This document shows, piece by piece, positions 1 to 49,873 of a DNA stretch of 49,873 bases. The notes beneath the pieces are model-generated. The model saw nothing but the letters and a program-made list of their open reading frames with translations, was not told where the DNA came from and ran no database searches. This stretch comes from a virus: the IMG/VR virus record IMGVR_UViG_3300031669_000044, positions 1-49,873 of that record; one strand, written 5' to 3'. The position numbers were made by a program, and so were the translations under genes. The first letter of the stretch is position 1; each line of letters begins with the position of its first letter.

Positions 1-2
1 AT

Positions 3-167
3 CCAGAAACCGGGGAGATAGTCCCGAAATATCGGTCGATCAACTGGCTGCTCAAGCGGTTGTTCATGTCGGAATTGAAAACCTGGAAGCGGCGCTGGCC
101 GTCGAAGGCCGACTTACACGCGACCGATTTGCGAATAATCGACCACAGGGAGGCCACCGATGAGTAA
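3..167 (+). CDS. C-terminal part of an unknown phage protein (cut by window edge)
   Basis: Frame 3 is open from the left edge to a TAA at 165-167 and gives 54 residues rich in Lys, Arg and Trp, ending in EATDE. Its stop overlaps the next start by 8 bases (ATGAGTAA). The next two junctions have the same 8-base design, which supports this frame over frame 2, which is also open. An internal ATG at 66 could instead start a 33-residue protein. No family recognised. Confidence 0.5.
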   Translation, partial: PETGEIVPKYRSINWLLKRLFMSELKTWKRRWPSKADLHATDLRIIDHREATDE

Positions 168-894
168 AACTTACTGGCACTTCGCTGCCATACAAGACGG
201 CAAACCGGTGATGCGTGATGGTACGATGATCGAACCGGGCAAAAGATACGAAGTCCCCAAAGCGGTCATATGTGAATCGGGGTTCCATGGGTCTGCGAGA
301 GCGATTGACGCGCTTCAATACGCTCCTGGGCCATGGGTGAGCAAACGGGATATTGACGAGGTAATCCGAGGAGACGACAAAGTTTGCGGTCCCGCGTGCG
401 TTCACACCGAGGGATTCGACGCAACGGAGATATTGCGCAAGTTCGCCCGGTTGTGCGCTCTGGATGTCATCGACCTGTGGGATTCTCCTGAAATCGTTGT
501 TCGGTATCTCAAAACGGGGGACGAATCGATCCGGATCGCAGCGAGGTATGCGGCAATGACTGCGGCGATAGCTGCAGCAAGGGCTGCGGAGATGTATACG
601 GAGATGTATGCGGCGACGGATGTGACAAGGTATGCGGCAAGGGCTGCAGCAACGGCTGCGGAGATGTATGCGGAGATGTATGTGGCGAGGGCTTCGGCGA
701 CGAATGCGGCAAGGGCTGCAGCAAGGTATGCGGCAACGGCTTCGGCGACGGATGCGGCAACGACTGCGGCAAGGGCTGCGGTAACGGCTGCGGAGATGTA
801 TGCGGTGTGGGATGCGGTGAGGGGCAAACAGAACCGCCGATTAACCATAATGCTCAACGCGGAACTGAAAATCGTGGAGGCCACCGATGAGTGA
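160..894 (+). CDS. DUF7666-like protein with Ala-rich repeat tail
   Basis: The protein has 244 residues. Residues 1 to about 125 form a compact domain with the layout of phage DUF7666-type proteins (YWHF near the start, DGT and PGKRYEV, then an FHGS segment). From about residue 125 to 230 it is a low-complexity alanine-rich tract with recurring AARYAA, ARAAA and AAEMYAEMY blocks, probably a long helix. The matching DNA carries repeated GCGGAGATGTATG and GCAAGGGCTGC units, so copy number could change by slippage without frameshift. It is coupled to both neighbours by 8-base overlaps. Function unknown; family assignment is from memory of the pattern. Confidence 0.75.
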   Translation: MSKTYWHFAAIQDGKPVMRDGTMIEPGKRYEVPKAVICESGFHGSARAIDALQYAPGPWVSKRDIDEVIRGDDKVCGPACVHTEGFDATEILRKFARLCALDVIDLWDSPEIVVRYLKTGDESIRIAARYAAMTAAIAAARAAEMYTEMYAATDVTRYAARAAATAAEMYAEMYVARASATNAARAAARYAATASATDAATTAARAAVTAAEMYAVWDAVRGKQNRRLTIMLNAELKIVEATDE

Positions 895-1240
895 GAACGA
901 ACGACTGAGAAAGATTATCGAACGAATAGAGAAGGCAGAAATGCCTCTGCTTGACATAGCTATAGCGTCATGCGACCCGATAGCTGAGCTTCACATGAGA
1001 ACAGAAGATGTTATCTCGCTTTGTAGAACAACTCTCGCCGCCAAGCCCGATGTGTGCGTGTGGTACACAAAAACTGACACGGAAGGTAACCCATACGGCC
1101 CGTGGATTACGTCCTGCGGTAACGAATGGGATCTACAAGGGCCGGAGGGAAATGGCCCATTTGAGTACCCAGATCAATACGGTTTCGAGTTCTGTCCGTT
1201 TACCGGTTGCGGGCGCAAGATCAAGGTGAAAAATGAGTGA
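887..1240 (+). CDS. Small four-Cys phage protein, paralog 1
   Basis: The protein has 117 residues. It starts MSENERLR and has a helical N-terminal half. The C-terminal half has Cys in a CVWY motif, a TSCG and a final CPFTGCG, which looks like a zinc ribbon. The next gene shares the start MSENERLR, the LAA..(D/E).CVWY core and a CPGCGHKI end, so the two are tandem paralogs. Start and stop overlap neighbours by 8 bases (ATGAGTGA). This Cys layout is common in small phage proteins of unknown role. Confidence 0.8.
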   Translation: MSENERLRKIIERIEKAEMPLLDIAIASCDPIAELHMRTEDVISLCRTTLAAKPDVCVWYTKTDTEGNPYGPWITSCGNEWDLQGPEGNGPFEYPDQYGFEFCPFTGCGRKIKVKNE

Positions 1241-1541
1241 GAACGAACGGCTGAGAGCAGTTCTTGACTGGTTGCTTGAGTATGCGCGGTTCGCTCTTGA
1301 GTATGGCGTGGTACGCGGGGGATGGCGTGTCGATATGGAGGTAATCAGAGAACTGTGCGCTGACGCCCTCGCCGCAATGCCGGAGACGTGCGTGTGGTAT
1401 AGTCGTAAGGACTACACATACACGAGATCATGTGATGGGAGGCATACCGCATTAATGCCGGGTAGTTATTTGGATGGTTCGGATTTTCAAACAGACGAGT
1501 TATGCCCCGGCTGCGGGCACAAGATCGAGGTAAAAGAATGA
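1233..1541 (+). CDS. Small four-Cys phage protein, paralog 2
   Basis: The protein has 102 residues and is the second copy of the tandem pair. It has the same MSENERLR start, a variable helical middle, a CVWY segment, a further Cys (RSCDG) and a terminal CPGCGHKIEVKE. The four Cys could bind one zinc ion. It lies between the paralog (8-base overlap) and the nuclease gene (4-base ATGA overlap), so it is translated with the recombination genes. Role unknown; a nucleic-acid or protein adaptor role would be a guess. Confidence 0.8.
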   Translation: MSENERLRAVLDWLLEYARFALEYGVVRGGWRVDMEVIRELCADALAAMPETCVWYSRKDYTYTRSCDGRHTALMPGSYLDGSDFQTDELCPGCGHKIEVKE

Positions 1542-2491
1542 GCGTTCAGCGCGAACCCCTGCCCTCCGCTGGTATACGAAGGAAGGGATCTCATACCGGA
1601 TTTCACTTTTTCAACCTGCATCAGAACTGCGCGAGAAAGTTCTTTATCATGCACATGGCAAGGATCGTTCCGGCATTTACCGCACCGCCGTTGATTTTTG
1701 GTGGGGCGTTTCATGAAGGCAAGGCCGTGTTTTACACTACCAAGAGCATGCGAAAAGCTCTTGCATACGTGCGGAAGGACATCGCTCTGCGTAGGAAGGA
1801 ATACGAATACGATGACGCTTACGAAGCCGCACTGTATCGGTGCCCGATCCTGCTCGAACACTGGATCGACAAGCACGGGGAAAGCGATCTTCGCGTGTAC
1901 AAGATCATTGCGGTAGAGCACGAGATCAGGATGAAAGTTCCTGGGACCGAAGGATTCATCGTAACAATGCGCCCTGATGCTGTGGTGCAGCACAAGAAGA
2001 GCGGCGAATACTATATTATGGAAACCAAAACAAGCTCGTTCTCCATATCACTCACCGCTGATGGAGTGTACCTTGGAGACCAGGCCACGCAGTATACATG
2101 GGGAGTGCAGGAAAAGATGAAGCTTCCGGTATCAGGAGTGATCCCTGATATAGCTTATTGGAACAAGAACTCCGTGAAGGAAGAAAACATTTCCTGCGTT
2201 CGGTCGGATATCGTTTATCGAACCAAGCATGATGTGGATGAGTACAAGCGCAGCGTGGCATTGATCCTGAACGAGATCGCACAGAAAGCTGCTGCATTCC
2301 GTACTGGCAAGTACGAGCCGACTGATCTGTTCCCACGGAACACCTACTACTGTAATGCCTATATGAAGCCCTGCGAGTTCGCGAACATCTGCCGAGGCGG
2401 TATCACGATGAAGGGCCGGGCGCCCGAAGGATTCAAACGAGAGGCTGGAAGAAGGCCGCTCATCACAGATTATGTGGAGGCTGAAGGATGA
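1538..2491 (+). CDS. Cas4/RecB-like PD-(D/E)XK exonuclease with predicted Fe-S cluster
   Basis: The protein has 317 residues. The start at 1538 overlaps the previous stop (ATGA) and is preferred to an in-frame ATG at 1502. The RecB-family nuclease motifs are in order: His59 in GGAFHEG, Asp147 in RPDA, Glu162-x-Lys164 in METK, and Gln182 in DQATQY. One Cys near the N-terminus (Cys31) and three at the C-terminus (Cys272, Cys279, Cys285) match the split four-Cys Fe-S site of Cas4 and AddB. Phage proteins of this type process DNA ends for recombination. Its near neighbours are a Sak4-like ATPase and an SSB-like protein, which fits that role. No CRISPR array or cas1/cas2 was seen. Confidence 0.9.
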   Translation: MSVQREPLPSAGIRRKGSHTGFHFFNLHQNCARKFFIMHMARIVPAFTAPPLIFGGAFHEGKAVFYTTKSMRKALAYVRKDIALRRKEYEYDDAYEAALYRCPILLEHWIDKHGESDLRVYKIIAVEHEIRMKVPGTEGFIVTMRPDAVVQHKKSGEYYIMETKTSSFSISLTADGVYLGDQATQYTWGVQEKMKLPVSGVIPDIAYWNKNSVKEENISCVRSDIVYRTKHDVDEYKRSVALILNEIAQKAAAFRTGKYEPTDLFPRNTYYCNAYMKPCEFANICRGGITMKGRAPEGFKREAGRRPLITDYVEAEG

Positions 2492-2712
2492 ACAAAGAGG
2501 AGTTTTCTTGGACACCGCCGTGGGAGTTTGCACCGTATTGGGCGGCATATGCCGGATTTGATCAGTATGGTCAGGCGTTCTGGTTTGAGGAAACGCCGAA
2601 GTTCAAGGACAACGAGCTACAGTTCAATCACGAGGGTGGGGTTTGCCGACTTGGTACGGTCCCTCCGAAGATGCGTTCGAACTATCGGGGCAGCATTATC
2701 AGCCGGGTATAA
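2488..2712 (+). CDS. Small aromatic-rich phage protein
   Basis: The protein has 74 residues and opens with an ATGA overlap with the nuclease gene. The first 40 residues are rich in Trp, Tyr, Phe and Pro (SWTPPWEFAPYWAAYAG), then FDQYG and WFEETP. Small phage proteins with this PPW-YWA-DQYG-WFEE pattern are common next to recombination genes, but no function is known to me. It sits between the nuclease and the ATPase. Confidence 0.75.
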   Translation: MNKEEFSWTPPWEFAPYWAAYAGFDQYGQAFWFEETPKFKDNELQFNHEGGVCRLGTVPPKMRSNYRGSIISRV

Positions 2713-2723
2713 AGGAGAAAACT

Positions 2724-3548
2724 ATGTCAGATAGAAGAAGACGACGACTTGAAACAGCCAAAAGCGCGCCAGCAAAAGCGAAGGAAACTTCTTCGGTAGT
2801 TTCCTTTACCGACGACGAAGGGGCGAACTTCGTGCACATCTGCCTGAGTGGAAAACCCAAAACAGGCAAAACCACATTCATGGGTAGTGCACCGAACCCA
2901 TTTGTCATCAATACAGACAAGGGCCTGACCACCCTGAACGATCTTCATGTTCCATACATCACGATTGAGCGAGTTACGAAGGAGGATAACGATGCAACCG
3001 AAACCGCCTTTTTGAAGGTCAGAAGCATCATCATGCAGTTCAAGCGCGGGATAGGGCCGGTGGTTGATGCGCTGAACAAGGCCAAGTACGAGCCGAAAAC
3101 TCTTTGCATCGATAGCGGTAGCGCGCTCTCGGACCTGTTCGAAGTAGATGTGGTGCTTTTTCCTCCTGATGAAAAGGATCGCGAGGACACTCTGCAGATC
3201 CAGGACTACAACACGATTCAGCGCCGCATGTTTCAGATCCTCGATCTTGCCCGAGAGCTTCCGATGAACCTGATTGTTTCCTTCGGGCTTGATGTACTGC
3301 AGGACGACATGAATAGGATCATCGAGAACCCTTCAGCGACTGGCAACAAGCTTGGTCCGAAGATCCCGCACTTCTTCGATGAGGTGTATGTGACTTCCTT
3401 CGATAAGGAAGAAGAAAAGTTCATTATTTCTCCTTCACAAACTCGGAGGTTCACTCACGCGGGTTCCCGGTTCCATGTACCGTTCGATGACTATCCGAAC
3501 GCAACCTGGAAAACGTTCGAGAAGTGGTACAAGCGAGGTAAGAAATGA
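2724..3548 (+). CDS. Sak4-like RecA-fold ATPase (AAA_24 type)
   Basis: The protein has 274 residues from an ATG at 2724 with an AAAGGAG ribosome site 6 bases upstream; upstream in-frame starts lack such a site. Walker A is GKPKTGKT at residues 43-50. Walker B is the hydrophobic run ending in CIDS (Asp130). A single RecA-like ATPase domain preceded by a basic N-terminus is typical of the Sak4 family, which assists single-strand annealing recombination with an SSB partner. The neighbours (exonuclease upstream, SSB-like protein downstream) match that set. The final ATG/TGA overlaps the next gene by 4 bases. Confidence 0.88.
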   Translation: MSDRRRRRLETAKSAPAKAKETSSVVSFTDDEGANFVHICLSGKPKTGKTTFMGSAPNPFVINTDKGLTTLNDLHVPYITIERVTKEDNDATETAFLKVRSIIMQFKRGIGPVVDALNKAKYEPKTLCIDSGSALSDLFEVDVVLFPPDEKDREDTLQIQDYNTIQRRMFQILDLARELPMNLIVSFGLDVLQDDMNRIIENPSATGNKLGPKIPHFFDEVYVTSFDKEEEKFIISPSQTRRFTHAGSRFHVPFDDYPNATWKTFEKWYKRGKK

Positions 3549-3790
3549 TCAGTGTTCAGTTCGAAGGAGATTGGAACGACTTCTCAGCAAAGACCGCACT
3601 CGTTACCTTGGGAGGTCGTTGGGTCTGCGACGCAAGGATGATATTTGCAGCAGCGATGAAGAAGCAGAATGACGGTTGGGCAGTTACCATCCATACCGAC
3701 TATGGTCAAATGATCGTAGTCCGACGAGAAAAAAAGGCCGCTATGCGCATCTTCAAAATATTGCGCCGGGCGATAGGGTACTACAAATGA
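3545..3790 (+). CDS. Small basic phage protein, unknown
   Basis: The protein has 81 residues and starts at an ATGA overlap with the ATPase gene. It has an N-terminal beta-like stretch (ISVQFEGDW) and a basic C-terminal helix (RREKKAAMRIFKILRRAIGYYK). The basic tail could bind nucleic acid. It is overlapped in turn by the next gene. No family recognised. Confidence 0.75.
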   Translation: MISVQFEGDWNDFSAKTALVTLGGRWVCDARMIFAAAMKKQNDGWAVTIHTDYGQMIVVRREKKAAMRIFKILRRAIGYYK

Positions 3791-4026
3791 AATGCCCAGT
3801 TTGCATGACTCCGATGATTGCAGCGACTGAGGTGGAAAACCCCACCTGTGATTCCTGCCTCACCGTGCGAAGAGGAAAGCGCACAGGCGATCATGTGTGC
3901 CCCAAGTGTGACTACTACTTGTGCAGTGCATGTGCGAACATCCGCGATGAGCTGTCCGAAGAGGAAACCGATACCGATGATTCGATGTTTCCTGAAGACT
4001 TCTTTGATGAGGAGGTAGAAGAGTAA
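3787..4026 (+). CDS. Zinc-ribbon protein with acidic tail
   Basis: The protein has 79 residues and starts at an ATGA overlap. Cys pairs CPVC (residues 3-6), CDSC, CPKC and the C..C of LCSAC suggest two zinc sites in a RING- or ribbon-like arrangement. The last 30 residues are almost all Glu, Asp and Ser. The downstream gene starts in TAATG, sharing one base with this stop. Such proteins often act as adaptors; the role here is unknown. Confidence 0.8.
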   Translation: MKCPVCMTPMIAATEVENPTCDSCLTVRRGKRTGDHVCPKCDYYLCSACANIRDELSEEETDTDDSMFPEDFFDEEVEE

Positions 4027-4217
4027 TGCCGCAAGGACGTGCGGTTTTACGCGGAGAGTTCGGTGATGATGCGACGGCGTGGAACTTTCTTAAAGCGCTC
4101 GGCTTCACCGAATATCGATTTATCATCAGGGTGCCCGTTGGACGTACCTTAACCAAGAAAGAAAACGATGCCATCGAGTTCCTTGTAACTGAGTACGATT
4201 GGGAGGTAGAATGGTAG
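4026..4217 (+). CDS. Small phage protein, unknown
   Basis: The protein has 63 residues. Its ATG shares one base with the previous stop (TAATG), and its 3' end overlaps the peptidase gene by 7 bases. It is a mixed alpha/beta sequence with a likely strand RFIIRVPVG and an acidic C-terminus ending in WEVEW. No family recognised. Tight coupling on both sides is the main support. Confidence 0.7.
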   Translation: MPQGRAVLRGEFGDDATAWNFLKALGFTEYRFIIRVPVGRTLTKKENDAIEFLVTEYDWEVEW

Positions 4218-4927
4218 AAAGCGAAAATCTGATCACGTATAGCTTTTCAGCCGACAGCGATTACCACACGCAGCGCAACAACGTGTACATTCCGTTTGCT
4301 TCATGCGGAAGAACATCCATGGTTATGGCGCTTGTTCAGGCTGGATGGGGAGAGGACTTCCTGAAGGTGATGGAAGCAAACCATTTCGACGGGCAGGAAG
4401 AGGATTATCTCTACGAAGTGCTCCACACCGACGCCGCGAAGGATCATTTCAAAACCCTTCTTCAGGCTGGCCTCATCGATTCGTGGGCGCTCATGTACAG
4501 CTACGATGAGATCCATCTGATGCTCGATTGGGCGGTAAACGAGGTGCTTGGAAAAAGCGTTTCCCGGTTCAATCCGAATAGCTCGGATCAACAGGTAGTT
4601 ACCGCGTTATTCAACGGTACAGGGGTGGGGCTTGCCGGGCAGTTCAAGAACGCATCTGGAGAGACTCTCGAACACATCGTATCAGTAGGTGGAGCGGTAC
4701 TCACCGAGGCTCCATTCGAACTTTCCGGAGGAGGCCGGATGGTACAGGTACGGACGATTAAAAACTGGCTTATCGATGATCCGTATGGTAATCCATGGAC
4801 AGGCTACAGCGACATCCATGGAAACAACGTACCGTTCACCCCCGAGCAGTTTACTTCTTCGTTCATCAACCGTACGAATAGTCCGTATCTTTGGGCGCAC
4901 TTCATCAGACCAAAAGTACTCGTATGA
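4211..4927 (+). CDS. C39-like (papain-fold) cysteine peptidase
   Basis: The protein has 238 residues. The ATG at 4211 has GGGAGGT just upstream. Motifs fit the Peptidase_C39_2 group: an oxyanion-hole Gln21 ahead of the catalytic Cys32 in SCGRTSMVM, a His155 in EHIVSVGG, and Asp189/Asp190 in LIDDPYGNPW. There is no signal peptide or cell-wall-binding repeat. In phages such a fold could cleave peptidoglycan peptides or process a protein; the sequence does not decide. It is followed at once by a 46-residue membrane protein, a pairing that resembles lysin and holin. No other cell-wall hydrolase was recognised in the window. Confidence 0.75.
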   Translation: MVESENLITYSFSADSDYHTQRNNVYIPFASCGRTSMVMALVQAGWGEDFLKVMEANHFDGQEEDYLYEVLHTDAAKDHFKTLLQAGLIDSWALMYSYDEIHLMLDWAVNEVLGKSVSRFNPNSSDQQVVTALFNGTGVGLAGQFKNASGETLEHIVSVGGAVLTEAPFELSGGGRMVQVRTIKNWLIDDPYGNPWTGYSDIHGNNVPFTPEQFTSSFINRTNSPYLWAHFIRPKVLV

Positions 4928-5064
4928 ACGACACGATTATTCTTGGAGTGTTTATCGTAATCGGCGTGCTGGTATTTGTCCGGGTGCTGATTCCGATTCT
5001 ATTCTACACCATAAGCCTTCTCATGATCGTTTTTGCATCTTTGTCCAAGCGCAAGCGCAAATAG
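4924..5064 (+). CDS. Tiny membrane protein (46 aa), holin-like candidate
   Basis: An ATGA overlap with the peptidase gene opens a 46-codon frame ending in TAG at 5062. Residues 4 to about 40 are strongly hydrophobic with one Arg (FVRVLIP), giving one long or two short membrane segments. The tail is SKRKRK, a cytoplasmic positive cluster. Size, charge and position after a predicted peptidase suit a small holin or pinholin, but this is inference. Confidence 0.65.
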   Translation: MNDTIILGVFIVIGVLVFVRVLIPILFYTISLLMIVFASLSKRKRK

Positions 5065-5077
5065 TTCTGGTTTCAAA

Positions 5078-5094
5078 CAGGGTCGTTGACCCTG
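5078..5094 (+). promoter_or_regulatory. Leader hairpin with GTT loop before the SSB-like gene
   Basis: A perfect 7-bp stem with a three-base loop, CAGGGTC-GTT-GACCCTG, lies between the stop of the membrane-protein gene and the AGGAGG ribosome site of the next gene. There is no T-tract after it, so it is not a classic terminator. Hairpins with the same C-GTT-G top occur at 28820, 42807 and 43762. A role in RNA processing or stability is possible. Confidence 0.6.
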
Positions 5095-5124
5095 GGATAA
5101 TGTTTCTTTCAGGAGGCCATATAT

Positions 5125-5667
5125 ATGGCAAGGTCAAAAGCAAAGGTAGAGGATTCCGAGGGCGCAGCAGACATCACCACGATCAAGGCACCAGGCTTCT
5201 TCGCAAGCAAGGGCGCGCCGACTCGAACCGTAGTACCCGATGGTGGATACGTCTTTTCGATCAAGAGCGTGAAGGCGAGTCGCAGCAAGAACGATGATGG
5301 CTCGAACATTTCAGTTGCATTTGAGGTCATCGATGTGAAAGAGGACCGAAACGCAAATCAGATCGGCTCCCTCGTGTACGAGAACCTGTATTTCATGGAC
5401 TCGGATCACAAGGACTACGAGAAGAAGCTTTCGAATGGCGGCTACCAGCGGGACATCTCAATCAACAACGCGAGGGCCATTGTGAATGCAACAAAGATCA
5501 AGGTCAAGGAAGAGGACGACGAGAACATCCTGAAGGTCATACAGAAAACCGTTGGCAAAACGCTCTGTGCTACTGCGAAGAAGGTCGAGGACAAGCAGTC
5601 GGATTCCGGATTCGTCAATCGGTTTTCCCGGTGGTCCGAGGACAAGGACGCGGATAAGGATGCGTAA
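5125..5667 (+). CDS. SSB-like DNA-binding protein (DUF669/DUF2815-like)
   Basis: The protein has 180 residues with a strong AGGAGG site upstream. It has an OB-fold-like core: DGGYVFSIKSVKAS, then NISVAFEVIDVKEDR and LVYENLYFMDSD. The C-terminus is charged and acidic (SEDKDADKDA), as in SSB proteins that recruit partners through an acidic tail. Position with a Sak4-like ATPase, exonuclease and polymerase supports a single-strand DNA binding role. The exact Pfam family is uncertain. The hairpin leader at 5078 suggests special control of expression. Confidence 0.7.
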   Translation: MARSKAKVEDSEGAADITTIKAPGFFASKGAPTRTVVPDGGYVFSIKSVKASRSKNDDGSNISVAFEVIDVKEDRNANQIGSLVYENLYFMDSDHKDYEKKLSNGGYQRDISINNARAIVNATKIKVKEEDDENILKVIQKTVGKTLCATAKKVEDKQSDSGFVNRFSRWSEDKDADKDA

Positions 5668-6204
5668 ATGAAACTCAACGGCATTTTCTACCGGCCTTTG
5701 GTCGGTGGTCCGCAGCATGGCCTGTACGCCGTTGTGATCGAGTTGGGGGGAGCAGATGCTCCCTCCTTCTCCCTTACTGAAGTGGTGAACAAAGTCCATG
5801 AAGCGCAGACGAGTATCTGCGTTATCCAGGATCACGAGAACGAGAACGACGACGCTGAACTGGAAGAGCTTGTCACTGTACTGCTTGGCTCGATGATCCT
5901 TGCCGGAGACATCTATGGATATGCCCATCCGCGATGGGTTTCCAAGGTGCCCTATCTGATTACGCACATTACCGATGAGCCGTGGATGATGTTTCGATCC
6001 GATGAGATCCACTACCATCCGACTGATCCGGAAGTGTTGCATGTACCTGCGCTCGGCAAGGTAAACGAAGGCGGGGCCGCTAAAGTGCTCGTCCTTTCCA
6101 AGCGCCTTGATCCCCGGCAGGTATTCACCTTTCTTTCCCGTGTTACTCGTCCATGGCTTATCGTCACGCCCTCGCCTGTGGAGTACGTGATCAAGATGTT
6201 ATAG
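5668..6204 (+). CDS. Unknown phage protein (178 aa)
   Basis: The ATG directly follows the previous TAA, so the two are probably coupled. The sequence is globular with alternating strands and helices; it has a His/Asp/Glu-rich middle (SDEIHYHPTDPE) and ends in a basic helix. No catalytic signature was recognised. It lies between the SSB-like gene and a run of membrane-associated small genes. Confidence 0.75.
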   Translation: MKLNGIFYRPLVGGPQHGLYAVVIELGGADAPSFSLTEVVNKVHEAQTSICVIQDHENENDDAELEELVTVLLGSMILAGDIYGYAHPRWVSKVPYLITHITDEPWMMFRSDEIHYHPTDPEVLHVPALGKVNEGGAAKVLVLSKRLDPRQVFTFLSRVTRPWLIVTPSPVEYVIKML

Positions 6205-6212
6205 GAGGATCT

Positions 6213-6440
6213 ATGGCAACAAAAACTGATCTGTCGCATGAGTACGCGATCGCCGAGGAACTGTGCAAGGAAGTGGCTAAGATGCTTCATGTACCGTTCA
6301 GCGACGTGGTTTCTGTCAAGAACCTGGTGGAAACGCGAAAGCGCGAGCTGAAGAAGAATACCATACTTAAGCGTCTGTCCGAGCTTATCGACCACATCGC
6401 CAAAACTGAGATGGAGGAAGAAGATGCTGAACTTCTTTAA
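6213..6440 (+). CDS. Small helical protein, unknown
   Basis: The protein has 75 residues with an ATAGGAGG ribosome site ahead of the ATG. Charged and helical throughout, it probably forms a coiled coil (KRELKKNTILKRLSELIDHI). Its 3' end overlaps the next gene by 17 bases. No function recognised. Confidence 0.75.
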   Translation: MATKTDLSHEYAIAEELCKEVAKMLHVPFSDVVSVKNLVETRKRELKKNTILKRLSELIDHIAKTEMEEEDAELL

Positions 6441-6705
6441 GAAGGCGTGGGCCGTGATCCTCACCGCCATCGGTCTTGTCGCGTTTGTGATCTGGTACAT
6501 TCGCTCGGGCAAGCAGACTCAAGCGGATGCAATCAAGCAGGTCGCCGCAGAAAAGCAGCTTTCGGAAGCCTACGTGAAGAAGCTTACCGACTCAGGTTAT
6601 GCGCTCGCTGATAAGGTTCAAAAAAAGCAGCAGGAAATCATCGCGGCCAAACAGGAAGAAGTTCTTGCCAGATTTCACGCGGCATTCGGAGGGAAGAAAT
6701 CATGA
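6424..6705 (+). CDS. Membrane protein with one TM segment and coiled coil
   Basis: The protein has 93 residues. One membrane segment (about residues 8-27, VILTAIGLVAFVIWYI) is followed by a Lys/Glu/Ala-rich helical region with a Gln/Lys repeat (KVQKKQQEIIAAKQEE). The layout resembles an inner-membrane spanin (Rz-like) or a phage membrane anchor. It overlaps genes on both sides (17 and 4 bases). The spanin idea is inference only; the next gene starts with a possible signal peptide. Confidence 0.7.
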   Translation: MLNFFKKAWAVILTAIGLVAFVIWYIRSGKQTQADAIKQVAAEKQLSEAYVKKLTDSGYALADKVQKKQQEIIAAKQEEVLARFHAAFGGKKS

Positions 6706-7112
6706 AGAAGCTTTTGTTCGCTATCATTCTACTTGTCGTTATCGGTACCGCGGCTACATATGCGATCGAAGATGCGAGTTCACTGAGCGTACCAGCTCCT
6801 CCAGCACTCGTCCCTCCGGCTGATCAGCCTGGTGATGAACGGATCATCACTGCATCCGATCATGTGACCTATGGAGAACTTCGCCGTGCAATATGGGCCA
6901 ACGCGATGCTCGGCCTTTATTCTACCTACGCGACAACGGTGTACAATGTTGCGATCGGGCAGGCTGAGCAGGCCAAGCGCCTTGTAACTATGAACATGGA
7001 TCTATCCACACGGCTTGCTGCCGCAGAACGTTCAGCCGACACCCGGGGTAAAGTCGCATTGGGCGCAGGAGCTACCGCGCTCCTCTTCATCATCCTGTTT
7101 GCAATAAAGTGA
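6702..7112 (+). CDS. Predicted exported or membrane protein with N- and C-terminal hydrophobic segments
   Basis: The protein has 136 residues. It opens with a signal-peptide-like stretch (MKKLLFAIILLVVIG, then AATYA), followed by a Pro-rich linker, a helical middle and a C-terminal membrane segment (ALGAGATALLFIILFAI). It starts at an ATGA overlap with the coiled-coil membrane protein. The pair could act in lysis or membrane remodelling during infection. There is no lipobox Cys, so a classical outer-membrane o-spanin is not supported. Confidence 0.7.
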   Translation: MKKLLFAIILLVVIGTAATYAIEDASSLSVPAPPALVPPADQPGDERIITASDHVTYGELRRAIWANAMLGLYSTYATTVYNVAIGQAEQAKRLVTMNMDLSTRLAAAERSADTRGKVALGAGATALLFIILFAIK

Positions 7113-7119
7113 GGCCCGG

Positions 7120-9915
7120 ATGCTACGTATAGCACGAAAGCTATCTGACTGCAAGAACTGCGCTCTGAATGGACAGACTAAAGTTCGGGGCATTTGCAGT
7201 ATCTCAAAGCCCGTCCTCGCCATATGTGGCGAGGCTCCGGACAGAGAAGAAGCTGAGGAAGGAACGCCGTTTGTTGGAGCGGCCGGCACCTGGCAGAGGA
7301 ACATTCTTTATGCCGTGGACCTTACGCCTAAGAGCGTGTACTTCTTCAATGCGATTAACTGCCGCCCTCCGGGGGGTAAAATAGACAACTTTGAAGGAGA
7401 AGATGCGTTTGAAAAATGCGCCCCTGGTTTTCAGGAAGAACTTGCCACACTCGTAAAGCTCGGGGTAACAATGTTTGTTCCAATAGGAACTACAGCGCTT
7501 AATCGGTTTGGCATTCCCGGCGGGATCATGAAGAACCGAGGATCGATCTTCGTTCGTTATGTGGATGAATCAGGATCGATCTGGGAATCAAGCATGAACC
7601 GTCGTACCGGGAAAACGCGCACGCAAATCATTGTTATTCCTACTTATCAGCCCTCATTCATAATGAAGGGCAACGTTAAAGAAGAGCCAACTTGGTCAAA
7701 TGACTGGAAGAAAATCAAGCGTCTTGTGAAAGGCGGCTACACCCCACCGAAAGAAGACTTCATCCTGTTCCCTACTGTTTCGCAGGTAACAGCCTTTGCT
7801 GAGCGCGTGGTGCGGGACAAAACCGAACTCGGGTGTGATATCGAGGCTTCCAGCTTGAATACGATGAGAGCTGAAATCTACGTCCTGAGCTTCGCCGACA
7901 GCAACACGCATACGATCTCGATTCCCTTCTATAAGAAGGGCAAGCAGCGCTACTGGTCCAAGGAGGACGAACCTGCTGTAATTCGCGCAGTACGCCTGAT
8001 CCTTGCCAAGTGCCCGATCATCTTTCAGAACGCTCTGTACGACTTTCGTATTCTTGAATATAACGGATTCCCAGTAGGCAACATTGCTCATGATACCATG
8101 TTGCTTCACCACGCGATCCATCCAGAGCTTCCACACAACCTTGGCTACATTACATCGGTTTATGGAATCACTCCGTACTGGAAGGATCTCGTACTCAACA
8201 GCGAAAGCTCAATGATGGGCTATGAAGACGCGGAGTTCCGTACGTACAACTGCCGGGATAGCGTGACACTAAAGCAGAATACCAAGCCCATGCTTGCGGA
8301 TTTGAAAAGCTCAGGTACTGCTTGGATCTATGAAAACATCTCAATGCCGCTCATTCGTCCGATCGCACAGATGATGGACAACGGCATGGGGTTTAATCAG
8401 AACATCTTTAATGCCGCGATGAAGACGCTGAAGAAAAGCCACACAAGAATGCATAAAGCCATTTTTCGAGACTACCCGTTATCTGAGCGTCTGAACCTGC
8501 ATTCATCACAGGATCTTGCATTCATTTTCTACGGACTACGCCCGGCAAAGTTTCGTACTGCGTTAAAGAAGCTTGATGAGTATGAGGAGAATCCAAGAAA
8601 GAAAAAGGACAGTAAGGCTTTTCGCGAGCTTACAGCGCTCAAGCAAACGTTTGCGGCTGATCCCCCGTTTATCCTTCCGCGAACGATGGGTAAGATCCCG
8701 ACGACTGATACCGGGCTTCCTGCGGTAGCTGAAGATGATATTGTATCATTACAGATCGCGGCAAGTAACAGGCTCCGGGACATCGCGCGGCTGCGTAGGA
8801 TTACACCAGACCACGCAACTGAAAAGGCACGACTCGAACTGTTGCTTGCCTTCATCAAGGACCATCGCACACTTACTCAGATCGACAAGGTGATCTCTAC
8901 ATACGGGTTCTTCCCGGTTGAAGCTGATGGTAGAGTGCACTTCCAGTTCAAGATCCACGGAACAAACACTGGAAGGCTATCCAGTGGAGGAAAGCAGAAG
9001 AAAGGCTCAGGTTACGAGAAGCAGTTTCCCGGCAATGCACAGAACATTCCTATGAAGGGCCCAGGAAAAATCATCCGGAAAGCCTTCGTAGCTGATGCGG
9101 GAAATCTTCTTGTTGAGCTTGACTACTCGAATCTGGAATTGCGCGTCATCGCGTATCTTTCTAAAGACGAAATGCTTATTGCAATCTTTGCGGAGGGTCT
9201 GAACATTCATAGCGAGAACTGCCGCATCCTGTTCAAAATCGACCCATCACATCCATTATGGACCATCGCTCGAAGAGCGGCGAAAGTGTATATCTTCGGA
9301 CGTAACTATGGTGGAACTCTTCGTGGAGTGTTCAGAAAGGTTGCAAAAGAAGTACCTGAACTCGGCCTGACCTTTGATCGATTCTGTGAAGCAGATACCG
9401 AGTATCGAAGGGCGCATCCGAAATACGCAAAGTGGTACGATGGAATAATTAAAGAAGTTGAAAAAACACGGACGATCACGAATGCATTCGGACGCAAGCG
9501 TTATCTTCTCGGGCCTCCAAGCAGTATCACTCGTGAGGGGCTAAACACTCCAGTACAGGGCACTGCGGCAGATATCGTCTCACAGCGCGCATTGATCCCT
9601 CTACCAAAAGTCAGTCTTCCAACTTGGCGCATGATCCTCACCACACATGACAGTGTAATGTTCGAAATCCCCGAACAGGATCTGTTGTTGTTCTTAGATA
9701 AAGCCAAATCTCAAATGCAGGCTCCGATCGAAGTTAATGGGTACAAGGTAAGTTTCCCGGTGGACGCGAAAATTGGCCGGAATTGGTACGACATGGTAGA
9801 GGAAGAAAAATGGTTCAAAAAACAGACGAAATCAGGGAAGACGGGTCCGTCATCGTCCACTACAACAGTGGAGTCACCCAGGAGTTTACGAAGGAGGAGT
9901 ACAAGGGTCTCCTAA
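7120..9915 (+). CDS. UDG-domain / DNA polymerase I (family A) fusion
   Basis: The protein has 931 residues. Residues 1 to about 205 form a family 4-type uracil-DNA glycosylase domain: four Fe-S Cys (11, 14, 81, 100), motif 1 GEAPD..EEGTPFVG (37-53) and an INCRPP segment. In motif 2 the usual His is Gln177 (TYQPSF), so excision activity may be reduced or lost. The 3'-5' exonuclease site follows: Asp240/Glu242, Asp308, and Tyr376 with Asp380. Polymerase motif A is DYSNLELR (Asp668), motif B runs from Arg718 through Lys722, and motif C is HDS (843-845) instead of HDE. There is no 5' nuclease domain. The replicative polymerase of phage SPO1 is also described with a UDG-like N-terminus. The last 36 codons extend past the usual end and overlap the next gene. 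Confidence 0.93.
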   Translation: MLRIARKLSDCKNCALNGQTKVRGICSISKPVLAICGEAPDREEAEEGTPFVGAAGTWQRNILYAVDLTPKSVYFFNAINCRPPGGKIDNFEGEDAFEKCAPGFQEELATLVKLGVTMFVPIGTTALNRFGIPGGIMKNRGSIFVRYVDESGSIWESSMNRRTGKTRTQIIVIPTYQPSFIMKGNVKEEPTWSNDWKKIKRLVKGGYTPPKEDFILFPTVSQVTAFAERVVRDKTELGCDIEASSLNTMRAEIYVLSFADSNTHTISIPFYKKGKQRYWSKEDEPAVIRAVRLILAKCPIIFQNALYDFRILEYNGFPVGNIAHDTMLLHHAIHPELPHNLGYITSVYGITPYWKDLVLNSESSMMGYEDAEFRTYNCRDSVTLKQNTKPMLADLKSSGTAWIYENISMPLIRPIAQMMDNGMGFNQNIFNAAMKTLKKSHTRMHKAIFRDYPLSERLNLHSSQDLAFIFYGLRPAKFRTALKKLDEYEENPRKKKDSKAFRELTALKQTFAADPPFILPRTMGKIPTTDTGLPAVAEDDIVSLQIAASNRLRDIARLRRITPDHATEKARLELLLAFIKDHRTLTQIDKVISTYGFFPVEADGRVHFQFKIHGTNTGRLSSGGKQKKGSGYEKQFPGNAQNIPMKGPGKIIRKAFVADAGNLLVELDYSNLELRVIAYLSKDEMLIAIFAEGLNIHSENCRILFKIDPSHPLWTIARRAAKVYIFGRNYGGTLRGVFRKVAKEVPELGLTFDRFCEADTEYRRAHPKYAKWYDGIIKEVEKTRTITNAFGRKRYLLGPPSSITREGLNTPVQGTAADIVSQRALIPLPKVSLPTWRMILTTHDSVMFEIPEQDLLLFLDKAKSQMQAPIEVNGYKVSFPVDAKIGRNWYDMVEEEKWFKKQTKSGKTGPSSSTTTVESPRSLRRRSTRVS

Positions 9916-10016
9916 TTGCGCGCTCCATGCGGGAGAAAAGGATACGCCCGCAGAACGAGCGTGTTCGAGGCAAAGAGTATGCGGCCCAATTACCAGTCCA
10001 TCATGTAGTACAGTGA
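9810..10016 (+). CDS. Small basic protein overlapping the polymerase 3' end
   Basis: The protein has 68 residues from an ATG at 9810 (GAGGAAG upstream). It runs in the +2 frame over the last 106 bases of the polymerase gene and 101 bases beyond. It begins with a strand-like DGSVIVHYNSG and then a basic helix (RSMREKRIRPQNERVR). Codons in the overlap look as normal in this frame as in the polymerase frame. Function unknown. Confidence 0.65.
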   Translation: MVQKTDEIREDGSVIVHYNSGVTQEFTKEEYKGLLIARSMREKRIRPQNERVRGKEYAAQLPVHHVVQ

Positions 10017-10023
10017 GGGTCAT

Positions 10024-11493
10024 ATGCAACAGCGTGGACCAAAACAGAAGGTGCAGGAAATCATTCGTCCCACATGGGTCGATGACTGCCCGATCCCGTA
10101 CGATGAATCACTCGATCCAGATCCATTCTGGATCAAAGGCCCACATGCGTATTGCGACCCGGCTGATGAACACATGCCAAAAAGCAAGGGCTTCATTACC
10201 GACATGATCTATACTCTTCGAGGAACCGAGTCACCTACGCTATTCGTAGAATGGACTGCGCTTTCTCTGATCTCCTCAGTGGTCAAGCGCGAGGTAAGTA
10301 TCAAGTGGTTCTACAATCCACTATATACCCACCTGTACGTTATCCTCGCCGGTACCGCGGGCATCGTAAAGAAGAGTAGTGTGATCTCCTTCGGCGCAAG
10401 CATCCTCGATGAAATTGACCGGGAGATCCGCAACGATGTGATGAGAGCGAAAAAACAGCTTAACATCATGCGCGACAAAGGAACTCCTGAAGCACTCATC
10501 GAAGCACTGAATGCCGGAAAGATCCGCGTGCGAGACGCTACGGGTGAGGCAATGAGGAACGCGGATGGAAAGGCGTTGTTTGTTCCTGCAACAAATGAGA
10601 TCCTGATTTTGCTTTCCGAGATGTCAGTCATGGTAAACAAACAGTCCTATAATGAGTCGCTGATTCAAATCCTGATGAGACTCTATGATCCGGAAGGCAC
10701 CTTCGAATCAGCCACGAAAGGTGGAGGAAAGATCAAGCTAAAAAAGTTGCACACGAACCTGCTCGCAGCAACGACCGCGGAAGGATTCAAAGATTCGATT
10801 CCGAACGCAGCCCTCGGTGATGGATTTATCTCCCGATGCGTGATCGTGTTTCAGGAGAAAACTACCAGACGGTTTTTTCCTCCACGCATCGTAAAAAGTG
10901 CGCCTGATGTGGATGAACTACGCAAACGGCTTGCATGGATAGCAGAAAACGCCCAAGGAGAGTTCTCATTTGATGAAGAGGCTACTGCCTATGCTTGGGA
11001 ATGGTACAACAGATTTCGGGATAACATCGAGCGAGACATTTCAAGTGCCGGGTCCAAGAGCCGGATGGATGTGATCTTGCTCAAGGTTGCAGTGCTCTTG
11101 AAAATCCAGGCATATGACCTTGCTTCGAACGTAGTGGATATCCGCTACATTAAGGACGCAGGCAGGCTTCTTCGCTATACCTATTCGCTCTCACCGATGC
11201 TCATTCAAGACATCCGCAACGAGGGCTTCATGAAGTACATAACGAAAATTGAAAACTACATCAAAGCCAAGGGTGAGGCAAAGCGCCAGCAAACTCTACA
11301 AAATACCGGTGTCCGCGCGGATGATCTTACCGCTGCAATCGAATATCTGTACAACAACAATCGCGTAAGCATATGGCGAGCATCGAATGGATCTGGAAAG
11401 CTCGAAGAGCAGGACTACGCTACCCGAGCAGGCGATGAAATCTACAAATACGAGGTGCCCGAATGGGAGTCGCAAGAGGAAGACCAGGAATAG
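10024..11493 (+). CDS. DUF3987-like phage helicase/ATPase
   Basis: The protein has 489 residues and follows the previous gene by 7 bases. A degenerate P-loop, G110-TAGIVKKSS, has two Lys where a standard Walker A has GK. ILLSEMS (around residues 200-206) resembles Walker B with its Glu, NLLAATTAEGF a sensor strand, and DGFISRCVIVF an arginine-finger region. This order is typical of DUF3987-type phage replication proteins, which are thought to act as helicase or primase-helicase next to a phage Pol A. A primase domain is not evident. Its end overlaps the HTH gene by 31 bases. Confidence 0.8.
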   Translation: MQQRGPKQKVQEIIRPTWVDDCPIPYDESLDPDPFWIKGPHAYCDPADEHMPKSKGFITDMIYTLRGTESPTLFVEWTALSLISSVVKREVSIKWFYNPLYTHLYVILAGTAGIVKKSSVISFGASILDEIDREIRNDVMRAKKQLNIMRDKGTPEALIEALNAGKIRVRDATGEAMRNADGKALFVPATNEILILLSEMSVMVNKQSYNESLIQILMRLYDPEGTFESATKGGGKIKLKKLHTNLLAATTAEGFKDSIPNAALGDGFISRCVIVFQEKTTRRFFPPRIVKSAPDVDELRKRLAWIAENAQGEFSFDEEATAYAWEWYNRFRDNIERDISSAGSKSRMDVILLKVAVLLKIQAYDLASNVVDIRYIKDAGRLLRYTYSLSPMLIQDIRNEGFMKYITKIENYIKAKGEAKRQQTLQNTGVRADDLTAAIEYLYNNNRVSIWRASNGSGKLEEQDYATRAGDEIYKYEVPEWESQEEDQE

Positions 11494-12071
11494 ATCGAAC
11501 AATTCCGCAGGCAAAGCTGCTGAAAGCCTACGAGGTGTACGGGTCTGCCCGAGCTGCCGCGGACGCCATCGGAATTGATCATACGGCAATGAGCAGGTTC
11601 TTGAAACGGCTTGGCATCGAGCCTGCTCGGGAGCGTAAGAAACCAGTGCGCCTGATCCAGGCTGAGCGCAAACGAGGGCAGTTTGCCAAGTGGCTTATCG
11701 AGCACCCGAACATTCGTCTTCCTTCAAGCATGAAGGAGATCGCTGTGATTACCGGGTGTTCCTACTACGCAGTTTCTTGCCACTACTACCGGCAACGAGA
11801 GCTGGTTCGGAAACGCCTTGCAGCTCTGTCAAACATCGGTCCTCTTGGCGCGCTTCTACAAACAGCGCCTGATGAAAGCGGCCATATGGATGTGATCAAC
11901 ACCCGGTCTTTCACCAGATACTTCTACGACTTTGATCCGTTTTCTCTTGAAATATGGATCATGGCCGACACAAAGGATCAGAAGAACGTTCGCTTCCCGG
12001 TACCCGATCTTGACCTGTTTGAGCAGGCCATCAATCAGTTAGTCGAGCGATCGACAAGGAGAAAAGAATGA
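11463..12071 (+). CDS. DNA-binding protein with two HTH-like segments
   Basis: The protein has 202 residues. Residues about 17-45 (KAYEVYGSARAAADAIGIDHTAMSRFLKRLGI) form a Fis/transposase-like helix-turn-helix. A second HTH-like stretch is near 90-118 (MKEIAVITGCSYYAVSCHYYRQ). The C-terminal 80 residues have no recognised motif. It could regulate transcription or load replication proteins. It overlaps the helicase gene by 31 bases and the next gene by 4. Confidence 0.75.
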   Translation: MGVARGRPGIDRTIPQAKLLKAYEVYGSARAAADAIGIDHTAMSRFLKRLGIEPARERKKPVRLIQAERKRGQFAKWLIEHPNIRLPSSMKEIAVITGCSYYAVSCHYYRQRELVRKRLAALSNIGPLGALLQTAPDESGHMDVINTRSFTRYFYDFDPFSLEIWIMADTKDQKNVRFPVPDLDLFEQAINQLVERSTRRKE

Positions 12072-12352
12072 ATATACAAGGAAGGGTGTACGCAAAGGTC
12101 GAGATAGATCTTTGGACAGTTCCCGAAACTGGACAGCAGGTTCGAATTACTGATTCTCGAATCGAAGTATTGGTCAACAGTTCTCACGGACAATATTGGG
12201 TGAGGGCTGATTCACTCGAAACAAAAAGCAATGCTTGGAATCACATATTCGATATTTTGCTGTGGAGATTAACAGACGTCGCTGGTAAATCGGGCAAGAC
12301 CAAAGCGGAAACAAAAAGATGCCTAATTCGGGCCGGAGTCATATCCAAATGA
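12068..12352 (+). CDS. Small phage protein, unknown
   Basis: The protein has 94 residues and starts in an ATGA overlap. The N-terminal 60 residues are strand-rich (VYAKVEIDLWTV, SRIEVLVNSS, YWVRADSLE) and the rest is a basic helix. No family recognised. It belongs to the last genes of the rightward replication operon. Confidence 0.7.
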   Translation: MNIQGRVYAKVEIDLWTVPETGQQVRITDSRIEVLVNSSHGQYWVRADSLETKSNAWNHIFDILLWRLTDVAGKSGKTKAETKRCLIRAGVISK

Positions 12353-12540
12353 ACATGAAATCCTTCCTAACCTTCACCGCAGAAGAAGATCTAAAAGCAG
12401 GCGACCTGTGCTTCATCAATCCGGACACCGGAAAGCTGCGCAGGCACGATCATCACAAGCATCTATCCTACGTGGTCGTGCTGACAGATGTTAAGAAAGG
12501 TGGCAAGTACAAGGTTCCTATTGAAATGGGGAAAACATGA
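12349..12540 (+). CDS. Small phage protein, unknown (63 aa)
   Basis: The start at 12349 overlaps the previous stop (ATGA); the alternative upstream ATG at 12319 lies inside the previous gene. The sequence is beta-like with KAGDLCFINPDTGKLRRHDHHKHLSYVV, resembling the small beta-barrel of phage decoration or capsid-cement proteins, but it lies in the replication operon. Function unknown. Confidence 0.7.
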   Translation: MNMKSFLTFTAEEDLKAGDLCFINPDTGKLRRHDHHKHLSYVVVLTDVKKGGKYKVPIEMGKT

Positions 12541-12626
12541 AAAAGACGTTCACGATCCCACTCGTTGATATCAACGTAACGCTATTGAAACTTCCACGGG
12601 CCATCTTTCCGAGCTGGAATAGTTGA
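12537..12626 (+). CDS. Possible 29-codon ORF at the convergent junction
   Basis: An ATGA overlap with the previous stop opens a 29-residue frame (MKKTFTIPLVDINVTLLKL and 10 more), ending in TGA at 12624. Its last 45 bases overlap the 3' end of the leftward 1714-residue gene. Coupling supports translation; the small size and antisense overlap weaken the case. Confidence 0.35.
   Translation: MKKTFTIPLVDINVTLLKLPRAIFPSWNS
12563..12576. repeat. Perfect 14-bp palindrome at the convergent junction
   Basis: CGTTGATATCAACG is self-complementary and lies 6 bases from the stop codon of the leftward structural operon. It has no loop or T-tract, so it suits a protein-binding site more than a terminator. 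No clear intrinsic terminator was found between the two converging operons. Confidence 0.45.
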
Positions 12627-15600
12627 AAGGGCGAGCCAAGTGTTCCAGCTATCACCATCCAGTGCGTAGTGGTAGGCTTTCTTCAGGTAATTGTACTGGA
12701 TGGTTCCCGGCATGAGCCCGGGATAGCCGAACTTGGCTGCGCCTGTTTTCTCCGAAACGCTTATCGGAAGAAATGCCCGCTCTACCCGAGCGCGCGCTTG
12801 GGCGGACTCCTGTGAGCTACCAAACATGGTCATGATATCCACGGCAGTCTGAAACATTGGGCCACCAGAGAACAACCCAGGAAGGCCCGGAATGAAGTCT
12901 GTTGCGTTTATTCCAAGGGCTGCAAATGAGCCGTAAAGCGCGCCGTTTATCGCAAGGAACCGACCAACGAACGCAGCCTTCTTTGCCGGGCTCCCGTACC
13001 GAATCGCGTTAAAGATGTTTGCCCGATAGCCTGCGGCATAGGTCCCGTACTGCCCGAACATTTTCCCGAGGAAGCTGTGGTTGATCATCGGGCTTTCACT
13101 CGCACGGTAGCCGAACATGGTGTCATGCGTCACCTGAGCTGCAAACACGTCGCGGCCTGCGGTGAGTGCTACATCATCTCCTTTCGTGATACCCTGCTGG
13201 AAGAAATCGAACGATCTGTTGGCAATGTCCGGACTCATCATATCAAGGCCCGAGATGTCCAGAAACTGCTTCTTCTGATTAATCGCGCCCTTCTTCCATG
13301 CACTCACAGCATCTTCCCATCGTAGCGTGGCTGTAGCGTAGGCGATCGCACGAGTGTACTCGTCGCTATTTTTGAACATCTTCATGGACTGCTCAGTCAT
13401 CTTTCCGATGAACGTGTCCGCGGCGAGCAGCTTTGTTACAACCGGCGCCTGACCTGAAACAACCCCGAGATGCATCAGGTAGTCGTAGAACTCAGGCCCG
13501 GCCTGATCCACGTACTTTACTGCTTTCGCTGTCCAGTCAAGGCCGAACCGCGGGGCGAGCGTCACCCATACCTGGAAGTTGTTGCGCATTGCAAGCCACC
13601 ATCTCCAGCCCATCGAGCCGAAGTAGTTTAAGCTGAACATGGTCTTTGGGAGGTTCTGCCCGCTTTCGATGATCGCAGCTTTTCTGGATTCCCATCCCAA
13701 CTTGCCCAAACGATCCTTTCCCATGAGCTTCGAGATGATCGGACTTTCGGTAAGATTGGTCATGAAAAGCTTTCCTGCATGTTCCAACCGTGCCTGAGTT
13801 TCAGGTTTGAAGGTGCCCATGACAAGCTCACGATACCGGTTCATCCTGTCAAACGCGAACGCATCAATCACGCCGAGCTTCTTCTGGTCCATCATAGTTT
13901 TATGCAGATCCTTCCAGGTCTGCTGAAGGTACAGCTTCTTGTAGCCCTGATTGATGTATTTGGCCGCAACCGAATATGCATCATCATCCGCGGCAAAGCT
14001 GAGCAGTTCTTCAAGCCGGTCGTTCTCAGCCCAGAACTTGATCTCTTTTGGCACTCCATCATGGAACACGTAAGAGGTCAGCTCCTCGGCGTTTGTTGCC
14101 GCAGTCACAAGTGCGCTGTTCTCGTAGTTATCCGCATAGCGCCTGATGCGCGGCATGTAGTTCTCGATCAGCTTCCGTGGATCAATATTGAACTCAGTTC
14201 CGAGCGCATCATAAAGAGCACGAAGGTTATCCTTGATTCGGTTTTCAGCCTCGGTCAGTGGGCCAAACTCTTCCAGAGCTGCTGCAAGTTCATCCGGACT
14301 CTGAGCACCCATATGATAGAACAAAGCGCGCCTTCGGTCCTTTTTTAGCATCTTCCCGGTTTCATGGAACACCCGATCAAGAGCCATCGTGCTGGCATGA
14401 CTCTTCCCGGTAGCAAAGCGCATCGCGTTCTCAAGCTCCCGATACTTCCCAAGTAGAACCGTGTTTCCGGTTGTTCTTGCGTAGCCTTCCATCCATGTTG
14501 TTTGATTCGTGGTGTATGCTTTCAGCACGGTACGCGCACCCATTGCTCGGACTTCCCCGCCGATCTCAGGAGGAACCTGCGGAGGAAGCCCAGGCTTTGG
14601 GATCTGGTGTTCTTTTAGCATCGATCGGTATTCCAGTACTGACTCCTCGACTTCCCGGCTGATATTCGGATCAAGCCCGGCAAGCACGTCAGGCACGCCG
14701 TCAGTGGCATCCGGATAGCTCTTGAGTATCTTGTAGACTCCTTCACGGTTTCTTGCCACGTTGAGCGTCTGACCATCGTTCAGGGTCCAAACGCCGTTAT
14801 CAAAGCGCATCTTTAGCCCTTTCTTCTCAGCCAGGGCCTCCACATTCACAAGATCCTTCCAGCCACCTTCGGCAAACTTTCGTGCTTCAGCAAGGCTGCC
14901 GAACTCCATGGTACTGTTGATCGCAGGTAGGGTCACCCGAATCCGTCCATCAGGCTGCGCGGCAAGATCCCCGTACCGGGTCGAACCGAGCTTGCGCATC
15001 TTCAGCACATAGTTCTTGTCCTCGAAGTTATTGAAGAACTCCAACAACTGTTTCCGAGAACCAAGAGCGCTTCGGCCTGTAACATTGAAGCTCACCGCGC
15101 TGTCGCTAATCTCAGCCACTTTAGGTGCAAAGCGCGCGTCGAGTTTCGTTGGAACAAAGTTGAGCCGTTCCATGATATCCTGCGGCGTTCTGCCAGTAAT
15201 TCCCTTTCCGAGGCCCGGACCCTTTACAGCAAGCCCACCATCACGCAGCTCGATGAGCCTATAGCCTTGCTGAGCAAGTTCTGCTTTTAGCCCACCCACA
15301 TCCATGGAGCTTTTCACCAGGCTGTTCAGCACTTCTTCCAGATTCGAAAACTCCTGAACTACACCGCCCGGCAACGATACAGAGATACCCCCGGGTACGC
15401 TCCCGATCGTCCCGTGCATCTCATCAATGACGCTCCGAATCCACGACTCCCGTGCGATCGGATTAACGAGTTCGGGAACATACCGGGTAATGCTCTGTTG
15501 ATAGATATTCTCGAATACTGAGCCAGGCTTCGCGCGCGCTGCGCCTCTTGCTTTGCCCTTTGTCTGCGCGATATTCTGATACTCATCCATGAGTTCCGAA

Positions 15601-17726
15601 ATGAACTTCTTCTGCTCGCTTGCTGTGCGGATCGCCTTTGGTACACTAATTTCAATCTTGTTCCCATTGATTCGTGCAAATACGGCTCCTTCCTGTGCGG
15701 CTTCCTGTGCGCCCTTGACTTTCACAGACAGCTCTGAAGTATCTACTCCAAGTTCCTTCAGATACATCTGAGATAGCTTCTGCAATTTGCCCGTGTTCAC
15801 ATCTCCGGTAAACGACGCGAGCGTATCAACCATCAACTGATCGTTTCTCGTGAGAGTCTTTGCTCCGGCACTTACTTTGAACTGCTGTTCAGCATACGCT
15901 TGAGCACGCACCGCATTCGGGGTTGCGCTATGCAGTACATTTTCCGGAGATCCTACTCCACCAGTGCTCGGATTCACATTCGCCGATACGAGCTTTGCCT
16001 GATCAGGATAAAGCAAATGCACCGATCCATCCGGATTAACGAAGTGATCGTATCCTGCTTTTTGTAGAACAATGTCTCTTACCTGTTCTTGCGGTACATT
16101 CGGGTTTTGTATCTTCGCGGCAAGCGCGCTTGCAGCACCTACTTCTTGAGCCGGAGCTTCGTTCGTAAGAGCGATGATCGCATTCTTTTCTCCACCCGGC
16201 ATCACATCAACCGGAGTTAGATTGTTCCGAATGTCCTTTGCTGCAAAACGAGTAGAATCCGCAGTGAACTCAAGTACCTTGGTCTGCGCTCCATCGGTTC
16301 CTTTGGCAAGAGCGTCTGCTTCAGCGCGAGAAACATAGGGCCGATCCTTTATACCGATAAACCCAACACGCTCAGCCGGGGAGTAGAGCTTCTTCAGTGT
16401 TTCCTCTACTGTCTGAATGTTCGCCAGGGCCGGGTCTGCAGCCTTAACCGTATCAACCACACCATCAGGAAGATCCGCAACCTTCTGTGCAGCAAGCGCA
16501 GCAAGTTGCCTGTTTGCAGTCACGAGATCCTGATGAATCGTCTGTACGGCGCTCTTTGCCTCGTCGATCGTAGTGATTCGATAAGTGCCATCATCGAGTG
16601 CCGCAAACATCGCCCCACTTCCGGAGGCTGCAAGAGTTGCCTGTTCGATCGGATATGCATCAAGATTATCAAGGTGCGCCGCAGCAAGCCGGGCATTCTT
16701 TCGCATCTCAAAGCTATCCTGAATGAACGATGGAGCTTCTTTGAGTACCGCGGGGTCAATCGTACCGTTTTCAATTCCCTGAAATACTTTCTGCAAGTCT
16801 TCCGGACTCTTAATGTTCTTCCAGTTTCCCGCGCCACGCTTGAAGAGCCCTCGAACCGCACCGGATAGAAACGGCATCGCCACGGTAGCAGCCCCTCCGA
16901 TGAGATAATCAAGTGCCGCCCATTCTCCGAACCTTTTTCCAAACTCGGTTGCAGTCGTCTTTGAAAGATCGTCTCCGTTGCGATAATAGTCGCTTAGCGT
17001 AAGCGCCGCGTCTTCAACAGTGGTTCTACCAAGAAACGGTAACGCTACGCGGAACATCCAGCGGATTGCGCTGGTTGATTTCTTGGCTGCCGCTACTGCC
17101 CCAGCCGCATCGAGTGTTTTACCTAACGGATTTCCAAGAAAGGCCGCGGTCACCGCAACATCTCCGATAACACCGGCCATCTTATCAACCGCACGCTCCA
17201 TGGTCCATGCGCTGGCGTTATTGATGTCCTTTGATGCAAAGGTCATGTAGTCGAGGAACTTCTGTGCATCCTTTCCAAGAATAAGTTTTCCGGTAAGAGG
17301 GTACTTCTGTATGATGCTGTTCTGATCGTTGTTCATCAACTGAGTCAGACCGCTCCAGTCCACGAACTGCTGTGTAAAACGCGCCACACCAGATGCCCGA
17401 GTAAGCTCCATGTGACTCACACCGGACATGATCTGATTGATCGTATCCTGTGCCTTTGGATCTCCGCTTTTCGCTGCTTCCCGAGCCTGATTGAAGCTTG
17501 GTATGACCGCGTTGGCCCAGTCACGAAAAGTAGGATCAGCGAAGGCAGGCATCTTGTCCTGAAGGATAGCTGTGAATGCTTTCTGCTTTGCCATGAGATC
17601 AAGTTGCTGGAATGCTGGATCTTGATTCAGCTCATCGCTGAGAAGACCACTGATAGTGCTTTGCTGTTGTTGATAGCTGAGCGTTTGAAACCCCGGATCA
17701 TTGTACAACCCCGTCCAATCGGCCAT
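12582..17726 (-). CDS. Large internal virion / ejection protein (1714 aa)
   Basis: The last gene of the leftward virion operon. It encodes 1714 residues beginning MADWTGLYND. The sequence is helical and Ala/Gln-rich with several hydrophobic stretches (around residues 185-225, 275-290 and near 1530-1570). No lytic transglycosylase or peptidase motif was found. Size and position after two smaller Gln/Ala-rich genes match the giant ejected core proteins of podoviruses (T7 gp16-like), which help move DNA across the envelope. A tape measure is less likely because no tail-tube or tail-tip genes accompany it. Confidence 0.75.
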   Translation of the reverse strand: MADWTGLYNDPGFQTLSYQQQQSTISGLLSDELNQDPAFQQLDLMAKQKAFTAILQDKMPAFADPTFRDWANAVIPSFNQAREAAKSGDPKAQDTINQIMSGVSHMELTRASGVARFTQQFVDWSGLTQLMNNDQNSIIQKYPLTGKLILGKDAQKFLDYMTFASKDINNASAWTMERAVDKMAGVIGDVAVTAAFLGNPLGKTLDAAGAVAAAKKSTSAIRWMFRVALPFLGRTTVEDAALTLSDYYRNGDDLSKTTATEFGKRFGEWAALDYLIGGAATVAMPFLSGAVRGLFKRGAGNWKNIKSPEDLQKVFQGIENGTIDPAVLKEAPSFIQDSFEMRKNARLAAAHLDNLDAYPIEQATLAASGSGAMFAALDDGTYRITTIDEAKSAVQTIHQDLVTANRQLAALAAQKVADLPDGVVDTVKAADPALANIQTVEETLKKLYSPAERVGFIGIKDRPYVSRAEADALAKGTDGAQTKVLEFTADSTRFAAKDIRNNLTPVDVMPGGEKNAIIALTNEAPAQEVGAASALAAKIQNPNVPQEQVRDIVLQKAGYDHFVNPDGSVHLLYPDQAKLVSANVNPSTGGVGSPENVLHSATPNAVRAQAYAEQQFKVSAGAKTLTRNDQLMVDTLASFTGDVNTGKLQKLSQMYLKELGVDTSELSVKVKGAQEAAQEGAVFARINGNKIEISVPKAIRTASEQKKFISELMDEYQNIAQTKGKARGAARAKPGSVFENIYQQSITRYVPELVNPIARESWIRSVIDEMHGTIGSVPGGISVSLPGGVVQEFSNLEEVLNSLVKSSMDVGGLKAELAQQGYRLIELRDGGLAVKGPGLGKGITGRTPQDIMERLNFVPTKLDARFAPKVAEISDSAVSFNVTGRSALGSRKQLLEFFNNFEDKNYVLKMRKLGSTRYGDLAAQPDGRIRVTLPAINSTMEFGSLAEARKFAEGGWKDLVNVEALAEKKGLKMRFDNGVWTLNDGQTLNVARNREGVYKILKSYPDATDGVPDVLAGLDPNISREVEESVLEYRSMLKEHQIPKPGLPPQVPPEIGGEVRAMGARTVLKAYTTNQTTWMEGYARTTGNTVLLGKYRELENAMRFATGKSHASTMALDRVFHETGKMLKKDRRRALFYHMGAQSPDELAAALEEFGPLTEAENRIKDNLRALYDALGTEFNIDPRKLIENYMPRIRRYADNYENSALVTAATNAEELTSYVFHDGVPKEIKFWAENDRLEELLSFAADDDAYSVAAKYINQGYKKLYLQQTWKDLHKTMMDQKKLGVIDAFAFDRMNRYRELVMGTFKPETQARLEHAGKLFMTNLTESPIISKLMGKDRLGKLGWESRKAAIIESGQNLPKTMFSLNYFGSMGWRWWLAMRNNFQVWVTLAPRFGLDWTAKAVKYVDQAGPEFYDYLMHLGVVSGQAPVVTKLLAADTFIGKMTEQSMKMFKNSDEYTRAIAYATATLRWEDAVSAWKKGAINQKKQFLDISGLDMMSPDIANRSFDFFQQGITKGDDVALTAGRDVFAAQVTHDTMFGYRASESPMINHSFLGKMFGQYGTYAAGYRANIFNAIRYGSPAKKAAFVGRFLAINGALYGSFAALGINATDFIPGLPGLFSGGPMFQTAVDIMTMFGSSQESAQARARVERAFLPISVSEKTGAAKFGYPGLMPGTIQYNYLKKAYHYALDGDSWNTWLALSTIPARKDGPWKFQ

Positions 17727-17740
17727 AGAGTCTCCTTATT

Positions 17741-19624
17741 TCAACCCCCGCTATTCTGCCGGTACTTCTGCCTGTACTGCTCCGCAGCTTTATCAGACTG
17801 AGTTTTAGTTTCGATTCCAGGAAATGTCACTGTAGGCATAACAACATCCCCAACGTCTTTCTGTCCTCGCCACCAAGAAAGATCCTCAGTAACTGTACGA
17901 ACCTGTGCTCGAACGTTCTCCGGAGACATTGATACAAGGATTGCTGTCCGAGCGTTCCATGCAGAAGCGACGGCTCCTTGAGGATTCTTTGCCATTTCTA
18001 CTTCAAGGATCTTCTGCGCCATTGCCGGATCAGGTTCCTTTTTGTACGTCGCTGTCATGAAATCATTGATGATTTTATCCGAGCTATCAAGGATTTCCTT
18101 GAAGTACGGATTCGCCGTTGCCGCAGACTTCGCCACAGTTGCTTTCATCTGCGCGAGTCGCCATTGCTCTTCAGCGTTAAGCTGCTGGCTTTGCAGATAC
18201 AAGTTCGCATCAGTGCGCTTTAACGAACTCTCATACTGCCGCGTGGCCTCCATAAACTGAGTCTGCTGTGCCGGAGTAAGGCCGCTATACACCGATCCTG
18301 CGATCGAGTTATCCTGCGGTCTTGGGCCAGTTTGAGCGTTGTTCACCATGTTCAGCATCACCTCATCGGGGACATTTGCGAACTCACCCTGAACAGCTTT
18401 GGCGTTCTTCCTGTCCTGGTTCACCGCCCATTTCCAGCCCTGAGTAAGAGCGCGCCCGGCAATGATGTTTTCCTTCCCCGTCATCTCGGTTACTGGGGTG
18501 CTCACGATGGCCGCAGCTTCCGCGCTCCCAAAAAGCTGCTTACGAAACTCATCAAATCCCGATCCAACCGGACTTGAAGCAGCCCCGCTTGAAGCTGGCC
18601 CTCCCCCGAGCGGATACGATTTGTCTCCTCGCTGAGCAGCTTCAAGTGCGTTGAACCTGGTCTGAACCAACTGATCGATCGAGCTGCCTTTCGCCTGAAG
18701 CTGCGCCTGAAGTTTCTGTGCAGCCCCGGCTCCGTGGGCATGGTCATACACCTGAGTATTAAACGTCGGCTTGCCATTCACGACTGAAACCGACTTATCA
18801 ATCCTTTGATTCGGCATCGCTCCCGGATCAAACCCAAACACCTGTCCAAGCTGCGTATCAACTGAAACAGCCACCTGATCAATGTTGCTCCCTGAAGTAT
18901 CGATTGTCGGTGAAGTAATCCCCTTTGCATCCGGAGTAGCCGAGGGCACCGGAGGAGTTACAGTTTGATCATTCACTACTGTCGAAGTCGGTTCCTGTGG
19001 AACAAACATAGCCTGCGGAGTCGGTGTCGGTGCGCGGAATCCATTCGGGTTCGCCATGCTCGGAGCGAACGGTGCAGGCCGAGTAAGTACCGTACCATTA
19101 TCCCCCTGCCCAGCCAGGTTCCGCGGGCTTGCTCCGGTAGGAAGTGGAGCACTGCCCTGTACGGCCCCAGTAGCGCCTGGTGCGCCCTGACCCTGCTGGT
19201 AGGGTGGCAGGTTAATCCCTACACCACCGCCCGCCTGCTGACCTGCTGAACCACTCGGAGCGCTTTGCGTTTGATCCTGCTCGGGTGCAACGACCATATT
19301 TGCGATCGCCTTTGTACCCATATTCTGTAGTTCTTCTGCTGAAAGCAATCCGCTCGATAGCCCCTGAATAAGAGCATCAGCCTGCTCGCCACCCATCATG
19401 GCTGAGGTGATTTTCTTGAACGCTTCACGGTTTCCCTCGACAGTCAGATACTCTTTCCAGCTTTTATGGTAGCCGCTATTCACTTCATCCTGGAGCTGTT
19501 TGGTTGCGCTCGCGTAGTTCACTTCGGCACGACGGCGCAGCTCGTTCATCTGATCCCGGAACGAATTGATGCCCTGAAGCATCATCTGAAAGTTCTGCTG
19601 ACTCTGCCCTACGCCGCTTGCCAT
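17741..19624 (-). CDS. Internal virion protein (627 aa), Pro/Ala/Gln-rich
   Basis: The first 110 residues are helical. Residues about 120-240 form a disordered Pro/Gly/Ala/Gln-rich linker (GQGAPGATGAVQGSAPLP). The C-terminal 300 residues are helical again. It lies between a Gln/Asn-rich small protein and the 1714-residue protein, the place of the middle ejection protein in podoviruses (T7 gp15-like position). No enzymatic motif seen. Confidence 0.7.
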   Translation of the reverse strand: MASGVGQSQQNFQMMLQGINSFRDQMNELRRRAEVNYASATKQLQDEVNSGYHKSWKEYLTVEGNREAFKKITSAMMGGEQADALIQGLSSGLLSAEELQNMGTKAIANMVVAPEQDQTQSAPSGSAGQQAGGGVGINLPPYQQGQGAPGATGAVQGSAPLPTGASPRNLAGQGDNGTVLTRPAPFAPSMANPNGFRAPTPTPQAMFVPQEPTSTVVNDQTVTPPVPSATPDAKGITSPTIDTSGSNIDQVAVSVDTQLGQVFGFDPGAMPNQRIDKSVSVVNGKPTFNTQVYDHAHGAGAAQKLQAQLQAKGSSIDQLVQTRFNALEAAQRGDKSYPLGGGPASSGAASSPVGSGFDEFRKQLFGSAEAAAIVSTPVTEMTGKENIIAGRALTQGWKWAVNQDRKNAKAVQGEFANVPDEVMLNMVNNAQTGPRPQDNSIAGSVYSGLTPAQQTQFMEATRQYESSLKRTDANLYLQSQQLNAEEQWRLAQMKATVAKSAATANPYFKEILDSSDKIINDFMTATYKKEPDPAMAQKILEVEMAKNPQGAVASAWNARTAILVSMSPENVRAQVRTVTEDLSWWRGQKDVGDVVMPTVTFPGIETKTQSDKAAEQYRQKYRQNSGG

Positions 19625-19633
19625 ATACTCCTC

Positions 19634-20329
19634 CTACTTCTTACTCGGGACACCAGCAATGGCGCTCGCCACTGAAGTCGCTGCACCGATTCCCTGCATG
19701 GTGTAGTCCCACCAGTTGGGATTCTGCGTCTGGTCCGGAGCACCAAGCTGTGCCTGCGCGCCCATTGCCTGACCATACAGCCCGGTGTTCTGTCCATACA
19801 TGCTTCCGTATGCGCCCAGCGCATTACCAAGCGCGTTTTGCTGTAGCCCTGCACCGTACTGATTTGCGCTCATCATGGCAGGCATTGCCTGACCCCACAG
19901 CGCGCCGGTCTGATTAACAAGCTGGCTTCCAAGCTGGTTCTGCACATTCGCGAAAGGCTGTGCTCCCGCCTGCGCAATCGCAGCCTGTGCGGCGCCGCTA
20001 TGCAGCGACCCAGTATTCGAAAACTGGTTTCCGGTGTTCCTCATGGCCTGCGCGGATTCCTGCATGGCCTGTGCATTCAGCCCCTGCTGAAGCGGGCTTT
20101 GTGCTCCCATAACCATGTTCTGCAATGTCGGTGCGTACTGCAAAAAGCTATTCATCCCGGCATTCGGATTATAGTTCTGTGCCGCGTTGATCCCCTGATT
20201 CGCCGCCTGAGTCACCTGCCCCTGGAGCTGGCCCATGTTTCCAGCAGCCAAGTTCGAAGCGTTTCCAACCGATGCATTCGCAAGATCAGTCTGTGCCTGG
20301 TTCGCATTAGTGTATGTATGGTCACCCAT
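19634..20329 (-). CDS. Ala/Gln/Asn-rich internal virion protein (231 aa)
   Basis: The composition is dominated by Ala, Gln, Asn and Gly (AQAMQESAQAMRNTGNQ, AYGSMYGQNTGLYGQAMG). It has a hydrophobic C-terminal helix (GIGAATSVASAIAGV) and a Lys-Lys end. Small proteins of this composition at the start of an ejection-protein cluster are typical of podoviruses. It overlaps the GNAT-like gene by 8 bases. Confidence 0.65.
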   Translation of the reverse strand: MGDHTYTNANQAQTDLANASVGNASNLAAGNMGQLQGQVTQAANQGINAAQNYNPNAGMNSFLQYAPTLQNMVMGAQSPLQQGLNAQAMQESAQAMRNTGNQFSNTGSLHSGAAQAAIAQAGAQPFANVQNQLGSQLVNQTGALWGQAMPAMMSANQYGAGLQQNALGNALGAYGSMYGQNTGLYGQAMGAQAQLGAPDQTQNPNWWDYTMQGIGAATSVASAIAGVPSKK

Positions 20330-20822
20330 CGCTACCCTCCCTGACTACCGAGAACATCACCGCGTTTATTATACTCCCATCAGCGAATCTGTACCATTGG
20401 CGCATAGTGCCCTCGTAAACCAGCCCGGCCTCGGTAAGTAGCCGCCGAAGCGATCGGCTTTGCTCCGGGATCGTGCATTCGAGCCTTTGAAGCTCAGGAT
20501 AGATGCGAAACAAAAACTTCGCGCCTTCCCTAAACCCCCTTGCCGCAGCTCCTCCGATCATTGCCTTTACATCATGGAACACCCCGTGGACCTTTCCGAT
20601 AACCATGAGCGCGCCCTTATTCATTTTCTCCACGCGCACATATCCAAACGGATACCGAAGGATCAGCACGGACTCCATAATGTTCTGCTCGAACGTCTCA
20701 AACCGGCATCCATCAGCCACGCGAAAGAATCCACTTGGATGCGGTAATTCCCATAGCTCATGCGCAATAAACCGACTTGGCTCTTCGACCCTAAACGGAT
20801 TGCTTATACAGACCTGTTTCAA
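20322..20822 (-). CDS. GNAT acetyltransferase-like virion-operon protein
   Basis: The protein has 166 residues. The C-terminal half resembles the GNAT fold: a central strand, ARGFREGAKFLFRIYPELQRLECTI, then SRSLRRLLTEAGLVYEG and a final beta hairpin. The acetyl-CoA loop (Q/RxxGxG/A) is not convincing, so it may be a non-catalytic relative. Podoviruses often have a GNAT-like protein in this position (T7 gp13-like), needed for internal core assembly. Overlaps genes on both sides. Confidence 0.65.
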   Translation of the reverse strand: MKQVCISNPFRVEEPSRFIAHELWELPHPSGFFRVADGCRFETFEQNIMESVLILRYPFGYVRVEKMNKGALMVIGKVHGVFHDVKAMIGGAAARGFREGAKFLFRIYPELQRLECTIPEQSRSLRRLLTEAGLVYEGTMRQWYRFADGSIINAVMFSVVREGSDG

Positions 20823-22824
20823 GACCCACCCCCGTAACGCGCAAAGTCATCTCAGAGATAATGTAGCTCTTCACTGCGTCCGTACTAATAAACCGAAACC
20901 GACACGTGCTCCCTGTCATGCGGAACGTGATGTAGCCCTCATCTTCATCCACTGGAATCGCTAAAGTTCCAAGAGCCTTCCAACTCTTTCCCCGGTTAGC
21001 TGATCCGTACATGAGGAACGAAACCGTCTCATCAAACTGATTACTATCTCGATCAATCTTGATAGAAAGTCGCTTGTACAACTTGTTTGTGTCGGTTGCT
21101 CCAAAATCAAAATCACCGGTTTCTATTACACCTTCGATGATAGTTGTTTGCATATCAAGACCTTCATCCAGATCCGACATTCGAATGATGTCTGCCCCGT
21201 TATCCCGATATAGCGACCGAAACTCTTCCTTTGAAGAGAGCGCATCCCAACTATAAGGAGCGATTTCAGGACCATCCCAAGTGATATTCAACTCCGACCA
21301 GGTGACCGTTGAGTTTACAATTGGATTTGAAAGAAGAAAACTTCCTACTCCATTGATCTCTTCGTAACTCCAAGCCTTCGCCACATAATCAAAGCTCCAG
21401 ACTTTCGTGTAGCTCTCATTTACTTCTGGAAATCCAAAAACAATTCTCTGCCGTTGTGGGTCTACCGCAGACATAATCCGCCAGATGTTCTGGCATTTCT
21501 TGATTGTTTCTCGAACAATCGGGGTTCCAATCTTTTGCAGTCCGCGGTTAGAGAAGAAGTAAATGTCATCCTGCCCTACAAAAAAGTGCCCATCAAGCCA
21601 GGCTGTTACCGCGTACATTCCAACAAGGCCGATCCCTCCGGTGGGATATGGATCAAACTCTACTGGTAGATTCGGGATGTTCGTTTTCTTCCCGACATAA
21701 ATCGCGTCATCAAAATACGCAATCAGGGTTTCTCCCATCGGAAGTAGTTTCTTTAACCGACCAGTCTGATACGGAATATCGTAGTACGCGGTATAATCCG
21801 CAAAGTTTGTAATATCGAGCACTGTGCTCCATCGCACCTGGTAGCGCTTTTCTCCATCAAGTGCGCTAATAGTATGCCCGAACCAGAGCGCATCATTGAA
21901 GAACGCCGCAGTTTCAGCCGAGAACCTTCCCGTACTTGCATAATGATTAAGTCCGACAAGCAAATTCACTCCAGATCCACTTGCAGAAGCTGCTGCAGAA
22001 AGCGTAAATGAACTCAAACTCGCGATCGAATCCACTACCGCACCATTCGGAATCCCGGTCCCACTTACCGGGTCGCCTTTCCAGGTAGACTCCACGTATG
22101 CCGGGGCTACATCGGTGACAACAGTACTTCCAGAAGTAACCGTTGCCGTTACTGTTCGTTCCGTACGGATAAGCTCATGCATTTCTGCATCACCGAATCC
22201 AACATAAAGCGGGGGGTTCAATATCGTTGCAATAACCAGTAGATCATTTGCGACCTGCCAGTCCACCAAGTACGGAACTTCTGCTCCAAACACCCTGCGG
22301 ATCTCATACGAAAGTCCGGTAGCATCAGTGATATCCGCGCTCGCAAGAGTAATATCTGTATTAGCCCCAACTGACCCTACTACCGCGCTTTCAGATCCGA
22401 CAACGAGCACATCACCCGGCTTTATCCCGATATCCACCCATCGTGTACCATGACCAGTAACACTGGTACCCGAGACATCAATTGTCCCAAAAACCTCTTT
22501 GAAGTAGATCGGAATCACGCCTCCAAGCGCGCTGACCGAGTACAGATACTTCGTCGTAATCAAGTATGTTTTCTGCGTCCCACCTGTACCCCAAAGCGTA
22601 ACAAGATCAATCGGATCTCCTTCAAACACGCCTTGAATAAACACCGAGTAGTTAGACCGTCTTCTTAGCCCCTGTGTCGTTGCCTGGTAATTTTTCAAAA
22701 CGAAGAAGCCCCCAGCCGGAATCAACTGAGAAGGCAGATTAAGAACGATGCCTTTGTCCAGCGGACGTATTGTAACGTCTTGAGTATCCGGCATGTTAGT
22801 AAAGAGACCCTTTAGATCACTCAT
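20791..22824 (-). CDS. Tail nozzle / stabilization protein (beta-rich, 677 aa)
   Basis: The protein has 677 residues. The N-terminal part has the pattern seen in podovirus nozzle proteins (IRPLDKGIVLNLPSQLIPAGG then LRRRSNYSVF). The centre has beta-sandwich repeats (TSVTGHGTRWVDIGIKPGD; TVTSGSTVVTD...PVSGTGIPNG). A beta-propeller-like region follows (GRLKKLLPMGETLIAYFDDAIYVG, WSFDYVAKAWS). This fits the T7 gp12 or P22 gp10 role at the tail base. It overlaps the GNAT-like gene by 32 bases. Confidence 0.75.
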   Translation of the reverse strand: MSDLKGLFTNMPDTQDVTIRPLDKGIVLNLPSQLIPAGGFFVLKNYQATTQGLRRRSNYSVFIQGVFEGDPIDLVTLWGTGGTQKTYLITTKYLYSVSALGGVIPIYFKEVFGTIDVSGTSVTGHGTRWVDIGIKPGDVLVVGSESAVVGSVGANTDITLASADITDATGLSYEIRRVFGAEVPYLVDWQVANDLLVIATILNPPLYVGFGDAEMHELIRTERTVTATVTSGSTVVTDVAPAYVESTWKGDPVSGTGIPNGAVVDSIASLSSFTLSAAASASGSGVNLLVGLNHYASTGRFSAETAAFFNDALWFGHTISALDGEKRYQVRWSTVLDITNFADYTAYYDIPYQTGRLKKLLPMGETLIAYFDDAIYVGKKTNIPNLPVEFDPYPTGGIGLVGMYAVTAWLDGHFFVGQDDIYFFSNRGLQKIGTPIVRETIKKCQNIWRIMSAVDPQRQRIVFGFPEVNESYTKVWSFDYVAKAWSYEEINGVGSFLLSNPIVNSTVTWSELNITWDGPEIAPYSWDALSSKEEFRSLYRDNGADIIRMSDLDEGLDMQTTIIEGVIETGDFDFGATDTNKLYKRLSIKIDRDSNQFDETVSFLMYGSANRGKSWKALGTLAIPVDEDEGYITFRMTGSTCRFRFISTDAVKSYIISEMTLRVTGVGLETGLYKQSV

Positions 22825-23375
22825 GTTTTCTCCGTTATAGTATTCGGCGAATACCCGGCAGGATACGGATTAAGCTCCCGCATCTGCTCCACCGCTGCCA
22901 GCCATGCCCCTGCCGGAACTTCACCGCGCTGTTCCTTGAAGAACAACGGGTCGCCCACGTTGAAATACCAGGCCCTTCTGTTCATGGTCACCATTTCGAC
23001 CTCATCAAGCTGCGCTTCTTCTTCCGTCTTAAGACCCGCCTGAACAAACTCCTCGTATGCAAGGTCAACGAGCTGCCCGTCAACAAGTTTCTTTCCTTCG
23101 GGAACCGGATCGATACCCTCGACGCACCGCTCAAGAGGGTCCTTCGGTATCACGTCCTCACCAACCAGCTTCAGTTCCCGCGGGATTACGACATAACCGT
23201 CAGCTACCCGTTTCGAAAGCGGGTGCACCCTGAACTGCTCATCAAACTCCCCCAGGTTCTGCCCGACGATTCCCGTGAAATCATCGGGAACATCGATGGT
23301 CTGTGCGTTTCCGAGTGCAGACTTGTTTCCGCAATAGATTCCGGTGATCTGATTGTTTTCTACGACTGCAAACAT
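22821..23375 (-). CDS. Tail-associated protein of unknown role (184 aa)
   Basis: The N-terminus (MFAVVENNQITGIYCGN) resembles the opening of phage tail-fibre accessory proteins. The middle has short beta repeats (EGKKLVDGQLVDLAYEEF) and the C-terminal third is helical with PAGAWLAAVEQMRE. It is placed between the tip-type fibre and the nozzle gene, with a 4-base overlap to the latter. It could be a fibre chaperone or a virion component. Confidence 0.6.
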   Translation of the reverse strand: MFAVVENNQITGIYCGNKSALGNAQTIDVPDDFTGIVGQNLGEFDEQFRVHPLSKRVADGYVVIPRELKLVGEDVIPKDPLERCVEGIDPVPEGKKLVDGQLVDLAYEEFVQAGLKTEEEAQLDEVEMVTMNRRAWYFNVGDPLFFKEQRGEVPAGAWLAAVEQMRELNPYPAGYSPNTITEKT

Positions 23376-23391
23376 TTCCCATCCCTCCCTA

Positions 23392-24030
23392 TCAAGCCAC
23401 TCGTTGCCAAATGCGAACTGTGTAGTTAAGCGGTCGTGTTTCCCCTGCTACGGTCGTGCCGTTCGGTGCGCCAACTGAAGCGGATGCGCCAAGCGATAGG
23501 CTCACTCCCAAACTTGCCAGCGCCTGATTGGTGTAGGCGTAGACTGGCCTTTGTGGAGCGCCCGAGGATGTGCCGACACCGCCCGTGAACGACCCACTTC
23601 CCCACGCACTCGCACTCGCTCCATGACCATGAGAAGCAATCGCGTTGCCTTGAGATCCAGCACCAAAAGCGGATGCATCACCACCTTCTATACGGAAGAA
23701 CGCCCCCGCAAAAGACGCACTGATGTTTGACCAAGTTCCACTAAACAACGTGTCAGGCGCGTCCATACCAGGCAACTGCATATACACGAATCCAACTGGA
23801 ACGGATGGAGCAGGAACAACGGGAGCTCCGCCAATATCCGTTCCATCATGCAACTTGATCCCGGCCCACCCTTCTTTCAGATAGATATAAGGTGTATCGG
23901 TTTTTCTAAAATCATCAAAGTCAAAAAGATCCGGCTGCTGCGAGGAGTCCCGACTCGTACGAGTGATAGATCCTGCGCGAAGTTCTGAGGTGATTGCGCT
24001 TCTATCAGTATTCCGATCTCCTGCAGCCAT
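23392..24030 (-). CDS. Tail fibre / collar-type protein
   Basis: The protein has 212 residues. After a short N-terminal part, residues 80-212 match the end of collar-domain fibres: GFVYMQLPG, GAFFRIEGGDASAFG, SHGHGASASA, then GETRPLNYTVRIWQRVA at the very end. The His-rich SHGHG and the GE(T)RP-N end are typical of metal-stabilised fibre tips. It probably contributes to receptor binding together with the glycine-rich fibre. Confidence 0.8.
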   Translation of the reverse strand: MAAGDRNTDRSAITSELRAGSITRTSRDSSQQPDLFDFDDFRKTDTPYIYLKEGWAGIKLHDGTDIGGAPVVPAPSVPVGFVYMQLPGMDAPDTLFSGTWSNISASFAGAFFRIEGGDASAFGAGSQGNAIASHGHGASASAWGSGSFTGGVGTSSGAPQRPVYAYTNQALASLGVSLSLGASASVGAPNGTTVAGETRPLNYTVRIWQRVA

Positions 24031-24039
24031 GCTTGTTCC

Positions 24040-24249
24040 TTACGTTTTACTGATCGCTTGGGCAATAAACACTGCGCTCGCACTTCCCATGAACACTCCG
24101 GTGAGCGCGGCATCCCGAGTAACGAAGGCGATCACCACAGCAACAAAAAAGCTCAGCACTCCAAAAACCCTCTTGCTCGACCAGTCTCCAAGCGGATCAC
24201 TAAAGATCCCTTTCGGCTTTACTTCTTCTACTTTAACTTCATCACTCAT
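24040..24249 (-). CDS. Small two-TM membrane protein, holin candidate
   Basis: The protein has 69 residues. An acidic N-terminus (MSDEVKVEEV) precedes two hydrophobic segments (GVLSFFVAVVIAFVT and LTGVFMGSASAVFIAQAI). It is placed in the tail-fibre cluster beside a coiled-coil membrane protein, a frequent site for lysis genes. It could be a class II holin. Function is inferred from size and topology only. Confidence 0.65.
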   Translation of the reverse strand: MSDEVKVEEVKPKGIFSDPLGDWSSKRVFGVLSFFVAVVIAFVTRDAALTGVFMGSASAVFIAQAISKT

Positions 24250-24258
24250 TCTGTCCTC

Positions 24259-24561
24259 CTACTGTGCACGCTGGATCTGCTTCACTGTGCTTTTCACCTC
24301 AGCGATATCCTTGCCAAGGCTGTCCAGCTTCGTAATGATCACGTTCACCGAGATCGTATTCGCACTCACCTCCTTGGCCATTTCCTTGTCCGTACTGTCC
24401 TGTTCAGTATTTTTTGCTTCAATAGTAAGCATCCGTTGCTGTGCTGATGCGGTGTTAAGCGACAGCACAAAACCGATCACGAACATGATCAGCCCAACAA
24501 TGATGCTTACCCACGATGGTGTACTCAGGTTGAACCCCTGCTTGCCTGTTCGGTCGCCCAT
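24259..24561 (-). CDS. One-TM coiled-coil protein, spanin-like candidate
   Basis: The protein has 100 residues. One membrane segment (about 18-38, VSIIVGLIMFVIGFVLSL) is followed by a long charged coiled coil (NTEQDSTDKEMAKEVSANTI...LDSLGKDIAEVKSTVKQI). This is the layout of an i-spanin or a small phage membrane protein. It lies between the glycine-rich fibre and the holin candidate, with no partner lipoprotein visible. Confidence 0.65.
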   Translation of the reverse strand: MGDRTGKQGFNLSTPSWVSIIVGLIMFVIGFVLSLNTASAQQRMLTIEAKNTEQDSTDKEMAKEVSANTISVNVIITKLDSLGKDIAEVKSTVKQIQRAQ

Positions 24562-24562
24562 T

Positions 24563-25525
24563 TTACGCCCCTACTTGATATTCGAGGATTATAATTCCAG
24601 AACCGCCTGCTTTTCCGTAATTAACATAAGTACTATTACCACCGCCTCCGCCCCCACCACTGTTTACTGCACCCGCTGTGGATTGAGAAGTAGTACCTGA
24701 ATTGGATGATGCGCCATATCCATTACCACCAAGAGTGGAAGACCCTCCATGACCTCCGCTCATTTGCCCGTTCTCCCCGTTGCTCCCCCTGATATTAAGA
24801 TCTCCGCCACTTCCTACGCCACCAGATCCACCACCATACGCTGTCCCACCATCGCCATTTCCGGCGCCGTTTCCACCACCTGCCGTAAGTGTATCAAAAG
24901 TAGTGCTCCCGCCATTGCCTCCAGCTGTATTACCGGCTCCAGCACCAGCCCCACCCAATCCAATAGCATATGCTTTAAGCGAAAGCGGAACGACAGCCAT
25001 CGTATTGATTACCGTTGCTCCAGCTCCCCCTCCGCCTCCGTTTAGAGAAGGGTATGGGCTTTGAGAAAAAGCGCCTCCGCCACCACCGCCACCTACAGCA
25101 GTAGCCTTTACCTGTGTCACTCCCGCAGGGACTGTCCAGTTTCCCGATCCGGATGTAATTGTCTCGATCACAAAAGAAGCTGGGGATGGGATGTCGGTAG
25201 TGTCATCAAATGCAGTTCCGTCCCACACCTTGATCGCAGTCGGGCTTCCGCTGGTATCAAGCCAAATCCGTCCAGCGTCCTCTGCATCAAGATTAGTTAT
25301 TCCATCTGGGCGCTTGGTTGGCGCGCTCCCACCATACCACCCTTTAGCACTTCCTGCCCGGTGCCATCCATCGACATCGGCACCACCAGCAGAAAGATCC
25401 ATTACATGCTCTTTCACCAGGCGCTCGTATGCAGCCCCTTTGAGTTCACGAATCTTTCCCGCACCGTACTTGATCGAGTCCCCATCAGCGGGGCTTGCAG
25501 CAAACGCACTGTTCCATACACTCAT
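24563..25525 (-). CDS. Glycine-rich tail fibre
   Basis: The protein has 320 residues. Residues 1-120 are a fibre attachment part with a LDAEDAGRIWLDTSG segment. SGNWTVPAGVTQVKATAVGG then opens a glycine-rich domain (residues 125-320) with many GGGG and GGNGG runs that ends in GGSGIIILEY. This signature is common in phage fibres and adhesins whose glycine stretches may form polyglycine-II helices. It is the most likely host-range determinant together with the collar-type fibre. Confidence 0.8.
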   Translation of the reverse strand: MSVWNSAFAASPADGDSIKYGAGKIRELKGAAYERLVKEHVMDLSAGGADVDGWHRAGSAKGWYGGSAPTKRPDGITNLDAEDAGRIWLDTSGSPTAIKVWDGTAFDDTTDIPSPASFVIETITSGSGNWTVPAGVTQVKATAVGGGGGGGAFSQSPYPSLNGGGGGAGATVINTMAVVPLSLKAYAIGLGGAGAGAGNTAGGNGGSTTFDTLTAGGGNGAGNGDGGTAYGGGSGGVGSGGDLNIRGSNGENGQMSGGHGGSSTLGGNGYGASSNSGTTSQSTAGAVNSGGGGGGGNSTYVNYGKAGGSGIIILEYQVGA

Positions 25526-26451
25526 CAGGGTACCTCCAGGAAATCTTCATCACCTTCCATCTCAAGCTCACCCGGCTGCCTGATTGAAGCAAGAGTATCA
25601 AGAATATCGCGCTTGGTCGAATACGCCGCACTCCAGTTCTGATCCCTGCGCAGACCCCACCAGATTGCAAGCAACGCAATCACCTGATGGAACTCTTCAG
25701 GAATTGCTGGAATATCAGTCGCATTTACAAGATCATCAAGCCCGCGAATATACTCCACCTCGTACGACTTCACCTCGCTCGGGGCAGAGTTAAACCATAT
25801 TGTGTTGTTCTTTTCCACATACGTGCTCGGGTTCCCGACAGATTCCGCGTATTCGCTAAAGGTGCTCAGTCTTCCACCCTTGGTGAGATAGCCTTTTGTT
25901 TTCATATCCATGATGCGCAAAATCGATCGGAAGGACTTAGACGGGCTCAAATCGATGTTGTCCGCAAGGAACGGATCAGTAGCTTCACAGAATCGATAGA
26001 ACCTTTTGTAAAGCTCGTAGGTACTCGTCGCATCCGGAGTCGTATCCCATGCATACGCCACCGTTGCTACCCGAGCGATACTATACCCGACAATAACGCG
26101 CTTCTGTCCGGAACCGGTTCCACCTGTAATCGCTACAAGCCATCCGATGAATCGACCGGCAACATTGCTTTCCGCTGCCGCAAGTGTGATCGAGCTACTT
26201 GCACCAGCCTGAGCGGTCCCGGTTTTTACTATGGTAGTCAGATAAAACTTGGTCTGTCGGGAGGAGAAATCAAGCAAATGGTTATCCGGAAACTTCCAGG
26301 TAGAAACACGCTTATACGCTGCGTTGATCCATCCAAGCAGCTTTACTGCTCCAGGACTCGCAATATCAAACACTCCCGCGACATATGGATCAAGATCCGA
26401 TCCTTCGCCTGAGTGCTCGTATGCTTCAATGATCAACTCTTGCGTGTTCAT
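25525..26451 (-). CDS. Head-tail adaptor protein (gp11/gp4-like)
   Basis: The protein has 308 residues. The N-terminal helix (MNTQELIIEAYEHSG) and the pattern ..LLGWINAAYKRVSTWKF are typical of podovirus adaptor or tail-tubular A proteins. There is an inserted beta region (VKTGTAQAGASSSITLAAA). The end has IPEEFHQVIALLAIWWGLR and a Ser/Thr-Lys helix. It is placed downstream of the capsid genes and upstream of the fibres. It should cap the portal during head completion. Confidence 0.7.
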   Translation of the reverse strand: MNTQELIIEAYEHSGEGSDLDPYVAGVFDIASPGAVKLLGWINAAYKRVSTWKFPDNHLLDFSSRQTKFYLTTIVKTGTAQAGASSSITLAAAESNVAGRFIGWLVAITGGTGSGQKRVIVGYSIARVATVAYAWDTTPDATSTYELYKRFYRFCEATDPFLADNIDLSPSKSFRSILRIMDMKTKGYLTKGGRLSTFSEYAESVGNPSTYVEKNNTIWFNSAPSEVKSYEVEYIRGLDDLVNATDIPAIPEEFHQVIALLAIWWGLRRDQNWSAAYSTKRDILDTLASIRQPGELEMEGDEDFLEVP

Positions 26452-26726
26452 GTCGGCCTTCCGTACTGTACCTCGACTTCACCAGACGCCATTGTTGCCA
26501 TCACGATCCCATCATAAAGCTCATCCAGGTACACATCTCTGGATTCACCGTTGGACCCGGCAACAAACTTCACGATCGGATTTCCTGCAGTATCGGTAAT
26601 ATCGATCACGTCCCCTGCAGTCGTCATCGCAATAGCGCTGATCCTGTGGATGAAAAGCTCGCCCGTTTGCGCGTCATTTACCAACGCGAACCGCTGTACC
26701 TGTCCGAACCTGCCTGTAACTGCCAT
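26448..26726 (-). CDS. Small head-tail region protein, unknown
   Basis: The protein has 92 residues. Mainly beta, with repeats of short strands (FALVNDAQTGELFIHRISAIAM, GDVIDITDTAGN) and a C-terminal EVEVQYGRP. It is coupled to the adaptor gene by an ATGA overlap. It may be a minor virion protein. Confidence 0.6.
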   Translation of the reverse strand: MAVTGRFGQVQRFALVNDAQTGELFIHRISAIAMTTAGDVIDITDTAGNPIVKFVAGSNGESRDVYLDELYDGIVMATMASGEVEVQYGRPT

Positions 26727-26735
26727 CTGTTCCTC

Positions 26736-27041
26736 CTAAAGACCATCGTAATCAAACGCAGTTTCTTCCTCATCCCCACCCGTATTCGAATCCAATCGTG
26801 AACGCTCTATATCCATCAGTCTCGGGATCTCAGCCGCGCATCCGCAACTGATCCCATAGAGCACACCTTTGTACTTTCTAAAATCGTTCGCCTGCAATGC
26901 ACGAGAACACTTGCCACAGTGATCACCTTTGATAAGGTCACTCCCTGCAGGAAAATCCCCATCGCTTGGCAACAGATACTCATTTCCGTAATCATCTGTC
27001 CATTTGGTGTACGTTTTCGGAAACTGAACATTGTACTTCAT
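26736..27041 (-). CDS. Small Cys-rich protein of the head region
   Basis: The protein has 101 residues. CGKC (about 43-46) and SCGC (about 66-69) can form one zinc site. The N-terminus is beta-like and the C-terminus acidic (DEEETAFDYDGL). No Shine-Dalgarno sequence is seen because the terminator-like hairpin at 27048-27068 occupies the space before the ATG. Expression may depend on that structure. Confidence 0.65.
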   Translation of the reverse strand: MKYNVQFPKTYTKWTDDYGNEYLLPSDGDFPAGSDLIKGDHCGKCSRALQANDFRKYKGVLYGISCGCAAEIPRLMDIERSRLDSNTGGDEEETAFDYDGL

Positions 27042-27068
27042 AAAAGTCGGGGAGCATCGCTGCCCCCC
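27042..27068 (-). terminator. Terminator-like hairpin after the capsid genes
   Basis: On the minus strand a G/C-rich stem (GGGGGCA pairing with TGCTCCCC, one bulged base, GCGA loop) is followed by GACTTTT and then the next ATG. The T-run is short, so partial termination or attenuation is more likely than full stop. It would lower expression of the tail genes relative to the capsid genes. Confidence 0.45.
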
Positions 27069-27074
27069 TTCCCC

Positions 27075-27365
27075 TTAACCATTCGGGTTTTGATCTGCGA
27101 AAAACAGCCAGAGCACCATTCCGGTAGTATCGGTCCCTCCCGTATTGCTCACCTGATCCGCAACCTCTACCGGACTTGTGAACTCAGCGGTAAGATTTGC
27201 CGAGGAAACGAGCAGTCCCCCGCTCAGCTCTACAGCAATCACCTGCTCGATCACATCGCCCACCTCCAGGCCGTAACTCGCTCCAACGGCATGATCTCCG
27301 GCTGTTCCACCAGAGAATACCGCCCTGCGAATGTTCAGCCCGTTCGAATACACCGTTACGCTCAT
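27075..27365 (-). CDS. Small virion-region protein, unknown
   Basis: The protein has 96 residues and is beta-rich (SVTVYSNGLNIRRAVFSGG, VIAVELSGGLLVSS, MVLWLFFADQ). It directly follows the major capsid gene, ahead of the terminator-like hairpin. It may be a capsid accessory or decoration subunit; no family recognised. Confidence 0.6.
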   Translation of the reverse strand: MSVTVYSNGLNIRRAVFSGGTAGDHAVGASYGLEVGDVIEQVIAVELSGGLLVSSANLTAEFTSPVEVADQVSNTGGTDTTGMVLWLFFADQNPNG

Positions 27366-27374
27366 GGTTCCCCC

Positions 27375-28295
27375 TTACGCGCCGGTTGATCCGCACATAT
27401 ATCGGTATCGAATGAAGTCCGCGGCCCAGCGGGCATCGGTCTTGTACAGCATATTGCCGGTAATGAAGTCAACCTGCGACGCCGGGCTTGGCTGCCTTCG
27501 AGTAATGAACCGAAGGTCATGCAACTTGCTGTTCATCATGAACCACGCAGTTGAGCTGGTAAGCCAGTGAACAACCTTGTACTGAAGACCCGCATCTGCG
27601 AGCACATTCACGTCGTTGTTCGCGGTTCCCGGCTCGTACTCGTTCATCTGCAGGATCTTTGCCTTGTGCCTGTTGCTCGGCCCGATGACCACGAGATCCG
27701 GCTTGGCCGGAGCAGGCAACCCTTCCTGATCGATCAGTGTTTCGAAGTAGTCAAGGGCAAGCTGCACATTCGCATATCCGAACACACCAGTAATCAGGTT
27801 ATCCACCACAGACACGCTGGACTGCGAGGAGTCGATGATCGGGTGATCCGCAGCGAACAACGCCTTGGAATCGATCGCGGTTCGAACCGTGGTCACGAAC
27901 CCGCTGTTGAACAGATCCCAGAACATCATTTCGCGGGTCGTTCGTGCGGCCTTCGCGAGCTGCGCCGGAATGTCCTTCAGCTTTCCGAGCCGGTCGTCTT
28001 CGATCATCTTCTTGGTGATCTGTGCGGCCAGCGCGTACTCCTCAGTTGTGATCCTCTTATAGTTCCCTTCCTTCCATCGAGCCATCGGAGCGGGTCCACC
28101 TTCGGTGATCTTCGAGATCCCCCGAAAAGTGCTCATTTCGCCTTCCTGGATATACTCTTCAGTTGTTGAACTGATCTTCGCAACACCAGTCATTTCATCG
28201 GTTGCTCGAAGATACGTATCCTTGAAGATGTCGTCGAACTCCTTGCTTCTCGCCTGGACGAACTCCGTAGTTACAAACGCACCACCTGCGGGCAT
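27375..28295 (-). CDS. Major capsid protein (HK97 fold, Mu gpT-like)
   Basis: The protein has 306 residues with a GGAGG ribosome site. N-terminal EFVQARSKEFDDIFKDTYLRA (no cleaved delta domain evident), then a central region with ALFAADHPI and PAPAKPDLVVIGPSNRHKAKIL, and a C-terminal FITRRQPSPASQVDFITGNMLYKTDARWA. These are the features of Mu gpT-like HK97-fold shells (the FAxDHP motif is characteristic). It follows the decoration-type gene and a separate scaffold gene. Confidence 0.88.
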   Translation of the reverse strand: MPAGGAFVTTEFVQARSKEFDDIFKDTYLRATDEMTGVAKISSTTEEYIQEGEMSTFRGISKITEGGPAPMARWKEGNYKRITTEEYALAAQITKKMIEDDRLGKLKDIPAQLAKAARTTREMMFWDLFNSGFVTTVRTAIDSKALFAADHPIIDSSQSSVSVVDNLITGVFGYANVQLALDYFETLIDQEGLPAPAKPDLVVIGPSNRHKAKILQMNEYEPGTANNDVNVLADAGLQYKVVHWLTSSTAWFMMNSKLHDLRFITRRQPSPASQVDFITGNMLYKTDARWAADFIRYRYMCGSTGA

Positions 28296-28310
28296 ATTAT
28301 ACCTCCTGCC

Positions 28311-28781
28311 TTACGCCTGGCCGGTGAACTGCGAAGCCTTCCACACGAACAGGAACTCAGCGTTCGCGCCCAATGCAGAATCCGGCTTCAGTCCAATGAT
28401 ATGAACAACCTTGAGACTGGACGCATTTTCATCCAGTTGCATAATTCCGGTTGTTCCCTCGATATCCACGTCCTCTCCGACATTTGTCTGCGCGCCGGTT
28501 CCCGAGCACTGCCCGGAAAACACTGCGTTCGGCAGTGCGGCGATCAGCAGGATCTTCGGTCGGACTCCAGCCGCGCCAGCCACGGTGGACGCGGATACGC
28601 CCTTGATGGCCGCCGAAGTCGCGGTTGCGATCGTGAGATACCCTGTCGTGCTCTCAGCAAGTGCGTCACCGGGAACGATGGATACGTTTGTATCCAGCGT
28701 GCCGTCCACCAATGGCGCTGCTCCCGAGGAGCCAAGCAGATACTCGAACGCAAACCCGTGGGGTCTGTTCAAGTTTGCCAT
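28311..28781 (-). CDS. Capsid decoration/cement protein candidate
   Basis: The protein has 156 residues. It starts MANLNRPHGFAFEYLLG, the opening common in small beta-barrel structural proteins placed just before major capsid genes. The rest is strand-rich with Ala/Gly/Thr/Ser. It has a strong GGAGG site preceded by the GTT-loop hairpin at 28811-28843. A cement or decoration role is inferred from position and composition. Confidence 0.7.
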   Translation of the reverse strand: MANLNRPHGFAFEYLLGSSGAAPLVDGTLDTNVSIVPGDALAESTTGYLTIATATSAAIKGVSASTVAGAAGVRPKILLIAALPNAVFSGQCSGTGAQTNVGEDVDIEGTTGIMQLDENASSLKVVHIIGLKPDSALGANAEFLFVWKASQFTGQA

Positions 28782-28810
28782 ACTCTTCCTCCCTGTCTAT
28801 CGGTCTTGAG

Positions 28811-28843
28811 AGCAGCTATCGTGCAACGCACGCATCGACTGCT
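28811..28843 (-). promoter_or_regulatory. Leader hairpin with GTT loop before the capsid genes
   Basis: Minus-strand stem CGTGC-GTT-GCACG (28820-28832), extended by outer pairing AGCAG/CTGCT. It lies between the stop of the 294-residue gene and the ribosome site of the decoration gene. It shares the C-GTT-G apical loop with hairpins at 5078, 42807 and 43762. No T-tract follows. Confidence 0.5.
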
Positions 28844-28855
28844 TTTCTCCCTACT

Positions 28856-29740
28856 TTAATTGCTGCCCATATAGAAGTCTTTCACTGCACCCGAAGATTT
28901 TTTATCAACTTCGGTCATATAATCCCGGTCATTCGGTCGATCTCCGGAAAGCACCTTCACCTCGGTTCCCACCGACTGTGAAATGTTCTCCTGTACCTTG
29001 TCCGGATACGAATACAGCCTTGCCTGAGAAGCCTGACTCATTGCTTCAAGATGCTGCTCGTAGATATGCGCAGGGATTTCCATCACATACGCATCCACTT
29101 TCGTACCGTCCTGGTTCTTCACAAAAAGAATCTCTCCAGCTTCTTCCCCAACCTTGTACCCGTCTTTCAACTGCTCTTCAGTGGGGCTTCTGACGAATAC
29201 ATAACCGTTCATCTTCGCCCCGTCGATCTCACCGGGTTCCTTCAAGGTCACGTGCCAGCCCGGTCGAGCGCGCATCTTACGGTCCATCATCTTCCGGTAT
29301 CGTCCCTTAGAGAACGGATCAGTAATCATCCTTGGAGCGCTCTGCCGCACCGCGCGATCATTTGCCAGTTGGGTGCTCATCCCAAGCGCCACAAAGTACG
29401 CCGTCCGGTTTGTCTCAGAGAGCCTGTCCAGCGCAGTCTGCGGAAGCCGCAGGAACCGCGTATGGTCAAAAATCAGATCCTCTCCCTGATCATTCAATTG
29501 TAGCACCTGCGCTACCGAGGTGTCGAGCGAAATTACCCCCGAAGACTCGGTTGACACATTATCAACCATTTCCGGCACCGCAGCTTCAAGCCGGGCTTTT
29601 TCTTCCATCTCTTCGATTCGAGCAACCTCATCTTCAACAGTGCTTGGAAGCTTCACCTCATCAAGTTCAGCCGTGCTCGCGCTTTCGTCCTTCGGAACAA
29701 CCACTGTTTTCTTTGTCTGCGTTCTTGTTACCTTTCCCAT
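28856..29740 (-). CDS. Head-module protein, unknown (294 aa)
   Basis: The N-terminal 60 residues are charged and probably disordered (TRTQTKKTVVVPKDESAS, then an acidic helix). The remainder is mixed with GWHVTLKEPGEIDGAKMNGYVFVRSP and a final basic-acidic stretch. It lies between the scaffold and the decoration gene. It could be a minor head protein or a second scaffolding factor. Confidence 0.65.
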   Translation of the reverse strand: MGKVTRTQTKKTVVVPKDESASTAELDEVKLPSTVEDEVARIEEMEEKARLEAAVPEMVDNVSTESSGVISLDTSVAQVLQLNDQGEDLIFDHTRFLRLPQTALDRLSETNRTAYFVALGMSTQLANDRAVRQSAPRMITDPFSKGRYRKMMDRKMRARPGWHVTLKEPGEIDGAKMNGYVFVRSPTEEQLKDGYKVGEEAGEILFVKNQDGTKVDAYVMEIPAHIYEQHLEAMSQASQARLYSYPDKVQENISQSVGTEVKVLSGDRPNDRDYMTEVDKKSSGAVKDFYMGSN

Positions 29741-29742
29741 GA

Positions 29743-30570
29743 TTACAACTCCCCTCGTTCTCGTTTCAGCCGTAGTCGTACAACTTCGGCAACATCATAA
29801 TCGTGCTCTCGGGCGAGCCTGATATCCTCCGCAGTGGGTTGTACATACACCTTTTTTGTTTTTGTCGCCCCAACGCTTGTACGCACTCCGCCGCCGCCTT
29901 CAAGAAACACCTCGGATTTCTTTTTCAAGTTGCCTTCATCATCAACTTGCAGACCGTTCTTTTCCAGTAGCTCATTAAATTGCTTCTGCACGATCACCTT
30001 GGTGCGCTCCTCTTCCAGCTCACCTTGATGAGTACGCAGTACCTCGTTGTACGCGAGCCGGTACACGTTCGGCTGGCTTCGGATATTCACCGGAGCATTC
30101 CTCACCAGGTTCTCGATCTCGACTGAATACCTGTTAAACACATCCTTCGTTGTCGGATCAAGCTTGAGCAATTCCTTCGTCTGCTCCACCGTCGCCCCGA
30201 TCGCGGTGTTGAGCTGCGCCCCGAGAGTTTCCCCAGCGATCTTCTGAATTGCCTTCCGAAGCGCGGGCCCCGTTTGTCCCTGCTTGAAAAGCTCTTCCTC
30301 GATTCGTCGATCAAACTCTTCTTGGGTTTCCACAGTCGGTTCAGCAGAAATCTGCTGCGGTGCAGGCGCGCGATTGATCACCGCGCCCAACCCTTCTATT
30401 CCGCGCCTGATCTGATCGCCGCTATCGGCCCTAACAGATAGATCCTCCACCTGCTTTCGAAGCGATAGCACTTCCGGATCAACCACAGGAGCTTCACTTG
30501 GTGCTTCCTGTCCTGCCCCGAGTATCACAAGCTCGGTCTGGACTTCTTCTTCTTCGTCTCTTACTGCCAT
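29743..30570 (-). CDS. Scaffolding protein
   Basis: The protein has 275 residues from MAVRDEEEEV at 30570 (GGAG site upstream); the longer open frame to 30693 covers the end of the previous gene and is unlikely to be used. It is acidic, helical and coiled-coil throughout, with Gln/Glu/Lys-rich stretches and a basic C-terminal helix (EVVRLRLKRERGEL) of the type that binds the shell. Location between portal and capsid genes fits. Confidence 0.75.
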   Translation of the reverse strand: MAVRDEEEEVQTELVILGAGQEAPSEAPVVDPEVLSLRKQVEDLSVRADSGDQIRRGIEGLGAVINRAPAPQQISAEPTVETQEEFDRRIEEELFKQGQTGPALRKAIQKIAGETLGAQLNTAIGATVEQTKELLKLDPTTKDVFNRYSVEIENLVRNAPVNIRSQPNVYRLAYNEVLRTHQGELEEERTKVIVQKQFNELLEKNGLQVDDEGNLKKKSEVFLEGGGGVRTSVGATKTKKVYVQPTAEDIRLAREHDYDVAEVVRLRLKRERGEL

Positions 30571-30574
30571 AACG

Positions 30575-30895
30575 TCACTCTCCTTCTTCCCTGTTAGCGG
30601 CTTCTTCATCCGTTTCCGGCAGGAGATCACCTTTCGCGATTCCCTGAACCGATGCAAAGAACTCACCCAACGCCGAGATCCCGCCCTGAGCACGAGCGAT
30701 ATCGGTAGGACGGGTTACCGGGTCAGCCCGCACGATCGTATCGTCGAACTCCTTCATCATCTGCTGGGCGATGTCCCAGGCATACCCGTAAGCCGGGCTT
30801 TCATAAAAGCTCCTGACCTGCCTGTGCTGAGCAAGAATCGCATCCTTTTCAGCCTTGCTCATTTCCTCCATGTTGCCCACTAATCCATCACTCAT
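30575..30895 (-). CDS. Small protein after the portal gene
   Basis: The protein has 106 residues, helical and acidic at both ends (MSDGLVGNMEEMSKAEKDAI; DEEAANREEGE). The middle has YGYAWDIAQQMMKEFDD and PTDIARAQGGISALGEFF. It is coupled to the portal gene by an ATGA overlap. It may be a head assembly factor; unknown. Confidence 0.65.
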   Translation of the reverse strand: MSDGLVGNMEEMSKAEKDAILAQHRQVRSFYESPAYGYAWDIAQQMMKEFDDTIVRADPVTRPTDIARAQGGISALGEFFASVQGIAKGDLLPETDEEAANREEGE

Positions 30896-32970
30896 GGGTT
30901 ACCTCCCGCACCTGCTCCGAATCCTCCGGGCGCGCCACCCGATCCAATTGCCACCGTTGGACGTATCTGCCCAGGATTAACCATGCTTGCAGCAAGCTGT
31001 GCTGGATCTTCCACGCCCTGGTTCTGTTGCGCAAGCCTCGCTTCCATCATCTTCTGTGATTGCTCAAGCTGCTTTGCCTGCTCGCCTGACATCATATTCA
31101 TAATTTTCAGGAGCGCTTCCTGTTTCGCGATGTTCGGCAAATACTCGTCCTTGTCCGGCTTTCCGAGGAAGTCCATGATCTCAGCCATCATCCGAGTAGA
31201 GCCTACATAGATGCCCAACTGGTTCTGATACGCATCTGGAGCCTGCGCCTTCAACTGCTCACCCTGCGGTCCGAACAGCATGAATGCCAGCGGGGATATC
31301 TTTTCAGCCCAATTTGTGTAGATCTGCACCAACATCTGCAACGATTGCATTTGAGCTTCATAGGTTTTATCGATTTCGGTTGTCTTGATCGAGAACGAAA
31401 GCCTTAACGGAACCTCTTCAACCGGAATGCTTAGAATCTCATCAAGGAATCCCAGTTCCTCTTCAGTTAGACGCCCAAGCTGCACTTCCATCGCCATCAC
31501 TTCATCCTTGTGCGCCATCAACTGGTACAAGGTGAACTCGGCACTCTGCGCGATGCTGTCACTGACCCCCTCGGTGATCGCATCAAAGAGCCCCTGAGAC
31601 TGCTGCAACCTCAAGCCCTGCCCTGAGAACGTATCGCGACTCTTCAGTGTTTGATCAGCAAAACCGCTTCTGATATCAGGCATCATTGTTGCTTCCTGAC
31701 CGTAGTTCTGCAAGATCTGTTCCTCGCCGATTGAACTCGGATGAACCTCGCCGAACTGGATAGGAACAATATCATTCCTTGGGTCAGCTACGTGCCATAT
31801 CTTGCCCGGGTGCGCAGTTTCCCTCGGGTCCGCATTGCCGATGCGCTTCTTCGCGAGCATAACCATGTTCGCTACTTTCATATTATCGTAGCGCATGTTA
31901 TGCACGCCGTTGATAGCCTCTTGAAGCTCTTCAACGGTTTCACAAACCCCACGGCTTGTTATAGAAAAGTCCTCCTGGATGAACCCGAAGGGAACAAACA
32001 TTCTGTTCCCCATACTGTTTACCTGCTTTTTAAGTACCGTGCCGCTTGGAAGATGAACATGAATAATCACATCCTCAAACGATCCGTCGCCGTCCACATC
32101 GAGATACTTATAGAACTCCCCGATATCAAACAGTTCCTGGCGCTCGTCGGTTCGGAACCTGCTCTGATACGCATTCCTTGCCGTTTCAGAAAGCTCCACG
32201 GTAGGTTCATTAAGAATGGCGTCAACCTTATCAGCCGGATACACCCCATCGTGCTTTCTCTGCAAAAGCTCGTACCGCGGGATATGCGTCATGTGGCATA
32301 TCCAGGGGCAGTCCTGCAACGATTCGTATCCTTCCGGATAAAGCAAATCATTCCTTGGAATCGGAACCCACGCCGGGCCGAGGCGCTTAACCGCATTTAC
32401 CTGCTCGGTTGGGCTTTTCTTGAACGACCAGAGCTGCTTGCGGAACGGTATCTTCACGAAACACGTACCGAGTTTTGCAACCTGAGAAGCAATCGTTCGC
32501 ATCTGCTTCTGAACATTGATATCGTTCTTCGATGTGTTCAGGATATCCATGTACTTCGTCAGCACCTTCATGCGCTGGATATCCTTTGGTTCTTTTTTGA
32601 TCGACTCCGCGGTAACAAGCGGTCTGCGGTTGAACAGCGTTTTGATGAACCCCGCAGTGTTCTGTACGATCGTAAGCGCATACGGAACCATAACGTGGCT
32701 TGCGTTCGGATACGGATAGTTCTTGGTTTCCTGTAGCTTCTTACCGGAAGCCATCTTTTCGTATTTGATGAACTTCTTGATCTGCCCCGTAGTGTTTTCC
32801 ACCACCTCGAAGTAATCTACAAGAATCTCATCAACAATTACTTTTTCCTCTTCCGGATCAGGAAGGATCTCATAGTCGCTCATATTCGAAGATGCCCCCG
32901 AAAGAGGCTCGCCGGTGTCGGGCACCTCCACCATCACCGCTGTGCTTTGTGTTCTTGGTCGTCTTGCCAT
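30892..32970 (-). CDS. Portal protein (podovirus type)
   Basis: The protein has 692 residues. Long portal typical of podoviruses: an acidic N-terminus, PYPNASHVMVPYALTIVQNTAGFIKTLF, a wing region with WVPIPRNDLLYPEGYESLQD, a stem with NGVHNMRYDNMKVANMVMLAKKRI, and a Gln-rich C-terminal barrel ending in a Gly-rich tail (GGAPGGFGAGAGGNP). It follows the terminase gene in the usual order. It forms the dodecameric DNA channel at one capsid vertex. Confidence 0.88.
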   Translation of the reverse strand: MARRPRTQSTAVMVEVPDTGEPLSGASSNMSDYEILPDPEEEKVIVDEILVDYFEVVENTTGQIKKFIKYEKMASGKKLQETKNYPYPNASHVMVPYALTIVQNTAGFIKTLFNRRPLVTAESIKKEPKDIQRMKVLTKYMDILNTSKNDINVQKQMRTIASQVAKLGTCFVKIPFRKQLWSFKKSPTEQVNAVKRLGPAWVPIPRNDLLYPEGYESLQDCPWICHMTHIPRYELLQRKHDGVYPADKVDAILNEPTVELSETARNAYQSRFRTDERQELFDIGEFYKYLDVDGDGSFEDVIIHVHLPSGTVLKKQVNSMGNRMFVPFGFIQEDFSITSRGVCETVEELQEAINGVHNMRYDNMKVANMVMLAKKRIGNADPRETAHPGKIWHVADPRNDIVPIQFGEVHPSSIGEEQILQNYGQEATMMPDIRSGFADQTLKSRDTFSGQGLRLQQSQGLFDAITEGVSDSIAQSAEFTLYQLMAHKDEVMAMEVQLGRLTEEELGFLDEILSIPVEEVPLRLSFSIKTTEIDKTYEAQMQSLQMLVQIYTNWAEKISPLAFMLFGPQGEQLKAQAPDAYQNQLGIYVGSTRMMAEIMDFLGKPDKDEYLPNIAKQEALLKIMNMMSGEQAKQLEQSQKMMEARLAQQNQGVEDPAQLAASMVNPGQIRPTVAIGSGGAPGGFGAGAGGNP

Positions 32971-32980
32971 ATCGTCCTCC

Positions 32981-34837
32981 CTAATAGCCTATTACACTAT
33001 CGGATGCTTCAGCGAGCCAGTCTTCCTCATGCTCGTTATACTCTTCAACCGCGGTGTCGGAGTCCGGTTTGCGCAAAAACGCCAAACCCTTCTCACTTTC
33101 ATCCAGTACGTCAACGCGGGTTTCTACATTCGGAAATATATCCTTCTCTTCCACGAACTCCGCTGAACAATTTTCATCAAGGAACAGCTTGCTTTGCTTC
33201 AGAAAATATCCCAACGTGTTCCTAATCCTCGCCACCTTGTTCGTAGAAACATTCACCAGCTCAAAGCGAACAAATAGCTTCCTCAAAGTAAGGTAGTTTT
33301 CCAGAAACGGCACGATCGCTTTTTGAGCCGCATTCGTTTCTATGATCACCGTCCGAACGTATCCTTTCATTTCTTCAAGCATATCACCAATCAGACGGAA
33401 TGTTTCATTGATCTCGAACTTGCCTACATGGCTCTTAACACGATAAGCGTTTTCTTCGCTGTCCATCGCCCACACCGCAAGCGAAGTCCGGCACACCTTG
33501 GCAAGCGAGCCTTTTTCGGTGAACGCAAGGTCAGTAGAGAGTACAAAATCCATGTTCCTACAGGCAAGGACGGTAGGTTTAATGTCCAGGTTGAAGTTCT
33601 CTTCCGGACCCTTCTTAACGATCTTGAAGTCATGATCGCGCTTATCATAGATCAACGAACAATAATTAACTTCATAATGATAAAACTCGATGCTCTCGGG
33701 AGAAATCGGCTCGTTCTGATACTGCCACCAATAAGTCCAAGGGTGATTCTTTTTCAGATTCTCCAAATAGTTGAGTGGCATGATTTCAGGACAGCTCGGG
33801 TTGCCTCCTTCATCAGCCTTACGATAGTAAACAGTATAGGCGCCAGTGTCGGGCTTAGCGAACTTCGCGAGTGTCGTTCCCTGCCAGCCGATAAGCTTCT
33901 TCAGGTTATCCTTCCACACGAGCGAAGTAGCGTCATTCGCGGCCCACAGCGTTGCCGACCAAACAACCCGATCAGTTGCCGGTTGAGTGAGCAGGGTGGT
34001 GGTGTTGCTCTCGATCCAATTGATCTTATTTTGCATGTTGGTATTCGATTGATGCTCAGAGTCCACATCATCGGTCCCGATCGGGTCATCGATATCCATC
34101 AGGGTTCCATGAATGCCTTCAACTGCGCCGCTCATGCCGAGAGCTTGGATGGTTGGGTCCTTGTTGTACCTGGTTCGGTTCGGAAGAACGATCTCATTCA
34201 GGTTCCACCGAGGAGCGTTTTTAGCAGGAACGTAGCTTTCAGATTCATCCTTAGAGTTTCCGTAAAGCCATGCAAAAAACTCGTTCGCATCAAAGATGGC
34301 CTTGGTAACGTTCTTGATCTGATGGGCGCGCTCGACGATGCCGGAAACCACCATGATACGAATGTCCGGATCACGAAGAGCCTCCCACCCGTTGCCGCCG
34401 AAACTGTTGATCGTCGTTTTGAAAACTCCACGATACAAAAACGAAGCTGCTCGCGCACCCGGTCCCATGCAGTAATCGCTTTGGCGAAAGTTGCACATGG
34501 AAAGATGCAGATTTTCATTAAGGAGCTGGAACGGACCGGAATACGAGGCGATGTAGCGCAGGAAAAAGAACAAACTCACATAGCCCAGGTCACGCAAGTG
34601 CAGTCGAACATTTTCGGTGGTTTGAAAGTTCTGACTGGTAATTTCAGTAATGCCCTGCCGGATCATTAACTGCGCTTCTTTGAAGTTTGAAATGCTTTTG
34701 GCCCATTTATGTGGTCTGATCGCAAACCGCTCAGCTACCGTGGGCCGGGTGCCAGGTTCAACGTAAAAAAAGGGGTCCTGATAAATCAGGTTCGGATGTT
34801 CGTTAGCGCTTTTTTGGGTTTCTGCGTTTCTTATCAT
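32981..34837 (-). CDS. Terminase large subunit
   Basis: The protein has 618 residues from MIRNAETQ at 34837, with GAGAGG upstream; a longer frame to 34933 exists but would run over a coupled 51-codon gene. A deviant Walker A is YRGVFKTT with Lys140. Walker B is MDIDDP (Asp248-Asp251). The RNase H-like nuclease has Asp436 in STDLAF and Glu500 in IIETNA, with an acidic EHEEDW near the end as third acid. ATPase and nuclease together package DNA into the procapsid. Confidence 0.88.
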   Translation of the reverse strand: MIRNAETQKSANEHPNLIYQDPFFYVEPGTRPTVAERFAIRPHKWAKSISNFKEAQLMIRQGITEITSQNFQTTENVRLHLRDLGYVSLFFFLRYIASYSGPFQLLNENLHLSMCNFRQSDYCMGPGARAASFLYRGVFKTTINSFGGNGWEALRDPDIRIMVVSGIVERAHQIKNVTKAIFDANEFFAWLYGNSKDESESYVPAKNAPRWNLNEIVLPNRTRYNKDPTIQALGMSGAVEGIHGTLMDIDDPIGTDDVDSEHQSNTNMQNKINWIESNTTTLLTQPATDRVVWSATLWAANDATSLVWKDNLKKLIGWQGTTLAKFAKPDTGAYTVYYRKADEGGNPSCPEIMPLNYLENLKKNHPWTYWWQYQNEPISPESIEFYHYEVNYCSLIYDKRDHDFKIVKKGPEENFNLDIKPTVLACRNMDFVLSTDLAFTEKGSLAKVCRTSLAVWAMDSEENAYRVKSHVGKFEINETFRLIGDMLEEMKGYVRTVIIETNAAQKAIVPFLENYLTLRKLFVRFELVNVSTNKVARIRNTLGYFLKQSKLFLDENCSAEFVEEKDIFPNVETRVDVLDESEKGLAFLRKPDSDTAVEEYNEHEEDWLAEASDSVIGY

Positions 34838-34958
34838 GCGCTTTTTGTTTCCTCTCGAACCCATGAGCGGTGTACTGTTGTGATGGATAAGGCAGGTTAT
34901 CGAGTACGAATGCCGCGCGCTCGAATGAATCATCCGGAAGATCAGGTTTCTTCTTCAT
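34803..34958 (-). CDS. Small basic protein between terminase subunits (51 aa)
   Basis: A minus-strand ATG at 34956-34958 overlaps the small-subunit stop (ATGA) and opens 51 codons. The protein starts MKKKPDLPDDSFERAAFVL and ends in a very basic tail (KRKQKAHDKKRR-type, rich in Lys and Arg). It overlaps the chosen terminase large-subunit start by 35 bases. It could be a DNA-binding accessory to packaging. Coupling on both sides supports it. Confidence 0.6.
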   Translation of the reverse strand: MKKKPDLPDDSFERAAFVLDNLPYPSQQYTAHGFERKQKAHDKKRRNPKKR

Positions 34959-35410
34959 TCGTCATTCCTTATCGAAATACCCAGAAGCGAGGCCCCGCCG
35001 CGGAACGCATTCGCGATCGCTTGAGCCAGCCGCGCATCAGCCTCGTCATCATGAGCTTCTTCGTCGCCTTTGGGCTTCAGTATTCCTGCACGATCAAGGA
35101 TTTCAATCGCAATGCGCCGACGTTCGGCACCGTCCTTTGCTTCAAGACCTTCTTCAAGGACATCAAGCGCGTCATCAACCCAGGTTTTCAGGCGTTCCTT
35201 AGGTGTTCGAGCAGTGACGCGCTTGAGAGTTCTGCGCTTTTTAGCCGCTTCGCTTAACGGGGCGGGTCCAGCGCTGATCACTTGGTCGTTCTCATCAATC
35301 AGGTCCGGAGCCGGGGGCGGTTTCATCGGCTTAGATGAAGCTGGCTGCTTGGTACCGCTCGCGAGGCTAAGGTTAATGGGCTTAGCTGGATCGATCTGGT
35401 GGCGCTTCAA
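34955..35410 (-). CDS. Terminase small subunit candidate
   Basis: The protein has 151 residues starting at a TTG at 35408-35410, 6 bases after AAGGAG; the TTG at 35414 would touch the ribosome site. A Pro-rich N-terminus is followed by a helical region KRRTLKRVTARTPKERLKTWVDDALDVLEEGL and an ERRRIAIEILDRAGILKP stretch resembling small-terminase repeats. It is first in the virion operon, before the large subunit. Assigned mainly by position and helix content. Confidence 0.7.
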   Translation of the reverse strand: MKRHQIDPAKPINLSLASGTKQPASSKPMKPPPAPDLIDENDQVISAGPAPLSEAAKKRRTLKRVTARTPKERLKTWVDDALDVLEEGLEAKDGAERRRIAIEILDRAGILKPKGDEEAHDDEADARLAQAIANAFRGGASLLGISIRNDE

Positions 35411-35432
35411 AAGCAACTCCTTCTATGGAAAT

Positions 35433-35438
35433 AGTATA
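35433..35438 (-). promoter_or_regulatory. Possible -10 of the leftward virion promoter
   Basis: On the minus strand TATACT lies about 23 bases upstream of the small-terminase start. The hexamer 17 bases further upstream does not match TTGACA, and no extended -10 TG is present. If used, it may need an activator, as expected for late genes. Weak evidence. Confidence 0.3.
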
Positions 35439-35596
35439 GGATGATCTGGAAGGGATGGATATGATTAAGCACCAATTTTGTTGGAAAAACAAAAAATGAG
35501 CGGGATAGTGGGAAACGCCTACCGCCCCCCCGCGCACGCCCTGGTCCGACCGTGGGCCGTCACTTGAGCGAAAAAACGCGCACAATCCCCCATACG

Positions 35597-35605
35597 TGTT
35601 ATACT
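35597..35605 (+). promoter_or_regulatory. Rightward extended -10 promoter
   Basis: TG-T-TATACT is an extended -10 sigma70 element. A TTGAGC lies 30 bases upstream, too far for a normal -35. Transcription would start near 35612, inside the first leader hairpin, and run into the small membrane-protein gene at 35667. Confidence 0.5.
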
Positions 35606-35609
35606 GTTA

Positions 35610-35650
35610 TTAGATAGCAATATCTAAAAACCATAGACCGTCAAACGGTC
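35610..35650 (+). promoter_or_regulatory. Two leader hairpins after the rightward promoter
   Basis: The first, TTAGATA-GCAA-TATCTAA (35610-35627), has a 7-bp stem with a GNRA loop. The second, GACCGT-CAA-ACGGTC (35636-35650), lies just before the AAAGGGAG ribosome site. They could protect the mRNA 5' end or act as operator sites at the promoter. Confidence 0.5.
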
Positions 35651-35666
35651 AAGAAAGGGAGACCAT

Positions 35667-35804
35667 ATGCATAAGATTGACTACTGGTTTGGGATTCAGA
35701 TTGTTTTACTCGCAGTGTTAGTGGCATCGGTTATTATCGGTATGGTAACTTGGCAAGTGGCCATAGATAGCATATCGGCTGGGTTTCACGCATTGACTGA
35801 CTAA
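35667..35804 (+). CDS. Tiny membrane protein (45 aa)
   Basis: The ATG at 35667 has AAGGGAG upstream and the frame ends in TAA at 35802. Residues about 8-28 are hydrophobic (GIQIVLLAVLVASVIIGMVTW), giving one membrane segment with short ends. It is the first gene of the rightward early unit. Small early membrane proteins can alter host functions or exclude other phages; nothing specific is visible. Confidence 0.65.
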   Translation: MHKIDYWFGIQIVLLAVLVASVIIGMVTWQVAIDSISAGFHALTD

Positions 35805-35820
35805 AAAGAGGAGCGATCAT

Positions 35821-35982
35821 ATGAAAGACTACAATGAACAACGCTACACGGTATCAATCAACGTACGTGTAACACTCGGCGACATGACGTGGACAGACGC
35901 GATTAAAGGTTTGAACGTCGGACATGCTCTTTACCTTGCCCGGCTCAATTGGCCGACGGCGATCATAGAGGTAATCAAATGA
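35821..35982 (+). CDS. Small early protein (53 aa)
   Basis: The ATG at 35821 has GAGGAG upstream and the frame ends in a TGA overlapping the next ATG at 35979. Strand-like YTVSINVRVTLGDMTW is followed by an amphipathic region. Too short for family assignment. Confidence 0.65.
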   Translation: MKDYNEQRYTVSINVRVTLGDMTWTDAIKGLNVGHALYLARLNWPTAIIEVIK

Positions 35983-36191
35983 ACATTAAAATGCAAATTG
36001 GCTATCTATCTTACAATCGCTGCGCACAACATTGGCACGCTACCAGAGAGTACTTTGAGTCCGGTTTCTACCTTCAGGGAATTACCGACGGCACACTTGA
36101 GGACTTGTTAGGACCGTTTGGATCTTTCCTTGACGCATTCCACGCTGCTTCGAGTTCACTTAAGTTTCTTTACGATGGAGGTTTGATATGA
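35979..36191 (+). CDS. Small early protein (70 aa)
   Basis: Starts in an ATGA overlap at 35979; an earlier in-frame ATG at 35949 lies inside the previous gene. It has an N-terminal YLSYNRCAQHWHATREYFESG and a Phe/Leu-rich helical end. Coupled by ATGA to the next gene. Function unknown. Confidence 0.65.
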   Translation: MNIKMQIGYLSYNRCAQHWHATREYFESGFYLQGITDGTLEDLLGPFGSFLDAFHAASSSLKFLYDGGLI

Positions 36192-36412
36192 GCACATATG
36201 CATTGCACGTATTGCCAAAAATTGCTAATCGTCCGATTGAATCATCCGAATACTCGCACGCCCGTGCGCGCGCCATTGCCGAGTATCGCCATTTCGAACG
36301 CTGCCTAACACGCTACGCTACAGATAACGAGTTCACCGCGCACTGTCGTGCGGAAATGGCACGTCTTGACGCGCGCTATAATTTGCGTCATGGAACCATC
36401 GAACTGATTTAG
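36188..36412 (+). CDS. Small early protein (74 aa)
   Basis: Begins in an ATGA overlap. A mostly helical basic sequence, with SEYSHARARAIAEYRHFERC and a second helix rich in Arg and Glu. No family recognised. Confidence 0.65.
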   Translation: MSTYALHVLPKIANRPIESSEYSHARARAIAEYRHFERCLTRYATDNEFTAHCRAEMARLDARYNLRHGTIELI

Positions 36413-36454
36413 ATCGGATTTTCACCTAAAAATTACCAGTCAAGGGAGTAAGTA

Positions 36455-36772
36455 ATGAACACATTAACAATTCAAGCGATCGATAAGGTTCACGGAAAGA
36501 GCGTATTGGCTATGGTAACAATCCGCGTACTTCATGCCGATGAAGCTATGCAGCTTCGTGGAGATGCTACGGTACTGTCGCGCTACTATGGAAGAAACCT
36601 TCAGACCGCACTACTTCGCGTCAAGATTAATGGCAAACCGAAAACATGGAAAACACGCTCTGACGTCGAAATACCGGTCAAATACGGACTTTATGAGTAC
36701 GCACATGTGTGCTACCACGACGGTATTCCAGCCGATCAAAACTTGTACTTTGTGGAGATTGTTTCCGAGTAG
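36455..36772 (+). CDS. Small early protein (105 aa)
   Basis: AAGGGAG lies upstream of the ATG at 36455. It has alternating strands (TIQAIDKVHGKSVLAMVTIRV) and a basic middle (LLRVKINGKPKTWKTRSD), then EYAHVCYHDG. It is the last gene before the terminator at 36799. No family recognised. Confidence 0.65.
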   Translation: MNTLTIQAIDKVHGKSVLAMVTIRVLHADEAMQLRGDATVLSRYYGRNLQTALLRVKINGKPKTWKTRSDVEIPVKYGLYEYAHVCYHDGIPADQNLYFVEIVSE

Positions 36773-36798
36773 ATCATGTGATACAAAATATCAAATAT

Positions 36799-36827
36799 CC
36801 TTGGATACCCTCCAAGGGTATTTTTTT
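36799..36827 (+). terminator. Intrinsic terminator with a competing hairpin
   Basis: ATACCC-TCCAA-GGGTAT followed by seven T (36805-36827) is a clear intrinsic terminator. An overlapping stem, CCTTGGA-TACCC-TCCAAGG (36799-36817), uses the same bases and cannot form at the same time. The pair has the layout of an attenuator, ending the 35.6-36.8 kb unit. Confidence 0.75.
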
Positions 36828-36829
36828 GC

Positions 36830-37264
36830 CCAAAAACAGCCTAAAACGCGCCCTAATCTATCCTAATTAGTATCCAATTAGGATGGCTTTTAGTATGCTC
36901 TTTATATCTCATATATATATATATTATAAAGAATTAACATAAGATGGTAGAGATATTAGAAGCATATTAGGATAAAAAGTCTTGGCACTTAGGGCTGGAA
37001 ATGAGGGAAGAAAGTATATTTTATACTTCCATTTTTCATTCCTAACAACCCCATAGTCGAACATAAAAAAATATCCTTATTCAACCCAAAAAAAGCACCA
37101 AAAAGAAGGCGGGTACCCTAATTATACTAATCTGCTATATTCCCAAATACATTCTCATTTTAACCTCTTTCCAGGCAACAATTTACCCGCCTTATCTCCA
37201 CTATTTCCACCATACTAATCCCTACCCTAACGGTACCCTAATTCCATACTAATTCCCGCCCTAA
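36830..37264. other. AT-rich non-coding block with iteron-like repeats, candidate origin
   Basis: No credible gene in either strand. It contains an alternating AT run (about 36907-36926). An inverted repeat TCCTAATT-AGTATCC-AATTAGGA sits at 36861-36883. GGTACCCTAATT occurs twice (37112, 37232), and ATACTAAT three times directly (37124, 37212, 37246) and once inverted (36866). Repeated short motifs beside an AT-rich tract are typical of replication origins and of clustered regulator sites. Confidence 0.5.
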
Positions 37265-37301
37265 ACCTGGACCGCACCTGGGTCGGACCTGGACCGCACC
37301 T
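37265..37301 (+). repeat. Two 15-bp direct repeats abutting the -35 box
   Basis: ACCTGGACCGCACCT occurs at 37265-37279 and at 37287-37301, identical, 22 bp apart (about two helical turns). The second copy shares its last T with the TTGACA -35 box. This geometry suits an activator or repressor bound on one face of the DNA next to RNA polymerase. Confidence 0.65.
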
Positions 37302-37329
37302 TGACATTTTTCCATCGATCTGATACAAT
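37301..37329 (+). promoter_or_regulatory. Strong sigma70 promoter
   Basis: Consensus -35 TTGACA (37301-37306), 17-bp spacer and extended -10 TGATACAAT (37321-37329). It would drive the long early unit from 37390 onward. The same combination is found at 43688-43716. Confidence 0.85.
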
Positions 37330-37336
37330 CCCTTCA

Positions 37337-37351
37337 TACGGTTTAACCGTA
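37337..37351 (+). promoter_or_regulatory. Palindrome at the transcription start
   Basis: TACGGTTTAACCGTA is a perfect inverted repeat around a central T, lying at about +1 to +15 of the promoter at 37301. It could be an operator or a short leader hairpin. No repressor gene has been identified. Confidence 0.5.
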
Positions 37352-37389
37352 AATCCACCGCGCACAAGCGCAAACAAGGATACCCTACC

Positions 37390-37638
37390 ATGAATCAACT
37401 TTCCAGCAACCACGCCACCGGCTATTCACACTTCGCGTCGTACCTTATTAACGGCGACGCCAGTAGTCTCACCAAATCAGAGATTGCCATTGCGGACGCA
37501 TTCGCCGACTATTGCGGACGTTCCATCATTGATTGTTCCACCGAATCTTTCTTTGCTTCTCCCGACAACGGCGGACTCAAAGGCGATTGTGTTGAATACT
37601 TTCTCATGCCGACCAACAGTGAGGACACCAATGCGTGA
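37390..37638 (+). CDS. Small early protein (82 aa)
   Basis: First gene after the strong promoter; AAGGA lies upstream. It has YLINGDASSLTKSEIAIADAF, a pattern seen in small phage proteins of unknown role (LINGD followed by an acidic helix), then YCGRSIIDCS. The stop overlaps the next start by 8 bases (ATGCGTGA). Confidence 0.7.
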   Translation: MNQLSSNHATGYSHFASYLINGDASSLTKSEIAIADAFADYCGRSIIDCSTESFFASPDNGGLKGDCVEYFLMPTNSEDTNA

Positions 37639-38032
37639 AAAACCAACTTCTCGCCACATTGCAAACGACGTCCTCATGCGCGGTACCATCGGCAGAATGC
37701 CCTATCAGTGGTATTTTGACACCTTCTGGAAAGATTACAAGCGCTTGTGCCGCACCGATACTGCAGCGTACGAACGTCGAGAAGCCCATGCTTATATGCA
37801 AGGCTATCTTGACCATTTCGAACGCGAACACATCATTTTTTGCTATTCCTACCAACAGTTCGGCACTGAACGCCTTTCATCGAAAGAAGCAGATTCGCGC
37901 TTGCCGGACGCAAAAACACGTTATTTCTCCGCTACCCATTGTGGTTTCGTCTACGCTGCCGACCGTTCCCGTGAATGGACGCCATGGATACCGCTCGACA
38001 ACAATCCTAAATCAAACGAGGAAGACAAATGA
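37631..38032 (+). CDS. Early protein, unknown (133 aa)
   Basis: The start at 37631 overlaps the previous stop. It is basic and aromatic (MPYQWYFDTFWKDYKRLC) with a helix AYERREAHAYMQGYLDHFE and a later FGTERLSSKEADSR. No recognised family. It is coupled by ATGA to the next gene. Confidence 0.65.
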   Translation: MREKPTSRHIANDVLMRGTIGRMPYQWYFDTFWKDYKRLCRTDTAAYERREAHAYMQGYLDHFEREHIIFCYSYQQFGTERLSSKEADSRLPDAKTRYFSATHCGFVYAADRSREWTPWIPLDNNPKSNEEDK

Positions 38033-38382
38033 CCGATGCACTCAGACAGTACATATCAACCGCTCTTTGGTCGTCCACCGATCTGAACGGTGAACCACTT
38101 GAGACAAACTACACTGCCGATGATATCGGGCCGATCTCACTTGCACGTATGGGAAGTGACTTGAACAAAATACTTTCCATCGTACATAAGTTATTACCCG
38201 ACATAGACGATACTGACGTAGCGCATGACTTTTGGCTTTCTCGAAACGGCCACGGTTCAGGATTTTTCGACGGATTCAAACAGTATGGCCGGTACTGTGA
38301 TGTGCTTCAGGAAATTGCGCATCTTTTCGGCGAACAATCACTTGTACTAACCGACGATAACTATTTAACCGTATACGAATAG
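38029..38382 (+). CDS. Early protein, unknown (117 aa)
   Basis: Starts in an ATGA overlap. Acidic, with DFWLSRNGHGSGFFDGFKQYG, a pattern found in small phage proteins (DFWLTRNGHGAGFWDR-like), and a helical end. The gene ends in TAG that forms the start of the next ribosome site. Function unknown, but this motif is widespread in phages. Confidence 0.75.
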   Translation: MTDALRQYISTALWSSTDLNGEPLETNYTADDIGPISLARMGSDLNKILSIVHKLLPDIDDTDVAHDFWLSRNGHGSGFFDGFKQYGRYCDVLQEIAHLFGEQSLVLTDDNYLTVYE

Positions 38383-38393
38383 GAGCAACCACT

Positions 38394-38645
38394 ATGGCTA
38401 CAAGAGCATTCTACAATTGCACTTCCCGCCCGCGTCCTTATGTAGGCATCTATCCTGTCTCGCAAACTCGCGAAGTATTCCAATTTGACCACGTACCTAC
38501 TGAGGACGACGGTTTGCCCTATCTCTACGTAATTGGTCCTTTCAATACCATTCGCGGTGCCACATTTATGGCCAACTTTGGCCGTTCTAACCCGTATTGC
38601 CAATGCGTAGCGGATGCCGAGCGGCTGTCAAAACTGTACGAATAG
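38394..38645 (+). CDS. Small early protein (83 aa)
   Basis: Preceded by TAGGAG, where the TAG is the previous stop codon. The sequence has YNCTSRPRPYVGIYPV and YVIGPFNTIRGATFMANFGR, with a Cys-containing end (NPYCQCVADAERLS). No family recognised. Confidence 0.7.
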   Translation: MATRAFYNCTSRPRPYVGIYPVSQTREVFQFDHVPTEDDGLPYLYVIGPFNTIRGATFMANFGRSNPYCQCVADAERLSKLYE

Positions 38646-38657
38646 GAGTAACTAAAA

Positions 38658-39254
38658 ATGAGGATCAAAGAGACAACTATCTACACATTTAATGAACTAA
38701 GCGATGACGCAAAAGAGACCGCGCGCAATGAATACCGTAAACATGCATTCGACTATGAATGGTCCGAATGGGTAATCAGCGACGCAAAACAAATCCTTGC
38801 TATTTTCGGAGTTACCGACGCAAACGTGTACTTCTCCGGTTTTTCCTCACAAGGCGATGGTGCATGTTTTGACGGTTACTATTCCTATCCGAAAGGCTAT
38901 GTTGACAAACTCGAAGCAGAGTATCCGCGCGAATACTGGGAACAGTTTCACAAGCTTGCCGCCCGTCTTCAAACACTCCAGCGCAAATACTTCTATGGCG
39001 CTTACGCTTCGATATCGCTTTCCGGACGTTATTCGCACAGTGGCACCATGCACTTTTCTATCGGACGTGACGGTATGTACGCCAGCCTATCCACCGACGA
39101 TGAAGACAAACTGGCGCAGATCCTTCGCGAATTGGCCGACGAAATATATCTAATGATCGAGCGTGAATATAACTATCTAAACAGCGATGAACAGATTAAA
39201 GAAGCGCTCATTTCCAATGAATACGAGTTCGATGTATCTGGCCACATGGCCTAA
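38658..39254 (+). CDS. Widespread phage protein, sometimes labelled antitoxin-like (198 aa)
   Basis: It has YTFNELSDDAKETARNEYRK, then DYEWSEW, VYFSGFSSQGDGACFDGYY, a helical middle and LSGRYSHSGTMHFSI. Phage and plasmid proteins with this order (TFxELSDxAKExAR and the GDGACFxG motif) are common and have been named antitoxin of a toxin-antitoxin stability system, without firm support that I know. There is no partner toxin here. Ribosome site TAGGAG shares the stop of the previous gene. Confidence 0.75.
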   Translation: MRIKETTIYTFNELSDDAKETARNEYRKHAFDYEWSEWVISDAKQILAIFGVTDANVYFSGFSSQGDGACFDGYYSYPKGYVDKLEAEYPREYWEQFHKLAARLQTLQRKYFYGAYASISLSGRYSHSGTMHFSIGRDGMYASLSTDDEDKLAQILRELADEIYLMIEREYNYLNSDEQIKEALISNEYEFDVSGHMA

Positions 39255-39269
39255 ATAGGAGTAACCGTC

Positions 39270-39473
39270 ATGACGAAAAAAGACTACATAGCCGTTGCTG
39301 CCCAGTTTTCTCAAGAGCGCACCGAAGCAGATCAAATTGTTGACACGCATGATCGTGCGTTTGCCATTACCATAATTGGCAACCTACAAGAGCGTATAGC
39401 CAATGTTTTCGCCGCAGATAACTCACGATTCGACCGCACGAGGTTCTACGCGGCTTGTGAAAGGCAGGAATAG
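39270..39473 (+). CDS. Small early protein (67 aa)
   Basis: Preceded by ATAGGAGTAAC. The sequence is helical with FAITIIGNLQERIANVFAADN and ends in RFDRTRFYAACE, a short pattern repeated in many small phage proteins (DNPRFDRxRFxxAC). Function unknown. Confidence 0.7.
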   Translation: MTKKDYIAVAAQFSQERTEADQIVDTHDRAFAITIIGNLQERIANVFAADNSRFDRTRFYAACERQE

Positions 39474-39477
39474 CCAT

Positions 39478-39879
39478 ATGAGCGAACATACTACCATCTT
39501 TATCTGTGCACAGTGTGGCCGAACCAAAACGCATACATCGTTTGTCACAACCGGCTATGGAGTCGATAAACGAAACAGAAAAATCTGTTTCGCTTGCTGC
39601 GGACGTAATGAAATGCAGCAACTCAAAAATCTTCCTATCGGCAAGCGCACATCACTTTACCTTACGCTTGATTCGGCCACGAATCAATACTACGTTGGAA
39701 ATTGGCCGGGTACCTTCAAGCGAACTGTATCCGTTCGCAAAGGACGGCACAACATGGCCGGTACCCGCTATGATACATGGTTCGATCTGCGCAATCGCAA
39801 AGGCGAATTGCTACACTACCACGGCGTACAGTATGGCGAGTTTACCCAAATCTGCCACATTACCCGCACGAAACAATAG
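39478..39879 (+). CDS. Zinc-finger-type early protein (133 aa)
   Basis: The start at 39478 is 4 bases after the previous stop. CAQC near the N-terminus and CFACCGR about 25 residues later form a likely zinc site. The C-terminal part is beta-rich (TSLYLTLDSATNQYYVGNW; TRYDTWFDL). Phage proteins with a similar C-terminal WPGxFKxxV...H-MAGxRxDxWF pattern are frequent. Function unknown. Confidence 0.7.
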   Translation: MSEHTTIFICAQCGRTKTHTSFVTTGYGVDKRNRKICFACCGRNEMQQLKNLPIGKRTSLYLTLDSATNQYYVGNWPGTFKRTVSVRKGRHNMAGTRYDTWFDLRNRKGELLHYHGVQYGEFTQICHITRTKQ

Positions 39880-39889
39880 GAGTAACGCT

Positions 39890-40078
39890 ATGTCACAAAG
39901 ATTTGTCTTGATAATCGAGATTGAAAATGACGCATTCGCCGATGAACCCATGACCGAAGTATCACGCATTCTCAGAGCAACCGCCGAACGAATAGAAGAC
40001 GGCGGCATAGAAGCAACTATCCGTGACCTGAACGGAAATACCGTAGGCAACTACGGTATCAAATATCTTCACGGCTAA
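39890..40078 (+). CDS. Small early protein (62 aa)
   Basis: Follows ATAGGAGTAAC. It has one alpha/beta unit: RFVLIIEIENDAF, then a helix EVSRILRATAERIEDGG and a final strand. This pattern is common for small phage proteins. Unknown function. Confidence 0.7.
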   Translation: MSQRFVLIIEIENDAFADEPMTEVSRILRATAERIEDGGIEATIRDLNGNTVGNYGIKYLHG

Positions 40079-40092
40079 TAGGAGTAACCCAC

Positions 40093-40641
40093 ATGAATAT
40101 TGATAAGGTTATCTGTATTGGTTCAACAAAGGAATCTGGTTTCATCTTTTGCCATATCACCTACAAATTTGGTTGCTTGTCCATTACTGGCGTGGAAGGA
40201 CCGAAAAGCAATGGTGATTGTCGCGGTAGCTGCGGACAGATTTGCGACACCATTGCAGAACAGCTTGGTCGAATCACCTACCTTGAACCATGGGACGCCG
40301 AAAAAACGTTCGGCTTTACCAAGGTCTGGAACGCCTACCATTTGAACGACATGTCAGCCGGTTGCGAACACCAGCGCGCCATGCACTGGGACACACGCCG
40401 AATTGACGACACAAAGCCAAGCAACGCCTACGGCAAGTTTTTTAAGAGTCAATTAACTGCCTCATGGAACTTGCTCGGCTGGATTACTCAAAAAGAAGAT
40501 CCGTCCGGCCTGCTTCTCCGTCCGTGCCCGGTCTGTGGCTATCGCTACGGTTCAGAATGGTTGCGCCGTGACATTCCCGCCGACGTGCTCACCTATCTTG
40601 AAGCGCTCCCCGAATCAACCCGCAAACCTGCTTGGATATAA
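40093..40641 (+). CDS. Early Cys-rich protein (182 aa)
   Basis: Preceded by TAATAGGAG. It has GPKSNGDCRGSCGQI with DxIxxQL after it, HLNDMSAGCEHQR, and near the end RPCPVCGYRYGSEWL, a probable zinc ribbon. Phage proteins with the ITGVxGPxxNGDxxGSxGQI and HLNDMxAGCxHQR patterns are widespread and uncharacterised. Confidence 0.78.
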   Translation: MNIDKVICIGSTKESGFIFCHITYKFGCLSITGVEGPKSNGDCRGSCGQICDTIAEQLGRITYLEPWDAEKTFGFTKVWNAYHLNDMSAGCEHQRAMHWDTRRIDDTKPSNAYGKFFKSQLTASWNLLGWITQKEDPSGLLLRPCPVCGYRYGSEWLRRDIPADVLTYLEALPESTRKPAWI

Positions 40642-40650
40642 AGGAGACCT

Positions 40651-41040
40651 ATGATGCTTCCATCCATCTTTTTCATCTACACACTTACGCTCGGTTACGC
40701 GATAGAGCCGATTGATTTGATGATAGCCAACCATGTAGAAAGCTACCCGCCGTATTCAACCGGGCTATCGGCTGGCTTTTCAATCGGCGATCCTTCCAAA
40801 ACTCACCTTGAAATAACCGGTTCGGCCACCACATGGGAAGACATGCGTTCGATCACAGTATTCGCACCGGCAATAGCGCACTATGGATTTAAGGTCGCAT
40901 TCGTTTCCTCGTTCCTTACGCTGTCCGTTTCCCATTTGTGCATTCATCCGGTCCTTGCTTATCCGCAGCGCTCGACCTATGTTTTCGGAGGACACACAAC
41001 AGCCGCCATTCAGTTTCGCGCTGCACAGAAACTATTCTAA
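40651..41040 (+). CDS. Predicted exported or membrane protein (129 aa)
   Basis: AAAGGAGACCT lies upstream of two adjacent ATGs (40651 and 40654). A hydrophobic start MLPSIFFIYTLTLGYAI could be a signal peptide. A second hydrophobic segment (FVSSFLTLSVSHLCI) is near residue 90. No family recognised. It is the only clear membrane gene in this part. Confidence 0.6.
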   Translation: MMLPSIFFIYTLTLGYAIEPIDLMIANHVESYPPYSTGLSAGFSIGDPSKTHLEITGSATTWEDMRSITVFAPAIAHYGFKVAFVSSFLTLSVSHLCIHPVLAYPQRSTYVFGGHTTAAIQFRAAQKLF

Positions 41041-41050
41041 AGGAACTAAT

Positions 41051-41323
41051 ATGAACGACAAAACTTATGCCACATGCGAACTTTGCGAACAGGAGATGAA
41101 ACCCGGTACGCCGTGCACCTATACGCATTTTAAGCTTAAAAACGGTACCATCATTGAAAAGATCATGACCGATGAGCCAGTTTGCCCGGACTGCAACGCT
41201 CCTATGGGTTCTCCCCATCATCCCGGTTGCGACAATGAACGCTGCCCGGTGTGCGGTGGACAGGCCATAGGCTGTCCGTGTCTTGACGGCGTGCACGATC
41301 TAAAGAAGGTACCGCGTACATGA
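41051..41323 (+). CDS. Small multi-Cys zinc protein (90 aa)
   Basis: AAAGGAAC precedes the ATG. Cys pairs: CELC (9-12), CPDC, CPVC and CPC, plus His residues in PHHPGC, enough for two or more zinc sites. HPGCDNERCPVCGGQAIGC is a frequent motif in phage and bacterial small proteins. It is coupled to the methyltransferase-like gene by ATGA. Confidence 0.75.
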   Translation: MNDKTYATCELCEQEMKPGTPCTYTHFKLKNGTIIEKIMTDEPVCPDCNAPMGSPHHPGCDNERCPVCGGQAIGCPCLDGVHDLKKVPRT

Positions 41324-41919
41324 AAATCCTTATAGCTTGTGAATCTTCCGGGATCGTCCGGGACGCATTCCGCGCATATGGCCATGATGCATGGTCATGC
41401 GATCTAAAGGCTACCGAGCGGCCCGGACCGCACATTCAAGGCGATGTGCTCGCGTACCTGAACGATGGATGGGACATGATGATCGCGCACCCGCCTTGCA
41501 CCCATCTATCGGTTAGCGGAGCGCACCTATTTGCGGCCAAACGTGCCGATGGTCGCCAGCAATCAGCGATCGGGTTTTTCATGCTCCTTGCTGGCGCAAA
41601 AATCAAATACAAGGCGGTCGAAAACCCGGTCTCGATCATGTCTACGCTATGGCGTAAACCCGATCAAATCATCCAACCGTGGATGTTCGGTCATCCGGAA
41701 AGTAAGAAAACTTGCTTGTGGCTTACGAACCTGCCGAAGCTTGTTCCAACCGATGTGCTCACGCTGCCCGAATGCGGCTACTGGGCAAATCAAACCCCAT
41801 CCCATCAGAACAAACTCGGACCGTCCGCAGAGCGCGCTACGATTCGATCCCGGACCTACTGGAACATTGCTCTTGCCATGGCCGAACAGTGGACTAAATA
41901 TTTAGCAGAGGTAGCTTAA
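41320..41919 (+). CDS. C5-cytosine methyltransferase-like protein (short form)
   Basis: The protein has 199 residues. The N-terminal ACESSG.VR.AF (residues 6-17) resembles the SAM-binding motif of Dcm-type enzymes. HPPC (57-60) carries the catalytic-type Cys60, and VENP (100-103) matches the Glu of motif VI. It lacks a target-recognition domain and is half the usual length. Phage proteins of this shape are usually annotated as DNA methylase; activity is uncertain. Possible role is protection from restriction. Confidence 0.75.
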   Translation: MKILIACESSGIVRDAFRAYGHDAWSCDLKATERPGPHIQGDVLAYLNDGWDMMIAHPPCTHLSVSGAHLFAAKRADGRQQSAIGFFMLLAGAKIKYKAVENPVSIMSTLWRKPDQIIQPWMFGHPESKKTCLWLTNLPKLVPTDVLTLPECGYWANQTPSHQNKLGPSAERATIRSRTYWNIALAMAEQWTKYLAEVA

Positions 41920-42110
41920 TGAAATCTGTAACAATTTTTCGCACGTTTTCCGATGTAATCGAGATCCCGGATGACCTGCCCATTGTTGATTCAGTCGTCT
42001 CTGATTACTTGGATGAACACCAACTCTGGCCCCGTCCGGAGGGAATGAAAGAACTAATCGACAACTTTCACGTTTACGGGCACGCCTCCTCTAAGGATGG
42101 CCCGGCATGA
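41919..42110 (+). CDS. Small early protein (63 aa)
   Basis: Starts in TAATG, sharing one base with the previous stop, and is coupled to the next by ATGA. Short beta start (KSVTIFRTFSDVIEIPDD) then a helical acidic part. No family recognised. Confidence 0.65.
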   Translation: MKSVTIFRTFSDVIEIPDDLPIVDSVVSDYLDEHQLWPRPEGMKELIDNFHVYGHASSKDGPA

Positions 42111-42313
42111 ATACCAGGTTTTGCCCCGGGTGCAAAAAGCACAAGCCCTACAGTGCCTACTACGAGTCGCAGCGGATCACTTTGTGCAAAGAGTGCCATG
42201 TGAAACAACAGCAGAAGAAAAGGCTATCTGATGCCGAAATGGCCCGCATTGTTGACTCGTATGATGGCCCCGTTTTCTACGGAGACTATTCGAAGGAAGA
42301 GGGAGAAAAATAA
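42107..42313 (+). CDS. Small zinc-finger protein (68 aa)
   Basis: CPGC (6-9) and CKEC (27-30) around KKHKPYSAYYESQRITL form one zinc site, similar to the zinc part of phage recombination endonuclease VII proteins, but the catalytic HNH part is missing. The C-terminal half is a helix with QQQKKRLSDAEMARI. A stand-alone zinc domain is the safest description. Confidence 0.68.
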   Translation: MNTRFCPGCKKHKPYSAYYESQRITLCKECHVKQQQKKRLSDAEMARIVDSYDGPVFYGDYSKEEGEK

Positions 42314-42314
42314 C

Positions 42315-42494
42315 ATGATGCACCAAACCTACTACGATTACCAGTTAAAGCCGATTATCAAGGCGGCAGAAAAAACTGATATGCCCGCATCGCTTAAGGT
42401 CCGGTTCGATCCTGAAGTAACAGAATCCAATTGGATGCATATATCTGCCGAACAGTTGAAAGCGATTCTGCACATTCTGAATACAACCATATAA
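42315..42494 (+). CDS. Small early protein (59 aa)
   Basis: ATG at 42315 (or 42318), two bases after the previous stop. The GAGGGAGAAAA inside the previous gene can serve as ribosome site. The sequence has a helix (LKPIIKAAEKTD), a strand and a final helix (AEQLKAILHIL). Unknown. Confidence 0.6.
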   Translation: MMHQTYYDYQLKPIIKAAEKTDMPASLKVRFDPEVTESNWMHISAEQLKAILHILNTTI

Positions 42495-42508
42495 GGAGGA
42501 AAGAACCC

Positions 42509-42538
42509 ATGAAAGACACCTTAGAGGTCCCCTCATGA
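42509..42538 (+). CDS. Nine-codon mini-cistron
   Basis: AAGGAGGAAAG, a near-perfect ribosome site, leads to an ATG at 42509 and a 9-residue frame (MKDTLEVPS) whose TGA overlaps the next ATG at 42535. It probably delivers ribosomes to the next gene by coupling rather than encoding a functional peptide. Confidence 0.5.
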   Translation: MKDTLEVPS

Positions 42539-42807
42539 CGCTGCTTGAACTAAACGTCATTCGCTCGGATGAACGTGGGGTAACATTGCTCGCGGGCCGA
42601 TACACGCTCTACTATTCCTATCGAACATTCATCGGCGTATGGGATATCGTCAAGGATACACTGCATGTGCTGAAAAAAAGCTCAGCTCCCTCGGTAACAA
42701 CTTCGCGGCACATCGCGTCCTTGCTCAAGGAGCATGAGAGCGACACAACCATCATCGAGTATTCTGAAGCAGCTCTAACCGTTCTGTGCTCGAACATAGT
42801 GCTTTAA
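42535..42807 (+). CDS. Small early protein (90 aa)
   Basis: Starts inside the ATGA of the mini-cistron. It has strands (LLELNVIRSDERGVTLLAGRYTLYYSY) then a helical part, with a VTTSRHIASLLKEH helix. The stop is followed by the GTT-loop hairpin at 42807. Function unknown. Confidence 0.65.
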   Translation: MTLLELNVIRSDERGVTLLAGRYTLYYSYRTFIGVWDIVKDTLHVLKKSSAPSVTTSRHIASLLKEHESDTTIIEYSEAALTVLCSNIVL

Positions 42808-42825
42808 CGCAGGCGTTGCCTGCGT
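42807..42825 (+). promoter_or_regulatory. Leader hairpin with GTT loop
   Basis: ACGCAGGC-GTT-GCCTGCGT is a perfect 8-bp stem starting on the last base of the previous stop codon, 15 bases ahead of the AAAGGAG of the next gene. ATCTTATCC follows, with no T-run. It matches the C-GTT-G loop of the hairpins at 5078, 28820 and 43762. Confidence 0.6.
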
Positions 42826-42853
42826 ATCTTATCCGTTTCTAAAGGAGCCATTT

Positions 42854-43498
42854 ATGGCAAAAGAAAAGGCGCAAAAGATCCCTCCTCCGGCCGTTACGCA
42901 ATACGTTCCCGCGGAGCTGATCACCACGCGAGATGACCTGATCGGCCAGATCCTGAAGTTCAAGATTACATCCGGCCCGAAAGCTGAAGTCGCCGACGAG
43001 CTTCTGGAAAAACTCAAGAAGGTTGAAAAGAGCATTTCCGACAAGTTCGACACAGCCCTCAAACCCTTGAACAAAGCCGCGACCGCCCTCCGGAATCTGA
43101 AAAAAGAAGCTGTCGCACCTATGGCCGCCCCGCGTGATCACATTCGGCTTGAACTGCGCGAGTACCTTCTGAAGCAGGAGGAAAAGCAGGAAAAAGCTCA
43201 GGCCAAGTACACCGAGCGTGTCCAGGAGGCGATCAAAAACGATGCCCCCGTACCCGTCGCACATGCTCTTCCAAGCGGTCCGGCGCTTTCCGCGAGCTTG
43301 GTTCACACTCGTGAAGTAACGATCGACCTGGACGGCCTTGTCGCAGCACTGGAGAAGGCGCTGAAAGGTTCCGAACTTCTTGCAATTATCCCGTATCTTG
43401 AACTGGATGAAGTGCAGATCAAGCGCGACGTGCTTGCTGGTACGGTCGTCCTGCCCTTCGTGGAGGAAACCAAAGGCTCTCATGTCCGGCAAGGGTAG
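42854..43498 (+). CDS. Coiled-coil early protein (214 aa)
   Basis: AAAGGAG lies upstream. After a Pro-rich start, residues 25-130 form a long charged coiled coil (EVADELLEKLKKVEKSISDKF, then EYLLKQEEKQEKAQAKYTERV). A smaller domain with TREVTIDLDGLVAALEKALKG ends the protein. Phage proteins of this build are frequent upstream of recombination genes, but no function is known to me. Confidence 0.72.
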   Translation: MAKEKAQKIPPPAVTQYVPAELITTRDDLIGQILKFKITSGPKAEVADELLEKLKKVEKSISDKFDTALKPLNKAATALRNLKKEAVAPMAAPRDHIRLELREYLLKQEEKQEKAQAKYTERVQEAIKNDAPVPVAHALPSGPALSASLVHTREVTIDLDGLVAALEKALKGSELLAIIPYLELDEVQIKRDVLAGTVVLPFVEETKGSHVRQG

Positions 43499-43691
43499 AA
43501 TCTGCTCCATCTCGTTCTACTGCACAAGATGCAAGCGCACCTATTCGGTGCCTGCCGTGGCCGACCGGCTCGCTGCGGAGGATTTCCTCCATAGTACTCA
43601 AACGTGTCCGATCGGCATCCATACAAGTTATCCGGATATCAGTAGGTGCACAGAAATCCGTGAGGTGACAAATAAAACGCCACCCCATTGA
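43482..43691 (+). CDS. Small zinc-ribbon protein (69 aa)
   Basis: The ATG at 43482 overlaps the previous gene by 17 bases; upstream starts would extend deep into it. CTRC (about 14-17) plus later Cys residues (TCPIGIH and SRC) suggest one zinc site. The gene ends at 43691, inside the -35 box of the promoter at 43688. Function unknown. Confidence 0.6.
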   Translation: MSGKGRICSISFYCTRCKRTYSVPAVADRLAAEDFLHSTQTCPIGIHTSYPDISRCTEIREVTNKTPPH

Positions 43692-43716
43692 CAAAGTAGG
43701 TGATTTTTGATACAAT
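43688..43716 (+). promoter_or_regulatory. Strong sigma70 promoter before the tRNA/Acb2 region
   Basis: TTGACA (43688-43693), 17-bp spacer, TGATACAAT (43708-43716). This is the same -35, spacing and extended -10 as at 37301. Transcripts would start near 43723 and carry the structured leader, the 20-codon ORF, a tRNA-like gene and the Acb2-like gene. Confidence 0.85.
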
Positions 43717-43739
43717 CCTAATCACCTGTTACGGTCCTT

Positions 43740-43797
43740 GGGAGCAGCAGCATGATGCAGCCGCCGTTGGCGAACCCCTGATCATCGCTGCGCTCCC
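43740..43797 (+). ncRNA. 58-nt structured leader RNA
   Basis: The ends GGGAGC (43740-43745) and GCTCCC (43792-43797) pair. Stacked above are AGC/GCT, ATGAT/ATCAT (43752-43756 with 43781-43785), CAG/CTG and an apical CGCC-GTT-GGCG (43762-43772). The result is a long imperfect hairpin close to the transcription start and upstream of an AAGGAG site. It could be a small RNA or a leader control element. Confidence 0.5.
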
Positions 43798-43815
43798 CCT
43801 TCAAGGAGTAGCGAA

Positions 43816-43878
43816 ATGAAGAAACGATTGCTTGCCAGCGTTGTCGATGATGAAGATGTCGATCCTATCGAAGAGTAA
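43816..43878 (+). CDS. Twenty-codon ORF in the tRNA leader
   Basis: AAGGAG lies 9 bases upstream of the ATG at 43816. The frame encodes MKKRLLASVVDDEDVDPIEE and stops at 43876. The product has a basic start and a very acidic end. Its stop is 5 bases before the tRNA-like gene. It may be a leader peptide or a small regulatory protein. Confidence 0.45.
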   Translation: MKKRLLASVVDDEDVDPIEE

Positions 43879-43883
43879 TTTCC

Positions 43884-43980
43884 GAGCCGGTAGCTCAGAG
43901 CGCCCGATGCCAAGCAGGGACGGTAGAGCGTGCGCACTATAAAAAGCGTGAGGTCGGCGGTTCAAACCCGCCCCGGTTCA
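43884..43980 (+). tRNA. tRNA-like gene A with enlarged D loop, isotype not assigned
   Basis: A 7-bp acceptor stem (GAGCCGG with CCGGTTC, one G-U) and a T arm GGCGG-TTCAAAC-CCGCC are regular. The D stem GCTC/GAGC encloses an unusually long loop: about 22 extra bases sit between AGA and GGTA. The anticodon stem TGCGC/GCGTG leaves a 10-base loop (ACTATAAAAA) instead of 7. No CCA is encoded. Its 3' end abuts the ribosome site of the Acb2-like gene. Confidence 0.5.
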
Positions 43981-43995
43981 TAGGAGGAAAGCGTA

Positions 43996-44214
43996 ATGGA
44001 TAAAGGTACCAAGCAAGAGCTGGACATTCGATTCACCTATCATGAGCCGACCGCGATTCAATCGGATCACTATGAAGAGATCCGAACGAAAGCAAAGAAG
44101 CTCGCGGCACTCATGGTCGAGCGTTGCCCTGAATCGCGCGAACGATCGCTTGCCCTGACGAGCATTGAGGAAGCCGTTTTCTGGGCAAACGCGGCGATCG
44201 CTCGACGAACCTAA
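43996..44214 (+). CDS. acb2: Acb2-like anti-CBASS cyclic-oligonucleotide sponge
   Basis: The protein has 72 residues with a TAGGAGGAAAG ribosome site. The pattern FTYHEP (residues 13-18), a helix with HYEEIRTKAKKLAALM, then SLALTSIEEAVFWANAAIAR at 51-70 closely matches the Acb2/Tad1 hairpin-domain family. Acb2 proteins form hexamers and sequester cyclic di- and trinucleotides made by CBASS immunity, blocking the effector. Tyr and Lys residues used for ligand binding appear to be present (Tyr15 and the KAKK helix). Recognition is from the sequence pattern. Confidence 0.85.
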   Translation: MDKGTKQELDIRFTYHEPTAIQSDHYEEIRTKAKKLAALMVERCPESRERSLALTSIEEAVFWANAAIARRT

Positions 44215-44218
44215 ACAA

Positions 44219-44234
44219 CGCTGCGCATGCAGCG
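44219..44234 (+). promoter_or_regulatory. Hairpin after the Acb2-like gene
   Basis: CGCTGC-GCAT-GCAGCG is a perfect 6-bp stem just after the acb2-like stop, followed by CAAACG, so there is no T-run. It may mark an RNA processing point between the mRNA and the tRNA-like cluster. Confidence 0.45.
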
Positions 44235-44240
44235 CAAACG

Positions 44241-44343
44241 TCAGTTGGCTCGCGTGGTAGTAAGCTGATTGATGGACAGGGCCGCGACTGTAACGCGGGT
44301 GGTCGGTACGGGTTAATGCCACGTTCAAATCGTGGGCCGACCT
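44241..44343 (+). tRNA. tRNA-like element B
   Basis: A regular T arm CCACG-TTCAAAT-CGTGG (44319-44335) is followed by GCCGACC, which pairs with GGTCGGT at 44301-44307, giving an acceptor/T-arm minihelix. Upstream are a 10-bp hairpin (TCAGTTGGCT with AGCTGATTGA, 44241-44272) and an anticodon-like arm CCGCG-ACTGTAA-CGCGG (44282-44298). In the usual cloverleaf order the 5' acceptor strand would lie near 44240, but only 5 of 7 bases pair there. Possibly degenerate. Confidence 0.35.
44277..44299 (+). repeat. 23-nt repeat carrying an anticodon-like hairpin, copy 1
   Basis: Identical over 23 bases to 44574-44596. The core is CCGCG-ACTGTAA-CGCGG, a 5-bp stem with a 7-base loop like an anticodon arm, but with C instead of U at the position before the would-be anticodon. 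Flanks differ. Confidence 0.75.
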
Positions 44344-44414
44344 GACAGCCGGGAAAGACCGGCACACTTCGAGCACCGGTGAGGTACGCCCTCCCGTGGG
44401 TCCGCGAAAGCGGT

Positions 44415-44567
44415 GGATGCTGATCGTGATCGTTACACGTAAATGGGCCAGAGTGGCGTCTGGAGGAAGAGCAGCCAGAGAACCAACAACGGGAAAACTG
44501 CTACTACCGTTGAAACTATAGGTAGCAAGGCCAGCTACCATGCAGGGGCAGAACCTGCCAGCATTCA
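44415..44567 (+). tRNA. tRNA-like element C
   Basis: GGATGCTG (44415-44422) pairs with CAGCATTC (44559-44566), an 8-bp closing stem identical to that of the element at 44638. A T-arm-like hairpin GCAGG-GGCAGAA-CCTGC directly precedes the 3' strand, but its loop lacks the TTC consensus. CGTG-ATCGTTA-CACG forms a 4-bp, 7-base-loop arm near the 5' end. Total length, 153 nt, is far above a tRNA. Probably a derived or non-canonical tRNA-like RNA. Confidence 0.3.
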
Positions 44568-44573
44568 GTTGGG

Positions 44574-44596
44574 CAGGGCCGCGACTGTAACGCGGG
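44574..44596 (+). repeat. 23-nt repeat carrying an anticodon-like hairpin, copy 2
   Basis: Second identical copy of the sequence at 44277-44299. It is followed by GGTGC...GCACC (44596-44620), a different downstream arm. No T arm was found for this copy, so it is not a complete tRNA. Confidence 0.7.
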
Positions 44597-44637
44597 GTGC
44601 GTCCGGCCGAGAGCGGCACCTAAAATAACTCTCGGAT

Positions 44638-44767
44638 GGATGCTGTGGCGGAATGGCCCTTGCGCCGGGTGGACCGGCTTGCGGGTAGACGCAGGTGAAG
44701 AGTAAGTCGAGACGTAGTACGACGAAGCCCACAACTCTTCGTGCATGTCGAATCATGCCAGCATTCA
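44638..44767 (+). tRNA. tRNA-like gene F, tRNA-Leu-like ends with large insertions
   Basis: GGATGCTG pairs with CAGCATTC (8 bp). The following TGGCGGAATGG and the later GGTAGACGC match a tRNA-Leu D arm, but about 26 bases are inserted in the D loop, with their own hairpin GCCGG-GTGGA-CCGGC. A 7-bp stem GAAGAGT/ACTCTTC then encloses 31 bases. The T arm GCATG-TCGAAT-CATGC has a 6-base loop, one base short. Length is 130 nt. Confidence 0.4.
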
Positions 44768-44920
44768 GCCCATAGGGGAAACCCGGAAAATAGGACATAA
44801 GGGGCTTCGAGCCGCGTGGGTCCGAACTACGGGAATGGTCACACCCAAGTAGGGGAGGGGCCTACAAGCACAGCGTGACGCTCGCTCCCGTCACGGTGTT
44901 TCGGCCCGGACGGGTTATAC
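44768..44920 (+). other. Structured spacer in the tRNA-like cluster
   Basis: No gene is supported here. It contains a 7-bp hairpin CGTGACG-CTCGCTCC-CGTCACG (44874-44895) and a 10-base repeat CGTGGGTCCG also present at 44395. An additional degenerate tRNA-like element cannot be excluded. Confidence 0.4.
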
Positions 44921-45024
44921 GGGAGTGTGGCGGAATTGGTAGACGCAGCGGGAAAACGTTCAGCCGCGTGGGGCTGTTACCCGGTAGACCACGACGGTTG
45001 CAGGTTCGAATCCTGCCGCTCCCA
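44921..45024 (+). tRNA. tRNA gene E, tRNA-Leu-like with expanded middle
   Basis: The acceptor stem GGGAGTG/CGCTCCC (7 bp, one G-U), D arm GCG-GAATTGGTAGA-CGC and T arm GCAGG-TTCGAAT-CCTGC are regular, with discriminator A at 45024. Between the D and T arms there are 53 bases, about 20 more than a class II tRNA needs. They can form CGTGG/CCACG and GCGG/CCGC stems, so the anticodon is ambiguous. No CCA is encoded. This is the best-formed tRNA of the cluster. Confidence 0.55.
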
Positions 45025-45045
45025 GAGTTAGTAGGAGAAAGCACG

Positions 45046-45243
45046 ATGTCAGATTCAAATCATTCAAGTTCTGGAATCGGTTTCGACGGATTATTGCAGA
45101 TCACGTTTATTGTGCTGAAGCTGGCGCATGTGATCAACTGGGCTTGGATATGGGTGCTTGCACCGGCTTGGATCACGGCTGGCATAGTTATTGTGATTCT
45201 TATTGTGATTGGCATTATCGCATTGTTCGATAGGTTTTGGTGA
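45046..45243 (+). CDS. Small membrane protein, TM Fragile-X-F type (65 aa)
   Basis: The start at 45046 has TAGGAG upstream. LLQITFIVLKLAHVINWAWIWVLAPAWI is the hallmark of small phage proteins named transmembrane Fragile-X-F (an uninformative name), followed by a second hydrophobic helix (VIVILIVIGIIALF). Two membrane segments, N-terminus Ser/Asn-rich. Function unknown; it is widespread in phages. Confidence 0.78.
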   Translation: MSDSNHSSSGIGFDGLLQITFIVLKLAHVINWAWIWVLAPAWITAGIVIVILIVIGIIALFDRFW

Positions 45244-45273
45244 ACCTCAAAACTGTTTCTATAGGAGACCATA

Positions 45274-45543
45274 ATGAAAAAGCTTACCTGTGATTTGTGC
45301 AAGACCGATAGTGCGCCGTTTGAGGATGTGTACGAACATCGTCCGGAAGGCTGGCGTATACTACAGTTCGAAATCTCGGGTAAAAGCTACCCGAAGAAGA
45401 TGAAATCCTATGATCTGTGCCCGGCTTGTGTTGGGCGCTACGGCTTGAAGGAAGAACCCGTTGCGGCCACCCTTGGGGACAAAATATTCGATCTGATCGA
45501 GGAAATCGCGACCGAAGCGGCGATAAACGCTATAAACCGCTGA
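45274..45543 (+). CDS. Small zinc-type protein (89 aa)
   Basis: TATAGGAG precedes the ATG. CDLC (6-9) and CPAC (about 49-52) flank a short beta region, making one treble-clef-like zinc site; the remainder is an acidic helix. Unknown role. Confidence 0.7.
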   Translation: MKKLTCDLCKTDSAPFEDVYEHRPEGWRILQFEISGKSYPKKMKSYDLCPACVGRYGLKEEPVAATLGDKIFDLIEEIATEAAINAINR

Positions 45544-45560
45544 GCCAAAAGGAGAACTGT

Positions 45561-46619
45561 ATGGAAGCACCGGATCTTTCAAATCTCACGCTGAAAAAAC
45601 TCTCTGATGTGGTCAAACAACGTAACGCACGTCTGATCACGCACAAGCTGCCGACCTGGATGCGGAACTACCGCGAGAACGCAATGGTATTCGAGGCAGT
45701 AAAGGGCAACGTCCCGAACTCCCCGCATCTGAACATGAATCTGTTCGATGCATTCGAAGAGCGATTCAAGGGCCGGGATATCCTCGTGATTGGCTCAGGC
45801 CCGTCGCTGAACCATGCACTTACCCGGTTGCATCGAATCAAGCGACATGAATATGTCGTGTTTGCCTCGCCGACAAACGTGAGCGCATTAAAAGCGTTCG
45901 GATTCGAACCCGATTTCATCATGGTTTCTGATACTTCGCCGGTTCAGCGTAGCTTCCTTGATCTTGCCCCATGTACCGCACCGATCTTCATCAGCCCGAT
46001 GACATCGGTGGATGTGATGATGTTCCCCGGACCGACCAAGTATTTGTTCCTGCAATATCTTCAGGACGAAAAAGGCGGGGTCCAGCACTGGTGGAACTTC
46101 GTGTCCGCGGCCATGTTCCCGGAGATCCCTGAGTTTCTGGTTCAGGCCGGATGCGTGACCAATCAGATCCTCATCCTGATCAATGCGGCCATAAACAAAG
46201 GCTTGCTCAACCCGAAAAGAATTATCCTTCTTGGCGCCGATTACTCGTTCCCCGAGAAAACGTCATTCCGCGTTCGCAAGTACAAGATGACTGTACCGCC
46301 GAGCGGGCGTGCCACCTATCAGCGGATTAAGGACGACAGCCAAAACGTGCTTCCAGATTCCGCAACGCTCCTGAAGATCAACAACATTCTCACCAACATC
46401 CAGATGGCCCACTACAAGGTATCACTGATGATTCTCTGGAAGGAACTCAAGCTGCCGCTGTTTCGCTCCTTCGACCACGGTATCCTTTCGGAAATCCCCT
46501 ACATCGAGGACCGAAACTTCATTATGGGGAACCTTCCTGAGCCATACGATCCGGAATACGCTGTCGAGCAGGTCCGTGGCTACTTCGCAAGCGAAGACAT
46601 CAAGGAGCATGTGAAATAA
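45561..46619 (+). CDS. DUF115 / MptE-like Rossmann protein
   Basis: The protein has 352 residues; the start at 45561 with AAAAGGAG is preferred over a longer frame that covers the previous gene. GSGPSLNHAL (about residues 78-87) and VFASPTNVSALKAFGFEPDFIMVSDTSP match the DUF115 family (6-hydroxymethylpterin pyrophosphokinase MptE-like, also called Maf flagellin glycosyltransferases). ILLGADYSF near residue 225 is the second typical motif. In bacteria such proteins transfer nonulosonic acids or act in pterin synthesis. In a phage it could modify a glycan, a nucleotide or a virion protein; the substrate cannot be deduced. Confidence 0.78.
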   Translation: MEAPDLSNLTLKKLSDVVKQRNARLITHKLPTWMRNYRENAMVFEAVKGNVPNSPHLNMNLFDAFEERFKGRDILVIGSGPSLNHALTRLHRIKRHEYVVFASPTNVSALKAFGFEPDFIMVSDTSPVQRSFLDLAPCTAPIFISPMTSVDVMMFPGPTKYLFLQYLQDEKGGVQHWWNFVSAAMFPEIPEFLVQAGCVTNQILILINAAINKGLLNPKRIILLGADYSFPEKTSFRVRKYKMTVPPSGRATYQRIKDDSQNVLPDSATLLKINNILTNIQMAHYKVSLMILWKELKLPLFRSFDHGILSEIPYIEDRNFIMGNLPEPYDPEYAVEQVRGYFASEDIKEHVK

Positions 46620-46656
46620 ACAAGCTTCTTTATAAACCCCGTAATAGGAGGAACCT

Positions 46657-47025
46657 ATGCAGATCGCAACAGAATCTATCATCCTTGGCCTGATTCTGAT
46701 CGTAATCGTTCTTTCGGTTATGTGGCTGGCGCGCAAGATGCGCCACCTGGTCACCCGGATGGAAGCTCGATGGGAGCGAGAAAAGAAAATGAAGATGAAC
46801 CATTTCGAATATGGCTATTTTGTGTCGATTACCGAGTTCGGGCGTCGATATGTAATCAGCCCTGAAGTCTTCGGACCGCGTATTCTCGACACTCAAGATA
46901 CCTCGATGGGCGCAGCAGGTTCTCCAATGAGTACAGCTGATGTGTGCTCGCGACTGAACGCGCACTACGAGATGGTCCGGATTCTCCAAGCGCAGCAAGT
47001 CCGCACGATACCGGGGAATGGCTGA
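46657..47025 (+). CDS. Membrane-anchored small protein (122 aa)
   Basis: ATAGGAGG lies upstream. An N-terminal TM helix (SIILGLILIVIVLSVMWLA) is followed by a basic coiled part (RKMRHLVTRMEARWEREKKMKM) and a small globular region. The stop overlaps the helicase start by 8 bases (ATGGCTGA). Function unknown. Confidence 0.68.
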   Translation: MQIATESIILGLILIVIVLSVMWLARKMRHLVTRMEARWEREKKMKMNHFEYGYFVSITEFGRRYVISPEVFGPRILDTQDTSMGAAGSPMSTADVCSRLNAHYEMVRILQAQQVRTIPGNG

Positions 47026-48343
47026 TATGGTAGAAACAAGTTCGCTCGTCATCACCGAGGAGTTCCAGGCCGCGCTTGACCTGATGGAAAACAGCAATGC
47101 ATCCCTGTTTCTCACCGGCAAGGCGGGTACTGGGAAGAGTACGTTAATTGATCTGTTCAAAGAGCGCACAAAGAAAAATGTGGTCACCCTTGCTCCTACC
47201 GGGGTCGCAGCGCTCAACGTCGAAGGGGTTACGCTGCATAGCTTCTTCCGGCTGCCGATCGGCACAATTGATATTGCTCGGCTCACCTACTCGATGGACC
47301 CGCGACTGGTTCTCGAAGCTGATACGTTCATTATCGATGAGATTTCCATGGTACGTGCCGATGTGATGGACGCGGTTGATACGATCATGCGCTTCTTCAC
47401 TCGATCAAAGGTGCCCTTCGGGGGAAAGCAGATGATCTTTGTCGGCGACTGCTACCAGCTTCCTCCGGTCATTGAGCGAGACACCGTGGCGCTTTCTTTC
47501 CTTATGAGCAATTACGACACTCACTTTTGGTTCGGGGCACCGGCTGTTGCGAACAACAAGTTCGATCTGAAATACCTTGAACTGACTCATATTTTTCGGC
47601 AGGACGACGAGAAGTTCATCCGGATTCTGAACGCGGTTCGGGAAAACGATCAGGCTTCAAAGGCCCTCCGGTCGTTATCTCGGCGCGTAGTGGATGAAGC
47701 GAACTATCCGAAAGAAGCGATCTATCTTGCTGCCACAAACGCGGTGGTTGATCGAATCAACAATAGCAGGCTTGCCGCACTGCCGGGTGCCGCATTCGAG
47801 TTCTCCCCGAGGCGCACAGGGATATTTCCAGCGTCTATGTCACCCACCGATGAGCCGCTTGTACTGAAGATCGGTGCCCAGGTCATGTGCTTGATCAATA
47901 ACGCTGGAGAAGGCTACGTGAACGGGCATATCGGAACAGTTGTTCGAATCGATCAGGTCGCCCAAGCGATCGAGATTGAATTGCAGGACTCAAGCGCGCA
48001 TGTGAAGATCGGACGCTATACATGGAAGAACTATCGATACGGCGTGGTGAAGGACGCTGGAGGATCTTCCCGACTGAATAAATCTGCTGTTGGAACCTAC
48101 CAGCAGTTCCCGTTGCGTCTCGCCTGGGCGATCACCATTCATAAAGCTCAAGGGAAAACATTCGAGCGTGCGATCATTGATCTTGGCCGGGGTGCATTTG
48201 ATGCCGGGCAAACCTACGTAGCACTTTCCCGATTGCGCAGCATGGAAGGATTGTTCCTTACGCGATCTCTGCGCCCTTCGGATGTTTCGGTTCACGAGGA
48301 AGTCCGGGAGTTTCTGGTTAAGATGATCGCGTGCCGGATCTGA
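47018..48343 (+). CDS. Pif1/RecD2-like superfamily 1 DNA helicase
   Basis: The protein has 441 residues. Motif I is GKAGTGKST (about 34-42), motif Ia APTGVAALNVEGVTLHSFF, motif II IIDEISM, motif III FVGDCYQLPPV, and the C-terminal motifs V/VI include WAITIHKAQGKTF and QTYVALSRLRSMEGL. Together these define the Pif1 family (5'-3' helicase, like T4 Dda in phages). Likely roles are remodelling forks and stimulating recombination-dependent replication. A second in-frame ATG at 47027 is a possible start. Confidence 0.9.
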   Translation: MADMVETSSLVITEEFQAALDLMENSNASLFLTGKAGTGKSTLIDLFKERTKKNVVTLAPTGVAALNVEGVTLHSFFRLPIGTIDIARLTYSMDPRLVLEADTFIIDEISMVRADVMDAVDTIMRFFTRSKVPFGGKQMIFVGDCYQLPPVIERDTVALSFLMSNYDTHFWFGAPAVANNKFDLKYLELTHIFRQDDEKFIRILNAVRENDQASKALRSLSRRVVDEANYPKEAIYLAATNAVVDRINNSRLAALPGAAFEFSPRRTGIFPASMSPTDEPLVLKIGAQVMCLINNAGEGYVNGHIGTVVRIDQVAQAIEIELQDSSAHVKIGRYTWKNYRYGVVKDAGGSSRLNKSAVGTYQQFPLRLAWAITIHKAQGKTFERAIIDLGRGAFDAGQTYVALSRLRSMEGLFLTRSLRPSDVSVHEEVREFLVKMIACRI

Positions 48344-48344
48344 G

Positions 48345-48362
48345 CAATATGGTTTCATATTG
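48345..48362 (+). promoter_or_regulatory. Hairpin after the helicase gene
   Basis: CAATATG-GTTT-CATATTG is a perfect 7-bp stem just after the helicase stop. No T-run follows, so termination is doubtful. A second stem GATAA/TTATC (48411-48426) lies ahead of the next gene. Confidence 0.45.
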
Positions 48363-48376
48363 AATGGAGGATGGAG

Positions 48377-48415
48377 ATGGGTGAAGTAAAACGGTGCGCA
48401 CCACGCATCCGATAA
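48377..48415 (+). CDS. Twelve-codon mini ORF in a leader
   Basis: GGAGG lies 6 bases before the ATG at 48377. The frame encodes MGEVKRCAPRIR and stops in the stem of a small hairpin. It could be a leader peptide controlling the gene at 48452, but chance is possible. Confidence 0.3.
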   Translation: MGEVKRCAPRIR

Positions 48416-48451
48416 CTTTGCTTATCACGTAAAAAGGAGAACTATCTAACC

Positions 48452-48739
48452 ATGTTTTGCGAACTGTGCGGTGACTGGATGCAGACTGAAACTTACTCAG
48501 TGTTTAACCAGGAACTCTTTTTGCTCTGCCCGCGGTGTGCCGCGGATATCAACGCCATACGCGGTTACGACAGGTTCCCCCGAGTAGCACAACCTTATGG
48601 AGCACAACAAGCTCAAGCACAGGCTCAATCGCAGATGGCTGCAATGCAGCAGTCTCCGAATCCGATGATGGGAAACTCTGGTGGGATGTATGGAAGACTG
48701 ATCGAAGATATTTTTTTCAATCCGTTTCGAAACCGGTAA
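48452..48739 (+). CDS. Small zinc protein with Gln-rich tail (95 aa)
   Basis: AAAAGGAG lies upstream. CELC (3-6) and CPRC (about 28-31) make one zinc site. A Gln/Ala-rich stretch follows (AQQAQAQAQSQMAAMQQ), then RLIEDIFFNPF. Possibly an adaptor protein. Unknown role. Confidence 0.68.
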   Translation: MFCELCGDWMQTETYSVFNQELFLLCPRCAADINAIRGYDRFPRVAQPYGAQQAQAQAQSQMAAMQQSPNPMMGNSGGMYGRLIEDIFFNPFRNR

Positions 48740-48751
48740 TTGGAGGTCGTT

Positions 48752-48775
48752 ATGAAGCATGGAGAAAAAGAATGA
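48752..48775 (+). CDS. Seven-codon mini-cistron
   Basis: GGAGG precedes an ATG at 48752 with a 7-residue frame (MKHGEKE) whose TGA overlaps the ATG of the next gene at 48772. It also contains the GGAG used by that gene. The layout matches the mini-cistron at 42509. Confidence 0.4.
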   Translation: MKHGEKE

Positions 48776-49125
48776 TTAGAATATTCATTACCGTACCGGA
48801 ACTCATACTTGCTCTGGCCGTTTTTGGAAGCATTCTTGCTGCCGTTCTTTTCAGTGTGATCTACGCACTGCGCAAGGATCTGCATAGCCGGGCAGAACCT
48901 GTGACACAAGCTAAGTTGATTAGAACCGAAACTGAACTGCGCGTAGCCAAGGAGCGCATTCAGGAGCTGCTACAAAAAAACGCGGATCTTCGCGCGGTGT
49001 TCGAACAAATCGATATCTATGACCGCCGCGAGGCTGACAAGCTGTACCAAGCAAACGAGTATCGCCAGCTTCGTCAGGGCCTCGCGCGCTCAGCAAAGCT
49101 CGTTGATGTAGAGGTGAAAGAATGA
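48772..49125 (+). CDS. Membrane-anchored coiled-coil protein (117 aa)
   Basis: Starts in the ATGA of the mini-cistron. A TM helix (VPELILALAVFGSILAAVLFSVIYAL) is followed by about 70 residues of coiled coil (TETELRVAKERIQELLQKNADL). Layout is that of an i-spanin or a membrane-tethered organiser. The next gene is coupled by ATGA. Confidence 0.68.
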   Translation: MIRIFITVPELILALAVFGSILAAVLFSVIYALRKDLHSRAEPVTQAKLIRTETELRVAKERIQELLQKNADLRAVFEQIDIYDRREADKLYQANEYRQLRQGLARSAKLVDVEVKE

Positions 49126-49541
49126 GCGACAAATTGAGAAAGCTGCGTGCTGAGGCTCAGGCCACCATTGCGCGGATCGACAAAGCACTTGCGGACTTGA
49201 CCGAGAAACCAACGCCTAAACGCCCATTCCGACGCGGCGAGCCGGTGATAACGTGGGATGACGAGAAGTATAAGTTCGTGGGTTTTTTCGTTAAGCACGC
49301 GGACGGTGGATTCGTAGTAAGCGGAAATCCGGATCTGTTCTATTCGCTGACGATGAAGTGGCGTCACTGCGAGCACCTTCCTCCGTTTATCGACTGGGAT
49401 TTGATCGATGAATACTACGGGTGGGTGGCAGAGTGTGATTCGGGAGTGGTTGCTGCTTGGAGAGCACTGCCGGAGGTTGGTAGTAAAGGCCACTACGGCA
49501 CCATCGTCGCCGTTCACAAGCGACCGGAGAAAACCAAATGA
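49122..49541 (+). CDS. Early protein, unknown (139 aa)
   Basis: Starts in ATGA overlap. An N-terminal helix (RKLRAEAQATIARIDKALADL) precedes a beta-rich domain with aromatic residues (EPVITWDDEKYKFVGFFVKH; WRHCEHLPPFIDWD). No family recognised. Confidence 0.65.
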   Translation: MSDKLRKLRAEAQATIARIDKALADLTEKPTPKRPFRRGEPVITWDDEKYKFVGFFVKHADGGFVVSGNPDLFYSLTMKWRHCEHLPPFIDWDLIDEYYGWVAECDSGVVAAWRALPEVGSKGHYGTIVAVHKRPEKTK

Positions 49542-49873
49542 CAATACGCGCAATGATTGATGCGATGCTTGCGGGCAAAACGCTCATTCGCCCGACCGGA
49601 GCGACTGCCTATTATGATCCAGATGACGCAGATTGCGGACCGTGGGTTTACGTAGGTGGGGTAAAGGCACGTATAGGCGTTGCATGGTACTGCAACGATT
49701 GGTCAATCAAGCAAGAGCCCGCGAAGCGATTCATGACACGCGAAGAGGCTATGGGATTTTGCCTGTACACGCCCGGAATTGTTGTGCGCATAAATGTTGG
49801 AGTGTGGTCACTCCCGAGGGCCTTTGATTTTAGCGCGCGTATAGATCACTACGACTGGGCGATCATGGACATC
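49538..49873 (+). CDS. N-terminal part of an unknown phage protein (cut by window edge)
   Basis: Starts in ATGA overlap and remains open for 112 codons to the right edge. It has LAGKTLIRPTG, CGPWVYVGG, a WYCNDWSIKQEP segment and MTREEAMGF, a layout common in small phage proteins of unknown role. If the window were circular, the frame would read into position 1 and stop after six more codons. Confidence 0.7.
   Translation, partial: MTIRAMIDAMLAGKTLIRPTGATAYYDPDDADCGPWVYVGGVKARIGVAWYCNDWSIKQEPAKRFMTREEAMGFCLYTPGIVVRINVGVWSLPRAFDFSARIDHYDWAIMDI

Follow-up and report, generated by a model that had tools for sequence, protein, structure and literature searches.

The polymerase gene described here is proposed to encode the proofreading family A enzyme that replicates the DNA of a tailed virus, and in this enzyme an N-terminal, Fe-S-containing UDG-like domain would no longer excise uracil, or would do so only residually, and would have been retained as a non-catalytic DNA-binding module. 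The gene lies in the window, meaning here the whole stretch of 49,873 nt that was analysed (positions 1 to 49,873 of the IMG/VR virus record IMGVR_UViG_3300031669_000044). We consider it somewhat probable, arguing in part by analogy, that the domain, non-excising or residually excising, acts as a DNA-binding or base-scanning accessory to the polymerase. In the manner of vaccinia D4 with its own polymerase, it would hold on to or scan template DNA alongside the exonuclease and polymerase domains; a flipped-out base may still fit into it. The proposal takes its footing from the domain architecture, the predicted fold, the replacement of the residues equivalent to H155, N89 and G44 of Tth UDGa, the repeated loss of the same His among fused homologues, and purifying selection on the domain in the related pair L020/L021; this evidence suggests loss of excision, binding to DNA and a role in scanning or, by analogy with D4, in processivity.

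The open reading frame (7120-9915, + strand; 931 amino acids, ATG start) specifies in one chain a UDG-like domain, a 3'-5' exonuclease and a family A DNA polymerase, which bears out the preliminary description of a UDG fused to a proofreading Pol I. The family 4-like UDG domain occupies residues 1-208 (7120-7743, +), with a Pfam UDG superfamily match (PF03167) over residues 30-189 at E 3.7e-16, over the cut-off; its scores against the two NCBIfam type-4 UDG profiles, 60.3 bits for a cut-off of 250 and 56.2 bits for a cut-off of 125.3, are both below threshold. The exonuclease, at about residues 213-400 (7756-8319, +), gives a weak Pfam match just under the cut-off (residues 230-345, E 5.3e-4), and its acidic residues are all present: D240 and E242 in Exo I (DIE, 240-242), D308 in Exo II (N304/D308) and D380 in Exo III (YNCRD, 376-380). 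The polymerase domain, at about residues 575-893 (8842-9798, +), matches Pfam DNA_pol_A over residues 575-891 (E 7e-48) and has both catalytic Asp residues of a family A polymerase, with motif A as DYSNLELR (Asp668), motif B as R718-K722-Y730 and motif C as HDS (843-845; H843-D844). That motif C reads HDS rather than HDE had been singled out earlier; the reading is real but carries no special meaning, HDS being ordinary among phage PolA proteins and found also in SPO1L1, LysYB1, MelJY34, ctfzr933, L019, L020, L031 and L032.

The predicted structure agrees with this assignment. AlphaFold2, supplied with an alignment of the window protein and its viral relatives, modelled residues 1-214 with a pLDDT of 93.7 and a pTM of 0.90, and comparison with Tth UDGa (1ui0) gave Z 23.1 and 2.5 A over 179 residues, that is, a predicted family 4 UDG fold; this was the check that had been suggested beforehand, and its outcome supports the assignment. 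The full-length model (pLDDT 87.7, pTM 0.83) retrieved, among the matches listed, Pol I-type polymerases only, the large fragments of Pol I scoring Z 35. At its C-terminus the polymerase has 26 residues (9835-9912) that are predicted to be disordered and are missing in relatives, and the frame 9783-10016 holds a plausible ORF of 77 amino acids in another frame, overlapping the 3' end of the gene; the polymerase gene may actually end before 9915. Some relatives show peculiarities of their own in the polymerase part. In a vir526-like clade (L005, L023, L027, L028, L029 and L035) motif A is DYVNLEAQL against the more general DYSxLELR, with loss of the usual Arg, and motif B is FFFGG or DFFGN. Two of its members, L028 (about 8416-11946) and L029 (about 1335-5228), carry a polymerase insert of some 283 amino acids with intein-like ends, at one shared site between SGRLA and VHN|C ahead of motif A.

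The scaffold of the UDG domain appears to be preserved. Cys11 and Cys14 (CKNC; 7150-7161, +), Cys81 and Cys100 (7417-7419, +) fall at the putative Fe-S ligand positions and do not vary across the aligned family, so that all four Cys are present as previously noted. In the phmmer alignment to 1ui0, in which window residue i corresponds to Tth residue i+3 through motifs 1 and 3, the residues that contact uracil are likewise kept, E41, E47, F54 and N80 of Tth being represented by Glu38, Glu44, Phe51 and Asn77, while the equivalent of Tth position 42 is Ala, a common residue there. Within motif 1 (GEAPDREEAEEGTPFVG, residues 37-53; 7228-7278, +) a conserved site is nevertheless altered, Asp41 standing at Tth Gly44 to give GEAPD versus GE(A/G)PG. 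The preliminary description had placed both Asp41 and Ala45 at conserved positions; Asp41 stands, but Ala45 has been discarded as a meaningful change, the site of Tth Asp48 varying even among members with an intact His.

The two positions that act on the catalytic step are both replaced. In motif 2 (TYQPSFIMK, residues 175-183; 7642-7668, +) the window has QPSFIMK against HPxxLLR of family 4, and Gln177 (CAG, 7648-7650), as earlier reported, aligns with the catalytic His155 of Tth UDGa. A second change affecting the catalytic step had been overlooked: in the motif 3 region (NAINCRPPGG, residues 77-86; 7348-7377, +) Gly86 takes the place of N89, the water-positioning Asn, an assignment counted from the invariant Cys81-Arg-Pro-Pro, one alignment showing another letter in the N89 column owing to a gap. 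In Tth UDGa the H155S mutation reduces k2 more than a thousandfold with little effect on Km, and for N89A the drop in k2 is about 9-fold according to the published table or almost 6-fold according to the text (PMC5387724), so both residues act on the catalytic step. A count of residues 1-212 found no His, the first in the protein being residue 264, and an intact catalytic His is thus not to be placed elsewhere in the domain. With both equivalents replaced and no other His available, it is well supported from the aligned motifs that uracil excision would be lost or only residual, in agreement with the earlier suggestion that the domain does not remove uracil; base binding would still be possible. 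UDG families 2 and 6 excise without a motif 2 His (PMC5387724), and the Gln enzyme could therefore be slow rather than dead. Assignment to the UdgX type, which binds uracil-DNA covalently, was considered and rejected: the domain has neither a His nor the KRRIH loop, and reads GEAPD rather than GEQPG.

The Gln codon CAG is one base away from His (CAC or CAT), and in a single record one transversion would restore it, so that a sequencing or assembly error has to be weighed. Against this, two further codons have changed independently, giving Asp41 and Gly86 (GGT, two bases from Asn), and loss of His to N, D or S recurs in unrelated contigs, two of which, at 90% identity, agree on Asn. An error at this position is hardly credible.

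The nearest annotated record is virus vir526 (BK063670), with 31.7% identity over 95% and a host given as Methanomicrobiales; its gene order, exonuclease-Sak4-polymerase-primase, is that of the window. Relatives in IMG/VR comprise L019 (41%), L020-L029 and L031-L037, and none nearer than L019 was found among viral contigs; one scan of host genome contigs returned a distant Streptococcus polymerase as the sole match. Because GEAPG, the motif 3 Asn and the motif 2 His are all present in both L019 and vir526, the changes in the window would most simply be read as derived. Most relatives in its virus family keep the motif 2 His and probably benefit from excision by their fused domain. Loss of His is nonetheless not confined to the window. 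It is absent from 7 of 25 fused sequences, being replaced by Q in the window, by N in L020/L021, L037 and a Desulfofustis phage, by D in L035 and by S in L041, and the Fe-S Cys are kept in all of these except the Desulfofustis phage. On a tree of the exonuclease-polymerase part of the fused proteins these amount to five or six independent losses, with six changes on the tree and at least five forced by well-supported branches. Among stand-alone family 4 UDGs of Bacillota, a baseline of 71 sequences that is biased toward high-scoring matches, the motif 2 His is kept in 69, as is the last Gly of motif 1.

The UDG part varies in other ways among these viruses. L031 has an insertion of about 16 amino acids in the motif 1 loop (GEAPGEDESNGEEQFQWEDRRAFLDRPKGPF, about 5570-5670), its His being kept. 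In a large second group of viral contigs (L039-L109) the polymerase is split into two genes, for a UDG-plus-exonuclease protein of about 350 amino acids and a polymerase protein of about 500. The Fe-S cysteines are missing from this group, in which nearly every member retains the His and the usual form of motif 1 is GEAWG or GEAYG.

It might be supposed that Asp41 and Gln177 cooperate in a glycosylase that is still active but altered in chemistry or specificity, acting for example on another damaged or 5-substituted pyrimidine. Families 2 and 6 provide the precedent for work without the motif 2 His, and Gly44 is lost in all seven His-less fused sequences as against 4 of the 18 His-intact ones. 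Two sister Bacillota genomes moreover encode stand-alone UDG-like proteins, L161 (G022:C31:57475-58029) and L158 (G142:C79:24062-24601), in which LEAPD is combined with TYQPK or TYEPK; this pairing of Asp44 with Gln or Glu155 matches that of the window, so that Asp44-Gln155 may be a working pair; three further genomes of the order have intact versions. However, N89 is also lost, position 3 of motif 1 is without the water-activating Asp or Asn of families 1 and 2, and the association of Gly44 with His does not survive correction for ancestry: the raw Fisher test gives p 7e-4, but a sign test on pairs taken from the tree gives only p 0.06-0.25, and the co-loss was rejected as a significant link. 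An altered glycosylase is accordingly rather improbable.

Selection could be measured in L020/L021, the sole testable His-less pair, the nearest relative of the window itself being only 41% identical. In these two sequences (90% identical, both with Asn and with a strongly altered motif 1, GDYPL), dN/dS is 0.067 for the UDG domain (bootstrap 0.032-0.125), 0.204 for the polymerase (0.143-0.281) and 0.118 for the exonuclease; their His-less UDG domain is constrained at least as strongly as their polymerase. For the window, UDG identity to His-intact relatives exceeds polymerase identity by 1.2 points, and the offset is the same (+1.2) for the intact L019, from which the window domain does not appear to be decayed. 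Repeated loss of His, mostly on a conserved Fe-S scaffold, together with strong purifying selection where it can be tested, says that in some fused polymerases the UDG domain matters for something besides excision. The contrary view, that the domain is a relic drifting once unused, can point to the three altered motif positions and to L035 and L037, in which UDG identity to intact relatives falls below that of the polymerase (-6.7 and -7.4), so that the picture is not uniform. But the reading frame runs uninterrupted through 931 codons, the predicted fold is of high confidence with all Cys kept, the window domain is not fast-evolving, and the low dN/dS of L020/L021 belongs to a His-less pair; a relic is very improbable.

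A more striking version of the non-excising module would be a reader of uracil or deaminated bases, with a pocket that captures uracil in the template and makes the polymerase slow down or pause, the family A equivalent of the archaeal family B read-ahead pocket. Retention of Glu38, Glu44, Phe51 and Asn77 is consistent with this, as are the nearly unchanged Km of Tth UDGa H155S (PMC5387724), the sensing of template uracil by archaeal PolB (PMC8596578) and the methanogen host of the close relative vir526. Asp41, on the other hand, lies beside the pocket at the position of Y66 in UNG and may block it, and in other His-less lineages the pocket is altered further (E41 to D, N or P; E47 to D, A or M), so that a shared uracil-reading function is not indicated. 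Such a reader is possible, but to judge from the residues concerned a general DNA-binding or structural role would fit equally well, and we rate uracil reading as unlikely. The wider generalisation is doubtful in turn: that in phage family A polymerases fused family 4 UDGs have repeatedly become readers or scanners of bases that do not excise, recognising uracil (or some other base) in front of the fork and linking this to polymerisation or proofreading, as a counterpart of archaeal PolB read-ahead.

The preliminary description had also proposed, from the occurrence of similar fusions in phages with unusual bases, that the DNA of this phage may be modified or contain uracil. Such fusions do occur in SPO1-type phages and in Brevundimonas phage StAshley, but the argument does not carry over to the lineage of the window: searches that found their targets in control genomes matched no dUTPase, ThyA-type or Thy1 thymidylate synthase either in the window record or in 14 relatives. 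The window record is, however, linear, has no end repeats and may be incomplete, so that absence of a gene is no proof. Uracil-containing or hypermodified virion DNA thus finds no support in these 15 virus records, and the sole modification gene noticed in the window is an ordinary DNA methyltransferase (41320-41919; phrog_757, E 2e-66), to which L039, L040 and L042 have relatives at 45% identity. In StAshley (L011) the UDG-PolA fusion adjoins genes for 7-cyano-7-deazaguanine synthesis and has largely intact UDG motifs (GESPG and VHPAF).

The genes around the polymerase are conserved in the family. Upstream lie an exonuclease (1502-2491, +; phrog_1218, E 3.9e-17), with homologues in the loci of 12 relatives, and a Sak4-like ATPase (AAA_24; 2643-3548, +), also found in relatives' loci; directly 3' of the polymerase is a primase/DUF3987 gene (10024-11493, +; phrog_14296, E 2.4e-28), present in 62 related loci. 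Adjoining these replication genes is a gene (12582-17726, -) for a protein of 1714 amino acids that has homologues in 18 fetched loci and gave no Pfam or PHROG match. A protein of 400 amino acids encoded further away (45417-46619) contains a domain like MptE (6-hydroxymethylpterin diphosphokinase; E 7e-15), which is surprising in a virus, and has a weak homologue in L036.

The UDG-PolA fusion has itself been known for years: it has been described for Pseudomonas phage PaBG (gp205) and its group (PMC7412058), PHROG 17 covers both UDG and polymerase parts, the UDG fold is present in many BFVD phage polymerases, and PDB entries of family 4-like UDGs bear the title 'Phage SPO1 DNA polymerase-related protein'. 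PDB 9qhs, released in March 2026 and known here by its title and the phiLo gene, is the family A polymerase of Thermus phage phiLo with a UDG part. A literature search found no experimental statement of the role of the UDG part in such fusions. What is new is that His loss recurs among the fused homologues and that selection keeps the domain in one measurable lineage; the role of the UDG part becomes testable with one protein and standard assays.

With the family 4 UDGs (Tth UDGa 1ui0, S. tokodaii 4zbx and T. maritima TM0511) the window domain shares the fold (Z about 23 over 180 residues), the four Fe-S Cys and the equivalents of E41, E47, F54 and N80, but it differs in the replacement of H155 by Q, N89 by G and G44 by D, in its sub-cut-off NCBIfam scores and in its fusion to a polymerase. 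The polymerases of vir526, PaBG (gp205), the SPO1-type phages and phiLo have the same order of UDG, 3'-5' exonuclease and family A polymerase in a single chain; unlike the window, vir526 and phiLo have an unaltered GEAPG and motif 2 His (NHPSF in phiLo), while in SPO1L1 the His is present without the Fe-S Cys. The His-less relatives L020/L021, L035, L037 and L041 and the Desulfofustis phage resemble the window in having a fused domain with neither the His nor Gly44, but differ in the replacing residue, in their separate origin on the tree and in a more altered pocket. The archaeal family B read-ahead pocket is alike in idea, coupling base sensing to polymerisation (PMC8596578), but would be an analogue only, its fold and polymerase family being unrelated. 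A functional parallel may be vaccinia D4, a UNG that binds undamaged DNA (PMC4450493) and that is needed for replication as a protein, its catalytic site being dispensable (PMC2630940). D4 is a family 1 UDG, a separate subunit joined via A20, and still an active enzyme; but in both a UDG fold would serve a viral replicative polymerase, and the fused domain described here would give a prokaryotic-virus parallel to D4.
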